DNA from: Simmondsia chinensis
Taxonomy: Eukaryota > Streptophyta > Magnoliopsida > Caryophyllales > Simmondsiaceae
Direction of reading: 5' to 3'
Assembly (NCBI GenBank): GCA_018398585.1
Contig: JAGTTD010000018.1
Coordinates: 11,787,501 to 11,851,500 of the forward strand
Length of the DNA: 64,000 nucleotides
Below, piece by piece: positions 1-64,000 of this stretch. The translations under genes were made by a program, and so were the position numbers. Below the pieces are notes generated by a model that was given only the letters and a program-made list of their open reading frames with translations, made no database searches and was not told where the DNA came from. Position 1 is the first letter of the stretch, and each line of letters opens with the position of its first letter.

Positions 1-1
1 T

Positions 2-403
2 TATGTATTAGATTTTATAAGTGGTTTGAAGCCTAAGTTGAAGAACTTGGTTAAAGCCGCTGATCCTACTGATTTGTCTATGGCCTTTGCTAAAGCCAAG
101 CTTTATGAATCTACGGGCCTAGCAGCAAGTGATGCTTCCAGACCTCATGGGAGTAGTTCCAAATTTCAGCAAGGCTCGAGCAGAAACAGAACTAACCGAA
201 TTGATGACAGACCGCAGCAGAAATTGTGTTATCGTTGTAATCAGCCTTACCAATTTGGCCACAAGTGTAATCCCAAGTTCCTCATGGCTGTTGAAGGAAC
301 AAATGCTGGTGAGCTCTCTGATGATGAAGAAATTGCTGAGGATAATATTGATTCCAATAAGGAAATCGAAGAAGATTTGGATGATGCTGCAGTAGAGATC
401 TAA
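2..403 (+). pseudogene. G1 gag C-terminal part with CCHC zinc knuckle
   Basis: The frame is open from base 2 and encodes the end of the retrotransposon gag domain (SGLKPKLKNLVKAADP), an Arg/Gln-rich linker, then a zinc knuckle CYRCNQPYQFGHKC. This is a CX2CX4HX4C-type nucleocapsid motif with slightly altered spacing, as is common in plant chromoviruses. An acidic tail follows before a stop at 401-403. In intact relatives gag and pol are read as one frame; here the downstream protease is in the same frame, so the stop is a disabling mutation and not a normal gag end. Confidence 0.88.
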
Positions 404-3400
404 GTGAAAGCATTGACCAGTAATGGAGCTCATAGCAAGATCCGAATCAAAGGGTAGGCTAGAAAAAGGTCTATTATCATTCTCATTGATAGTGGGAGTA
501 CTCATAGCTTTGTTGATCCCAAAGTAGTCAAGAAGGTGGGTCATGAAGTGATAAAAACTCACCCACTTGCTGTTACCATGGCTGATGGTAAAACTTTCAC
601 GACACAAAACAAGTGCCAGGGGTTTGTGTGGCTGATGGAAGACCGTAAGTTCAACTATGACTTCAGGATCCTTCCCCTAGGAGGTTATGACATGGTGCTC
701 GGGGTTGATTGGATGAGAACTCATAGCCCTGTGCTGTTTGATTATGCAAATCTCAAGGTCTCCTTTGAAGCTCAAGGCTCCAAAGTCACTCTACATGGCA
801 TTGCGGAGCAAGCTCAACTTCAAGTTATGAAGGGAAGTAAGTCGAAGAAGGGCCTTCAGAGCTATGCATACCAGTGGGTGGGCCAGTTGTTTGCTATTTC
901 CTCTGCTGAAATGGTCGACATTACCGAATCAGAAGTGCAGGCTCTGGTTGCAGAGTTTAAAGATGTGTTCGAGGTGCCTAAATCCTTACCTCCCAAGAGG
1001 GGTTTGGATCATGTAATGCCACTCAAAGAGGGTGCAGAACCAGTGAAGATAAGGCCTTATAGATACCCTCATGCTCAGAGGACAGAGATTGAGAAGCAAG
1101 TGGATGAATTGCTTAAGACTAACTTCATACAAGCAAGCCATAGGCCCTTTACTTCTCCGGTCATTCTTGTCAAGAAGAAAAATGGTACGGCTCGTATGTG
1201 TATTGATTATAGGCAACCCAACTCTATGACTGTGAAGGATAAATTTCCTATACCAGTTATAGATGATTTGTTGGATGAATTATATGAAGCTCAAGTCTTT
1301 TCCAAAATGGATCTTCGGCAAGGATATCATCAGATTAGAGTTGGAGAGCATGATATGTATAGGATTGCATTCCGGATGCATCATGGACACTTTGAATTTG
1401 TGGTCATGCCATTTGGCTTGACCAATGCACCAGCAACGTTCCAGGCTCTTATAAATGATGTCTTCAAACAATTTCTTAGGAAATTTGTGTTGGTTTTCTT
1501 TGACGACATCCTCATTTACAGTGCATCGTTTGAGGAGCATTTGAAGCATTTGAGGGAGGTATTTTTGGTCATGCGTGAGCATAAATTGTATGCTAAGTTG
1601 GCCAAGTGTTCTTTTGCTCAAACACTTCTGGAATATCTTGGCCATGTGATCTCTTATGATGGAGTTGCAACCGATCCTTCAAAAGTCCTAGCCATGAAGG
1701 AATGGGCTGTTCCGGTTACTTTGAAATAATTGAGGGGATTTTTGGGGTTAACTGGCTATTACCGTAAGTTTGTAGCTAACTATGGTGCCTTAGCCAAGCC
1801 ACTGACAGATCTACTTAAGAAGGATTCCCTCAGATGGTCGGATGAAGCTCAAAACGCTTTTGATGCTCTCAAAGCTGGAATGTGCAAAGCACCAGTTTTG
1901 GCAATGCCCGATTTCTCTTCAAGCTTCATTTTGGAGATAATGCAAGTGGAAGTGGAATTGGTGCAGTGTTGTCTCAAGGGGGAAGACCTATAGCATACCT
2001 CAGCCAGGCATTGAGTGTAAAGCATCAAGCTCTTTCAATGTATGAGAAGAAGTACCTTGCAATCTTGCTAGCGGTTGATAAGTGGCGGCACTACTTGGAT
2101 GGGCATCATTTCATCATTAAGACTGATCATCAAAGTCTTAAGCACTTGTTAGAGCAGAAGATTGTCACAAGGATACAAAGAAAATGGCTGATGAAGATGT
2201 TGGGGTTGGATTATGACATTGAATACAAGAAGGGGAAGGAGAACTTAGCTGCAGATGCATGTCACGCAAGTTTGAGGACTGTGAGCAGGGTTCCCTTGGG
2301 GCTATTTCCATGATTTCTCCTACTTGGATGGAAGAGTTACATCAGTCCTATGAGAATGATTCCTTTGCGCAAGAATGTATAGCTGCTGCTAGTATAGACA
2401 AGGCGTGCAATCTGGCTGCTGGTGCTGAAATTTCTGTGACCCGGGGAGTTACCAGAATCTAGGGGAAGTTGTATGTTGGGAACTTTACTGGTCTTAGACA
2501 CCAAGTCATCAGTGCTACTCATGATTCTTCATGGGGAGGTCACTCAGGCATTGAGGGGACATATCAGAGATTGAAGTTTCATTTTAGCTGGCCCGGGATG
2601 AAGAAGGAAGTGACTAGCTTTGTGCAAAGTTGTGAGGTTTGTCAACAAACTGAACTTGGTGATCATAGATACCAAGGTCTTCTCCAGCCCTTGCCTGTTC
2701 CTGATGGTATATGGCAACACATAAGCATGGATTTCATCGAGGGGTTTCCTAAATCAGAAGGGAAAGAGGTAATCTAGGTAGTTGTTGATCGGTTCACTAA
2801 ATCTGGGCACTTCATTGCATTGGCTCGACCTGTGACTGCAGAAAAGTTAGCCCGTGTGTTCTTAGACAACATTTACAAGCTTCATGGATTACCCCAATCC
2901 ATAATTTCTGATAGAGACAAGCTCTTCACAAGTCGGTTTTGGAAAGAGTTGTTTGGACTATTGGGAACGACTTTGGCCCTTAGTTCTTCCTACCACCCAC
3001 AAACTAATGGTCAGACAGAGAGGGTCAACCAATGCATAAGCAATACCTTAGAAGCATGGTGTTTAGTCATCCCAAGGTGTGGGCAAGATGGCTATCGTTA
3101 GCAGAGTTTTGGTATAGTACTCATTTCCATGCTTCAATTGGTACTACACCCTTCAATGCATTTTATGGGTATGATCCTCCAACTGCCTTGATGTTGCAAG
3201 GAGATGGGACAAATGTGGCTGAAGTAGGTGAGCTGGTGCACCAGAGGAAACATGTTATGCAGCAGCTGAAGCATGACCTCAGTGAATCCCAAGCCCGAAT
3301 GAAATGGTATGCTGATAAGAAGAGAGTTGATCGAAATTTTGATGTAGGAGATATGGTATACCTAAAATTGCAGCCATATAGGCAATCAACAGTAGCAGTG

Positions 3401-3760
3401 AGAAGAAATGTCAAGCTTTGTGCCAGGTTTTTTGGGCCATACAAGGTGTTGGAGAGAATTGGTAAGGTGGCCTACAAATTAGAGCTTCCACCCGACTCTT
3501 ACATTCACCCAGTTTTTCATGTGTCACTTCTTTAAAAGCAGGTTCAAGATGGTCGCAGACCTTCCTCAGCTCCTCCAGAGGTAGGTTCCAATGGTCCATT
3601 GATGTTACAGCCGGCTGCAATAATGGAAGTGAAGCAAGCAGCAGCAGCTGATGCCAAAGGCCAGAAATTACGTGTTAGCTGGTGCAATTTGGATGAAGCT
3701 TTTACCACATGGGAAGACAAGTGTTTTTTGTTGAGTCAATTTCCTTCTTTTCATTCTTGA
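404..3760 (+). pseudogene. G1 pol: protease, RT, RNase H, integrase, chromodomain remnant
   Basis: The protease motif LIDSGSTHSFVDP lies near 485-525. RT runs to about 1729 with the palm motif VFFDDIL near 1495-1515. RNase H (1730-2313) keeps ILLAVDKWRHYLDG and TDHQSLKHL. Integrase (about 2469-3535) keeps the zinc-binding CEVCQQ, and all three catalytic acids are visible in SMDFIEG, SDRDKLF and QTERVN. After VFHVSLL a tail near 3620-3760 ends in TTWEDKCFLLSQFP, which resembles the chromodomain of plant chromoviruses. Five stops (the first at 401-403 ends gag) and three frameshifts make it a pseudogene. The first half (536-1726) is one uninterrupted frame, so decay is moderate. Confidence 0.92.
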
Positions 3761-3775
3761 GGACAAGAATGTTTT

Positions 3776-3787
3776 AAGGGGAGGAGA
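3776..3787 (+). other. G1 polypurine tract
   Basis: AAGGGGAGGAGA lies just after the chromodomain tail and a few bases before the LTR. This is the plus-strand primer site of an LTR retrotransposon. The preceding phrase GACAAGAATGTTTTAAGG recurs, with small changes, before the 3' LTRs of G4 and all three N-family copies. Confidence 0.75.
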
Positions 3788-3793
3788 TTATTA

Positions 3794-4117
3794 TGTTTCT
3801 TACTTGTTTGAATGTAATAAGCTTGTAGCATTTGAATTCAGTTTTTTGGCGCCAAAGTCTATTTTGGTTGTTAGGTGCATCTAGTCTTGTTTGGCAGCTG
3901 TTTTAAGTCGGTTAAGCATTGATTCAATGTATCTAGTTCTTATAAGTAAGGTGATCTTGTGTAATTGGAATTCATTCAATGAAAATTATCAATCTCTTTG
4001 AGATCAACTTCTCTTCTATCTAATTCTCTCTCTATCTTCTCATCTCCTTTCACTTCTTTCTCATCCGATACTCTCTTATCCTTAGCTTACGTTTGAGATT
4101 CGATCACAAATGTAACA
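3794..4117 (+). repeat. G1 3' LTR
   Basis: It starts with TG after the polypurine tract and ends in CA (GTAACA), about 324 bp. It contains a GGCGCC motif and CT-rich runs (4010-4080) typical of the U5 side of the LTRs in this window. The 5' LTR is not in the window, so the pair cannot be compared. Confidence 0.75.
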
Positions 4118-5926
4118 CATTCTTGTGTCAAGAATGTAAAGAACGAATTTGAGTCTTGAGGAAATTCAAGTTCTCCCATGTAGCCTTCTCTAGTCCTAAA
4201 TTAGCCCACTGCAAAAGCACTTCCTTGCAATCCTTTCCTTGCTTTTGAACTACGAGAATTCAATAGAGCAGCATGTTCCTGCACCATACTTCCCTGAGCA
4301 GTAGTTGATGGGGGTGCTGCTATACTGGTAGATCCTTATGTCATATGCTTCTTCAAAGTGAAACATGGAACACCGGGTGCATGAATGAATCAGGGGGCAA
4401 TCCAACTTTCTAAGCTTCTCTAAGATATTGTAGGGCCCAAAATAACGAGCATAAAGCTTGACATTCTTGCGCACTGCCACAGTTGCTTGTCTGTAAGGCT
4501 GTAACTTTAAGAACACCAAGTCCCCAACTTCAGTCTTGTTAGTTCTCCTCTTATCTGCAAAATATTTCATTCTTGCCTAGGCTAATTGAAGATTATCCTT
4601 AAGTTGTTGCACTAGCTGTTGTCTTTGTGATAAGAAATCATTAACTTCAGCAATCTTAGAAGATGCTCCTTACAAAAAAAAAGGGGAGGGTGGATCATAC
4701 CCATACAATGCCTTAAATGGAGTGATACCAAGTGATGAGTGAGCGTGTGTGTTGTACCGGAACTTAACCAAGGATAACCATTTGTGCCAGTTCTTAGGGT
4801 GATTGAATGTCATTCCCGTCAAATATTGCTCTACACATTGATTCAATCTCTTTGTTTGACCATCCATTTGAGGATGGTATGAAGAACTCAAAGTAAGTGT
4901 TCAGCCTAGCAATAAGAACAGTTCATGCCAGAATTTGCTAGTGAGCAACCTGTCTCGATTAGAAATAATAGAGTGTGGTAGCCCATGAAGCTTGTAGATG
5001 TCATCCACAAACAATCTTGCAAGCCTTTCAGCTGTAATTGGATGATGGTGAGCAATGAAGTGCCCAAACTTGGTAAAACAATCCACCACCACCCAAATGG
5101 TCTCCTTCCCCTCAGACTTAGGCAATCCCTCAATAAAGTCCACACTGATGTGCTGCCAAGCTTTCTTCAGAATAGGTAAGGGTTGAAGTAATTCTTGGTA
5201 ATGAGCATGATCACTTTTCATGCGCTAACAAGTCTCACAGATCTGAACCAACACAACTATAACTTTCTTCATTCCCAGCTAATGAAAATACTGCCTCAGC
5301 CTATGAAATGTTCCTTCAATACCAGAATGGCCAACTCGAGTAGATGAATGATAGGCTAAGATCACCTGCTTCCGCGAATATGTTGCTGAGCCAATATAGA
5401 CTTCTTCCTTTGAATCTGATAATGCCTTTGCTTACAGAGAGATCCGAATCATCTCCTTGCGAGTTCTCCAGAATGAAAGCAATAATACATTCTGAAGCAA
5501 ACCCATCTCCTTCATAAGAATTAAGTATCTCTTCCATCGAGGTAGGTACAGCTAACGAAATAGTAGCACATGAAGCAAGTTCTGTATGCCTTACCTTCTT
5601 GAGAGTGCATATGCTGCCAAGTTTTCCTTTCCACTCCTGTACTCAATTGAGTAATCCAACCCCAACATCTTCACAAACCCCTTGCACTGAAATCTTGTGG
5701 TTATCATTTGCTCAAGTAAGCACTTGAGACTTTGATGATCAGTTCTTATGATGAAGTGATGTCCCTCGAGATAATGTCTCCATTTCTGTATGGCCACCAA
5801 GATTCCCAGATATTCCTTTTCATATATGGATAGCCCTAGATGTCTTAAGCTTAAAGCCTGTCTGAGATAAGCCAAAGGTCTTCCATTCTGAGATAAGACT
5901 GCTCCAACTCCCTTGCTGTAAGCATT

Positions 5927-6163
5927 CAAACAACAACAACAACAACAACAGAAGATCCAGTGCCTTAAGGGCTCCTGCAAAAGCAAGGTCTGGGAGTAGT
6001 GGATGTATGTAGCCATACCCCTTCAGTGGTTAACCCTACCGAGAGGTTATTTTCAAGGACCGCCAACCTTATAAGGTTGGCAACACGATGACTTCCCAGG
6101 AGGTCACCCAGCCTGGTACTACTCTCGCTCAAGCACGCTTAACTTTGGAATTCTAATGGGATC
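5927..6163 (-). mobile_element. SINE with a 5S rRNA-derived head and (TTG)n tail
   Basis: A 237-bp insert splits the G2 RNase H frame. On the minus strand it begins with 84 nt that I recognise as the 3' two thirds of plant 5S rRNA (TTAAGCGTGCTT, GGGTGACCTCCTGGGAAGTC). It continues with a body ending in a CTACTCCCAGACC-like segment and GGCACTGGAT, known from tRNA-headed plant SINEs of the Au/TS type. It ends in a (TTG)n tail at 5929-5951. It is flanked by 13-bp direct repeats, TGTTGCAAGCATT (6164-6176) and TGCTGTAAGCATT (5914-5926), 11 of 13 identical, the hallmark of target-primed insertion. A Cassandra LTR fragment is an alternative for the 5S part, but it would not explain the tail and long TSD. 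Confidence 0.75.
6080..6163 (-). other. 5S rRNA-like segment (internal promoter region)
   Basis: This part of the SINE corresponds to plant 5S rRNA from about nucleotide 42 to the end. It covers the A-box/intermediate/C-box internal control region used by RNA polymerase III (AGTTAAGCGTGCTTG, then GGGTGACCTCCTGGG). The first third of 5S rRNA is absent, so it cannot encode a functional 5S RNA. A few substitutions are visible relative to the consensus, such as GAGCGAGAG for GGGCGAGAG. Confidence 0.85.
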
Positions 6164-7692
6164 TGTTGCAAGCATTAGCTTCAAGAATGAATGGCACACT
6201 AAAGTCTAGCATTGCAAGTACAGGAGCTGAACTCATAGCAATCTTCAATTGATCTAATGCTACGTGAGCTGAATGAGACCATATAAAGGCATCTTTCTTA
6301 AGTAGATCTGTCAAAGGCTTGGCAATCAAAACATAACCAGCTATGAATTTGCGGTAATGGCTTGTCAAACCCAGGAATCCCTTTAACAGCTTGAGTGTCA
6401 AGGGAGTAGGCCAATCTTTCATTGCTTGAACCTTGGAAGGATTTGTAGCTACGCCTTCACCGGATATAAAATGACCCAGATTTTCCACTTGATTTCTTGC
6501 AAAGGAGCATTTACAGAGCTTTGCATACGACTTATGTTAACTTATGATACTAAACACTTGCTCCAGATGTGTAATGTGATCCTCCAAAGATGAGCTATAT
6601 ACCAAAATATCGTGAAAAAATACAAGAACAAACTTCCTTAAGAAGGGCTTGAACACAGAATTTATTAGAGCCTGAAAGGTTGCTGGAGCATTAGACAATC
6701 CAAATAGCATTACCACAAATTCATAATGCCTATGATGTGTTCTAAATGCAGTCTTGTGAATGTCTTGATCCAACATTCTAATTTGGTAATAGCCCTACCT
6801 CAAATCCTGCTTGGAGAAATACATTGCCCCAAACAACTCATCTAAGAGATCATCAATGATGGGGATTGGGAATTTGTCTTTAGTTATGAGTGAATTAATC
6901 CGGGAAGGCCCATCCTTGTTCCTAATATCATAGGTGATGCAAATGGGCTGTGACTGTGTCTGATGAACTTAGTCTTCAATAGCTCATCAGCTTGCCTCTC
7001 AGTTTTAGACTTCTGTGAGTGAGGATACTTGTACGGTCTAAGGCTCATTGGATTCGAACTTTCTTTCAAAGGAATGGCATGATCTAATGTCCTCTTAGAA
7101 CGAAGAGCTGTTGGCTGCTCAAATAAATTACTATAGTCCTGTATGAGTTTGTCAATTGCAGGATCAAAGTTCACCTGAGCATTGACTGGGGCACCCTCCA
7201 TAGAAAACAACTTTCCGATCCATTGATAGGATCCCTTCTTGATCACTCCTTGCATTCCCTTGCCCCTCATCAATTGCAATTGTCCTTGCTCCACGATTTC
7301 TTGCAACTTCACACTTTGGTCTTTTCTTTCAAAAGAAACTGAGAGCAAAGCAAAATCAAACACTATGGGGCTGATAGTTTTCATCCAATCAACTCCCAAA
7401 ACCATGTCACAACCTCCCAATCTCAACACTCTAAAATCATATACAAAATTGTGTCCTTGCATCTGCCAACAGAGCTTCCTACACTTAGTCTGAGTTAAAA
7501 TCGAGTTCCCATAAGCAATGGTCATTGCAAGAGGACCTGCCTTAATCATCTCATGACCCGTAGCTCTCGTACCTTCAGGATCCACAAAACTGTGTGTGCT
7601 TCCACTGTCAATTAGAATTAATAGAGTCTTGCATCTGGCCTCTCTTTTGATCTTTATTGTATTGTGTGAGCCATTCCCTATCAATGCCTTTA

Positions 7693-8508
7693 CTAAAATC
7701 TCCATTTCATCCTCATGTGATTCTTATGCACTTCCTCAACTTGTTCACTGTCTAGATCCTCCATTACTTGCACTTCTTGATCACCCTCAACCTCAGTAAC
7801 AGTAACTTTCATTAAGAGCTTAGGATTGCACTTGTGTCCAAAGAAATATCTTTGATTGCACTTGTGTCCAAAGAAATATCTTCGATTGCACTTAAAGCAC
7901 AATTGCTGAGCCTTCTCCTCCTCCAAACTCAAAGTCTTGGGAGCTACAACAGTAAGAGAACGTTGAGAAGATACCATTTGACTACTTTTGTTCCTCAATC
8001 CATCCAAATTTGCCAAGATAGTGGCTTCAAACAATTTAGCTTGGAGAAGGCTTGTGTCAAGGTTGCGGGATTCAATGCCTTAACCAAATGCTTAATCTTT
8101 GGCTTAAGTCCATAGACAAAGCTTGAGATGTAGTACGCCTCATTTGCTCCAAGATTCACCGTTACCATTCTTGCTCTTAGATTCTTAAAATAAGTCATAT
8201 ATTCTTTCACAGAAGTTGTTTTAGCCACCTTGTTGACATGATCCACCACATCTCCTGGATCTTCATCTCCATAACGTTCACACAGTTCTTACACAAATTC
8301 AAGCCAAGAGAGTGTAGTTCTGTTGTGGATCAAGCTGTAAAACCATGCCTCATGATCTCCTTGAAAATGAACAGCCGCTAGCTCCACCTTCTCTGCCTCA
8401 ACAATATGATAGAACTAAAAGCATCTTTAAGATCTCCTAATCCACGATTGTGGCTGTATTCCATCAAAGGTGTTAATCACAACCTTAGGATAACGAATTC
8501 CATTTAAG
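7693..8508 (-). pseudogene. G2 gag, C-terminal two thirds
   Basis: The minus strand encodes the gag core: TTSVKEYMTYFKNLRARM, then SSFVYGLKPKIKHLVKALNP, in one frame 8249-7995, and the zinc-knuckle region at 8034-7693. The knuckle is odd. CFKCNRRYFFGHKC is followed directly by a second NQRYFFGHKC, produced by a 30-bp tandem duplication (about 7835-7894). The upstream part (8508-8250, ending in PKVVINTFDG near the break) is cut from its leader by N-family copy a. Stops and frame changes are present. Confidence 0.88.
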
Positions 8509-8838
8509 AGAGTTTAGATGAGAAGAGAAGTGAATTGAGATCAGAAAATGGAGAGAAAGTTAGATGAGAGAGAGAGAGTTTAATATCAAAATATATTCTT
8601 TGTATTCGATTTAATGAGGATTACAAGAGAGACATTACATCTTTATACTAATTTCTAATCTAAGCAATACATTGAACCAAGGCCCATGACCTTAACCGAC
8701 TTTGGCGCCAACACTAACTAACAATGCTTAGCTAGCGTATTAACCTACTTACACACATCATTGACTTATACTACTTATTACACCATGACTTATTCTAATT
8801 ACAATATTCCACATGCCCCATCTGTAAGAATCATAACA
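8509..8838 (-). repeat. N copy a 3' LTR, truncated
   Basis: It is homologous to 12807-13187 along most of its length (for example TATTCTTTGTATTCGATT and TTGACTTATACTACTTATTA). On the minus strand it begins TGTTATGATTC. Its distal end is missing where it meets G2 gag. Confidence 0.8.
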
Positions 8839-8843
8839 ATACT

Positions 8844-8867
8844 CCCCCCCCCCCCCCCCCCCCCCCC
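8844..8867. repeat. Homopolymer C24 at the polypurine tract of N copy a
   Basis: Twenty-four consecutive C (G on the element's coding strand) sit where the polypurine tract is expected, between GACAAGAATCTCTTAAGAGG and the 3' LTR. The homologous site in copies b and c reads AAGGGGAAGGG. It may be a real expansion or a sequencing or assembly artefact. Confidence 0.8.
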
Positions 8868-8879
8868 TCCTCTTAAGAG

Positions 8880-11850
8880 ATTCTTGTCCTCAAGAATCTT
8901 AGGGAAGGGTTGAGACTTTGAAGAACAATTATTGTTGTAGAAGGAAGAACTGAATGTGATGAGCTCCTTGCTAAAATCTGCAGCTAAAAAGAACATCTAA
9001 AAGCTGAAGGTTTGAAGTTGAAGAAGACCTGTTGATGCAGATATTAGAGTAATTCCAACCGAAGTCCTGTTGTCAATTGCTAAACCTTGAGTATGTGTCT
9101 TGTCTCTGCCCTCAATGCTTGTATCTGCTGAAGAGTGTTGTTCTGGAGGTTTTCCTAAACCAAACCAAGTCAACCAAATAACAACATGGGTCTCCCCATT
9201 GAAGTTGTTAACCTTGCAGTACACAACTTCCAGTTCTTCCACAAGGTCTCCAACTCTTGTTTGGGTCTCCTCCTGCTTCCTGTGTTCAAACTTTGGCTCC
9301 TTATTAGGGAGCTTAAGTATGATTGTGAAATACACCAAACCATGAGACTAACGGAACATCAGAACAGCCTTGTACTTCTCCAATTCAAGGATTGAACTGT
9401 TCTCAACTTCTTTGCTAAAGCATATACTGGTTTCTACTGAAGCATATACTGATTTGGATATCCGGTTAATTTCCTCAACTAAAGTATTATGAAAACATAG
9501 AAGCTATTGCATCTACCTCTTCCATTCAGTGTAACCCGCTGCAGAAATGCTTATACAACAGACCATAGGGTTCGCAGTCAAGCCCTGTCTCAATTTCTCA
9601 GCAGCTACTATCCCTCTTTCATTTCCATACTCAATCAACGACTCAATTACTATCTTTGACATCAACACTTGACGTTGCTCACAAACTTTAGTTGCAAACA
9701 AGAAGCAAACATCTTTAGACCCTATCTGAACTGCCCCTTGGTCCTTGCTTTTGAAGGTAAAACCACTAGAATAATGCCTTCCTTTACTTGAGAATTCCCA
9801 CTTTACTTCTCTACAAGTAAGCACAAGCTAGGAATTAATGTTCACCGTAACATACCCAAGATACGACTAGAACATTCTAACAATCTGAGATGTGTGATGA
9901 AAAACTGCTAATTTCCTCATATGACCATGGTTGAACTGCTCATTTTGAACAGCTGAAATTGCCTCCATTCTCACATTCTACTTCTTCACAGAACTCTCAG
10001 GTGGCCTCACCGTTGCTTTCACCCTTGTAACATTTCCTTCCTGATCCACTTCTGGTCTAGGAACCAAGCTTCTATTTAGCTGAACTTTGGGATGTATTTT
10101 AACAGCTTGGATCACATGTTCCTTCAACCACTTCCTTTATTTTAGATCTTGATCTTGCAAAGCATCCAATTGACAGTGAACTCTAGCTGGCTTAAAATTA
10201 AAAATTCCTTCTCCTGGATCAGAAGGAGGTCTGACACAAGAGCTTGTACTTTAACAAGTCACAACTCCACTCGAAAAGCCTTGCAATGCATCCAATAGGC
10301 CACTTCTTGGACACCTCAAGTTATGATTCTACATACCAGCGTGGCATGTAGAAATACTTAGCACAATTTGTGCTATATTCATTGATGCCACCGCAGCAAC
10401 TGGTGATTTCCCAGCTGAACTCAACGGCACTGCAGTACTATCTTCTTGATTGCTTGCAGATACTTCAACATGCTCAGCTCTTGAATCATGTTTGCTGAAA
10501 TACTCCTTTTCCCTAGCTTTCTTCAATATTCTTTTAATCGAAGACAATGCTCGAAGTCTTTCCACATACCAAAACATCCTCCTAGGATGCCTCACTTCAA
10601 TATCTTGGAGCCTGTTTTACTTTTCAACGTATATCTTATTCCCCTCAAACGTAAGGAAGTTGGTGCAATTCCTTCGTAGACCAAAATTGGCCTCTCTATT
10701 ACCCTCAATCTTTTACTTGAATAACATTTCTTAAGACTAAGGGAAACCACAAAATTGATTTCAATCCTTTGCTACAAGGTGAGCTTAAACCTCAACTTTC
10801 AAATGCTTATGATCTTTATTCACACTTGTAATTTCCTTGCTGCAACATTTAATGGCCTTAATACTTGTAATGATTCACTTTCACCCGAAATTGGTGCTGC
10901 CTCTGCAGAGTTGAGCTTCTGCATCCTTTGAATTCTAGCCCCTTCAAGATTATTCTAAGTCTCAAGACATGGTGCGATGTTAACTTCCTGATTTACAGCT
11001 GCAGCACCCAATTTCTCACTGACTTCAATCAGTTGGGTTTTGCTCATTGTTATATTGCACTGGTTGTCATCCTAACCAAGAGCTGTTAATGACCTCCATT
11101 CCTGGATCAAATGAGCTCTCTTGAACTTGATGTTTAGCTATAAACTCACCTTCTTGTAGCAAGGAAGGGTCACGCATGTGTTGTTCTGCTGCACCATCCA
11201 CCACTGCTACTTCCTCAACCACACTTTGAACCTCCATGTTATGTAGCTGCTGTAACTCTCCCAAATTTGAGCCAACATCAACCTCTGTTGCCTCTTCATT
11301 CAACACTAGCTCGTTTTCCAATGCCTCAACATTTGGTGAGAATTGATCTTGCTTCGTCTCCACTTCTTCATGTTTCAATTGTTTCCCTGTATTTGTTTGA
11401 GTCTTCAACTCAACCCACATCTGATCAACCTTATTCCACCTATATACTGTCACAACCTTTATTTGAATCTTTTGTACTCTTTATTGTTTCCATAAGAACC
11501 GGTACCTTCATTTCTTGTCCAACGTCCTTACAAGGATTGAGATATTGGACTTCTGTCACACGAAAGTAGTCTCTGTAGTACCTTTTTTGAGATTGTTTAA
11601 ATTGAAGGTGTTTAAGTGCACTCTCGGCTTAACTTCGAGGTGTATAGACCACTCTCGCCTCCACCGTAAAGTAGGATCTTGAAACCTCTTTAATACACTC
11701 AAGGTAACCGTAGGGACTGAACAATTGATGAAGGACATCATCAGTGATGTGACGAAGAGCATAAATTTTGAGCTTGTATACTGCTAATCTGACGTACAAT
11801 GGATCCAAGTGCACTGTAATGTCAAACAATTTGTAGCTGCACAAACTTCC
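8880..11850 (-). pseudogene. N-family long reading frame, copy a (heavily decayed)
   Basis: Open pieces on the minus strand (11844-11556, 11453-11067, 10595-10329, 9824-9513, 9338-8997) line up in order with the long frame of copies b and c. Seen are an acidic segment (VVEEVAVVDGAAEQ), a PPSDPGEG block near 10230 matching PPDLGED of the others, NPMVCCISISAAGYTEWKR near 9540 matching the EWKNHM block of copy b, and WFGLGKPPEQH near 9150 matching RSRPPEEQH of copy c. No recognised enzyme domain is present. Function is unknown; presumably a structural or RNA-binding protein of the element. Confidence 0.6.
11629..11844 (-). pseudogene. PTB/RRM-like fragment at the 5' end of N copy a
   Basis: A 71-codon frame reads DPLYVRLAVYKLKIYALRHI, then ITDDVLHQLFSPYG, then SYFTVEARVVYTPRS. 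The pattern 'VLHQLFSPYG' followed by an aromatic-rich strand and 'EARVVY' is how RRMs of plant polypyrimidine-tract-binding-like proteins look (VLHQVFSPYGFVEKI...ALIQYQSR). I see no counterpart at the same place in copies b and c. It may be a captured host fragment or a chance resemblance of a short decayed peptide. Confidence 0.4.
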
Positions 11851-12790
11851 AGTTCAAATTCAAAGAAGAATGGACTTGATTCGAACCACTTCAACAACTG
11901 ATTGCTTAACTGCAAACTGCACTTTTATTCGAACGAATCTCCACTTGCTTTCTGCTCAACAATCGCCGCAGAGTGCAAACCCTTAACTGCCAAACTTTAC
12001 GAATCAAGGAGAACTCGAACCAAACCCTAATAGCAGTGCTTACTTGAATAATTCAGACAATGAATCTGAATTAGATTCGAACTTAGCTGGAAATTTGACC
12101 ACAACACTTTACTCACAACAATCCACAAGAACTAAGTCAGATTTTTACAATTCAGTTCTTAGTTCGTTGTTAATTCCGCCTTTGAGCAAGTATTAACTCG
12201 GTTCAAATAATCCTTATAGAATCAGCTAAGTTCCTATACACTTTTATGCTTATCAGCACAATTCTTCCAAAAAACAACAATACTCAATCAACACTTCAAT
12301 TCAATTCAGCAAATTCAGAATCTGTTACCTTCACCTCAACAATGAATTGCAAAACTTGAAGAAACCTCAATTCAGCTTTGCTAAGCTAATCTTTCTAGTT
12401 TTGATCAAGAATAGTATGATCCAGCAGTACAAACTCCAATACTTGCTCACATAGTTACCGCTAGTTATGTTTTATTGTAATCAAAACGCAACTGGATCAA
12501 CATAACTTCATTCAATGCAACTCAACCTTATTGAAGCAAAGTTCAACTAAGCCTTAATGCAAATCATCAAGCATGCACAAATGTAGTTGTATGTAACTGT
12601 CTATAGTGAGATCTTGAGTTCAAGATCTCAAGTTTCAATCAATTTCAACCTTTTTTTTGTTGTTCCAATGTAGTCTTAAGCTAGTAACCACAAGAAATTA
12701 CAACAGAATTCAGAGCTGAATTCTTAATCAATTTGCAATGCGATTCAATGATATTTGATATCAAATTACGTTTGATTTGGAAACCAAACG
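11851..12790 (-). other. N copy a 5' leader, no gene seen
   Basis: About 940 bp of A/T- and CAA-rich sequence lies between the PBS and the first open stretch. The equivalent leaders of copies b (41355-42251) and c (56813-57880) look similar in base composition and in phrases such as ATGCAATTGATC. No reading frame or structural RNA was recognised. Confidence 0.5.
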
Positions 12791-12806
12791 ACGTTCTGGT
12801 ACCAAT

Positions 12807-13187
12807 TGTTATGATCGAGACTAATCTCAACCATAACCTAGAGGAGGATAGAATTAAAGAGAGTTTAGATAAGAAGAGAAGTGAATTAAGATGAGAAAAT
12901 AGACAGAAAGTTATTTGAGAGAGAGAGTTTAGTATCAAAAGATATTCTTTGTATTTGATTGAATGAGGATTACGAGAGAGACATTACATCTTTATACAAA
13001 TTCCTAATCTAAGCAATACATTGAACCAAGGCCTATGACCTTAACTGACTTTGGCGCCAACACTAACTAACAAACCTTAACTAGTGTATCAACCTACTTA
13101 CACACATCATTGACTTATACTACTTATTACATCTTGACTTATTCTAAATACAATCTTCCACATGCCCCATCTATAGGAATCATAACA
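12807..13187 (-). repeat. N copy a 5' LTR
   Basis: A 381-bp LTR runs TGTTATG...CATAACA and adjoins the PBS at 12791-12804. It contains a GGCGCC motif, CT/GA-rich tracts and the same block order as 8509-8838. Confidence 0.82.
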
Positions 13188-13683
13188 TCATACCATCAAA
13201 ACTCTTTTCAGACGCTCGAGGATACAAAGGATCAAGAGGTCTAGTATGCTGAATTCCAGAAGACAAAATTCCAGTTCCAAGAGGCATAGCTTAATCTGCT
13301 CTTGCATTCCAACTAACTATTGATGCATTTGTTGCTGTGATTGTGATATATCTCCTACTTTTTTAGTCACTGAACCAACTGCTAACATCAGATCATGCAA
13401 TTGCTTCTGAAGTTGAGTGATCCTGTCCACCTGATTTGAATCCACCGCTGCTGCTCCAGCATTAGCAATAGCATTAGCAGCAGCAGTGGCTCTAACAGTT
13501 GCTCCACCAACCATTGTAATCACTTTCTTACATCCTGTCATATTAAAGCACACAGTCCACCAAAAACAGATCAATCAACCTGATCAAGTGATCAAGTAAC
13601 TAATGAAACGTGAACGGATTGCTAAACAAATCGAATGTAATTTGATTCTAACCGCAGCAATTTGACAAGCTCTGATACCAATT
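13188..13683 (-). pseudogene. G2 gag start/leader with primer-binding site
   Basis: On the minus strand the PBS TGGTATCAGAGC (13669-13680, complementary to the 3' end of initiator Met tRNA) is followed by an open frame 13574-13317. That frame is Ala-rich and then Gln-rich (ITQLQKQLHDLMLAVGSV, SQSQQQMHQ) and is likely coiled coil. A segment ending in PLYPRASEKSFDG is then cut by N copy a. The leaders of the other chromoviruses here (for example 62371-62162) also encode Gln-rich coiled coils before gag. Confidence 0.7.
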
Positions 13684-14101
13684 ATTATAATTCAAGATCA
13701 AACTAGAATCACAACCTAGGATAGGGGAAGAATTTGAGATGACAAGTAGAAGAAAGAGATGAGAGAGAGAGAGATAGAGAGAGAGTTAAGGTTGGGAAGA
13801 AGAATCAATTCAATTCATTCAATACCTTTCTTACAAGAAAATATCTCACTACTTATAGCATTTGAGCTAAGAATGAGCTAAGAAGGAGAAACAATGCATC
13901 GGGACACATTAACAATCGACTTACAAGCTTGAGCCGCCAAAAAGGAACAACAACCTAACCAAACTAACTAACCTTCCCGCCAACGACTAAATTCAAACGT
14001 AACACTAGAATTTGACTTATTACAACCTTCAAATATCAAGATAGAACAAATACAAGCAACTACAACTCTATTTCAGACCCACTTCAGTTGAGATCATGAC
14101 A
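13684..14101 (-). repeat. G2 5' LTR
   Basis: About 418 bp, directly preceding the PBS. On the minus strand it begins TGTCATGATCTC and ends GAATTATAATA (the final CA mutated to TA). It contains (GA)n/CT-rich tracts. It ends at 14101 against S-LTR sequence; the 5 bases after it are CCACC, and the partner TSD would lie outside the window. Confidence 0.8.
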
Positions 14102-15332
14102 CCACCTCACTGGCAGCGTCTCCTGTGCAGCACCCCAACCCACGACCACCGTCTAAGCCCAGCTGCTCACCTCAGTCCAACCTGCACCAAGCCCATCACC
14201 AACCGTGTCCTCCATCTTGTCCTTGCTCCAGGCCTGCGTCATCAGCCCATGTTCGGCCCACCAGCAACCTCCAGCCTAGCATCGCCTCACACCCACTATT
14301 GTCCAGCTCCGACGCTAGTCCACCTTCGACAGGCCCACTAGCATCTTGCCCACCCCCAGCATGCAGCCTAGCTCCACCTAGCGTTGAACTATAGCAATAG
14401 TATATTTATCGAGTTTTTTTTATCAATTCAGGATTATTCTAGTTTCAACCCCTATAGTACCGCTTGAGGTTTTTTCTCAATTCTACTTTCTCACAGTTTT
14501 TCTTTTTTCCTTTTTATCCACAAATTGGACGTGAGTAATTGGCGTGGGATTGACATGGGCTCATTCATCTTCTCGTTAAATAGCTCATCCTTCATGGAGC
14601 ACAAACTTGCTCTTTAGGGTCAGATGAAATCTTAGTCTTTTTATTCTTGTATTACTTTTAGTTTTAGGAAAATTTGATTGTTTACATGAATTGCTTAATT
14701 ATGGGAAATACTTTGACGTATTACATTTTTTTTATCTATTATTCAATTGAGATGACTATTTAGTTTTGAACCTTTAATTATTGATTCTGATACATGTGAA
14801 CTGATTCTTTGGCTTGTAGCCTTAGGATTAACTGATTGGATAATAGTTTTCACCGAATTGTTAATTAAAGTCTATTTTCCTTATGTTTTTGTTAGATAGA
14901 GTTAATACGTGATAATTAACAATACGTTGAGTAGAGCATATTTTTCTTATATTATAGTTAGATAAGACCATTACGTGATACTAACTACATTACCTAAGTA
15001 AGTTGAAGCTTACAGCCTAAAACACTAGCCGTGTGACAATCAATAATCTCAATTTAAGAGTTAACACAACAATAATTGGCTAACGATGGATTCAAAACCC
15101 TAAGTTCCAATCCCATATTATTTTCCCATTTAGTACAATTCCTTAGTTTAACTGTCTTTTCTTCGATTAACACAAAATCACTCAATTTTCCTCGAATCTA
15201 TCTAAGTTATAAGATTCACGTACACTTAGTCCTATGGTTCGACACCCTCTTGCCCTAAACTTCAATAAGGATTTGTTTAGTGCATAGGGTTTTATATTAA
15301 ATTTTGATTAACGTATAAAAAAAAACACATCA
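14102..15332 (+). repeat. S 3' LTR (Athila-like element), left end cut by G2
   Basis: This 1231-bp stretch is homologous block by block to the S 5' LTR at 32305-35037: a C-rich region near 14110-14390, a CGCTTGAGG block at 14462, CACAAATTGGACGTGA near 14518, a TAGATAGAG block, and an end ...ACACATCA. It is not followed by a PBS but by ATCAATATACG, so it is a 3' or solo LTR. The first five flanking bases ATCAA equal the five bases before the S 5' LTR at 32077-32081. The small Pro/His-rich open frames in its C-rich part are not genes. Confidence 0.8.
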
Positions 15333-16705
15333 ATCAATATACGCGAATCGTTGATGGTGCATATGCAGTCCCTGCAACACGTGGCACTGTTTTATTGGTC
15401 CAGCCTTAATGCCACGAATTTCCAAGTTGTGTCCTTAGCGTGCGACACGTCTCACGTTGATTGGCTGCCTAGTTTGGGTGCGAATCACCCTTCATTGTCT
15501 TTGTTTTCTTCCTTTTTTGTTTAAATTCTCACATGTATGAAATTCATCTTATGAATTTTATTTGGTAAAATAAATTTATTCAACTTATGAATAAATAATT
15601 CATCTCATGAATTATATTTAGCAAAATTAACTTATTCATCTCATGAATAAATAATTCATATCAAGAATTTGTTTTAAATATTTTCAACCGATGTAATTCT
15701 AGAGGCTTGTAGAGGGACCTCAGGGACTACTTAATTTTAACTCCAAATGGGACAAATCTAATTATCAACTCTTTAATAATATTGATTACCATTTCGTAAT
15801 ATTTAGTTCCACTAAATAAATAATACTGCACTCTAAAATTAAACATAATTATTTAATAATTTTTATATAGCTTTTATTGTGAAAATCAATCCATCTATTA
15901 GATAACCATGAGGAAAAATAGCTTTAACTACTATCACTAAGTTTCTCTTATCTTTTATCGTAGTTTCGAACTCACCCTTCTTGAACTATTCATTATTACA
16001 TAAAATAATTTTTGTATTAATTTCAAATGTCCAACATCTGGAATACTTTGGCCAAAGATTCTCAAATCTGTTGTATGCTTGCTAATCAACTAAGGGGGCA
16101 TCTTTGTCTGATGAGAGACTATAGATTTCTCGTAAAATACCTATCCCTACTACACTTCATTCCCTTATCCAATGCATGTAAGATTTGTGTCAATGCATTA
16201 TGACTAATCCTTTTAGTGCATCAAAGCAACAAAAAATCCATGTCCGAGTTTAGACTATTTTCTGGATTTAGGGTTAGAGTCTTATAGAATTAGTTATTTC
16301 TTACACCAGTAAAGAAACAAATAATTTTGATTATATTGATCAGTGTTCCAGTAATATAAACAACACAAATATAATACTTATGGATCCCCATCCACATGAC
16401 CGAGACAAGTCATCTAAAGTATCATATTATAGTCCTATCAAACATGTTGTCCAAACTCATTACCGACTATGCACATAGACTTTGACAAACATATCACTAA
16501 TTTGATTTAAGCCTATATGTGGTTTAACCTCATTGACCACTTAAGCAGAATTTGACATGTCATCTTGAATTATGTCCATCTCATGGAACGTTTTAGAAAA
16601 CAATCACATGTACATTAGACTTGTAAGACAAAATCAAACATTAAATAAATAAAGCAAATTTATTTAATAAACATTGAAAATTGACTAATTGGGTTTTCTA
16701 GGACA
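15333..16705 (-). repeat. K2: U3-side half of a Ty1/copia LTR
   Basis: On the minus strand it begins TGTCCTAG at 16705 and shares an ordered series of blocks with the K1 LTRs (45169-47389), such as GAATACTTTGGCCAA (near 16040), AATCAACTAAGGGGGCAT and the repeated ATGAATTCATCT-like units near 15540-15670. It stops at the S 3' LTR. The missing R-U5 half matches the piece at 31441-32081, so the two are halves of one LTR split by S. Confidence 0.75.
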
Positions 16706-19700
16706 CTAATTCCAGCACACTTCCAATCCTCACATTGACTTGTGACAGATGGATGTATCTTCAAGCAATCCAAGTGTTCACTTGTAATTATTCTTCTCTC
16801 AAAATTGAAGTACTTAGAGAATTCAAGGTTATGGTCTAAAACCTTGGTCTTAATGATTATGGTTTCTTCACACCATGTCCTGCATAACTTATACCTTAAG
16901 GCTAGGTGGGCCAAACCATTGGCTTTTGATTCTGCTCTCGAGGTATGTGTTCAAATCAGACACCATCAAACTTGCTCAACGACCTTTGCACTATTGAGAT
17001 ATTTCATTAGAGGTGTCACTTAAACATCAAAACTCGCCTTTTACTTAGCAGATGACCAAATATAAATCCCCTCTTGTGATCACATTGGAGACTTGCATTT
17101 CTAGGAGAGTATGTGGGCCTATAATTAATGCCTCATACTCTGCCATATTGTCGAAACACTTGCCAACCAAAGTGACGCTAACTTGGTAAACAATCCCAAT
17201 AGGTGATTCAATTACAATCCCAACTCCGGCACTTGAATTCGTCCTTGATCCATCAAAGTATAGCTTCCAAGGGACCATATCTACTGCTAGGAGATAACCT
17301 GGCTCATAATCCATGTTAGTTTCAATGGTCGGGTGGTCAACTAAAAAGTCTGCTAAAGCTTGGCCTTTGACTGAATTTTATGACACCCATATGAATTCAA
17401 ACAGCAGTATAGCAATACCCCAATTATATAATCTTCCTCTCATTACAGGTTTATTAAGCATGTATCTAAGGACATCTCTCTGAGCAACCATGTATATGGT
17501 AAATGCTAAGAAATAATGTCTTAATTTCACAGATGCATAAAACAGATATAGACGCAATTTCTCAATGGAGGAATATTTTATTTCACATTCATTTAAATGA
17601 TGGCTTAGGTAGAATACAACATATTCAAACCCCTACTCATTGTCCCATACAATCAAACAACTAATTGACTCATCAAAAGCAAAGACATAAATCTTCGGCA
17701 GTTTGCCATTTTTAGGTGGAATCAACACTTACTGCCTAATCAAGTATTCCTTGATGGCCTCAAAGGTTTCTTGGTGTGGCTCCTCCTACTTGAAGTCTTT
17801 CTCAAACTTGAGTCCAAGTAGTAGAGAGAAGACGTTGGGTTTCCCTACGACATTTGAAAAGAAATGTCTTAGGAAGTTAATCTGCCCCAAGAAGCGTTAA
17901 AGCTCCTTTTTATTTGAAGGTGGCTTGGTCCCTTGAATGGCCTTGGTTTTTTTTTTTTTTTTTTATCAATTACAATCCCTCTCTAGTGTACTAAGAAACC
18001 AAAGAATTTTCCAGCACATGCACAAAAGGCTCATTTTAGTAGGTTCATCTTGAGGTTGTGGTTCCTCATTGCACTCCTCTCAAGTCCTCCAGGTGCTTGG
18101 CTTGGGACTTTGACTTGACCACAGTGTCATCTATGTAGACCTCCATGGTCTTGCCAATGGGGCCATGAAAGGTCATGTTCATGGCTCTTTGATAGGTGGC
18201 ACCCGTATTCCTTAAACCATAGCTATCCACTCAAAGGTCCTTATTGACCCAAGAAACCTAAATGATGTCTTGTGGGTATCCTCCAAAGCAATCATGACTT
18301 GGCAGTACCCATAATAGCCATCCGAAAAGGATAAGACGTCATGCCTTGAGGTTGAATCAATGAGGACATCAGCCATTAGCATGGGGTATTCATCCTTTGG
18401 GGTGGTTGGATTTAGATCTTTGAAATTAATATAGACTTTAAATTTCCATTCTTTTTTATAACAGGAACTATATTTGCCAACCATTCAACATACCTGGCAG
18501 TCCTGATGAATTTGCCTTTCAAGAGTTTCTCAATTTCCACTTTGACCAAGTATATCACCTTATAGGATATTTTTCTCTTGGCCTGATTTATGGGCCTCGA
18601 GCATAGCTTGATAGGAAGTCTATACTCAACCACTTTCTAACTAGGCAAGGAATCTCATGATTACCCCAAGCAAAGTAGTCCTTAAGCTCAAGAAGCAAGG
18701 TCAGATACTGATTCCTCTTCCCTTTAGAAAGCAGAGCACTCAGATATGTAGGTCTTGGGTCTTCTGTTGAGCGTATGGGGTCTTCAACTTCAGCCCTTAA
18801 ATCCTCCATGTTAGTTAGCGCTACTTTTAATTCAGATAGCTCCAACTCTTTTTCATATATCACTTAGACCTCGAGGCCATTTTTAGACACAAATGGCTAC
18901 TCAGCCACAATTGATCCTCAGCATGCCAAGCCACTAGCTTTGCAATGGTTAAGGAGATGGCCTTTTAGGCCTTTAATGGGAGATCATGGCTCCCACATAA
19001 CGCTTCTGGTGTGCCCTAAAGGTCCCCTTCATCAAGAAGGGCTCTCATGTATCCCCAGAAGTTAGAATCGTCTGACTCCATATCAACTTGATCAACCTCA
19101 GCTTCAGTAAGGAAGCTATCAAGGATAATATTTGTTCCTAATATTGGGTAGTTTAAGGAGTGGTCCTCTTCACATTGAGTGGTCTCATGCCATTTTGTAG
19201 AGCATTGCCTCAACATAATTTGAGCAAGTCATGAATGGCCTGTTAGCTATCATAACATCCTCATATTTGTCATGGTTCCAGACGATTAACAACTGGTAAA
19301 GTGAAGAAGGGATACAATGATTGGCATGTATTCAATCTCTCCCCAGTCAAGCACGATAACTAGAGGTAGTATCCACTACACAAAAAAAAAAAAAAAAAGG
19401 GTTGTTAGCTTGCTCAAGCTACCAATTGTTTACTCAATCAGAATGACCCCTTCAGACTTAGTTGTGGCCCATAAAAATCCACATATTGCCACATCTAAAG
19501 TTATAAAGTCATCTCGAGATTTACCAATGATCCCCAACATATGTAAAGGCAAGACATTGATGGCTGTGCCATTATGCACTAAAACTCTATTCATCAGAAT
19601 GCCATAAAAATTGGCCTTGATGTATAAAGGCTTGATGTATTTGTTGGCGGTATTAGGCCCATCCAACATCATCTTCATTATGTGTCATCAGTTGACTTGG

Positions 19701-20100
19701 ATGCTGGGATTTTAACTTTAAATGATAGAGGATCAGAATTACCTTTAGTAGCTGCCACTTCGACTACAAGCTTCACCTAGGGATCTTCGTCCAATGCTAT
19801 TACATGCTATTACATCCCCCTAGAGGCCGAACTTTATGTCAATTTCAATGAACTCTAAGGGAAGGAGAAAGGCAGTTCTCACATTAACTTGTTTAGGGAG
19901 TGACCCAGATTGTATCTGGACCCCTTGACTTGTCTCTTCCTTAGGATCTCCATATGTTGGTATATCTTGATCTTAAGGTTGAGTACTCCCATTAGTTAGC
20001 ATGTCCTCATCTCAAGGTTAATCCTTTCATTCAATATCGAGGGTCTGAGATTCCTCTATTTGTTGGGGGAAGTCTTCTTCATGGAACTCGTTTTCTATGT
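16706..20100 (-). pseudogene. T pol, 5' half: protease, RT, RNase H of a Tat-type gypsy element
   Basis: On the minus strand from high to low: a protease-like stretch (VLVHNGTAINVLPLHML, 19678-19430), an acidic linker, RT (KLLKGKFIRTARYVEWLANIV at 18633-18412; VYINFKDLNP; FSDGYYGYCQV; YIDD motif near 18140), and the second RNase H typical of Tat-lineage elements (KLYFDGSRTNSSAGVGIVIE, MAEYEALIIG at 17314-17045). It runs on to an EDWK block near 16735, which in this lineage leads into integrase. It breaks off exactly at the K2 LTR. The matching integrase starts at the other K2 half (31440). Many stops and frameshifts. Confidence 0.8.
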
Positions 20101-20353
20101 CAAACCATGTTGGCTTAACACGATTCAAAGGTTCAACTAAATTAATGCTGAGAACTATTTATTTCTTAACTGCTATCAGAAATAATTAATTTTGTAAGAT
20201 GATATCTCTAAATCCAGAAAATAGTTCGAATTTGTGCATGGATTGTTCGTTGCTTTGATATGTTAAAAGGATTAGTCACAAAACATTGACTTAAATCTTA
20301 CATATGTTGGATAACGGCATGAAGTATAGCGGGAACAGGCGTTTTACACTAAA

Positions 20354-20380
20354 GGTCCCCAGTTTGATCCTGGGCAACAG
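20354..20380 (+). other. tRNA T-arm-like / pol III B-box-like motif
   Basis: CCCCAG-TTTGATC-CTGGG forms a 5-bp stem with a 7-nt loop like a tRNA T-arm, and GTTTGATCC resembles a B box. No A box or acceptor stem was found upstream, so this is not a tRNA gene. It may be a SINE remnant or chance. The next 120 bases could be a scrap of LINE coding sequence, but that is weak. Confidence 0.2.
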
Positions 20381-21001
20381 CACTTATTTCTAATTTCGAC
20401 TATTGGCTGCCATGTGGTCACCTCTTGAAGAACCTCCCTGCTCAACTACTCACCTCCTTTGGTCTTCTGTGGAATTCTCGTGTCTCAGCTATCATTAAAG
20501 GTGATCAGTGGAGATTTTCGTAGGGATTATATGATTAAAAAAACTTAACCATTTGCAAATTATGTTTGAAAGAATATGTTCATAAAGATTTTTGCGATGT
20601 TGAATGAGCGACAGGAAACTACGAGTATTTAATCAAATTTTTTGAACAACTACTCAACATACTAATATATATACATATTGACATTGAGGTTTAAACCCTT
20701 TGAGATGTTTAAAGAATTTAAGAATTAAATTGAGATAGAGGCATTAAAACACACCGATCAGATTGAAGTGGTAGTTCTAAAGAGAGTTTTGAGATTTCTT
20801 TTAATGCAATGGTGTTTTGGAAAGGACTAATTATGTTATTGAACATTGTAAGATTCATAAGATGAATTAGGCCTACATATCAAAAGATTTGTTATGCAAG
20901 AGGTTTTTCAAATAACCATTGGAGTAGAAATGACCTCGTATTAGATGACATGACATTATTGTATCTCAATAGCATGATACAACATAGATTAGTGTTGACG
21001 C

Positions 21002-22214
21002 ATGAGGAGCATATCCATAGCTAATTTTAATGTTGCACCAAGTACATGGGAGCCTAGGTGTAGTAGGAGGATTGTCAAGGCACTTGACAAATTTGTGTCA
21101 TCATACTTAATGATTAAGCATGATAATGAATTTGATCATTTTATCTACAATAAGCTATTAAGAATAAGGATGCAAACGAATGGGCTAGGGTAATGAAAAC
21201 TAAGTTAGAACAAATGTATTCCAACCAAGTATGAGAACTTGTACAAGCGATGAAAGGCTTGAAGCACATTGAATTTGAATGGGCCTACAAGAAAAAAGAG
21301 ATGAATGGAAAAGAAGGTAGAGACCTTCATTAAAGGACTGATGCCAAAGGATTATACCATAAGAGGACGGAATTGTCTACGACAAGACCTTCCTACCAGT
21401 TGCTATGCTTAAGTCCATTCAAAAACTCATATCTTTTACTTCTCATTATGATGAGATATCGCAAATAGATGTCAAAACAATCTTTTTGAATAATCATGTT
21501 GAGGTAGATATTTTTATGACACAACTAAATGGATATTTTCTCATGAATTAAGAGCATATGGTATACAAATTGACGACGTTTATTTATAAACTAAATTATG
21601 CATCTCATTCATTGAGTATTGGATTCAGTGAAGCTATAAGATCATATAGGTTTGAACAAATGCTTGATCAACCAAGTGTATACCGATGCATAATACAAAG
21701 CCATTGACTTTCTTACTAGTGTTATATTTGAACTATATTCTACCCATTGAAAATGTCATAAAATAATTACAAGCTATGAAAATTTGACTACTGAGTTAGT
21801 TTTAAATGAAAGACCTAGTATAACCCAACTATATTTTTAGGACAAAGCTCTTGCATGATCATAAGAATAGAATGTTAAGCAGGTTATAGATTGCTTATTC
21901 CAATAAGGATTCTAGATATTTGATGTTAAAATTGGTCTTTATCTTGGAGTAGAAGCCATTAGATGATGAAGTGTCAAGCTACTTACATTGCCTAGTTCAC
22001 TATAAAAGTCAGGTACTTGATAGCTAGAGAAACTGTAAAGTTGGGTTCATGGCTTGGAAAGTTCTTTTTGGATCCACATCTTATGAGTGATACAATAAGA
22101 TAGTAAGACAACAACATTAAAATTGGTATAGCTAATTAGTTGGTAGATTTTTAGGAGATCGATAAACGATGCAAGGCCGATTAGATTTAGAAAAAGTAAG
22201 AGATTGTTATGTAC
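21002..22214 (+). pseudogene. K3 copia pol remnant
   Basis: The frame at 21002-21193 (RCSRRIVKALDKFVSSYLMI) matches the K1 frame at 50431-50706 (RCGGRIVRTPDKFIAGALVV), a pol segment upstream of copia RT. Further copia RT/RNase H-like scraps follow, such as GVEAI near 21950, matching ILGVGAMSE of K1. Heavily mutated. Confidence 0.55.
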
Positions 22215-22740
22215 AGTGTCATAAAAAATCAATTATTTATTTTTTTAATTATCAATAAATAATTTTTTTTTCTGCTGTCTAATTGTATTTTATAAGTTAT
22301 ACATGCATGCGATTTTTTTTTCAAAACGTTTCATGAGATGAACATTGTCCATAATGACATACAAATATTTGATTTAAGTGTAGGTCAATGGAATTGATCA
22401 AGAGAAAAACTTAGATAAAAAAGAGTGATATGCCTCGGAAAAATAAGTTCATAGTCAGTAACAAGTTTGGACTACTTATTTAACCAGACTATAATGTGGT
22501 ATAAGTAATGGCTTATCTAGGTCATTCGGATATATATCTAAAAATATCATAATTTTTTCCCAAAAATATAGGAACATTGAACTTGACCACATGAGTTGCT
22601 AATTTTTCTACTACTATCAAAAAATATAACGCGTATTGTGTGTTAAGAGATAACTCTAAACGATAATTGTGACATGGACTCATGCATCTTAAATGGTGAA
22701 ATTGAACTGTGACCTATAGGAAAGGTTAAGGTAACCCACC

Positions 22741-24992
22741 CAAAAATATTCTATTAAGGTATATGCTCGATATGTTGAAATTTTGATATTGGTTTGAATA
22801 TAGTATCGTTTTGGAGAATTTTTGGTACCCGACTTGACCCGATATTAATTACATACATTGCTTTAAACAAACATTTAAAGTCGTATTTAGAATAGTTATT
22901 ATGCTATCTTTATTAAATATTAAGGTTGTAGGTTCACTTCTAAATCCTAGCAAAAATATTATAGCCATTGTACTTTTTTCCTTTCTTTTTGCAACAAAAA
23001 TGATGCTGCCGCCCCTTAGATTTTGACAGGTTACAGAGCGGATAGATCATGGCGGGTTGGCATTGGAGAGATCGGTCACGTGGCAGCTCTAAAAATTAAC
23101 ATCAATTAGCAAGTTTAGTTTATATGAGTAGATTTTATTATTTATCTTCATATTTATCTCTTTTAATTTTAATCTTTTTATTCTAGGTGAATTAGCTCCT
23201 TTATTTAAAGAAGATAAAGACTAGGATTTTTTTAGCATTGAATTATTCAATTTTCATAGTTTTTGTTTATATTTTCTTTCTTATTCTCAGGTTATGAGAA
23301 TCAAGAATGGAACCTTTTTCCTTTGTTTCTTAATTATTTTAGAAATAGCAGTTCAAAAGAAGGCAGCTGAACTTTTCGTTCCCAATTTTTTTTCTTATCT
23401 ACGCTGCATCAAAAATCTTACCTTACTGTTATGTAAAAGAAATCCTAATTTTTCATCGTTTTCTCTTTGGAAAAATACTTTACTTTTAACTCTTGATCGA
23501 ATCACTAACGACAGACTATAATGATGATTGTTTGTGGCTGCTACTCTATTTCTCTCTATGTAATTACTGAACAGTTTTCTAATTGTGGAGATTTTATTTA
23601 TACGCCATGGTAATTTTAAGATGACTTATGGATTCGTTACCATTTGACAATATTATGTATGTCCTTTTTTCATTTGAAATTGTTAAGCTTAAGTGGAGTA
23701 TCATTATTATAATTTTATAATATAATCTAATATGGTATTTCCTATAAAAATTTTGTTATATATTAGTTTGTGTATAATAGGTCCCTATATAAGCTAACCC
23801 GAATTAACTAATGCTTGAAAAAGTTACTACTCAATGAAAAGCATAACTTGAAGCTAGATCGTTGGTGCAATGTGTCATTTTGAGGTCTTTAGCCAGATAT
23901 GAAATGGGAATGGCATGGCACTAAATAAATGTAATAATAAGGGTGATTTTGTTTAGATTTTGAGTTTTCACAACTTTTGGATACCGTCATTTTTTTCTTT
24001 ACCTATCGCATGTTATTTTTCTGGACCGTGCCATTGCCCAATGCTCAAAACTGTATAACCACTTCGTTTTTGGGTTGCCACGCAACGTCCATCCACCGGC
24101 CTCTTTGCGACACGTTTCTTGTCGTCCACGCTTAGATTGTGTAGGTTTGTCTTAGTTTGGACCATCTTTTGCAATGACGATGAATAGTCGAGATGGCGCA
24201 GGGGGAAGCAGCACGAATTGAGGCACAATGGTACATAACGATGGTTTAGAGAGAGAGAAATGCAAGGATGCTACATTTTCTTGGTTCTTTCTGCTTTCTC
24301 TCTTCTTTTCCCTCACGTTGCTCTTCAAAACCCTAACCCTAGCTGACATTCCTGTTACCTAGCCAAGTTCGTGGGTCATATGTGACGATCTTCTACGTCC
24401 GGTTTCGATTTGTAAGATTTATGACTTAGAATCCTATAATTTCATATAATTTGTATTACATGTTGAATCTTTGGTTTGTAACTTGTAATATAATCATCAT
24501 ATAGTGGATAAACTTCTCTTGATTTAGAGATTTGTGGACTACGACATCTTTTTCGGGTCCAATCCATGCAGGCTCTTATGTTCTTGGATTGATATTGAGT
24601 TCCTCTTTGTAACATTTTTTTTTCATAGCTTTATATTCTAGTCGATCTTGTAATTCATTATTTTGTAAATTTGCAAAGCCATTTAAAAGTGGACATAGTA
24701 AATATTTAGTTATATCTTTTATAAAACTAATTTTATAATAAATGTTAATGAAACAAGCGAATACCAAATTCGATGTGATCTTAGCCAATCCCTTAAGGTA
24801 CCCGATTGATTTATGTACCCAACGCTTTGGATCACTGTTTGCTTCATTTGCTTGTTAAGTGCGTGAATGTTGTCGCCGTAAATACAAATGTAAAAAAAAG
24901 TGCAAAAAGGGAATCATCGTAATTAGGGAACGAGACAAAATTCTGGACCGTACGTCTTTGACCTCAACCACTCACTTTTTCAGAGAAATGGG
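22741..24992. other. Unassigned AT-rich stretch
   Basis: No convincing reading frame, LTR pair or RNA gene. 23100-23290 loosely resembles the D LTR (27750-27930) in layout. 24325-24337 contains AAACCCTAACCCTAG, a telo-box-like motif seen in some plant promoters. 24480-24560 resembles the R-U5 part of copia LTRs. These hints are too weak to name an element. Short minus-strand frames at 24013-24349 show no recognisable domain. Confidence 0.4.
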
Positions 24993-25202
24993 GTGATGCT
25001 TTTGGTGTATCCAACTTCGTTTGTTAAACATGTCAATTCTTCTTACGCTCCAATTAAGGAAACTTTATATTTTTGTGGATTCTTTGATATACTTGATGAC
25101 AAAAAATTAAAGGGATATGGAGCTATCTCAAGTGGCAGTTATAATAACGGAACAGGGCCCACAGACATCTTTCCTCGTACACTGAAAAGTAAGAAACTAT
25201 GA
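24993..25202 (+). other. Small unrecognised open frame
   Basis: Sixty-nine codons (FVKHVNSSYAPIKETLYFCG, then SSGSYNNGTGPTDIFPRTLK). The composition is more protein-like than the surrounding AT-rich DNA, but I recognise no family and see no intron signals or partner exons. It could be an exon scrap carried by a transposon. Confidence 0.2.
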
Positions 25203-26340
25203 TGGAGACAAATTCAAGATCTCAGCAGTCCAGTTATAAACCCGCGTCACTCAAATTTTTAGGCCCAGCACTCGTGACTTATAATAACTTGAATGAGCTA
25301 GGGTCTAATAAGATTTAGGTGGAGCAAACTATATTTGAGTCACTAGAGGAGGAAAATTGCAATCAAGGTCAAGCCTTGGCCATCAAAGCCCTTAAACAAT
25401 AGCGCAAATCTAAGTTCACCTAAATTATTAAGCGGTGACAGTAGTGTTAAGACCAATGCAATCAAAGTCAAGCCTTTGTGTCAAAACCTTTAACTAACAC
25501 CTCAATTCTTAACTTGGTGTTTTCATGGAACAGATTAAAACAAAGAGTTCATACCTGAACCGTGAAGAACTGTATTACCCTGATGAAACAAATATAGCAA
25601 GATCTTTGCTAAGCTAAGCTAAGTTATGCTACTCCTAGGTAAAAAGCATAAGTGTGCTGTAAAGAAACTTTAAGAAGTTTGTATGGGTGGTGTTGGACAC
25701 TTTATGAGTACAATATTGTCTCTTATTTATAGAAAAATAAAATAATTGTTGCAAGCTAATTTAGTGACATTTTCTTCCCACATTAGCCTCAAAGCTTCTT
25801 TACTGTATGAATGGGTAGTGAAGGTTCCCTTAATTTGGTGTGCTCGAGCATCTTTATGGATGCCTACGTCTGCTTTTTCAACCGAGTCCCTTCTAGACAC
25901 CCTATATTCTATTGGATAAGCTTGAAGCCCATACAATTGAAATTTCCCTCTAAGTAACTGCATCAAACTTGAAAACCATCTTTCTTGTAGCCTTGTAGAA
26001 TGTCCCTTGAGCTCGAGTTCCTTTCACCTCTTAAATCATCTCGAGCCTTAAGTGGCTGATACCCTTATTAGTATTTTACACTCCTCATGAAGCTAGGCTC
26101 AAGACACAGTTATCTTAGCATCTAATGGCCTTACCTTCCTCGAGGAGGGCCTCACATCACAAGTGCATGGAGCTTTTCTCAAACTGCATTGTCCCAACTC
26201 CCTCGAGTTTACGGTGTAAACAAATGCCTCCTTTTTAGCCATTGGTAATTTCAAATTTCCCACGGGTAAAAATCTGCTTGATTTGACCCCCAACGGCTCT
26301 AGGGAGTTTGAGAGAACACTGTCTAATGTTTTACTTTCCT
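25203..26340 (-). repeat. Probable LTR of the Tat-like element T
   Basis: On the minus strand there is a TATA-like TTTCTATAAATAAG at about 25735, followed by a region like R-U5. A diverged ~99-bp tandem repeat (GCAATCAAGGTCAAGCC at 25359 and its relative at 25458) lies in it. Its place, between the protease/gag side of T (left) and the T 3' antisense frame and integrase (right), is where a T LTR would be expected. No second copy is in the window, so the ends are not defined. Confidence 0.4.
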
Positions 26341-26353
26341 TCATTCATGCGTT

Positions 26354-26366
26354 TCTATAAATACGA
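26354..26366 (+). promoter_or_regulatory. TATA-box-like site upstream of the antisense frame
   Basis: CTATAAATACGAC lies about 180 bases before an ATG at 26539 on the plus strand, opposite to the direction of T. Spacing and sequence fit a plant core promoter, but nothing shows that it is used. Confidence 0.35.
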
Positions 26367-26538
26367 CAATTAGTGCTTTGACGCTTGACTTTCCATCTAT
26401 GTGCTCTCTCTTTGCTGTGATTAAACGCTCAAAAACACTTGATTAAACGCTCCAAAACACTTGCTCTCTCCTTTTGATTTCTTCATCCTTCATCGCTAGT
26501 CTACTCTTTGAATCTTGAGATTCATCAAACCACTAAGA

Positions 26539-27509
26539 AATGGCTCAAATCTTTTACACTGTCTTTACCCTATTCCCTTAGGCTGATAGCCATATTGAAT
26601 AGTTGGCATGTCTAGTTCTATCAGATGTTTTAATGGCCTTTGATAGGCTTCAGAGCCCTATTAACCTTGGTACCATCAAGGAGGATCTTTCTTAGATGTC
26701 TAAGAACAATCAAGTTCACCATCCATACAGATATAGTAGGGATGGCTGGTGAACCTGACTATGTTGTGAAAACTCAAAATCTGAGGACCTGCCATGCATT
26801 GATATGATAGTAGGGAGTTGGGACTTGCCATTCCTCCATATGAAGTGATCATTTTCCCTACTATCATATCAATGCGTGGCAGGTCCGCTTGGTTGCACAA
26901 GTTTATACCATGAAGGTTTACAAGGTAATCACAAGCAACTCTTCTTATACCCCAGAGTACCTGTTAACCTAACCATAAACCTTCCGTTCCTCAGAATTCT
27001 CCTCAAAATATCAAATATAGGCATTAAGTAACATCACGTATTCCCTTAAGGACTTATAAGCATAAAAGTCCCACTTTCACGACCCATCAAGGATCTTTTA
27101 AAAAGGTAAGCAAGCCTTTTCCCCAAATTTTGGCATTATTTTAGGATCTTAAAGGAATACTAATGCGACTTTGTTTCCCTTACATTTCTCATGAATTCCC
27201 TAAACTACAAATAGGAGGATCTGAATTAATAGCAGCAAGGACATTGAGAACCCTTCCAAAAGAGACCAGCTTCTTGACCATTGGAGGAACGAGGCTACCA
27301 GTCAGCTATCTCCCACATGAGCATCCATAGGGAAAATTTCTTAGCTAGACCTGGAATGCATTTTCCCATTGTTGTGCAGACGTTTTTGGCCGTACAAGCA
27401 ACTTACATGTACTGTTTTTTTGTACTAGCCAAGTACTCCATGAAATCATTAACGAAATGTGCATTTTATGGAATATGTCTCATAGCTTGGTAGTTCCTTT
27501 TGTTCATTT
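26539..27509 (+). pseudogene. Decayed antisense frame in the 3' region of T
   Basis: Starting at ATG 26539 the plus strand reads MAQIFYTVFTLFP, then DSHIE, then LACLVLSDVLMAFDRLQSPI with scattered stops. A later stretch, near 27270-27310, reads LTIGGTRLPVSYLPHEHP. Tat-lineage elements are known to carry an extra antisense ORF between pol and the 3' LTR, sometimes with a plant-mobile-domain-like protein. This position and orientation fit, but I cannot confirm the domain by eye. It contains the hairpin at 26785-26886 and is cut by D. Confidence 0.35.
26785..26886. repeat. 32-bp near-perfect inverted repeat (hairpin)
   Basis: Arms 26785-26816 and 26855-26886 are complementary at 31 of 32 positions; the exception would be a G-U pair in RNA. 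They are separated by 38 nt. It begins GGACCTGCCATG and ends GTGGCAGGTCC. It is not at a transposon end. Confidence 0.85.
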
Positions 27510-28028
27510 TGATGCAGCCGCCATCCGATATTGGGGGTGCAATTCCAGCTGGTAGGTGACGCCATGGCAGGAGGATTGGCTGGGTAGGATAAACGGGTGG
27601 ATACAACCTCCTGTATGTGATTGGCATATAGCTTGGCAGTAATTGTTGGCAGCATGATCTTGGCAGCAAGGCTGATGAGAGACACAGTGAAGATCTGCAA
27701 TGAAGATTAGGGTTTGAGTTTGATTAGGACAGTTAGTTTTTAGATTTAAATCTTAAGTGTTTTATTTATATTTAGGCCTTCATATTTGTCTCTTAGAATT
27801 TATTTTAATTCAAATAGCTCCTCTATAAATACAAGAAGAATTAGGTTGTTTTAATTATTGAATTTGATAGATTATTTTTATGAGTTTTTAGCTCTTACTA
27901 TTCTCAAGAGTGAGAATTAGAAGTGAATTACTATGTTCCTCTCTCTTTTTGTTATTGAATAATAAAATTAAAGGGAAGGCTGTTGAATCCTTCCCATTCC
28001 CCAAAAATCCTACTTACACATTGCAACA
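27510..28028 (+). repeat. D 5' LTR
   Basis: 519 bp, similar throughout to 29472-29997 (for example GGCAGTAATTGTTGGC and the TTAGGTTGTTTTAATTATTG block). A TATA-like CTCTATAAATACAAG lies near 27820-27835. Confidence 0.85.
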
Positions 28029-29471
28029 GTTTGTATCAAAGCTCATAACGACTTCTGAGACAGCCTGTGGGAGACCGAGGTACGGTCAATGTCGGAGATG
28101 TTCTTGATTGTGATGTTCAATGGCAAGAAGAGAAGAGATTCGAGGAGGGGGAGGTGGAATTCCTGCGAATCAAGAGTTGCTTTATTCAAGTACGGGCAAA
28201 ACTCGATCTTGCACTCGAAACCTAGCCCCGACGCCAATTAACACTAGATGCTATAGAAGAGGAGACGGAGGTGATCCAAAATCCAACATCGGATGCTGAA
28301 CTACCAGAACTTGGGCCGCAGTGACATCAGCTCATTGCCGACAATGCAAACGTTGAAGAACGAAGGGTGGAAACTGGCCTCCACGATGAATTTTCAGAGT
28401 TGGAGGAAGAAGGCTTCACAATGGCGGCAGAGACTCTAGGCAAGTTGGCGTCACTTGGTGAAGAGGAGGCAGCGGGTGATGAGGGACGCTTGCTATTAGT
28501 CAGGCGGGTTGGCTTCACGCCTGAAGAGGCAGAAGAGGATGAATGGCTACGACACAACATATTCCAGACAACATGTACAATTGGCGAGAGGGTATGCTGC
28601 CTAGTCATTGATACTGGGAGTTGTGAGAACGCCATCTCTAAAGAAGCCATTCGGAAGCTAAGGTTAAAGATGAAGGAGCATCTGAACCCTTACCATGCTC
28701 GAGATAGACGATCAGCTAATCATATCTAAATGTTGTTTGGTCAATTTCTCAATTGGGGCAAAATATCGGGATGCGGTTTGGTGCGACGTTGTGACCATGG
28801 ATGCTTGCCACTTGTTGTTTGGGAGACCATGGTAGTACAATAGAGCTTCCATCCATGATGGATGACGTAACACAAATAGCTTCGTATTTAAGGGAACAAG
28901 GATCAACTTGTTGCCCATGAAGGTTGAGGTGCCATGTGAGTTGAAGACCGCAGACCCTAGGCCGGAAGAGAGAGCCGTGGCCACCAAGGCAGTTGGTGAG
29001 TCAAAGTTAGCATCCACACCAGTAGGCATTATCAGGGGAGAACCTATCTTTGATAAGCCGACACATCTTGATTTGTCCTGTCCACCCAAATTTGATGAGC
29101 CCATCCATGACAAGGAGGAGGTGCCGGCTAAACTAGGGAGTTTATCAAAGGAGGCGTGTCCTGATGGGTTAGGTACACGAGGATGCCTTACCAAGAATGT
29201 GGGTTCAATAATGATTACGGCATGTAGTGCATGAGGATATCTGGCACCAAGTGTGGAAGCTGCTTACTAGGAGTTACATCTGCGTAAGACAAAAAGACGG
29301 ATTAATGGAACTTGGCAGCTTAGTCACTAGCTGGTATGGAGGTTGGTTGGCAGGTATGTGCATTGGAACTCGATAAGTTTGGCAGCTAGAGTAAAGAAGC
29401 TCTACATGGCGAAAGTAGCCAAGACAATCCCTTGGAGAATTCGAGGGCGACCTCTCTCCAACCGGGAGAGG
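28029..29471 (+). pseudogene. D internal region: leader and protease, RT to integrase deleted
   Basis: A 120-codon frame (28367-28729) ends in an aspartic protease with CCLVIDTGSCENAISKEAI, the DTG active site of chromovirus proteases. The next part, partly frame-shifted, shows the family's VTMDACHLLFGRPW motif (about 28795-28840) and an HDG...N.FVF strand. Another open piece (28908-29234) is hydrophilic linker. The sequence then jumps to a short tail before the 3' LTR. RT, RNase H and integrase are missing, so it can only move with help. The protease catalytic triplet itself is intact. Confidence 0.75.
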
Positions 29472-29997
29472 ATGATGCAGCCGTCATCCCGATGCTAGCG
29501 GTTCAATACCAGTTGGAAGGTGAGGCCATGGTAGGAGGATTGGCCGGGTAGGATAAATGGGTGGATACAATCCCGTGTCGAGATTGACAGATAGCTTGGC
29601 AGTAATTGTTGGCCGCATGATCTTGGTGGCAAGGCTGATGAGAAATTTGGTGAAGATTTGCGGTGAAGATTAGGGTTTGGGTTTGATTAGGATTAGTTTG
29701 CTAGTGTTTAGATTTAAATCTTAAGTGTTTTATTTAGCGTTAGGCCTTTATATTTATTTTTTAGAATTTTGTTTCAAATCAAATAACTCCTCTACAAAAA
29801 CAAGAGGAATTAGGTTGTTTTAATTATTGAATTTGATAGATTATTTTTATGAGTTTTTAGTTCTTTCAATTCTGAGGAGTGAGAATTAGAAGTGAATTAC
29901 TTTGTTCCTCTTTCTTTTTGTTATTGAATAATAAAATTAAAGGAAAAACTGTTGAGTCCTTCCCGTTCCCCAAAAATCCCACTTACGCGCTGCATCA
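29472..29997 (+). repeat. D 3' LTR
   Basis: 526 bp, TGATGCAGCC...GCATCA, partner of 27510-28028. Scattered substitutions and small indels suggest it is not a very recent insertion. Confidence 0.85.
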
Positions 29998-31440
29998 ATT
30001 TTGCTTTCCTAAGGATCACTGAGTTGATCCTCTATACACTGATATTGAAACTAGGCCTATAATTAAGGGAATCTAAATTTGGAGACTTCTTTATTAGAAC
30101 CCGAAATTGAAGCCAAATATTTCTTAAGGAACCTTCCATTAATAGCCCTTTGATGAGTTCTCCATCTAGGTCATGGAGTCAGTAAGCATTTCCTCCAAAT
30201 ACCTCAATAACTATGATCAGGCATTCCTAATTTGGGTATCATTTCCCAAAGATGTGATCTTTCAAGCCAATGGATAATACCCCATTACAGACTAATTCTC
30301 CCAAACCAAATTACCTAGGTTTGACCTTCTTGCTAGGCTTTGGCCATCCTGTTTTGTTGCTTTTCTAGTTTATGAAAGGCGTCAAGCCTAACTTGGTCCA
30401 AGTTAGTAAATTCATCCATCATAGTCCACCCATATCCAAGTTTAGAAAACATTCCTTGATGAGCTAGCCTAATAGACTGAACTGTGACTTCCACTGTAAT
30501 TGCAGTATCATGGCCATATGTTAAATGGAAGGAGGTTGTCCCAGTTGCTTCAGGTTTGGACGTTCTATAAGCCCAAAGGGTATCAAGTAGAAACTCATGC
30601 CACCTTCTAGTATTATCCTCAATCATCGTCTCATTATTGACCCTTGAAATCTTATTAGTAGATTCTTCCTGGCCATTTGATTGAGCATAATAAGGGGTTG
30701 AGTTCAAGATTTCAATGTTGAAACTCTTGGAAAACTCCTTGACCTCAGCTCCATTGAACACTTTAGCTTGGTCCATAGTTATGATTTCTGGTATTCCGAA
30801 CCTACACGATATATAATCTTTGATAAAATCAATCACATCTTACTGATTAATGTTCCTGTATGGCTTAGCCTCCACCCACTTTGTGAAATAATCAATGGCC
30901 ATAAGAATGTAAGAATGCTGCTTTCTAGAGAGAGAGAGAGAGCGCCGGGGGGGGGGGGGGGGGGGAGGGGGGAGGGGAATTCATTTCTCCTATGATATCC
31001 ATTGCCCATCCTCAAAAGGGACATGGCTTAACAATAGCATGCATTTTAGCAACAGAGACCCTTTGTGCATGACCATATCTTTGGCATGTTGTGCATCCTT
31101 TTGCATCCTTGATAGAATTATCCCTCAATGATAGAATCGTCCATCATTGATGGATAATAGTAGCCATAATGTTTGATGAGCCAGTGCATATTATTACCAG
31201 CTAAATGGAATCCAAAAATACCCCCATGGGCTCCAACTTTCACTAGCATTGCTTCCTCTAAGTCTAGACACTTGAAAAGCACTCTACTTGTGTCCCATTT
31301 GTATAATTCTCCGGACTTATCATCAAGATGAAATATATGAGCTCTCATTTTCATCCTTATGTCTTTGACATTGTCACAAGATTTTTTGAAGCAATCCATC
31401 AAGGACTTCCTTGCTGAGAAAATTTAATTTCAAAACTAAA
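29998..31440 (-). pseudogene. T pol, 3' half: integrase of the Tat-type gypsy element
   Basis: On the minus strand from 31402: an N-terminal linker (DDKSGELYKWD), the zinc-binding region (HLAGNNMHWLIKHYGYYYP, then CTTCQRYGHA), and the core with IDYFTKWVEAKPY, PEIITMDQAKVFNG and SNGQEESTNK carrying the catalytic acids. The C-terminal domain (LPIGLKDHIFG-like, then HQRAINGRFLKKY) lies near 30260-30130. The core frame 30836-30333 is open for 167 codons. A GA/poly-G tract (30925-30977) sits between the zinc domain and the core. It begins at 31440 against the K2 LTR, just where the 5' half of T ends at 16706. Confidence 0.85.
30925..30977. repeat. (GA)n followed by poly-G in the T integrase
   Basis: About nine GA units, GCGCC, then G19, A, G6, A, G4. 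The coding side would read Pro- and Ser/Leu-rich low complexity between IIGEMNSP and SKQHSYILM. Four G runs could form a quadruplex. Length may be unreliable in assembly. Confidence 0.85.
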
Positions 31441-32081
31441 ATTTTCTAAATTGGCTAGATCAGGCGCAATCGAAATAATTTTAAAATTTGTTAATTTTAA
31501 ATCTAAGGATATCTATTCTAATATACAAATAACGCCTTAGAATATCAAAGCATGGTAAAATTTGAACTAAAAGCATAAATAAATTTGTGAAAAATTAAAG
31601 GAAAGCATTAAAAGATAAGCAATGAGGAATACCTCGATTGTAGAACGCAATTATCGCCTGAGAGGAATCATCGAGACCGCCAGATCTTCTTGGCAATGAC
31701 CCATTTACTCCCTGGGTGTGGGCACCGAAAATATTTTCTAGGAAGAATTTCAAAGAGAAATTCCTCATTTATAGTTGTCCAAAAAAATCAAGTTTTTTGG
31801 AAACTTTTCAGCTAATAAATTGAGTCCCAAAGATCCTTTTTTTTATAATAAGCATCAGATAAAAGACTAGGTCTCTTTTTAGATGTGGGATACTATTAAA
31901 AATAAAATACAGATTTTGAAATCATGCAAAATGACATCGTACACAAATAAATGCGTGTTTTTCTTGGCCACGTCAAATATGACACGTGCACGCCCCTGAT
32001 TCGTCAGCATCAATGATGCATCTCATATTTATGCATATTTTCCTTGAAATTTTGGCTCTTTTGCACATGTCCAATTATCAA
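31441..32081 (-). repeat. K2: R-U5-side half of the Ty1/copia LTR
   Basis: On the minus strand the order CCCACATC...TATAAATGAGG...AATATTTTCGGTGCCCAC...GAAGATC parallels the promoter, R and U5 part of the K1 LTR (46610-46840: CCCACATCG, TATAAATTGAGG, AATATTTTTCGGAGCCCAC, GAAGATCG). It has no U3 half here; that half is at 15333-16705. It ends with ATCAA directly before the S LTR. The left border with T integrase is approximate. Confidence 0.6.
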
Positions 32082-32552
32082 TGTATCCTCACTTTGGCAA
32101 TTTTTTATATTTTATAGGTTCAAAGATTAAAGTTTCTGAAATGGAAAAATTATAGTGCAAATGAGACAAAATTGGATGCATGGGAACATCAATCAAGTCG
32201 GTCAGGATTCGGGAAAAGCACGCATGACCCCAAAACCAAGTCAGGCCCACCGCCGCCAAGCTGGCTGGCATCGACAACCCAGCACACCCACTTATTCCCA
32301 CAACCACCTGACGTACAGCATCTCCTACCGTGCACACCAGCCTATGACCACTGTCCAAGCCCAACAACTCACCTTAGTCCAACCTGCACCAGGCCCATCG
32401 CCACCATTGTCCTTCAACCTATCCCTACGCCGGCCCAAGTCCGGCCCACCAGCAACCTCCAGTTTAGTTCCGCCTAGGGTTGAACAGCAGCATCAATATA
32501 TTTATCGAGCATTTTATTAATTCATGATTATTCTAGTATGAATCCCTGCAGC

Positions 32553-34054
32553 TAGGGGTGTTCAGTGGGTGGGTTGGGTTGGGTTGGGTTTGGGGCCAAT
32601 CCATTAAGACCCAATAGTTTTGGGTCCAAGACCCACCCATACCCAAAAAAAAAGTTCTTAAAATATGGTTCTGGTTCTGGTTCTGGTTCCGATGGGTCAT
32701 GGATAACCCATGGCAACCCAAAATAACGAAGGGTGACAACGGAATCAACTAGAAAACTAAAGTTGACAATGAATTGAGCAATACGCGTAGAATAAAATAG
32801 TCAACTAAGCTCAGTTAGTCCAAATTTTAGGCTTACCTTATTAATCCAACATGAAGTTTCGGATTTTCTAGACATAAAATGAAACCTGTTGGACAAACCG
32901 TATATGTACGTGCATAAAATTTCATATTTCTTGGATTGTTTTAATTAACCTAAATTTTTTTTGTAAAATTTACACTAAAGGTTCCATTACTTCGTGCATT
33001 GTGTTAATTAAGTCTCTTTTTTATTTTCAAGGAAATTATCACTTAGATACCCTGAGATTTGATTATTTGTCACTTAGATACCTTGACATTCAATTTATAA
33101 ATGAGTAGTATTTCATCACTTAATTACCCTATGTAAGAATTTGATAAATTTCTATGAAAGTCACATCACTTTTATACAAAAAAATGCTAATATAGTGTAT
33201 AATTATAATAACATATATAAGTCATGTTAATATTTTCAGCAAAAATTCAATGAACTATAATAAAAACTTCAATGACTTTGGATGTAAACTATCTATATAT
33301 TGTTAGAATCATGTGTGATATCAACATTATTTTAATTCAAAAATCTTTAAATTCTTATGAATATACATGTATACTGTCGGAATCAAGTTTTATTTTAACA
33401 TTTTTAACAAAAACCTATCAAATTTTGGAAAAAGGGTACCTGATTGATAAAATTTTAAATTTTCAGGGTACCTAAGAGATAGAATTTTTAAACCTCAAGG
33501 TACCCCATTATATATTTTCAAACATCCAAGTACCTAGATAATAAATGATCAAACATAAGGATACTTAAGTGATAGTTTCTCTTATTTTCAGCTATGTCAA
33601 TTTAGTTTATACATAATTTTTATTGTATTAATTTAGTCTGTTAATCAAACAGACATTACGTTAATGACATAAAATTGGACGGCACAATCATATTAGATGC
33701 AAATAACCCGTTACACATGCACTCGTTGACGCAATGAAAACCAATTTGTGACCACACTATTGAGAATTTCGTCACCAAATTAACATATATTTTACTCAAA
33801 GATCAAATTAGCGCCATGTTTGTGCACGAACTAAGTAAAAGGACCCCTAATGTAAATAGCCTTGCTTTTAGTAAGATTGTAGAAATGTTGGGTTGGGTAT
33901 AATGGGTTTTATCTGTTGACCCATAAAAATTCATAAAACCAATTGGTAAACTTAATTCTACCCAACAAGAACCAACAAATTTATAGAACCAACCCAACCC
34001 AAATTGAGTGGGTTGGGTGGGTCTTGGGTTTACCCAAACCCATGAACACCCCTA
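32553..34054. mobile_element. Non-autonomous hAT DNA transposon
   Basis: Perfect 12-bp terminal inverted repeats TAGGGGTGTTCA / TGAACACCCCTA and a perfect 8-bp TSD CCTGCAGC (32545-32552, 34055-34062) identify a hAT insertion. Subterminal GGGTTGGGTTGGGTT repeats and their complements at the other end are typical. No transposase is encoded. A MITE at 33030-33581 is nested inside. Confidence 0.92.
33030..33581. mobile_element. MITE nested in the hAT element (9-bp TSD, Mutator-like)
   Basis: Inverted ends AGGAAATTATCACTTAGAT and the complement of GTGATAGTTTCTC flank 552 bp of AT-rich DNA. A perfect 9-bp direct repeat TTATTTTCA (33021-33029, 33582-33590) points to Mutator-type transposition. Sub-repeats of CACTTAGATACC recur inside. 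No coding capacity. Confidence 0.8.
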
Positions 34055-34205
34055 CCTGCAGCACCGCTTGAGGCTTTTTCTCAGTTCTACTTTCTCTCAA
34101 TTTTTCTTTTTCCTTTTCCTTCATCCACAAATTGGACGTGATTAATAGGCTTGGGATCAACATGGGCTTGTTCATCTCCTCCTTCACCGGTTCATCCTTT
34201 ATGGA

Positions 34206-34357
34206 TTTGGTTCTTCGGTCATCCAGAGGTGTATATTCTCATTCTGCTTGGATTCGGTATCATAAGTCATATCGTTTCGACTTTTTCGGGAAAACCGGTC
34301 TTCGGGTATCTAGGCATGGTTTATGCCATGATCAGTATAGGTGTTCTTGGATTTCTT
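34206..34357 (+). pseudogene. cox1: Fragment of mitochondrial cytochrome c oxidase subunit 1
   Basis: About 152 bp encode [13 protein letters not shown], then [19 protein letters not shown], then [12 protein letters not shown]. This is the highly conserved core of COX1 that includes the GHPEV copper-site region. One change from the conserved protein is visible: Leu for Pro before GFG, a C-to-T change. The flanks are S-LTR sequence, and the other S LTR (near 14590) has no cox1. This is nuclear mitochondrial DNA captured after S integrated, probably as filler in double-strand-break repair. It is not a gene. Confidence 0.95.
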
Positions 34358-35043
34358 AGGATTAAATGAAATCTTAGTGTTTTTATTCTTGTATTACTTT
34401 TAATTTTGGAAGAATTTGATTGTTTACATGAAGTGCTTGATTGTGAGAAATAATATGAAATATTACTTTTTTATCGATTATTCAATTGAAATGACTATTG
34501 AGTTTGCAACCTTTAATTATTAATATTAATACATGTGAATTAATTCTTCGTGTTTGTAACCTTAGGATTAATTCATCAAACAATATTTTTCACCAAAGTA
34601 TTAATTAAAGCCTATTTTTCTTATAGTTTAGTTAGATAATACGTTAAATATTTTTAGATTAAGATCAATACATGATACTAACAATATTACCTTAGTAGGT
34701 TGAAGCTTGTAGCCTAAAACACTACATGTGTGACAATCAATAATCCAATTTAGGAGTTAACGCAAGATCAATTGGTTAATGATGGATTCAAAACTCTAAG
34801 TTCTAATCCCTTATTCTTTTCCCCTTTAGAAGTAGAATTCCTTAGTTTAATTGTCTTTTGTTTGATTAACTAACTCAAAATCACTAAATTTTCCTCGAAT
34901 CAATCTAAGTCATAGAATAGACTCGCGTATTCTTAGTCCCAGTTATTAGACACCCTCTCGCCCTAGACTTCAATTAGGATGTGTTTAGTGAATAGGGTTT
35001 TATATTAAAATTTTGTTCAACATACAAAAATGCATCAAGATTT

Positions 35044-35061
35044 TGGCACCTTTGCCTGGGA
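35044..35061 (+). other. S primer-binding site (tRNA-Asp type)
   Basis: TGGCACCTTTGCCTGGGA is close to TGGCGCCGTTGCCGGGGA, the complement of the tRNA-Asp 3' end used by Athila-type elements, with three mismatches. It sits seven bases after the LTR end. Confidence 0.8.
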
Positions 35062-35391
35062 CTAGCCAATGTTCATGGTTTATTTCGTGATCTCCTTTGA
35101 ATCTTAACGTAGGCTTTCTTTGATTTTTTTTTTAGTTTTGATTTAGGTTTTTCTTTGATTTTATCATAGGATTTTATTTATTTATTTTCTTTCCTTTTCA
35201 ACGTAGGATTTTTTTTTTAATCAAAATGTAGGATTTTGTTATTAAATTTATCCTCAAAATTTTTGCTTGTCATTTCACGGACTTCCATTGTTTGTGTCTA
35301 TTGTCCTCTTCTTTTAGTTTTTCTAATTTTTTTTTAAGTGTTTTGTTTAGTTTATTGGCTAGATTTTCTTGCTTGGTTTTGTTACTTAGCG

Positions 35392-35576
35392 ATGGCGAAC
35401 GAACAACCTTGTGCCCTTCTGGAGTATTTACTCCCACGACATGTGCCTCACCTTCCCCGTGCTCTTATGGAGTATTTTACTCCCACCACATATGCCGCAC
35501 CTTCATGCATTAGGTTTCCACTTATAGTTCAACAATTTGAGCTAAGCCACACACCATACAGATGCTTTCTTCATTC
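35392..35576 (+). pseudogene. S gag, first ~60 codons
   Basis: An ATG at 35392 (MANEQPCALLEYLLP) follows a T-rich leader of about 330 bp. The frame continues EYFTPTTYAAPSCIRFPLIV and QQFEL, which resembles the start of Athila-type gag proteins (a short Pro/Ser segment, 'PSCI', then 'FEL'). The reading frame is then cut by the G3 LTR at 35577; the five bases before it are CATTC. The rest of S must lie beyond the right end of the window. Confidence 0.65.
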
Positions 35577-37005
35577 TGTTATGAATTAAGAACAATCTTG
35601 ATTCATAACCTAGGATAAAATTGAGTTGGATGAGAAGAGAAGTAAAGGAGATGAGAAATAGAGAGAGAATTAGAGATGAGGGAGAGAAAAATATCATAGC
35701 CGTTTCCCAAAATGGCTTAAAAAGAAAAAACATTACCCAAAATAGTATATTTACAAAAGTATTTCCTATAGTGGCCTCCACGTTGCAAAAATAAAATTTT
35801 AAAATATATATATATATATTTTTTTTAAATTATGTACGTAAGTCGCTGCTCCAAGCGACTTACGTACATAATTTTGCAGGGCCTGCACTGACAGATGTGC
35901 AGGTGTGCAGGCCCTGCACTATAGGGTGCAATTGCACCCTTATACAATATATATATTTTAATTTAATTGTTATAAAAATTAAATTATTAATTAAATTAAA
36001 TATTATAATTATAAATTTTTTATTATGTTATACTTAACTTTCTAATATATATTTTAATTACAATAAGTATATAATTTATAATAATTATTTAAATTGAGTT
36101 ATTTATTAAATATTAAATTATATTATCTATATACAGTTTTATAGTTTAATTATTATTTTTTAAAAGACTATATAATATAAACAGTTAAATACATATCGAA
36201 ATACGTTATTCAGTAAACCTAAAATATTTCTTTTCCATATTTTAGATTTACTAAATAACGTATTTCGATATATATTTAACTGTTTATATTATATAGTCTT
36301 TTAAAATATAATAATTAAACTATAAAATTATACATAGATAATATAGTTTAATATTTAATAAATAACTTAATTTAAATAATTATTATAAATTATATACTTA
36401 ATGTAATTAAAATATATATTATAAAGTTAAATATAACATAATAAAAAATGTATAATTATTATACTTAATTTAATTAATAATTTAATTTTTATAAAAATTA
36501 AATTAAAAAATATATATTGTATCCTATAGTGCAGGGCCTGCACACCTGCACATCTGTCAGTGTAGGCCCTGCGAAATTATGTACGTAAGTCGCTTGGAGC
36601 AGCGACTTACGTACATAGTTTTAAAAAAAAAATTTATTTTAAAATTTTATTTTTGCCACGTGGAGGCTACTTTGAAAAATACTTTTGTAAATATGCTATT
36701 TTGAGTAATATTTTTTCTTTTTAAGCCATTTCCAAAAATGGGTCAAAATATCAATTCTTATCATTCATGAATCGAGCTTACAAGAGCTTAAGCTATTTAT
36801 ATGAACGAGGATTAAAAGAGATGCATTGCATCAAGGCTAACTAACAAACCGACTTACTAGGCTAAGCAGCCGAAATGGAATAACAAATTGACTTAAATCA
36901 CTAAGAACCATAACCCAATGAATCAAACTGATTTAACTAACTTTCCAGCTGCTAGAACTTGATCACTCTTAACTTACAACCTTGAATTCAGCTCCAATCA
37001 TAACA
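35577..37005 (-). repeat. G3 3' LTR, split by a foldback element
   Basis: The ends TGTTATGAAT (35577) and ATCATAACA (37005) are TG...CA on the minus strand. Without the 1048-bp insert and its 9-bp TSD the LTR is 372 bp, about the size of the G4 LTR (375 bp). CT-rich U5 and a GCTATTTATAT promoter-like motif (near 36795) are present. A PPT-like TCAAAGGGGGGAAAT follows on the minus strand. Confidence 0.8.
35697..36744. mobile_element. 1.05-kb foldback element (Mutator-like, 9-bp TSD)
   Basis: The whole insert is one long imperfect palindrome centred near 36215. It is bounded by the perfect 9-bp direct repeat AAAATATCA (35688-35696, 36745-36753). Each arm contains its own small perfect palindrome (17-bp arms at 35831-35847 and 35854-35870, TATGTACGTAAGTCGCT; mirrored near 36579-36615) and a GCAGGGCCTGCAC block. 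The outer ends (CCAAAATGGCTTAAAAAG) and a CCACGTGGAGGC block resemble plant MULEs linked to mobile-domain proteins. No coding capacity. A transcript would fold into a ~500-bp hairpin. Confidence 0.9.
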
Positions 37006-38046
37006 ATTTCCCCCCTTTGAGAATATTCTTGCCTCAAGAATGCAAAGAAAGAAATTGAGATTGAAGGAAGGTCCAATCTTCCCAAGTGACAACCTCGGGG
37101 CTCAAATTACTCCATAGAACCACAACTTCCTTCCTCGGCTTACCTTGCTACTAAATCAGCCTCGAACTCAAAATTACTTGAGGTTGTTGAACCAATACCC
37201 CTTGCAGCGTGGCTTGGGGGTGACCTGCAGGATCCTCAGCAGCTGCTGCAACGAACTTCTTAAGCAAGGATACATGAAACGAAGGATGCATCGATGAATC
37301 TGGTGGAAACTCCAGCTTGTAGGAAACCTTCCCTATCCTCTCCAACATCTAGTAAAGCCCAAAGAACCTTGCATTCAGCTTGACATTCCTGTGTATAGCT
37401 AAAGAAGACAGCCTATAGGGCTGTAATTTCAAGAGAACATAATCACAAATTGTAAAGGTTTTATCAGTTCTTTTTCGATCGGCAAAGTACTTCAGCTGCA
37501 ATTGTGCAACTTGTAAATTATCTTTGAGTTGCTGCACAAGTTGTTTCCTCTGATCCAGCAGGTCATTTACTTCACCCACATTCAAAACTTGAAGTATCAT
37601 TGAAGCGGGTGGATCATACCCATATAAAGCTTTGAATGGGGAAGTCTCGAGAGCTGAAAGAAAGTGTGTGTTATACCAAAATTCCGCAAGAGAAAGCCAT
37701 TTATTCCAATTCTTAGGATGAGTGAATGTCATGCTCTTCATAAATTGTTCCATGCAATGATTAACCCTCTCAGTCTGTCCATCCGACTGGGGGTGATAAG
37801 ATGAACTAATTGCTAATGTAGTCCCTAACAATAGGAAGAGCTCGTGCCAGAAATTACTTGTGAATAACTTGTCCCTGTCCAAAACTATGGTCCAAGGCAG
37901 CCCATGGAGTTTTTAAATGTGATCTAAGAAAAGTCTGGCCAACCTTTTAGCAATAATAGGATGGTTAAAGGCCACAAAGTGGCTGAACTTTGTGAAACGA
38001 TTAACAACTACCCAAATGACTTCCTTGCCCTCTGACTTGGGCAAAT
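37006..38046 (-). pseudogene. G3 integrase core and C-terminal domain
   Basis: The minus-strand frame 37882-37349 (177 codons) begins [15 protein letters not shown] and continues [15 protein letters not shown] (catalytic Glu intact) and LSLAEFWYNTHF. The next frame, 37348-37151, reads [20 protein letters not shown], then [10 protein letters not shown] stop near 37915 and the insertion of N copy b at 38047 break it from the upstream catalytic region. Confidence 0.88.
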
Positions 38047-38487
38047 TGTTAACGTTTCGAAGATTAGCTCTTGAGCCTTAACCTTGGTCGGGATTGTGAG
38101 AATATGAGATGAGAAAGAATATAGAATTGAGATGAGAAAAGAAGGGACAAGAGATGAGAGAATAGAGAAAGCAACCAAATGAGATCAATTCATTGTCAAA
38201 GTTATGGATTACAAGCTAATACCCCTTATTTATACTACTTACATAATATAAGCCTAAGACATTGAATCTAACCACACAAAGACTAAACCACTTAGGAAAT
38301 ATCTAAAATTATCTAGAACCAATGCTAACTAATATTCAATTTATTAATATTGGAGCCCAACACAACAACTAACAGCAGCAGTAGTAATGCAGCAGCAGTA
38401 GTAAGTGCAGCAGCAGAACAACATTTCAGCATTAGTACAACTTCTCAGCCTCCATGAGTCCATGCCTCAGATTCTCGGTTTATAACA
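38047..38487 (-). repeat. N copy b 3' LTR
   Basis: 441 bp. It contains a GCAGCAGTAGTAA-type trinucleotide-rich patch and a TATA motif (minus strand GTATAAATAAGG near 38230). Confidence 0.9.
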
Positions 38488-38744
38488 TTCCCTTCCCCTT
38501 AAGAACATTCTTGTCCACAAGAATAGAAGGGAGTTGTAACAATGAAGACATCTATTGCTAACGAAATATGTCTGAGGTGGTGAAAGCTGCTAAACATCTG
38601 CAACTATGACTACCAATAAGCACTTCTAGTTATTGTGATGCCGTGTCTGTGTTTTGAATGCATAATGTTCTTCAGGAGGTCTACTATAATCAAACCAAAC
38701 ATCACCAACACAATCCGAACCTCTCTGGTTGCAGTAAACACGGC

Positions 38745-41354
38745 TCAAACCCAGATTCGCTGCTGAAATGTCACAAGTGCAGATACAATTCTGATTTTAT
38801 GCGTGTAGGAAGCTTCATTACCGATTTTGTGTATCTTTGTCCCAATTAAATTGCATATGAAGTCCTTGAGCATCTCAGGAGGCCTCTCAAACTCAAACCA
38901 AGAGAACCACGCATCAAATTCGGCTTGTAAACATTTCCCATTGCAGCTCCAACAGCCCAAACTCTTGATCAAGGCAACCTAACACATTGGAATCCCATTA
39001 AGTTGCAGCTGTAACTCTTTCATTTTGAATCTTATCCAAAATTTGTATTTTTCAAACATCCATTCACAATACCAGCTTAGACCAAACTCAACAAACACTT
39101 GATTACTTCCTAACTTCACACGTTGGGCTGCAGAACTCAGAAACGCAGCAATGCAACCCAGATGCAACTCGTAATGACGGATAGCAGCTCGGTTTACCCT
39201 TTTCTCCCAATCAGCCCCGAATTTTAGCTTGTTATAAACATGATCTACCTTTCCTGGATCAGGAGAAGGCTTACCACAAGAACTTGCACTTGGATACTTC
39301 ACAACTCTACTCAAATGAGGTAATAAATCATGCCGAACTTGCCGATCGGCATGCCAAAAATACATATTAGCCACTGGAACTTGATGCCTTGCTGATTTAT
39401 CGTGCTCTGCTGCAATGTTTTCCAATTTTTTCAACTCACACAACCACCTACTAGCCCAACTCCTAACATGCTCAATAAATCCATGTTTACTTCCCAATTG
39501 CACCAAAAATGCTGCAGGATCCACAAGCTCAGCAGAATAAACCCAATTCTTGATCAAGGTGGCCAAACACAATGCAAATATGTGACAATGCAGTAGCCAT
39601 CCCTTCATCTTGGATTTAATCCAAAATTTGTATTGCTTAAACATCCATTTACAATACCATCTCAGACCCAACTCAGCCAAAACTTGATTGCTTCTCAAAT
39701 GCACCTGTTGGTTTGCTGTAGAACTCAGAAGCTCTGTAATGGAAACCCGATGCAAGTCTTTTGGACAGATTTCAGCCGACAACTCCTTCAAAATCTGAGA
39801 TGTTCTGCTTCCCATTGGGCTGCTGATATACACTCCAATTTCAGCTAGATTTATCCTTGGTGTCGCATTAATCTTTTCTATCCAAACATTGAGAAAGTAT
39901 TGAAGCTTATGCATATGATTTTTCCATTCCAAAACACCACTGCTGACCACCCTCAACACACACGGTTTATGCACCAGATCAGGTCCATTCAGTCCCAGTT
40001 TATCCAGATCATTTAGCTTGTAATATGTATAATTCTTATCATCACAAGCAGCTTGGACTTTAACTTCGCAATCACTCACGACCTCTAACATTTTTCCACC
40101 AATGTTTGTAATGTCGTTGCATTCATCAACTTCACACAGCAGCAACGAATGCTTAACTCCTCCAAACTCTTGTTAATCATTCCTTCCCGGATCAAGGAAG
40201 CTTCCAACATCCAACACATCAGTTAAAACATCTGCTGGACAGCTTCTGGATTGATCTGAAATCGATTTCAGCATGTTACAGCAGTTATACACTTGTAACA
40301 ACTCAATTGCTTGTTCAACAACCTTGCTTCGCCTTTGTTGAACCTTAAAACTTACTCGTGCAGCTTGATTAACTCTTTTCAACAGAGAATCAACCCTTTT
40401 CGGCTTCGTATAAACTCGAAAATCTTCTCCTAGATCAGGAGGTAACTCGTCATATGAATGGGTCTTTGAACACACCGATACTCTCCTCAAAAGCACACCT
40501 TGTTCGGTATCCGATAGTACCACAGTAGTAACATCTGTTTTACCAACAGAATGTAATCGTTCAGCATTGAAATTGCTACAATTTTGATCCAAAATCAGCT
40601 CGGTAGCAGGCCTCAAGTTCTGATTCTGAATACTAACTCGTTGTATACCATCCGTACCTTGTATACTAACATATACATCGGTAAGATCAGCGACTTGAGT
40701 TCGTTCTTGTTGATCATCAAGCATCCTAGGCTGAAACACAACCCCACGCTTCAACTTCGGTTTTGTCAACTTCTTTTCACCCCGACAATCTTTTAATGCT
40801 CCACTTAGAAGATTTCTCTTCGAATTACTCTTTGCTTCCTTAATCATTCCTCGGACATGTGAATCATATTCCAAATTCGGATACATGTCATATTGTGACT
40901 CCACGTCATCAAGATACTCTACCTCTAGCAAAGAGCCTTCGTAAGGGTCTTCTTGTTCAAACTCAGTTTCTTCAAGCTTGTTTTCATCAATTTCGGCATT
41001 GACATGGTCGACTTCATCGTCAACAACAATCGTTTCCATTACAGCTTCCTCTTTGTGCTCAATCTCGAGCTCTTGCGGTAGAACTACTTCCTTTAGTGGA
41101 ACAATCCGGCTAGAAGGCTTAATTTGTTGCACCCCATCTTCCTTGTTCACATCCTCACCCAACAGCTTCTTTAACATTTGCTGAATGCTATCATTTTGCT
41201 GTTCAAACTTCATATCAGACCTCACATTTTGCTCAGACCACCTCGCATTTTGCTGATCCAGCTTAGCAATCAATTGATCAAGCTTGTCCTTCAAGTCCTT
41301 ATAGTAATCGAATGATGCATTCAGACCTTCGATCATGTTTGTAATGAACAACAA
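38745..41354 (-). pseudogene. N-family long reading frame, copy b (870 codons, two in-frame stops)
   Basis: One minus-strand frame is interrupted only by a TAA at 40173-40175 and a stop at 38979-38981. In copy c the first position is Leu (TTA), so that stop is a point mutation. Residues ~15-70 of the first part look like a coiled coil (KDKLDQLIAKLDQQNARWSE). A long acidic section (EEAVMETIVVDDEVDH...EYLDD) and a basic section (KKLTKPKLKRG) follow. Then comes PPDLGEDFRVY, with a related copy SPDPGKVDHVY further on. The second part has three Trp-rich repeats (residues ~138-182, 209-240, 334-376 after 40145: SNQVLAELGLRWYCKWMF, YKFWIKSKMK) and a C-terminal WFSWFEFERPPEM block. No gag, protease, RT or integrase motif is present. 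Function unknown; conserved in three copies. Confidence 0.75.
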
Positions 41355-42251
41355 AAGTTCAAACTGGAATCAACTCAGCGCTCGTGGAAGATGAGTTCGA
41401 AAATCGCAAAAATGTAAAACTTGTTTCGCCACTCTTCAACAATCACTAGCATAATGAAATTGTACTCCTTCGGTCACACAAACAAGCATTTGCTATTGGT
41501 TCTATGATCGTCAATGATTGTAATCCCTAACTGATAAACTTCGAACAGAACCTTGACAAACCCTAACCGCGAACGACCTCTGACAGGAATGTTTAGTCGA
41601 GTAATTCGACTTATACTTGCTAAATTAGGCTTGACTCTAACCCAAAATCAAGTTCGTAACACAACACTTAAGCGATCTCAACTAACGAAATCGGATTTCA
41701 ACACTCTCACTTCGCCTTTCAGATTTCGCCTGCTGTTGATAAATTTTTGCCTAAGTAAAATCTCGACTCAATAATACGTAATTCTCCGAGATCACCATAG
41801 ATTCTGATAAATTCTCACTACTTCCAAGCTCAGCAACACAAATTCGACATCATCCAACAACAAACAAGAATTTCTTAATGAATTGCAACTTGAAGATCAC
41901 AAAGCATTACCTCAATCTTCCACTTCTGAATTGCAGAACCTGAATAAACCTCAATTCAGATTATTTTCTGCTATTTAGATGAAGATCAAGTATAATGTGG
42001 ATCAAATCAACCTTCTTCAATGCAATTGATCACCTTAATCCCAACTGCAAGTGATATTCCCAGGTTTGATGTAGTAACTGCCAAAAAATCTTCAAAAATG
42101 CAGATTTGAATTTCTGATCAGGAATTCTGAATTAAATTGTATCACAATTGTTTTTATTGATTAATTGCAATGCAATCAATTAGATTTAGAAAAAAAAAAA
42201 ATTTCAGATATGAGCTTGATTCGGAAGCCAAATCAAGGCTCTGATACCAAT
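41355..42251 (-). other. N copy b 5' leader with primer-binding site
   Basis: The PBS at 42237-42249 directly follows the 5' LTR. The ~880-bp leader before the first ATG has no recognised gene. An A13 run lies at 42189-42201. Confidence 0.7.
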
Positions 42252-42719
42252 TGTTAAGGTTTCGAAGATTAGCTCTTGAGCCTTAACCTTGGTCGGGATA
42301 GTAAGAATATGAGATGAGAAAGAATATAGAATTGAGATGAGAAAAGAAGGGAAAAGAGATGAGAGAATAGAGAAAGCAACCAAATGAGATCAATTCATTG
42401 TCAAAGTTATGGATTACAAGCTAATACCCCTTATTTATACTACTTACATAATATGAGCCTAAGACATTGAATCTAACCATACAAAGACTAAACCACTTAG
42501 GAAATATCTAAAATTATCTAGAACCAATGCTAACTAATATTCAATTTATTAATAATGGCGCCCAACACAACAACTAACAGCAGCAGTAGTAATGTAGCAG
42601 CAGTAGTAAGTGCAGCAGCAGCTCACCAGTAGCACCCAGCAGCAGCAGAGCAACATTTCAGCATTAGTACAACTTCTCAGCCTCCATGAGTCCATGCCTC
42701 AGATTCTCGGTTTATAACA
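42252..42719 (-). repeat. N copy b 5' LTR
   Basis: 468 bp. It is longer than its partner by 27 bp in the CAG-rich patch (near 42618-42644, GCTCACCAGTAGCACCCAGC). A TATA box (TATAAATAA on the minus strand) lies at 42431-42439. Confidence 0.9.
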
Positions 42720-43890
42720 CAAACCCTCAATAAAGTCCACATTAATATGTTCCCAAGCTTTGTCCGGTATGGGCAAGGGTTGAAGGAATCCTTGATAAAT
42801 CTCACAATGTTGGATTAACTCTTGAATTCCCTTCTTCAGACTAAGCCAATGAAAGTACTGCTTCAACCTCTAGTAGGTCCCTTCAATGCAAAAATGACCA
42901 TGCCAAGCAAAGCTATGGGCATCTCCGTAAGCCCCTTTCTTTGCACTCTTTTGATGAACTTCTGTTCCTGTAAATATTTCAAGCTTTGATGATCACTTTT
43001 AATTACAAAATGATGACCCTCCAAGTAGTGCCTTTTGTTTTTATACTACCAACAAGATTGCTAAGTACTCCTTTTCGTATATGGACATCTCTTGATTCCT
43101 GGGACTTAAAGCTTGACTCAAGTATGCCACGGACCTGCCATTCTGTGATAACACTACTCCAATTCCCCTGCTGCATGCATCTGTTTCTAGGACAAAGGAT
43201 AGAGTGAAATCTAGCATGGCTAAGATAGGAGCAGAAGACATTGCATCCTTTGTCCATGAAGAGCTGTAGACCAAAGTATCGTCAAAAAACACAAGAACTA
43301 ACTTCTTGAGGAAGGACTTGAACACTTAGTTCATCAATGCATGGAATGTAGCCAGGGCATTGGATAGCCCAAAAGGCATAACCAAGAACTCATAATGCCC
43401 ATGATGTGTTCGAAAAGCTGTCTTGTAAATGTCATCTTCCTGAACTCTAATCTGATAGTCGCCTTCCTGCAGATCGAGTTTGGAGTAGAACTTAGATCCA
43501 TAGAGCTCATCCAACAAGTCATCGATGATTCGAATAGGAAAATTATTTTTGATTGTAAGTGAATTCAGTTGACGATAGTCTATGCACATTCTTGAAGTTC
43601 CATCCTTCATCTTAACCAATATGACCGGAGAAGCCAAAGGACTAAGGCCATGTCGAATAAACCTTGTCTTCAACAATTCATCTACTTGCCATTTAAGCTC
43701 ACTCTTTTGTGAGTGAGGATACTTATATGGTTAATGATTTATAGGATCTGTACCAGCTTTCATTGGAATGGCATGATCAAATGCTCTCTTAGGAATCAAG
43801 GAACTTGGTTGCTCAAGCAAGTCATGATACTTCAGCAACAGAGAATCAATTGAAAGATTGGAATTCACTAGTTCCTTCCCTTCAATGGCA
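42720..43890 (-). pseudogene. G3 RT and RNase H remnant
   Basis: Minus-strand RT (43676-43326: [30 protein letters not shown]) continues through KKLVLVFFDDTLVYSSS with the catalytic aspartates intact. It then jumps directly to MSSAPILAMLDF, losing the thumb and connection. RNase H follows (ETDACSRGIGVVLSQNGRSV, SIYEKEYLAILLVV, then DHQSLKYLQEQ), and another jump leads to the integrase zinc-domain end before N copy b. G4 cuts the upstream side at 43890. Confidence 0.88.
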
Positions 43891-44265
43891 TGTTATGCTT
43901 CAAGATCAATTTGAGCTTAACCTTGTGAAATAGTAGGATAATGAGAGAATCAAGATGAAAAGAGAAGTGAAAGAGATAAGAAGTACATAAAATATTCCAT
44001 AGAGATGTTTGTACATTTTTCATCGAAGGAATGATGATTACACTTAAACTCACTCTCATACTAGATCTAGATACAATGTAATTGGACAAGCTAAAACCAA
44101 CTTACTAGATCTTTAGCTATCACAATTGACCCTTACTTAACCCCTTCAACCACCTTAACTAACCACCTAGACCTTTTGGCGCGAAATAACAAGCAATACA
44201 ATTCAAACATGACTTGTGACCTACGGATACATCTTATTACATCAAAACAACTACAAAACATAATA
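43891..44265 (-). repeat. G4 3' LTR
   Basis: 375 bp, TGTTATGCTTCAAG... on the plus strand. It is the same length as 62771-63145 and similar throughout. A PPT (minus strand TCAAGAGGAAGGGAA) adjoins at 44266-44280. Confidence 0.9.
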
Positions 44266-45168
44266 TTCCCTTCCTCTTGAAAACATTCTTGTCCTCGAGA
44301 ATGGAAGTTAGGAAATTGGCTTTTCAAGAAGTGTAGCTCTTCCCACGTAGTAAATGTCTCAGCCAAATTACTCTAAGACACGAGCACTTCTGGTGTACTC
44401 CTGCCTTTCACAATGGACTTGCGAGAATCAAGCACAACAGCTAGGTGTAGCAGCAATGCACCACTTGAGCCAACTTAGGGAGGCTGTAAAGAATGTTCAT
44501 GGCCCTTCTTGACCTACTTTTTAAGAAGTGAAACATGAAAAACAAGATGTATATAAGAGTTAGGAGGCAATTCAAGCTTTTAGGCTACTTTGCCTATCTT
44601 CTCTAAGATCTTGTAAGGTCCAAAGAACCTCACACACTACTTCACATTCTTCCTCACAACTGCAGTCGATAAATAAACCATAACCCCAACATCAAAAGTT
44701 CTATCCACATGCTTCTTGTCTACTTATAGTTTCATTCTAGCTTGTGCTTGATGGAGATTATCCTTCAAAAGCTGCACAAGTTGTCTTCTCTGTGGCACAA
44801 AATTAGTAACCTCAGCTACAGGTGATACAATCCCTTGCAACATCAAAGAAGATGGTAGATTATAGACATACAAAGCCTTAAATGAAGTACTGCCTATAGA
44901 AGCATGAGCGTGAGTATTATACCAATACTCTGCCAGTGACAACCATCTTCCCCACACCTTTTGATGATTAAACACCATGCTTCAAAGGTACTGTTAAATG
45001 CACTGATTGACTCTCTCTGTTTGGCCATCAGTTTGAGGGTGGTATGAAGAGCTAAAAGCCAAAGTAGTTCCCAAGAAGCTGAACAACTCCTTCCAAAAGT
45101 GACTTGTGAAAAGCTTATCCCGATCCAAGACTATGGATTGAGGAAACCCATGAAACAGTTACTAATAG
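44266..45168 (-). pseudogene. G4 integrase core end, C-terminal domain and chromodomain tail
   Basis: The minus strand shows GQTERVNQC (near 45025, catalytic Glu intact), WGRWLSLAEYWYNTHAHASI (44978-44724), degraded GPY.I.EKIG-type C-terminal domain sequence, and a chromodomain-like TFTTWEELHFLKSQFPNF (near 44350-44300) that ends in the PPT. K1 sequence begins at 45169. Confidence 0.85.
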
Positions 45169-47389
45169 TGTCTTGAAATCCAGATTTATTCTAGATATAT
45201 TATTTTAATTGATAAATAAAATTGAAGTTCCAGTCGTTTCTAAGTTAAATTTGTGTTTGTGAGCATTTATACTGCATGTGATTTGCTTTTGGGAGACATC
45301 CATGAGATGGGTCAAGTCCTCAGACTACAATTTACATGTTTGTTCCAAGTGTTTATGAGACTAAGCCACAGATAGACTTGAAACAAATGGTATGGATTGT
45401 TGTTTGAAAGACTCGTAGTCGAAGACAAGTTTGGACCACATGTATGTTAAGACTATAACATGACACTTTAGATGACTTGTCTTGGTCGACTTGTCTTGGT
45501 CATGTGGATGGAGATCCAAAAGTGTTAGGTTAGTGTGTTTAATAAGATTGACACACTGAGTTGGATCACTTGGATTACTTATTTCTAGACTACTATTGAA
45601 AATGAGTGATTCACGTTGTACTGTTTGAACAACGACTCTAAATCCTGAGAGTATTCTGGACTTGTGCATGAAGCGTTAGTTACTTTGGTGTACTCTAAGT
45701 AAGGTCTAAACGAATGACTCAAATCCCACGCACACCGGGTAGCGGCATGAAGTGTGACAAGGATCAGGTATTCAATAAGGAATTTACAGTCTCTTATGAA
45801 TACAGATGTCCCCTTAGTTGATTCGCAAATATTTGAATAGTTCAGGAATTGGCCAAAGTATTCCTAGTGTTTAACATTTGAAATTTATACTGTGAACATG
45901 TTCAAGTATAATTGAATTATTTAGTGAAGGGTGAGTCGGTAACTAATGGAGAAGCTATGACAAGGATAATGAGAGTGGTTATTTTTATCCTTTGTCATGG
46001 ATATCTAGTGGAGAGGTTTTTGTCGTCATTACAGTCGATTAGGGAGATATCGAATAAATAGTTTAAGCCGGGAGTGCAATGAGATTTATTTAGTGGAATT
46101 AAGTCTCATTAAATGGTAAATAAATTATTTCATGAGATGATTAATTTAACCCATTTGGAGCTAGATTTAAATTGACCCCGAGGTCCCTGCGCAAGCCTCT
46201 ATATTTATTTCCATTGGAAAAATATTAAAGAATTCATGAGATGAATTATTTATCCATAAGATGGGTAAAGTTAATTTTGCCAAATATTATTCATGAGATG
46301 AATAAAATCAAAAATTATAAAATAAAATAATGTTAAAAAAAATTAAAATTCATAGGATGAATTTTTACATATGGGAAACAAAACAAAAAAAAATTCGCAC
46401 AGCACGGCGATCCATGTATAAACGCAGCAGCCAATCAGCGCGCGACAGGCTACCCAAGGCATGGATCCGCACCTTTGGGCGCGGACGAATCATCGTGTGC
46501 CACATGCCACATGGTGAAAGGCTAGAGCACGCGTGAGATAGACGATGAAACACAACATTTTAATTGCTTTTTAAATTGATACGACGCGTTTTGATTTTAA
46601 CTAGCAATCCCACATCGATTAAAATTGGATTTTTCGCTCCGGGATATTGTTATAAATTGAGGTGCTTATTCCAAGGTTTGGTATTGAGTTTTGAAACAAA
46701 TTTTAGGGTTTCTGGAAATAGTTTCTGAGACCTAATTGGAGAGAAAATTTTCCGTTGAAATTTTTCTTTCTGCAATTTAATATTTTTCGGAGCCCACCAT
46801 CCGGGCAATTCCAGGTCATTGTGTAGAAGATCGCAGGGTCTTGATTTTCTTGGTTTTCTTTATTATTGGAGCAATTCTAGGTATGTTCTTCTTTCTTTAT
46901 TCTTTTTCACATTTGTATTTATTTATAGCATTCGTTATTATGCCTGTTCAAGTTTATGTATCGTTATGAATGTATTAGAGTAAAAAGCCTGTACATCTAA
47001 ATTAAGAATTTAGATATGTTGATTTAAATTATGAATTTAAGTCAGTAGATTAAAAATTAGGAATTTTAAATTGACCCTAAGTTTAGAGTTACGAATTCTA
47101 AACCCATTCCACTGCGTTAACTTTAAAAACTTTAGGGTGAATTTTTGAAGTTCATCCCAACAACCGGTATTAGGGTAATGGGTTTATAGAGATAAACCTA
47201 TTCTGGGAATTCTCGCACGTGAGGTGTCACAAAGCGTGACTCTCTGACCGAGGGCTTAGGTAGAGAGAAGAGTCTCCTACTCTAATTGCTCTAATATGTG
47301 CCTATTGTTGTGACCATAGTTGAGAACTGTGAACCCAATAGTCGGCATCAGAGTTTATTTTCCAACAAAATTCATATCTTTTGCCAACA
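45169..47389 (+). repeat. K1 5' LTR
   Basis: About 2.22 kb, TGTCTTG...GCCAACA, ending just before the PBS. It holds ATGAGATGAATTATT-type short repeats (46230-46310), a TATAAATTGAGG promoter motif (near 46651) and an AATATTTTTCGGAGCCC block (near 46780). Confidence 0.8.
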
Positions 47390-49078
47390 ATTGGTATCAG
47401 AGCCAGCTTCTGATTACATTCATAATGTACATGACTAGGCATAATAAGATCGAAATAAACAGATTTCAGATTTTATAAAATAGTGCCTTTGTTAAGAAGG
47501 AAAAGCTTGTTTGAATTAGTGATTTAAATTGTTTAAATCATTAAAGTAGTTAATCGTTAGTTAGAATATTTTAAAGTGTTGATTTAAATTGTTTAAATCG
47601 TTAATAAATTAATAGTTAATCAGATTACTTAAAGTGATGATTTAAATCGTTTAAGCCGTTAATGAATTAATTGTTAATTAAGGTAATATAAGGTAACGAT
47701 TCGAATTGTTTAAATCGTTAATTAATTAAAAGCTAATTTGATCGTTTGAAGGTAACGATTTAAATTGTTTAAATCGTTAATGAATTAATCGTTAATTCGG
47801 AACAACCCATAAATTTGTGATTATGTTGCTCGTATAATGAGATTGTACGTTCTCAGTCATGATTTACGAAGTCAGACAAAACTGATTTAATAAGATTAGA
47901 TTCAAATATTTTTATAAAATTTGATAAAGTTGATCTAATGAGATTACATTTAATTTATTTTATACGAAATCAGATAAAACTGATTTAATGAGATTAGATT
48001 CATGCTATTTTAAAATTAAATATTTTATTTTAAAATTAAATAAAAAAATATTTGGTCAGTGGACGCTGACGTCAGTGCCTACTGCTGACCGCTGATGTCA
48101 GCAATTAAATCAAAAAAGTTTTTTTATTTTTTTGAAACGTGTAGGCGTCAGTACTGATTTACATAATAATTATAAATTAATTATTTTATTAATTAATTTT
48201 CTTTTAGAATGAGATTCTAAATTAAATTATGAGATAATTTACGTTATAAATCAGTGTTATTTTAAATAAAAGTTATTTAATATTATTTTAGAATAAGATT
48301 CTAAAATAGACTATGTGATAGTCTAAATTTGTTTATTTTTTAGAATAAGATTACGATATAAATTATGGGATAGTCTAAGCACAAAATAGCTATTGATTTT
48401 AAATAAAATTATTTTTAATTTAATTTTGAAATCAGAATTTTAAAAGTAGATTATGTGATAATCTAAATTAAATGTTGGTATTTTTTTAATTAAAATTAAT
48501 TAATTAATTTTATTAATTGGATTTTCGAATGAGATTCTAGTCGGACGGCAGTTTCAATTGTTTTAACCTCACGGTCTCCATTACCGATCTAGCAGTATAA
48601 TAGATCGATAGACCTCCTTGCGGAGGATTTCGGTTTGCAGATTACATGGTTAGACTTCTTTAGGACAAACCAAAGTGCAAAGAAGCGATGCGACCACACT
48701 ATCGTGGAGTATTTCGTGTATTTGTATGGAGGTTTAGTAATGGTTTACACTTGACCAGCTTGACGCATTAGCCTCTCCGAGGAGCTCTGTTGTGTCATGT
48801 TAGAGAGTAAGGTAAAGTGGTGAGTTAATCATGTTTAGTAAGAGTTACAAGAAAAATATGTTAATTGAGAGTAGTTCTCACCTGAACTAGCTTCGTGTGA
48901 TCCCACTGCCAGGGAGTAAGGAGTGATGTGTTTGGGTCATCATTGTATGTATGATAGTACAGTTTGGTGGATATCTGACTTATTGTGTAAGCTAAATTGA
49001 AATAATATATATCACTGAATTATACATGACTCATATAAGATAGTTACACAATTGTTTGCATTTACAGTGTTTTTTGAA
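47390..49078 (+). other. K1 5' leader with primer-binding site
   Basis: The PBS (47392-47404) is followed by ~1.7 kb of AT-rich leader with a family of related AACGATTTAAATTGTTTAAATCG-like units between 47560 and 47800, and similar AAATCAGATAAAACTGATT-type units near 47870-48000. No protein-coding frame was recognised. Confidence 0.7.
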
Positions 49079-49840
49079 ATGGCTGCGACTGGTGCACTTC
49101 ACTCAATTCTGAAAGATAATGCCTTAACTGGACCGAATTACTTCACCTGAAAAATGAACCTGGACATAGTATTAATACATGAGGGTCATAAGTTTGTTCT
49201 CATTGAAACTCGACCTACGGTGCCTGCTAATAATTCTACAGCTGCTATTAAAGAGCATTATGAACGCAAGAATAAGGCTAATGAGTTAGCCAAATGCTAC
49301 ATTTTGGCCTCTGTGACCAATGTACTCAAGCATCGGATGCTTGAGATGGAAACAGCAGCTAAGATGATCAAACATTTAAAGGAAATGTTTGGTGGTCAAG
49401 ATAGGGCAGCCGGGCAAGAGCTGATGAGGAAGCTCTTAAACACGAGGATGTCAGAAGGGTCCCTAGTTCAAGAGCACGTCATGAAAATGATGGAGTGCTT
49501 GTCTGAGTTGGAGATAGGTACGAAGATTCATAGTCAGTCTCAGCAGGACATCATCCTATGCTCTCTGTCCTGCTCTTTCACTCAGTTCAGGCTGAACTAC
49601 AAAATGAATAATAAGGATTATTCATTACTTGAGCTGATGAAAGAGCTACAGGTAGAAGAGGGTGTTATGCGAGCCAAGGGGAGTTTCCACTTGACTCAGG
49701 TATTGAGGACTAGTGGGAGCAAGCAGAATAACGGACCAATTGGAAAGAAAGGCAAAGGCAAGGTTGCTAGTGTAACGACTAATCCTAACAAAACGCTAGG
49801 AAAAGGAGAGTGTTACTTTTGCGGAATGATGGGCCACTAG
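49079..49840 (+). pseudogene. K1 copia gag with CCHC knuckle
   Basis: From ATG 49079 the frame reads MAATGALHSILKDNALTGPN, has TGA at 49148-49150 where Trp is expected (YFT*KMN), then 228 open codons. KHLKEMFGGQDRAAGQELMR, LLNTRMSEGSLVQEHVMKM and NKDYSLLELMKELQVEE are typical of copia gag, Tork-like in style. The zinc knuckle CYFCGMMGH*KRNC is interrupted by TAG at the Trp/Tyr position. Both stops look like single base changes. Confidence 0.88.
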
Positions 49841-51398
49841 AAGAGAAATTGTGTAAAGTACATGGCTACTCTTCCTGCAAAGACTGCTAAGCCATCTGGA
49901 GAAGGTACGTTGATATCTCACTGATTTGAGTCTTGTGCAGTTGTGAGTTCACCAGATTCCCGGTGAGTAGACTTAGGTTCAACTGACCAAATCTGTAATA
50001 TGTTACAGGGGCTCAGGCCAACCAGGGGGTTACATGATGGGAGCTGTACCTAACAGCTGAAGGCGGTACAGGAGTAGCAGTCTTAGTAGTAGGAAGTGGT
50101 AGCTTAGATTTTAGTGTTAGAATTTTGTTTTTGCTTATTAAAAATTTTTATTGATTTATACCTGCATTGGACAGGAATTTGATTTATGTGGTTTGAAGAA
50201 TAATTGTTATTTATTTTGAATATGGTTGTGAACCTTTATTACAAGAAATAAAATTTTTATTTACTAAGGAACATGTGTTTATGATTTATTCATGCTGTTC
50301 TCCTTACATACATGAACAATGCGAAATACTTATAGAAGAATTTTGCAAATAAACTACAAAAGTAAAAACAAAATAGCATTAAAAGGAAAATGACAATAAT
50401 TCTGAATAGCTCGACACAACTTAAGTCATAGTGGAAGCATTAGATGCACCTACTAATAGGAACAATAATGTTCCAGGTACACGAAAGCTTAGGTGTGGTG
50501 GGAGGATTGTCAGAACACCTGACAAGTTCATAGCGGGAGCCTTGGTGGTTGACCATGGCATTGAATCTGATCCTTTTAGCTACCATGAAGCAATTAAGTC
50601 TTATAGTTTTGAGCAATTGGTTAAACGAACCATGCGTGTTCAAATGATATTAAGAGAAAGTAGTAACTTTCTTAGTACTGTATGTCACCAATATACTACT
50701 CATTGAGAATGATGTAGGGGTGTCATTAGCTGTAAAAACTTGGTTGTCATGATAGCTCAATATGAAAGACACAGGAGAATCCAGCTCTACTCTTAGGATT
50801 AAGCTTCTGTAAGGTCATAAGTATAGGATGTTGGATCTCTCTCCAGCCACTTATATTGGCAAGACGTTGTCAAGGTATAGCATGGAGACCCTCTCTCTTT
50901 TGAGTAGTGTTCTAGGACACCTCAAGAGGAAGAGCAATTGAGGAATATTCCATATGCTTTTACAGTGGGAGTCTCATGTATGCCATGTTGTGCACGAGAC
51001 TTGATGTCTGCTATGCTATGATATAGTAAGCAGGTGTTAGTCTAACCTGGGTCCAATGGAGTAGGTGGCAGTAAAGAGTTTTCTCTAGTTCTTGAGAAGA
51101 ACTAGAGATCCTATGCTAATCTTTCAAAGTGACGAGCTGGTTCCAGTTGGCTATACTGATTTAGGACTTCCAGTCAGATTAAAATGATAGACGTTCGACA
51201 TTTAAGCATGTCTTTATCCTTGGAGTGGGAGCCATGAGTGAGGGGAATGTTAAGCAGTATTGTATTGCTAACTTTACAATTGAGTAATTGTATCACTAAG
51301 GGTAAGGCTCAGTAGATTTTTAGTTCGAACTTAAAAGGGGTGAGTATGGACTTTGTCATAAATTGGATTTAGGACAATTGGGAGATTGATAGGAACAG
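49841..51398 (+). pseudogene. K1 pol remnant (RT/RNase H end)
   Basis: After gag, protease, integrase and most of RT are missing. 50431-50706 (RCGGRIVRTPDKFIAG) matches the region just before copia RT. Degraded RT/RNase H follows: GSLMYAMLCTRLDVCYAM near 50970-51025, SNLGPMEW near 51045, and ILGVGAMSEGN near 51215. The stretch 49860-50430 shows no recognisable domain. Confidence 0.7.
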
Positions 51399-53572
51399 TG
51401 TCCTAAAATCCATATTTATTCTGGATATATTATTTTAATTAATAAATAAAATTGAAGTTCCAGTTGTTTTCTAGTTAAATTTGTGTATGTGAGCATTTAT
51501 ACTGCATGTGCTTTTCTTTTGGAAGACATCCATGAGATGGGTCTAGTCCTCCGACTACAATTTACATGTTTGATCTAAGTAGTTTATGAGACTAAGCCAC
51601 AGACAGACTTGGAACAAATGGTATGGATTGTTGTTTGAAAGGCTTGTAGTGGAAGACAAGTTTGGACCACATGTATGTCAAGACTATAATGTGACACTTT
51701 AGATGACTTGCTTGGTCATGTGGATGGAGATCCAAAAGTGTTAGGTTAGTGTGTTTGATAAGATTGACACACTAAGTTGTACCATGCGGATTACTTATTT
51801 CTCGACTACTATCGAAAATGAGTGATTCACGTTGTACTATTTGAACGACGACTCTAAATCCTGAGAGTATTCTTGACTTGTGCATGGAGCGTTAGTTACT
51901 TTGGTGTACTATAAGTAAGGTCTAAACAAATGACTGAAATCCCACGTACACTGGGTAGCGGCGTGAAGTGTGACAAGGATCAGGTATTCAATAGGGAATC
52001 TACAGTCTCTTATGAGATACAGATGCCCCCTTAGTTGATTCGCAAATATTTAAGTAGTTCGGAAACATTGGCCAAAGTATTCCAAGTGTTTCACATTTGA
52101 AATTTATATTGTGAATATATTAAAGTATAAATGAATTATTCAGTGAAAGGCGAGTCAGTAACTAATGGAGAAGCTGTGACAAGGATAATGGTAGTGGTTA
52201 TATTTATCCTTTGTCATGGACATCTAGTGGAGGGGTTGTTGTCATCATTACATTCTATTAGGGAGATATCGAATAAATAATTTAAGTCTGGAGTGTAGTG
52301 AGTTTTATTTAGTGGAACTAAGTCTCATTAAATGGTAATTAAATTATTTTATGAGATGATTAATTTAACCCATTTGGAGCCATATTTAAATTGTTCCTGA
52401 GGTCCCTGCACAAACCTATGTATTTATTGCCATTGGAAAAATATTAAAGGATTCATGAGATGAATTATTTATCCATAAGATGGGTAAAGTTAATTTTGCC
52501 AAACAATATTTATGAGATGAATAAAATCAAAAATTATAAAATAAAATAATTTTTAAAAAATTAAAATTTATAGGCTGAAGTTTTACATGTGGGAAACAAA
52601 AACAAATAAATAAATAAAAAATCGCACAGAACAGCGATCCGTGTATAAACGCAGCAGCCAATCAGCGCGCGACACGTGTCGTGCACTGAGGCTACCCAAG
52701 GCATGCATCCACGCCTTTGGGTGCGGACGAATCATCGCTTGCCTTGTGGCACATGGTGACAGGCCAGAGCACGCGTGAGATAGACGATGAAACGCTACGT
52801 TTTAATAGCTTTTTGAATTGGTACAAAGCGTTTTGATTTTAAATAGGCAATCCCACACCAATTAAAATTGGATTTTTCGCTCCGAAATACTCCTATAAAT
52901 AGAGGTGCTTATTCTGAGGTTTGGCATTGAGTTTTGAAACAAATTTTAGGGTTTCTGAAAATAGTTTTGAAGACCTAATTGGAGAGAAAAATTTCCGATG
53001 AAAATTTTCTTTCCTCAGTTTAATATTTTTTGGAGCCGACCCTCCGGGCTATTCGAGGTCATTGCGTAGAAGATCGCGGGGTCTCAATTTTCTTGGTTTT
53101 CTTTATTGTTGGAGCAATTCCAGTATGTTCTTCTTTCTTTATTCTTTTTCGCTTTTTTATTTATTTATAGTATTCGTTATTATGCCTGTACAAGCTTATG
53201 TATTGTTATGAATGTATTAGAGTAAAAGGCCTGTAGATCTAAATTAAGAATTTTGATCTGTTGATTTAAATTATAAATTTAAGTCAGTGGATTTAAAATT
53301 AGAAATTTTAAATAAACCCTAGGTTTAGAGTTATATTGTTAACTTTATAAACTTTGGGGAGAATTTTTAAAATTCATCCCAACATCCGGTATTAGGGCAA
53401 AGGGTTTATTGAGATAAACCTATTCCCGGGAACTCTTGCACGTGAGGTGTCACGAAGTGTGACTCTCCAACCGGGGCTTAGGTAGAGAGAAGAGTCTCCT
53501 ACTCTAAGTGCTCTAATAGGTGCCTATTGTTGTGACCATAGTTAAGAGCTGTGAACCCAATAGTCGGTATCA
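51399..53572 (+). repeat. K1 3' LTR, end truncated
   Basis: About 2.17 kb, TGTCCTAAAATCC..., colinear with 45169-47350. It ends at GTCGGTATCA and lacks the last ~40 bp present in the 5' LTR. G4 integrase resumes at 53573. Confidence 0.85.
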
Positions 53573-56198
53573 GAAATGACTAAACTTGGTAAATCTACCA
53601 ACCCAAACCCAAATAACCTCCTACCCTTCTTACTTTGGAAAACCATTAATGAAATCCATGCTTATGTTTTGCCAAACACCCTCAGGAATAGGTAGAGGTT
53701 GAAGAAGCCCTTGGTACCTATGATCACCAAGCTTGGTCTGTTGACAAACATGACAAGCTTGCACCAAATCTGTCACTGCTTTCTTCATACCAGGCCAACT
53801 GAAGTGAGCCTTGAGCCTCTGATATGTTCCTTCCGCCCCTGAACGACCTTCCCGTGCTGAATTATGAGAGGCATTGATAATCTACGGCCTGAGATCAGTA
53901 GAGGTCCTAATGTATAGCTTGCCTTTGAGTCTGATGACTCCCTTTACCACTGTCACCTCTGTATCAGGAGCCACATTACTTGTCCTGCCAATGCTAAAAG
54001 CAGCTATACATTCTTGTGCAAAAGTGTCCTTCTGATAGGACTTATACACCTCTTCAACCCAGGATGGAAGAATTACTAAGATTGCACCACAAGATCCATG
54101 CTCATAGTCCTCCACTCTACGAGATAATGCATCAGCAGCCAAGTTATCCTTGTCTTTCTTGTACTCAATCATGTAGTCTAGACCCAACGTCTTCAACAAT
54201 CCCTTCTTGTGAATTCTGGTGACAATCCTTTGCTCCAGCAAATGCTTTAGGCTCTGATGATCTGTTTTGATGACAAATCGATGCCCATCCAGATAATGCC
54301 TCCACTTGTCCATCGCTAGGAGGATTGCGAGATACTCTTTCTCATAGGTGGACAATTCTTGGAGTTTAGGACTTAGTGTTTGGTCGAGGTAGGCTATTGG
54401 CCTCCCTTTTTGTGATAAAACTACTCTAATGCCATTACCACACTCATCAGTTTCCAAAACAAACTCCACAGCGAAATCTAGCATTGCCAGCACTGGTGCT
54501 TCAGACGTCGTAGTTTTCAAAGCTTTAAAGGATCCCTTAGCTTTTTCTGACTGCTGGAATGCATGTTTCTTTAATAAATCAGTTAGAGGCTTGGAAATTG
54601 ATCCATATCCTACCGCAAACTTGTGGTAATATCCAGCCAATCCTAGAAAACCACTTAATTGCTTCAATGTCATAGGTACAGGCCATTCCTTCATTGCTTG
54701 CACCTTGGAAGGATCAGTAGAGACTCCACTATAAGAGATTACATGTCCCAAATATTCTAGCTGAGCTTGAGCAAAAGAACATTTAGCCAATTTTTCAAAC
54801 AACTTGTGATTACGCATGACCAAGAACACCTCTCTTAAATGCTTCAGATGATTCTCAAAAGAAGAGCTATATATTAGAATGTCATTGAAGAATACCAACA
54901 TAAATTTCCTCATAAATGGCTTGAATACTTCATTCATCAATGCTTGAAATGTGGCTGGAGCATTGGTCAAGCCAAAAGGCATAACCACAAATTCGAAGTG
55001 TCCTGAAAGTAGTCTTGTACACATCTTGCTCCAACACCCTGATCTGGTGATAGCCTTGCCTTAGATCCTGCTTGGAAAAGACTTGTGCACCATATAACTC
55101 GTCCAGAAGGTCATCTATGACAGGAATGGGAAACTTATCCATCACAGTCACTGCATTGAGCTGTCTATAGTCTATACACATCCTTGCCGAACCATCTTTC
55201 TTTTCACCAGTATGATAGGGGAGGCAAAAGGGCTATGACTCTGCCTTATAAAGCTTGTCTTGAGCAATTCATTAACCTGCCTTTCAATTTCTATTTTATA
55301 CCCATGTGGATACTTGTAAGGCCTCAATTTTACTAGCTTGGAGTTAGGCTTAAGAGGAATTGCATGATCTAGACTTCTCTTAGGAGGTAATGCTTTGAGC
55401 TGTTCAAACAAGTCTTCAAATTCTTCAATTAGGGCTCTCATCTCAGGTTGAGAAATAATGTCCACTTCAGCAGGTGATATTGCAAATAATTCTCCTACCC
55501 ACTGAAAAGCACACTTCCTGAATCCCTTTTCTAACTTACTGCCTTTCATCAGTTGCAATTGAACTTGATCTGCCATGCCTTGCAAGGTAACTTTGGATCC
55601 ATGTATCTAAAATGACACTGTCAGCTTAGCAAAGTCGAAAAGCACTGGACTGAAAGATCTCATCAAATCAACTCCAAGGACCATATCACATCCTCCCAAG
55701 GGTAAGATTCTGAAGTCATACTCAAATTTGCCCAGCACTTGCTCTAAATTAGAACTGAATTACCATTAGCAACAGTCACTGCCAATGGATGTGTCTTGAT
55801 CACTTCATGCCTCACTTTCTTTACCACTTTTGGATCAATGAAGCTATGGGTGCTTCCACTGTTGATCAGAACAATAGTTGACCTCATGCCTACCTTCTCT
55901 TTGATTTTTATTATGTTATTGGCTCCATTCCTAGTTAATGCCTTCATGGGGATTCCAACCTCATCCTCAACAAGCTTCCTTTGCAACTCCTGATCTAAAC
56001 TGTCCTTCTCAGAATCAGACTCTTCACAATCAGATTCTTCACTTACAGATTGCTTTTCAGCACTCTTTCCTCTGACTACTATGAGAAACTTTGGTTGCAC
56101 TTATGCCAAAACTGATAAGGCTGATTACACTTCAAACAAAGCCTTTGGGCTTTCTTTTCCTTTAATCAAGAGCCTGAAGGTTTAACAGATCGCTTCTG
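53573..56198 (-). pseudogene. G4 pol (integrase N-part to protease) and gag zinc-knuckle region
   Basis: Minus strand: the protease frame 56100-55744 has IVLINSGSTHSFIDP (catalytic Asp changed to Asn). 55585-55172 covers the linker and RT fingers (LRPYKYPHGYKIEIERQ). 55181-54930 reads [14 protein letters not shown] 380-codon frame 55024-53882 reads through RT (FMLVFFNDILIYSSS, Asp to Asn), connection (LSGFLGLAGYYHKF) and RNase H (TDECGNGIRVVLSQ, LAILLAMDKWRHYLDG) up to the integrase start. The integrase zinc region and VDRFTKFSHF end at the K1 junction. Confidence 0.92.
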
Positions 56199-56812
56199 TG
56201 TTATGAACCGAGAATCCGGGGCATGGGTTGTTGATGTTTGGGCTACTGTTTAGCCAATGTTATGCTGAGCTACTGCATATTGTGTGTTCGGTTGGCTGCT
56301 ACTCGTGGGCTGCTGCTGATAAGTTGTAGCTGCTGTTAATTGTTGGTTGGTTTGATTAGTTAGTCAATAATGCATGTGTTTAGTAGCTAAATTGGTTGTT
56401 GCATTGCATTGTAACAAGCTGTTAGTTCAAGCTATGTAAGTCACTGCAGTAGCATGTGTCGGTTAGTGATAGTTCAGGCATGAGTGCTATTAGGAGTGGT
56501 GTTTTGGCGCCAAATAGGATTTAAATGTTAGTTAAGCTTTAGTTCTAGATATTTCTAGACGTTTCCTAAGATGGTTAGTCCTTGTGTGGCTAGATTTAAT
56601 GTATTAGCTCATATCATGTAAGTAGTATAAATAGGAGGTCCTAGCTTGTAATAAATAACTTTGATAAATGAATTGATATATTTTGATATTTCTCTCTACT
56701 TCTCATCTCCTTTCCCTTCTTTCTCATCTAAACTCTATATTCTTTTCTCATCTCATACTCTCTCTATCCCAACCAAGGTTAAGGCTCAAAAGAAATCTTT
56801 GAATCCTTAACA
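56199..56812 (+). repeat. N copy c 5' LTR
   Basis: 614 bp, TGTTATGAACC...CCTTAACA. Its 3' half is homologous to the copy b LTR. TATA box TATAAATAG at 56626-56634, followed by a CT-rich U5. Confidence 0.9.
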
Positions 56813-57880
56813 ATTGGTATCATAGCCTTGATTTGGCTTCCGAATCAAGCTCATATCCGAAAAAAATTTTAAAATCTGATTAATTGTGTTGCAATTAATC
56901 AACAAAAAAAGGTTTGATACTGATTTAGTTCAGATTTGGTGATCAGCATGCAAATCTGAATTTTGAAATTGTTTTTTGGCGGTTACTGCACTAGTGATCA
57001 ACAAGGCCTGGGAAGTTGCTTTCGGTTGGGATTAAGTGATCGAATTACATTGAAGGAAGTTCAGTTGATCAGTAATTGTTGAGTAAAATCAACATTTAAG
57101 CCGATTCAGATTGAAATTCAGTAGATTCGATCAAGCATTAGCTGTTGAATATTAATGAAGAAGCAAGTATCAGCTGCTGAACTTGTTGCTGAGCTATGCT
57201 GTTCTTGATCGATCATCCATCTGATCGGTTGAGGAAGAAGTCATAATTGAGCTATTTGATCCACATTATACTTGATCTTTATCAAAATAGCAGAAATCAT
57301 CTGAATTGAGGTGATTACAGACTTTACAATTCAGAAGTAGAGATTGAAGTAATGGTTTTCTGAACTTCAAGTTGCAATTCGATGAGAGTTCGTGTTGGAT
57401 GTTAGATTATGATGAAATTGTGTTGATAAGCATAGAAGTGGTGTGAATTCATCAGAATCTGTGCGTGATTCTTAAGAATTATATGTTATTGAGTCGAGAT
57501 TTACTTAGGCGAAATTCTGACAATGATCTTAGCACCGAAGGTGATGAAATCCGCTATTGTTCTTGAAGATTGTTGTGTATCGTGTGTTTAAAAAATCATT
57601 ACAAGCAATAATCGAACCAATTTCAGATTCTTAGTCTGAATTATTCAAGATAGCATCTCTGTCAGAAATTGTTCAAAGTTAGGGTTGTTCGAACTCTCGG
57701 TGTACGAAAATCTGCAAATTAGGGTTGAGATCCATTGCGATTGTGGAATCGATAGCAGCGGTTTGTCATGCGGACGAAGGAGTACAGCTTAGTTAAGCAA
57801 TCGATTGTTGAGGAGTGCGAGCAAGTTTCTCATTTCTGCAATTTTCGAACTTGTATTTTGCGGACTGAGCTGGTTCAAGA
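56813..57880 (+). other. N copy c 5' leader with primer-binding site
   Basis: The PBS at 56815-56827 opens ~1.06 kb of leader without a recognised gene. It resembles the copy b leader in composition. Confidence 0.65.
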
Positions 57881-60834
57881 TTGAAGTTGTTGTTCATTGT
57901 CAATATGGCTGATATGAGCTCTTTGCAATCAAAGTTGGACAAGATTTTTGAGAATTTTATGCAAGAACGTGAAGAATGGAGACGAGCATCTCTAGAATGG
58001 AGACAAGAATGTATGCAGCTAGTGGAGAAATGGCAATATTCAGCTCAACCGGTTGTTAACATCGGTTGTGATTGTGCTAGTGTTCTTGATGCAAATGAGT
58101 TTCCGGAGTTAGCTGATAGAGTTAGACAACGGAAGTTCCGTGTTGAGCAAAAGGAGAAGGTACAATCTGTTGTTGTTGAAGATGAACTCGACCACGACAA
58201 TACCGAAATTGATGAGCACAAGCTAGAAGAACCTGAATTTGAACAAGATGATTCTTATGGAGATTCTCTGCGAGAGTTAGAGTCTCTTGATGATGTTGAG
58301 GTACAATATGACATGCATCCAGAACGGGCATATGATTTTCATGTCATGGGAATGTTAAAGAGTACAAAGAGTAAAGTGAAGAGGAATCATCTTAACGATG
58401 CATTGAAAGACTTTCGGGAAACAAAGAAGATTACAAAGAAAAAATTGAAGCATAAAGTTGTGTTGCAGACTGTGAGGTTTGATGATCAACAAGAACTAAC
58501 TCAAGATGCTGCTCTGACTGATGTGTATGCTGGTATACAAGGATTGTTTGCTGCAGAATCTGTGATTCCAACTGAAAAACTTGAGGTTACTGCTGAAATA
58601 TCACTGAATACGTCTCTAAATCCGTTAAGTGATACTCCATGGCAAGCTGGAAGGCTGAACCGAAGTGATTTCACTGCTGAACAATGTCTTTTTGTTGGGA
58701 AATCAATTGTCTCTGCAGTGTCATCAAATATAGATCAGGGTATGCATAAGTCCACTTTTGGGCGTGTTGAAGCGTTAACTCAGGATCAGAACAACAGCAT
58801 CTTGGTGGCTTAGCAAGGTCCCTTGTGTTGGGTAAATGATTACGCATGTGTAGTGGCTGAAATGCACTATCGGCATGCCGATCGGCAAGTTCGAAATGAT
58901 TTATTCCTTTATGTGAGTGGAGTTGTGACTTATCTAAGTGCAAGTTCTTATGATAAGTTGCCTCCTGATCTGGGAGAAGATTCTTAAGATTATATGAAGC
59001 TGAGAGGAGTCCAATTTTTGCTGAAAAGAGGCACTCGAGCTGCGAGAGTGCGTTTCAAGGATCACAGCAAACAAAGCTTGATTCCTATGCAAGCAATTGA
59101 GATGTTGGATGCGTACAAATGCAGTATTATGCTGAAACCGATTTCTGATCCAACCAAAGGTAGTACAGCAGGTGCTTTAACTGTTGTATTTGGTGTTGGA
59201 AGTCCCTTTGATCCAGGAAAGAATGAATTACAAGTTTTTGGAGGAGCTACACATCCGGTGCTGCTGTTTGATGTTGAAGAATGCGATGTCAGTGCAAGCA
59301 TTGGTGTAAAATTAGCTTAGGCTGTGGGTCATTGCGAAGATAACATCAAAGCAAGTGTTGAAGGAAGGAAGTATACATTTTACAAGCTACATAATTCATG
59401 TGACAATGAAGTTTCCATTGTCCCGGAATTGGTGTGGTTTCGGTTCATACAAAAGCACTTACTTGGAAGATTGGTAGTTGTTGCTAGTGGTTTGAAGAGC
59501 TGTGGAGGGTTTGAAGAGGTGTTGGGCCTTTGGTATGACCTCTCAACTGATGCTCAAGGCCAAGTAAAGCCAACGGTGATAGCATTTGAAAATCGGGACA
59601 AACTCCAACTAGAAGGAGCTGTTCTGGTGCAGAATCTGGGTGAGTTTTGGGTGACTTGCAGTGGGGTTTCAGAGTGGAAAAAATCATATGCATAAGCTTC
59701 AATATCTTCTCAACGTGTGGATGGAAAAGATCAATGCAACACTAAGAATAATCTTGGCTGAAATTGTAGTGCATATCAGCAGCAGAGTTGAGGGCAGAAC
59801 ATTTCAGATGTTAAAGAAATTTACAGCTGTTCTTGAGTCCCTTTGGTGTCTTCACTTGCTATATTTGTTACTCATGCTTGAGAAGGTTGACACGGAAGTA
59901 AAGCTTGATCATTTGAGGTATATTTGGTGGTTGAATGAGCTTTGGAACCAGGAAATATCAGAGAACAGGCTGGAATGTGTGAGTTGCAGCAAGGACAGTA
60001 TCGATTGGGATGTTTTGGGTGTTCAAGTTATGTCAATGAGCACTTGGCATTCAAGAATGGTTTATGAACTCCTAATTTGTGTGTTCTATGCAAGAGTTTG
60101 GGAAGAAGTGGCTAAAAATTTCAGAACTTGCAAGTTCACAAACAAGAAACAAGCTGAAATCTGTCAAAAGTGATTTGCATCGGGATTGCATTGCTGAGTT
60201 TCTGAGTTCTGCAGCAACTTTGGTGCAATTGGAAAGCAATCAAGAATTTGTTAAGCATGTCATGAGTTGGTTTAGTATGTGGTTGTGTGAGCAATACAAA
60301 TTTTGGATAAGATCCAAGATGAAAGAGTTTAGTAGGTGTGTTGCTTCCATAATCAAGATAAGTGGTTGTTGGAGTTGCGTTTGGGAATGTCTTCAAGCAG
60401 AATTTGATGTTTGGTTCTTTTGGTTTGAGTTTGTAAGGCCTCCCTAGATGTTAAAGAACTTCATATGCAATTTTATGGGTTTAACGACACATAACATCTG
60501 TTGTGCCACATTTCTTACGCTGAATTACAAAATTTTTGCTGCGTGTTGGGACTTTCAGCAGCAAGTCTGGGTTTTGAGCTGTGTTAACTGCATCAAGAGG
60601 GGTTCGGAATGCATTGGTGATGTTTGGTTTGATCGTAGCAGACCTCCTGAAGAGCAACATGTACTTAAACGTAGACATTGCATCGAGATAAATTGAAGTG
60701 CTCATTGGTCATCCCAGCTGCAGATTTCAGCAAAACATCATCACTTCAGCTACCTTTCCTATGCAACTATAGTTCTTCATTGTTACAACTCTCTCCTATT
60801 TTTGAGGACAAGAATGTTCTCAAGGGGAAGGGAA
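57881..60834 (+). pseudogene. N-family long reading frame, copy c
   Basis: Open pieces 57881-58813, 58994-59320 and 59324-59695 are in one frame; 59661-60173 and then 60079-60696 are in the other two, so there are two frameshifts and several stops. N-terminal coiled coil (LQSKLDKIFENFMQEREEWR), acidic middle (EDELDHDNTEIDEHKLEEPE) and basic KKITKKKLKHKV match copy b. Then come HADRQVRND, PPDLGED, GTRAARVRFK, SSAATLVQLESNQEFV, WLCEQYKFWIRSKMKE and WFFWFEFVRPP. The end reads GDVWFDRSRPPEEQH, then IFEDKNVLKGKG into the PPT. No known enzyme domain. Confidence 0.7.
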
Positions 60835-61448
60835 TGTTATGGACCGAGAATCCGGGGCATGGGCTGTTGATGTTTGGGCTGCTGTTTAGCCGCTGTTATG
60901 CTGAGCTGCTGCATATTGTGTGTTCGGTTGGCTGCTACCCGTGGGCTGCTGCTGATAAGTTGTAGTTGCTGTTAATTGTTGGTTAGTTTGATTAGTTAGT
61001 CAATAATGCATGTGTTTAGTAGCTAAATTGGTTGTTGCATTGCATTGTAACAAGCTGTTAGTTCAAGCTATGTAGGTCACTGCAGTAGCATGTGTCAGTT
61101 AGTGACAGTTCAGGCATGAGTGCTGTTAGGAGTGGTGATTTGGTGCCAAATAGGATTTAAATGTTAGTTAAGCTTTAGTTCTAGATATTTCTAGATATTT
61201 CCTAAGATGGTTAGTCCTTGTGTGGCTAGATTCAATATACTACCTCATATCATGTAAGTAGTATAAATAGGAGGTCCTAGCTTGTAATCAATAACATTGA
61301 TAAATGAATTGATATCTTTTGATATTTCTCTCTACTTCTCATCTCCTTTCCCTTCTTTCTCATCTAAACTCTATATTCTTTTTTCATCTCATACTCTCTC
61401 TATCCCAACTAAGGTTAAGGCTCAAGCGAAATCTTTGAAACCATAATA
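60835..61448 (+). repeat. N copy c 3' LTR
   Basis: 614 bp, TGTTATGGACC...CCATAATA (the final CA mutated). TATAAATAG lies at 61262-61270. It differs from the 5' LTR by a small number of scattered substitutions, more than between the copy b LTRs. Confidence 0.9.
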
Positions 61449-62770
61449 TTCTACTACTTGGAACCACCTCCTCGATACTTTGATCCATCATTCGAAGCAA
61501 GAACCGTTGCCTCAAAGAGCTTAGCCTTAGCATAAGCCTTAGACAATGTCTTAGGATCAACTGCTTTCACAAGATTCTTAATTTTGGGCTTCAAGCCACT
61601 TATGAAACTCGAGACATAATAGGACTCAGTGGCTTGAGGATATGTAGCTATCATACTTGCTCTAAGGTTCTCAAACCTTGTCATATACCCCTTCACGGAG
61701 GTTTCTTGTATCACTTTGTTGAAATTGTCAACAATGTCACTAGAGTCTTCATCATTATATCTCTCACGTGGTTCTTTCACAAGTTTAGTCCAAGAAAGTG
61801 TGGAATTACTCTTAAGCAAACTATAAAGCCATACCTCATGGTCTCCATGAAGATATACAGCCACAATCTCAAGCTTTTCTGCCTCATCAATATAATAGAA
61901 GTGAAAGTACCTATTGCATCTCCTCAGCCATGATTGTGGTTGCTTTCCATCAAACGGTTCAATCTGAACTCTTGGTTGTCTATGTCCACTGCTTCTATTA
62001 ACAGATGACACTTCATTACTTTCGGAGCGTTGCTAATGCCCCTGATTAGGTGGACTATCTTGTTGTCCTTGATTCACACTAGTATATCGTGACTGCACAT
62101 AAGCAAGTGAATGATCTTGTGCCTTGGTAGTCATATCAGCTTCTACATTTTGATCTTGGGGTCAATCTTCAACAGCTTGAGTCCGTTCTTGATGTCTAGA
62201 TGCACCATTTTGCACCAGAGGATTCACTTCATGCGGAAACCTCCTCTGTAGGTGCATGAGTAACTGACTGGCTAGAAGCAAAGGTTCTGGAACAGGAGGC
62301 ACATTCTGTCCCCTGAATTGATTGCTGATCTCAGCAAATTTCTCTTCAAACCTCAGCATTTGTAGACTCAATGGGTCAACAATGTTTTCTTCAAACTCTT
62401 GTGCTTGCTAATTAGTTCGATCAGCAATCTTTTCCTCAACTCGCTGAGAATGTTAAGCAAATCATTCATCATACTTTTGATTCAGTTCTCGCACCAATTC
62501 ACTTTGTGACTGCTGCCATTGCACGTTCAATAGGCTTGTTCTAACCACTTCCTGATCTATTGCAGCGTTAGCACCAAGAACCTCAGCATAAAATGGACTT
62601 GCTACAACCTTTCAACACCTAACCTTGTTGTAACGCCACCTGCCATAATTCTCAGTTCTTGCATTGCAGTAAGGAGAATTTGATATAAAAACAGCTTGAT
62701 CAAAGCGTATACAATCAAATTGAAGCAATTAACCTTAGTCGATAGCATACAATGAGGTTCTGATACCTAT
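61449..62770 (-). pseudogene. G4 gag N-terminal part, leader and primer-binding site
   Basis: A minus-strand frame 62011-61454 (185 codons) encodes the retrotransposon gag core: VQIEPFDGKQPQSWLRRCNR, HEVWLYSLLKSNSTLSWTKL, GYMTRFENLRASMIATYPQA and FISGLKPKIKNLVKAV. Upstream, 62371-62162 and neighbours are Gln/Glu-rich and probably coiled coil (MLRFEEKFAEISNQF). The PBS (minus strand AGGTATCAGAACC, 62756-62768) is a decayed initiator-Met type. Gag is separated from its zinc knuckle by N copy c. Confidence 0.9.
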
Positions 62771-63145
62771 TTTTAAGCTTCAAGATCAATTTGAGCTTAA
62801 CCTTATGAAAGATTAGGATAATGAGAGAATTAAGATGAGAAGAGAAGTGAAAGAGATAAGAAGAAGAGAAAATATCTCATAGAGATGTTTGTATATTTTT
62901 CATTGAATGAATGATGATTACACTTAAACCCACTCTTATACCAGATCTCGATACAATGTAATTGGACAAGCTAAAACCGATTTACAAGATCTTTAACCAC
63001 CACAATTGACCCTTACTTGACCCCTTCAACTGCCTTAACTAACCACCTAAGCCTTTTGGTGCCAAATAATAAGCAATACAATTCCAACATGACTTGAGAC
63101 CTACGGATACATCTCATTACATCAAAACAACTACAAAACATAACA
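62771..63145 (-). repeat. G4 5' LTR
   Basis: 375 bp, partner of 43891-44265. On the minus strand it begins TGTTATGTTTTG and ends GCTTAAAA (TAACA-type end mutated). It is followed on the right by the TSD TGGCA and G3 sequence. Confidence 0.9.
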
Positions 63146-63150
63146 TGGCA

Positions 63151-63326
63151 CTAATGGAATGGAGTTGTCCAACCCATTGGTAATTCTTCTTCTGTAACAC
63201 TCCTTGCAATTGCTTCCTACTTATCATTTGCAACTGTCCTTGATCTCGAATGCCTTGCAACTGAACTGGCTGCCCTTCTCTTTCAAATGATATTGTCAGT
63301 TTAGCAAAATCAAAAAGCAAGGGATG
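63151..63326 (-). pseudogene. G3 pol, linker after the protease
   Basis: The minus strand reads LLFDFAKLTISFEREGQPV, then QLQGIRDQGQLQM and NYQWVGQLHS, the segment between protease and RT seen in G1, G2 and G4. It continues G3 from 43890 across G4. It ends abruptly at about 63326. Confidence 0.88.
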
Positions 63327-64000
63327 ATGCAGACCTTACGTATGCGTTAGCAAGTGCACTAGTCGTACCAAGTAATATAGAAGTGAGTAGAGTATCATTC
63401 CCACGAGGATTGTATTGAGTGAATACCAAAATTAGTAGCTTTAATACAATTTGAAAGACCGAAAAATTTAGGATTTTGATATGAAATAAAGTAAAATAAA
63501 ATAAAAAGAAATAAAAGTTAAAACGAGATTAGAGTGTGCTAATTTTTTTTGGTTTTTATCAGTTTATAAAGTTTGAGGCATCCAATTTCACCTTAGTTGC
63601 ATCAATACCCCTTTTCTATTCTCGATATTAAATTTGCTACTTTGTGTTGATGGTTGAAAATCCTAATTTACTAAATATTCTCTTTCGAGCAACATTTAGC
63701 ATACTCTTTAACATATTAACCCATCACTCTTGTGCATGAATTTAAATAAGAAAAGAGTTTTTAAAGCTCTATGATTTTCTTTTTTGAAAACCACAAAAAT
63801 CGCGTTAATCTCTCTCGAGCATTCGCCCAATTTGTGGTGCTTATCACCTTAGCAATCATCACAAATCTCCTCTCGTACTCATTATGAATCAGTATAGGCT
63901 TTAAATGGTGATCAAGCATTTCAAACTCATGGAGAACAATGATAAACACTTCAACAACACAATAACATAAACATTGAATACTTTGAATTAGAAATAAGCC
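63327..64000. mobile_element. Unidentified insertion into G3, continues past the window
   Basis: From TGATGCAGACC onward the sequence has nothing in common with G3. It has the LTR-like start TG, a GCAAGTGCACTAGTCGTACC motif of a kind seen in plant LTR retrotransposons, and AT-rich DNA without a reading frame. The preceding bases are AGGGA. It probably represents one end of another LTR element; family and strand cannot be determined from this piece. Confidence 0.45.

Follow-up and report, generated by a model that had tools for sequence, protein, structure and literature searches.

We are highly confident that the permuted order of elements in the 64-kb stretch of jojoba DNA analysed here (the window; C10:11787501-11851500 in a search of the 831-Mb genome) reflects a tandem duplication, and that two head-to-tail copies of one chromosomal block meet within the window. 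The stretch is rich in nested LTR retroelements. Three of these are split between its left and right parts: a Ty3-type element (T), presumably of the Tat lineage; a solo copia LTR (K2) inside T; and an LTR element (S) inside K2. The permutation pointed out in a preliminary description is genuine and checks out at all three levels, with the element borders given there as 32082, 31441 and 16705 now corrected to 32014, 31411 and 16719.

At the innermost level, the S 3' LTR of the first unit (14101-15332, plus strand, all but its first 295 bases) lies to the left of the S 5' LTR of the second unit (32014-35037, plus strand). The latter has a copy to the left of the window and carries an insert at 32553-34054, presumably hAT-like, with an 8-base target repeat CCTGCAGC. 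Its start is placed at 32014, where TGATGCA forms a perfect 7-base inverted match to the LTR end TGCATCA; only this one of the 31 TG starts in 31800-32303 matches at 7/7 positions, and all five matches to 32014-32330 in the fetched flanks begin there. A start at 32082 was rejected: ATCAATG occurs there too, but both the inverted terminal match and the flank copies start at 32014. The presence of ATCAA on both sides of S, claimed previously, is upheld, with 32009-32013 before the right LTR now superseding 32077-32081, and 15333-15337 after the left LTR. It is kept on both sides of S in the outside copies, and ATCAA makes up 0.3% of the 5-mers in the window.

Truncation of the left S LTR at 14102 can be discarded, as a Ty3-type element, N-, sits in it and the LTR resumes to the left of N-. 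The 295 bases with which the S 3' LTR begins are found beyond N- in both units (-2192 to -1908 and 86986-87270; flank positions are given in window coordinates). N- occupies 4119-14100 on the minus strand and continues to about -1908 left of the window, with an RVP_2 match, a sub-threshold rve match and a 5' LTR at ~13684-14100; a second copy at +87.3 to +92 kb shows 87-88% identity. The 40 matches scored for the left S LTR (of 2935 candidates) comprised the window itself, one whole-length match of 86% (C10:11880246-11881453) and 38 others of at most 79%, which lack at least the first 369 bases.

The next level is K2, on the minus strand, with its 5' part in the first unit (15333-16719; ~70% identity to K LTRs, copy from 94001 onward) and its 3' part in the second (31411-32013, placed by K LTR alignment; left copies at -37355 and -17936). 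Within these borders, the earlier proposal that the flanks of S are complementary halves of one copia LTR is borne out: each half matches its own portion of the K LTRs located at 45 and 51 kb, and on K LTR K5 the right half aligns to 1299-1855 and the left half to 2-1345. Against K5 the left half scored 2209, with a maximum of 287 in 60 shuffles, and the right half more weakly, 401 vs a maximum of 202 (60 shuffles); taken by themselves, the initial 300 bases of the right half did not rise above shuffles. A motif common to both halves leaves a possible overlap of ~50 nt. K2 is flanked by CTTCC (31406-31410 and 16720-16724); the copy of the K2/T edge to the right of the window lacks this motif. 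In the left unit, a K-family element is seen in the K2 LTR at -37213 to -17937 (L020 to L018), with a 6-base overlap at 31701-31706.

At the outermost level, the minus-strand T part in the first unit (16720-20152) carries RNase H, RT and protease (RVT_3 and RT_RNaseH in Pfam), while its integrase part, also on the minus strand, lies in the second (29998-31410; sub-threshold rve, E 3e-4). That these flanks of K2 are complementary halves of one T pol, as had been suggested, is confirmed by two T relatives at other places in the genome. In L028 (C17) window positions 29998-31412 align to 159-1500 and 16724-19786 to 1501-4567, with zero gap, and in L027 (C11) the two T matches meet at 4508-4520 with a 13-nt overlap. 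Joined, the flanks form one open frame that resembles the relative and is 3 nt shorter than L028. Stretch 16706-19870 has one close whole-length copy (89%, C10:11882829-11885940), the next by score being 79%, with a few shorter pieces at 80-82%, among 53 matches (40 of 3566 candidates scored). T is like the Tat/Retand elements in the available excerpt of PMC11963269 in having RNase H-RT-protease and an integrase of the general type. Unlike these, T is decayed, and three plus-strand frames downstream of the T integrase, none of them with a Pfam match, showed no antisense TRP28 domain of the Retand kind. A protein search with the start of the T integrase found no homologue.

Most of the halves absent from each unit in the window were found in the 80 kb fetched on each side. 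To the right lie N- (87.7-91.8 kb), the S 3' LTR with K2 (91.8-94.0 kb), and the K2 left half with T RNase H-RT-protease (94.0-99.1 kb), at 87-89% identity. To the left lie the K2 right half with the S start (-17.9 kb), the end of the S 5' LTR with S interior (-11.7 kb) and Y, a Ty3-type element inside S (-10.4 to -7.0 kb), at 83-92% identity, as well as copia and flank sequence (pieces of 19875-24079) at -47.2 to -37.4 kb. These outside copies stand in the same orientation and at the predicted places, and thus in the order that a tandem duplication predicts; composite edges are common to both sides on the same strand, and the adjacent copies span more than one transposable element (TE). The tandem duplication is demonstrated, whereas the repair pathway and the third unit discussed below are what we infer.

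The outside copies anticipated in the preliminary description were therefore present for K2/S to the left and for T protease-RT to the right. Its expectation failed for the T integrase, not found within the 80 kb retrieved on the left side, where it falls in a 7.5-kb stretch missing from the left copy. Positions 24079-31562 (flank, T 3' LTR, the short LTR element P and T integrase) have no copy in the left flank, 24079 running into K2 at 31562 via ~20 bases of filler. By eye, this filler, at the deletion join at -37376 to -37355 (L020), looks copied from near 24026-24046. Right unit homology ends at 20538. The two outside units are thus both incomplete (the left without 24079-31562, the right stopping at 20538), which counts against the duplication model.

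The distance between equivalent points is 67,072 bp in the first unit vs 78,570 bp in the second, which supports the earlier proposal of a tandem duplication whose period today exceeds 64 kb. Of the second unit, 24,979 bp belong to a hairpin element, to G2 and to X together with the elements inside it, so the unit measured at most ~54 kb when it was copied. It was accordingly shorter than 64 kb at that time, 25 kb of the right unit being absent from the left one.

The boundary between units can be placed to the base. The right end of the unit (20153-20532) consists of a K-like LTR fragment (20153-20346) and a LINE-like fragment, behind a composite edge at 20152; only three copies run across this T/K-like edge among the 43 matches listed (40 of 5105 candidates scored). 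The left end is a plus-strand copia fragment (20539-22500; 90-91% copies to the left), and between the two, at 20533-20538, comparison of block copies places the junction, a LINE-like/copia microhomology of GATTAA. The LINE-like and copia labels of these short pieces are our reading of translated motifs, of which only the copia RT at 21363-21548 (RVT_2) was confirmed by Pfam. Block 19875-20538 (664 bp) occurs in three places, in the window (J), to its left (L) and to its right (R). Past it, R continues LINE-like, while J and L both switch to copia at GATTAA, and just left of L another copia stretch (L-left) runs uninterrupted across GATTAA. Since the switch is seen in J and L and in neither R nor L-left, J and L represent a single fused join in two copies, R and L-left being the two original ends. 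The locus thus retains a novel junction together with both original ends, GATTAA being common to the original copia (left), the original LINE-like sequence (right) and the two fused copies.

The K2P distances of the block are about equal (J-L 0.099, L-R 0.118, J-R 0.128), and its 42 L-type, 26 R-type and 31 window-only sites show no clear parent-to-parent switch. We considered and rejected the block as an old direct repeat used in recombination, as its copies are about equally diverged and the left copy has the fused join. The L-left copia matches the copia of the units only for 43 bases past the join and then differs; because its sequence beyond this point reads like ordinary copia integrase, we read the difference as a putative small deletion in the copied version.

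We suggest the following course of events. Before the copying, the block ran, from left to right, from the copia fragment and flank through the T 3' LTR and integrase and the K2 right half to S (with Y and N- inside), followed by the K2 left half, T RNase H-RT-protease and the K-like and LINE-like fragments. Its LINE-like right end was joined to its copia left end at the 6-base microhomology, in a manner resembling end joining or template switching. The fused join occurs once more at the left edge, and the same join found twice indicates that there were probably at least three units once, of which the first was almost wholly deleted. A further round, probably of unequal homologous recombination, would have produced these units. 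The second copy of the join suggests that the leftmost unit was later lost almost entirely, by a deletion that would begin immediately past the copia breakpoint, on its right, and end in T near 19860. The surviving units each gained their own insertions and deletions. This third unit is indicated by one extra join copy, which the copying of a short piece would equally give.

That the same join exists in two copies of similar age would also be accounted for if a circle, excised from the locus and closed at GATTAA, had returned to it by homologous recombination and so yielded at least two units at once. Such a circle has left no direct trace, and the product is the same when end joining is followed by unequal crossing-over, so we regard reinsertion as unlikely. 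Equally speculative is the idea that the block was amplified to at least three units at one time via a microhomology-closed circle, TE-rich plant DNA growing in this way by ~50 kb per unit without LTR homology.

The preliminary description had favoured unequal recombination between the LTRs of T, giving LTR-interior-LTR-interior-LTR with one common T LTR near 25.2-26.3 kb. Only one T LTR is indeed found between the T halves, and available excerpts describe tandem LTR-retrotransposons with common internal LTRs as frequent in plants (PMC11899658) and 'LTR-internal-LTR-internal-LTR' elements in pear (PMC4668562). The locus is like these in its head-to-tail copies with LTR elements; it differs in that the LTR is not shared, the breakpoint lies outside the T LTR, and the unit is a whole nest. 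The T LTR extends over 24838-26222 on the minus strand (TGTTT...AAACA by eye) in the second unit and is not common to two T interiors. All seven T LTR relatives examined (L032-L038) have a match that starts at 24836 and no LTR match starting further left; in L036 the piece from 24836 is inverted and the main match starts at 24932. The T 5' interior of the C11 relative borders on an LTR edge equal to 24836, and this interior found no match in window 20153-24835 at E 1e-5. With the T 5' interior absent left of the LTR, we read the latter as a normal 3' LTR belonging to T of the second unit, and the common LTR is not confirmed. The sequence to its left (left flank of T, 22504-24837) moreover includes flank found in the left unit too (22504-24079), and the fused join is at another place (20533-20538). 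An exchange between the LTRs of T is therefore very improbable, the breakpoint being the LINE-like/copia microhomology.

A 68% match to window 22311-22551 adjoins the LTR of L038 on its left; we take this stretch to be a putative K-type LTR. Borders of 25359-26460, first drawn by eye for the T LTR, were replaced after comparison with its relatives. Ten short frames around this LTR gave one sub-threshold Pfam match only. By eye, a solo LTR like that of P is seen at 23003-23411.

False duplications occur in assemblies, and haplotypes or a misthreaded repeat laid end to end could in principle mimic the arrangement. Across 11 stretches, however, the units are 85-93% identical rather than near-identical, with K2P of 0.078-0.164. 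Nine of the 11 fall at 0.091-0.116, an approximately uniform divergence against which the outliers count (K2 right half/S start 0.164; copia 0.078), and the two S LTR ends, compared between units position by position, give 0.113 and 0.103. The join is present twice, its copies differing by independent substitutions. Different later insertions together with ~10% divergence exclude a recent assembly error, and we consider an artefact most improbable. For the same reasons, the assembly mis-join and the present-day one-LTR circle raised in the preliminary description find no support, the copies being linear and chromosomal in the assembly, each with insertions of its own. A chance encounter of two nests of the same families, formed independently, is barely credible: LTR-element nesting is common and not random, according to a partial text of PMC6911290, but K2 has the same position in T and S in K2, with the same target repeat ATCAA, the same T/K-like/LINE-like edge occurs in three places among the matches listed, and there is one shared divergence.

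As replicates of one nest with one starting date, the two units provide an internal clock. S, Y, N-, K2 and T are in both units and so preceded the copying, while e, G, G2, the hairpin, X and K are in one unit only and should follow it. The LTR pair of S (K2P 0.167-0.183 in three comparisons, one across units) agrees that S is older than the copying. Other LTR pairs gave 0.145 for P, 0.104 for X, 0.102 for K, 0.089 for e, 0.051 for G and 0.023 for G2; for the elements confined to one unit (e, X, K, G and G2) the values thus do not exceed the divergence between the copies. The elements e, G and G2 are in one unit and younger than the copying, although the value of e (0.089 ± 0.017) lies within error of it. 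X and K, also in one unit, show the same divergence as the units and do not help in ordering events. P (27510-29997, plus strand, in the T 3' region; LTR pair 87%) falls within the stretch missing on the left.

The insertion e lies in N- at 8502-13187 and is absent from the right copy, where its site is uninterrupted but for 17 bases. Y, in the second unit, runs on the minus strand from 35578 to 64000 and past the window end (RVT_1), and contains G2 (38044-42719) and X (43890-63144, itself with K and G). The left Y copy is without G2 or X, and is uninterrupted at the sites of X and of the hairpin. The latter, a 1-kb element in the Y 3' LTR (35697-36744) with arms 87-94% complementary, has a repeat of ~8-9 bases (AAATATCA).

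Duplicated TE nests have been described in high-density regions of Drosophila, with barley and Arabidopsis cases cited therein (PMC1794594, in excerpt). As in these Drosophila nests, nested elements of several families were copied together here. Unlike them, the jojoba locus is from a plant, is more deeply nested (Y or N- in S in K2 in T), and has copies ~10% diverged and a breakpoint seen to the base. The literature search found nothing that could be tied to this locus, which is a well-resolved new example of a duplicated TE nest. It shows that extensive tandem duplications in DNA rich in transposons can originate at microhomologies instead of LTRs, and that such copies are easily missed because they are broken up by later insertions. 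At the right edge of the window, 63394-64000 is repeated at 69301-69907 outside it (92.8%), and the two are probably the LTRs of a further element.
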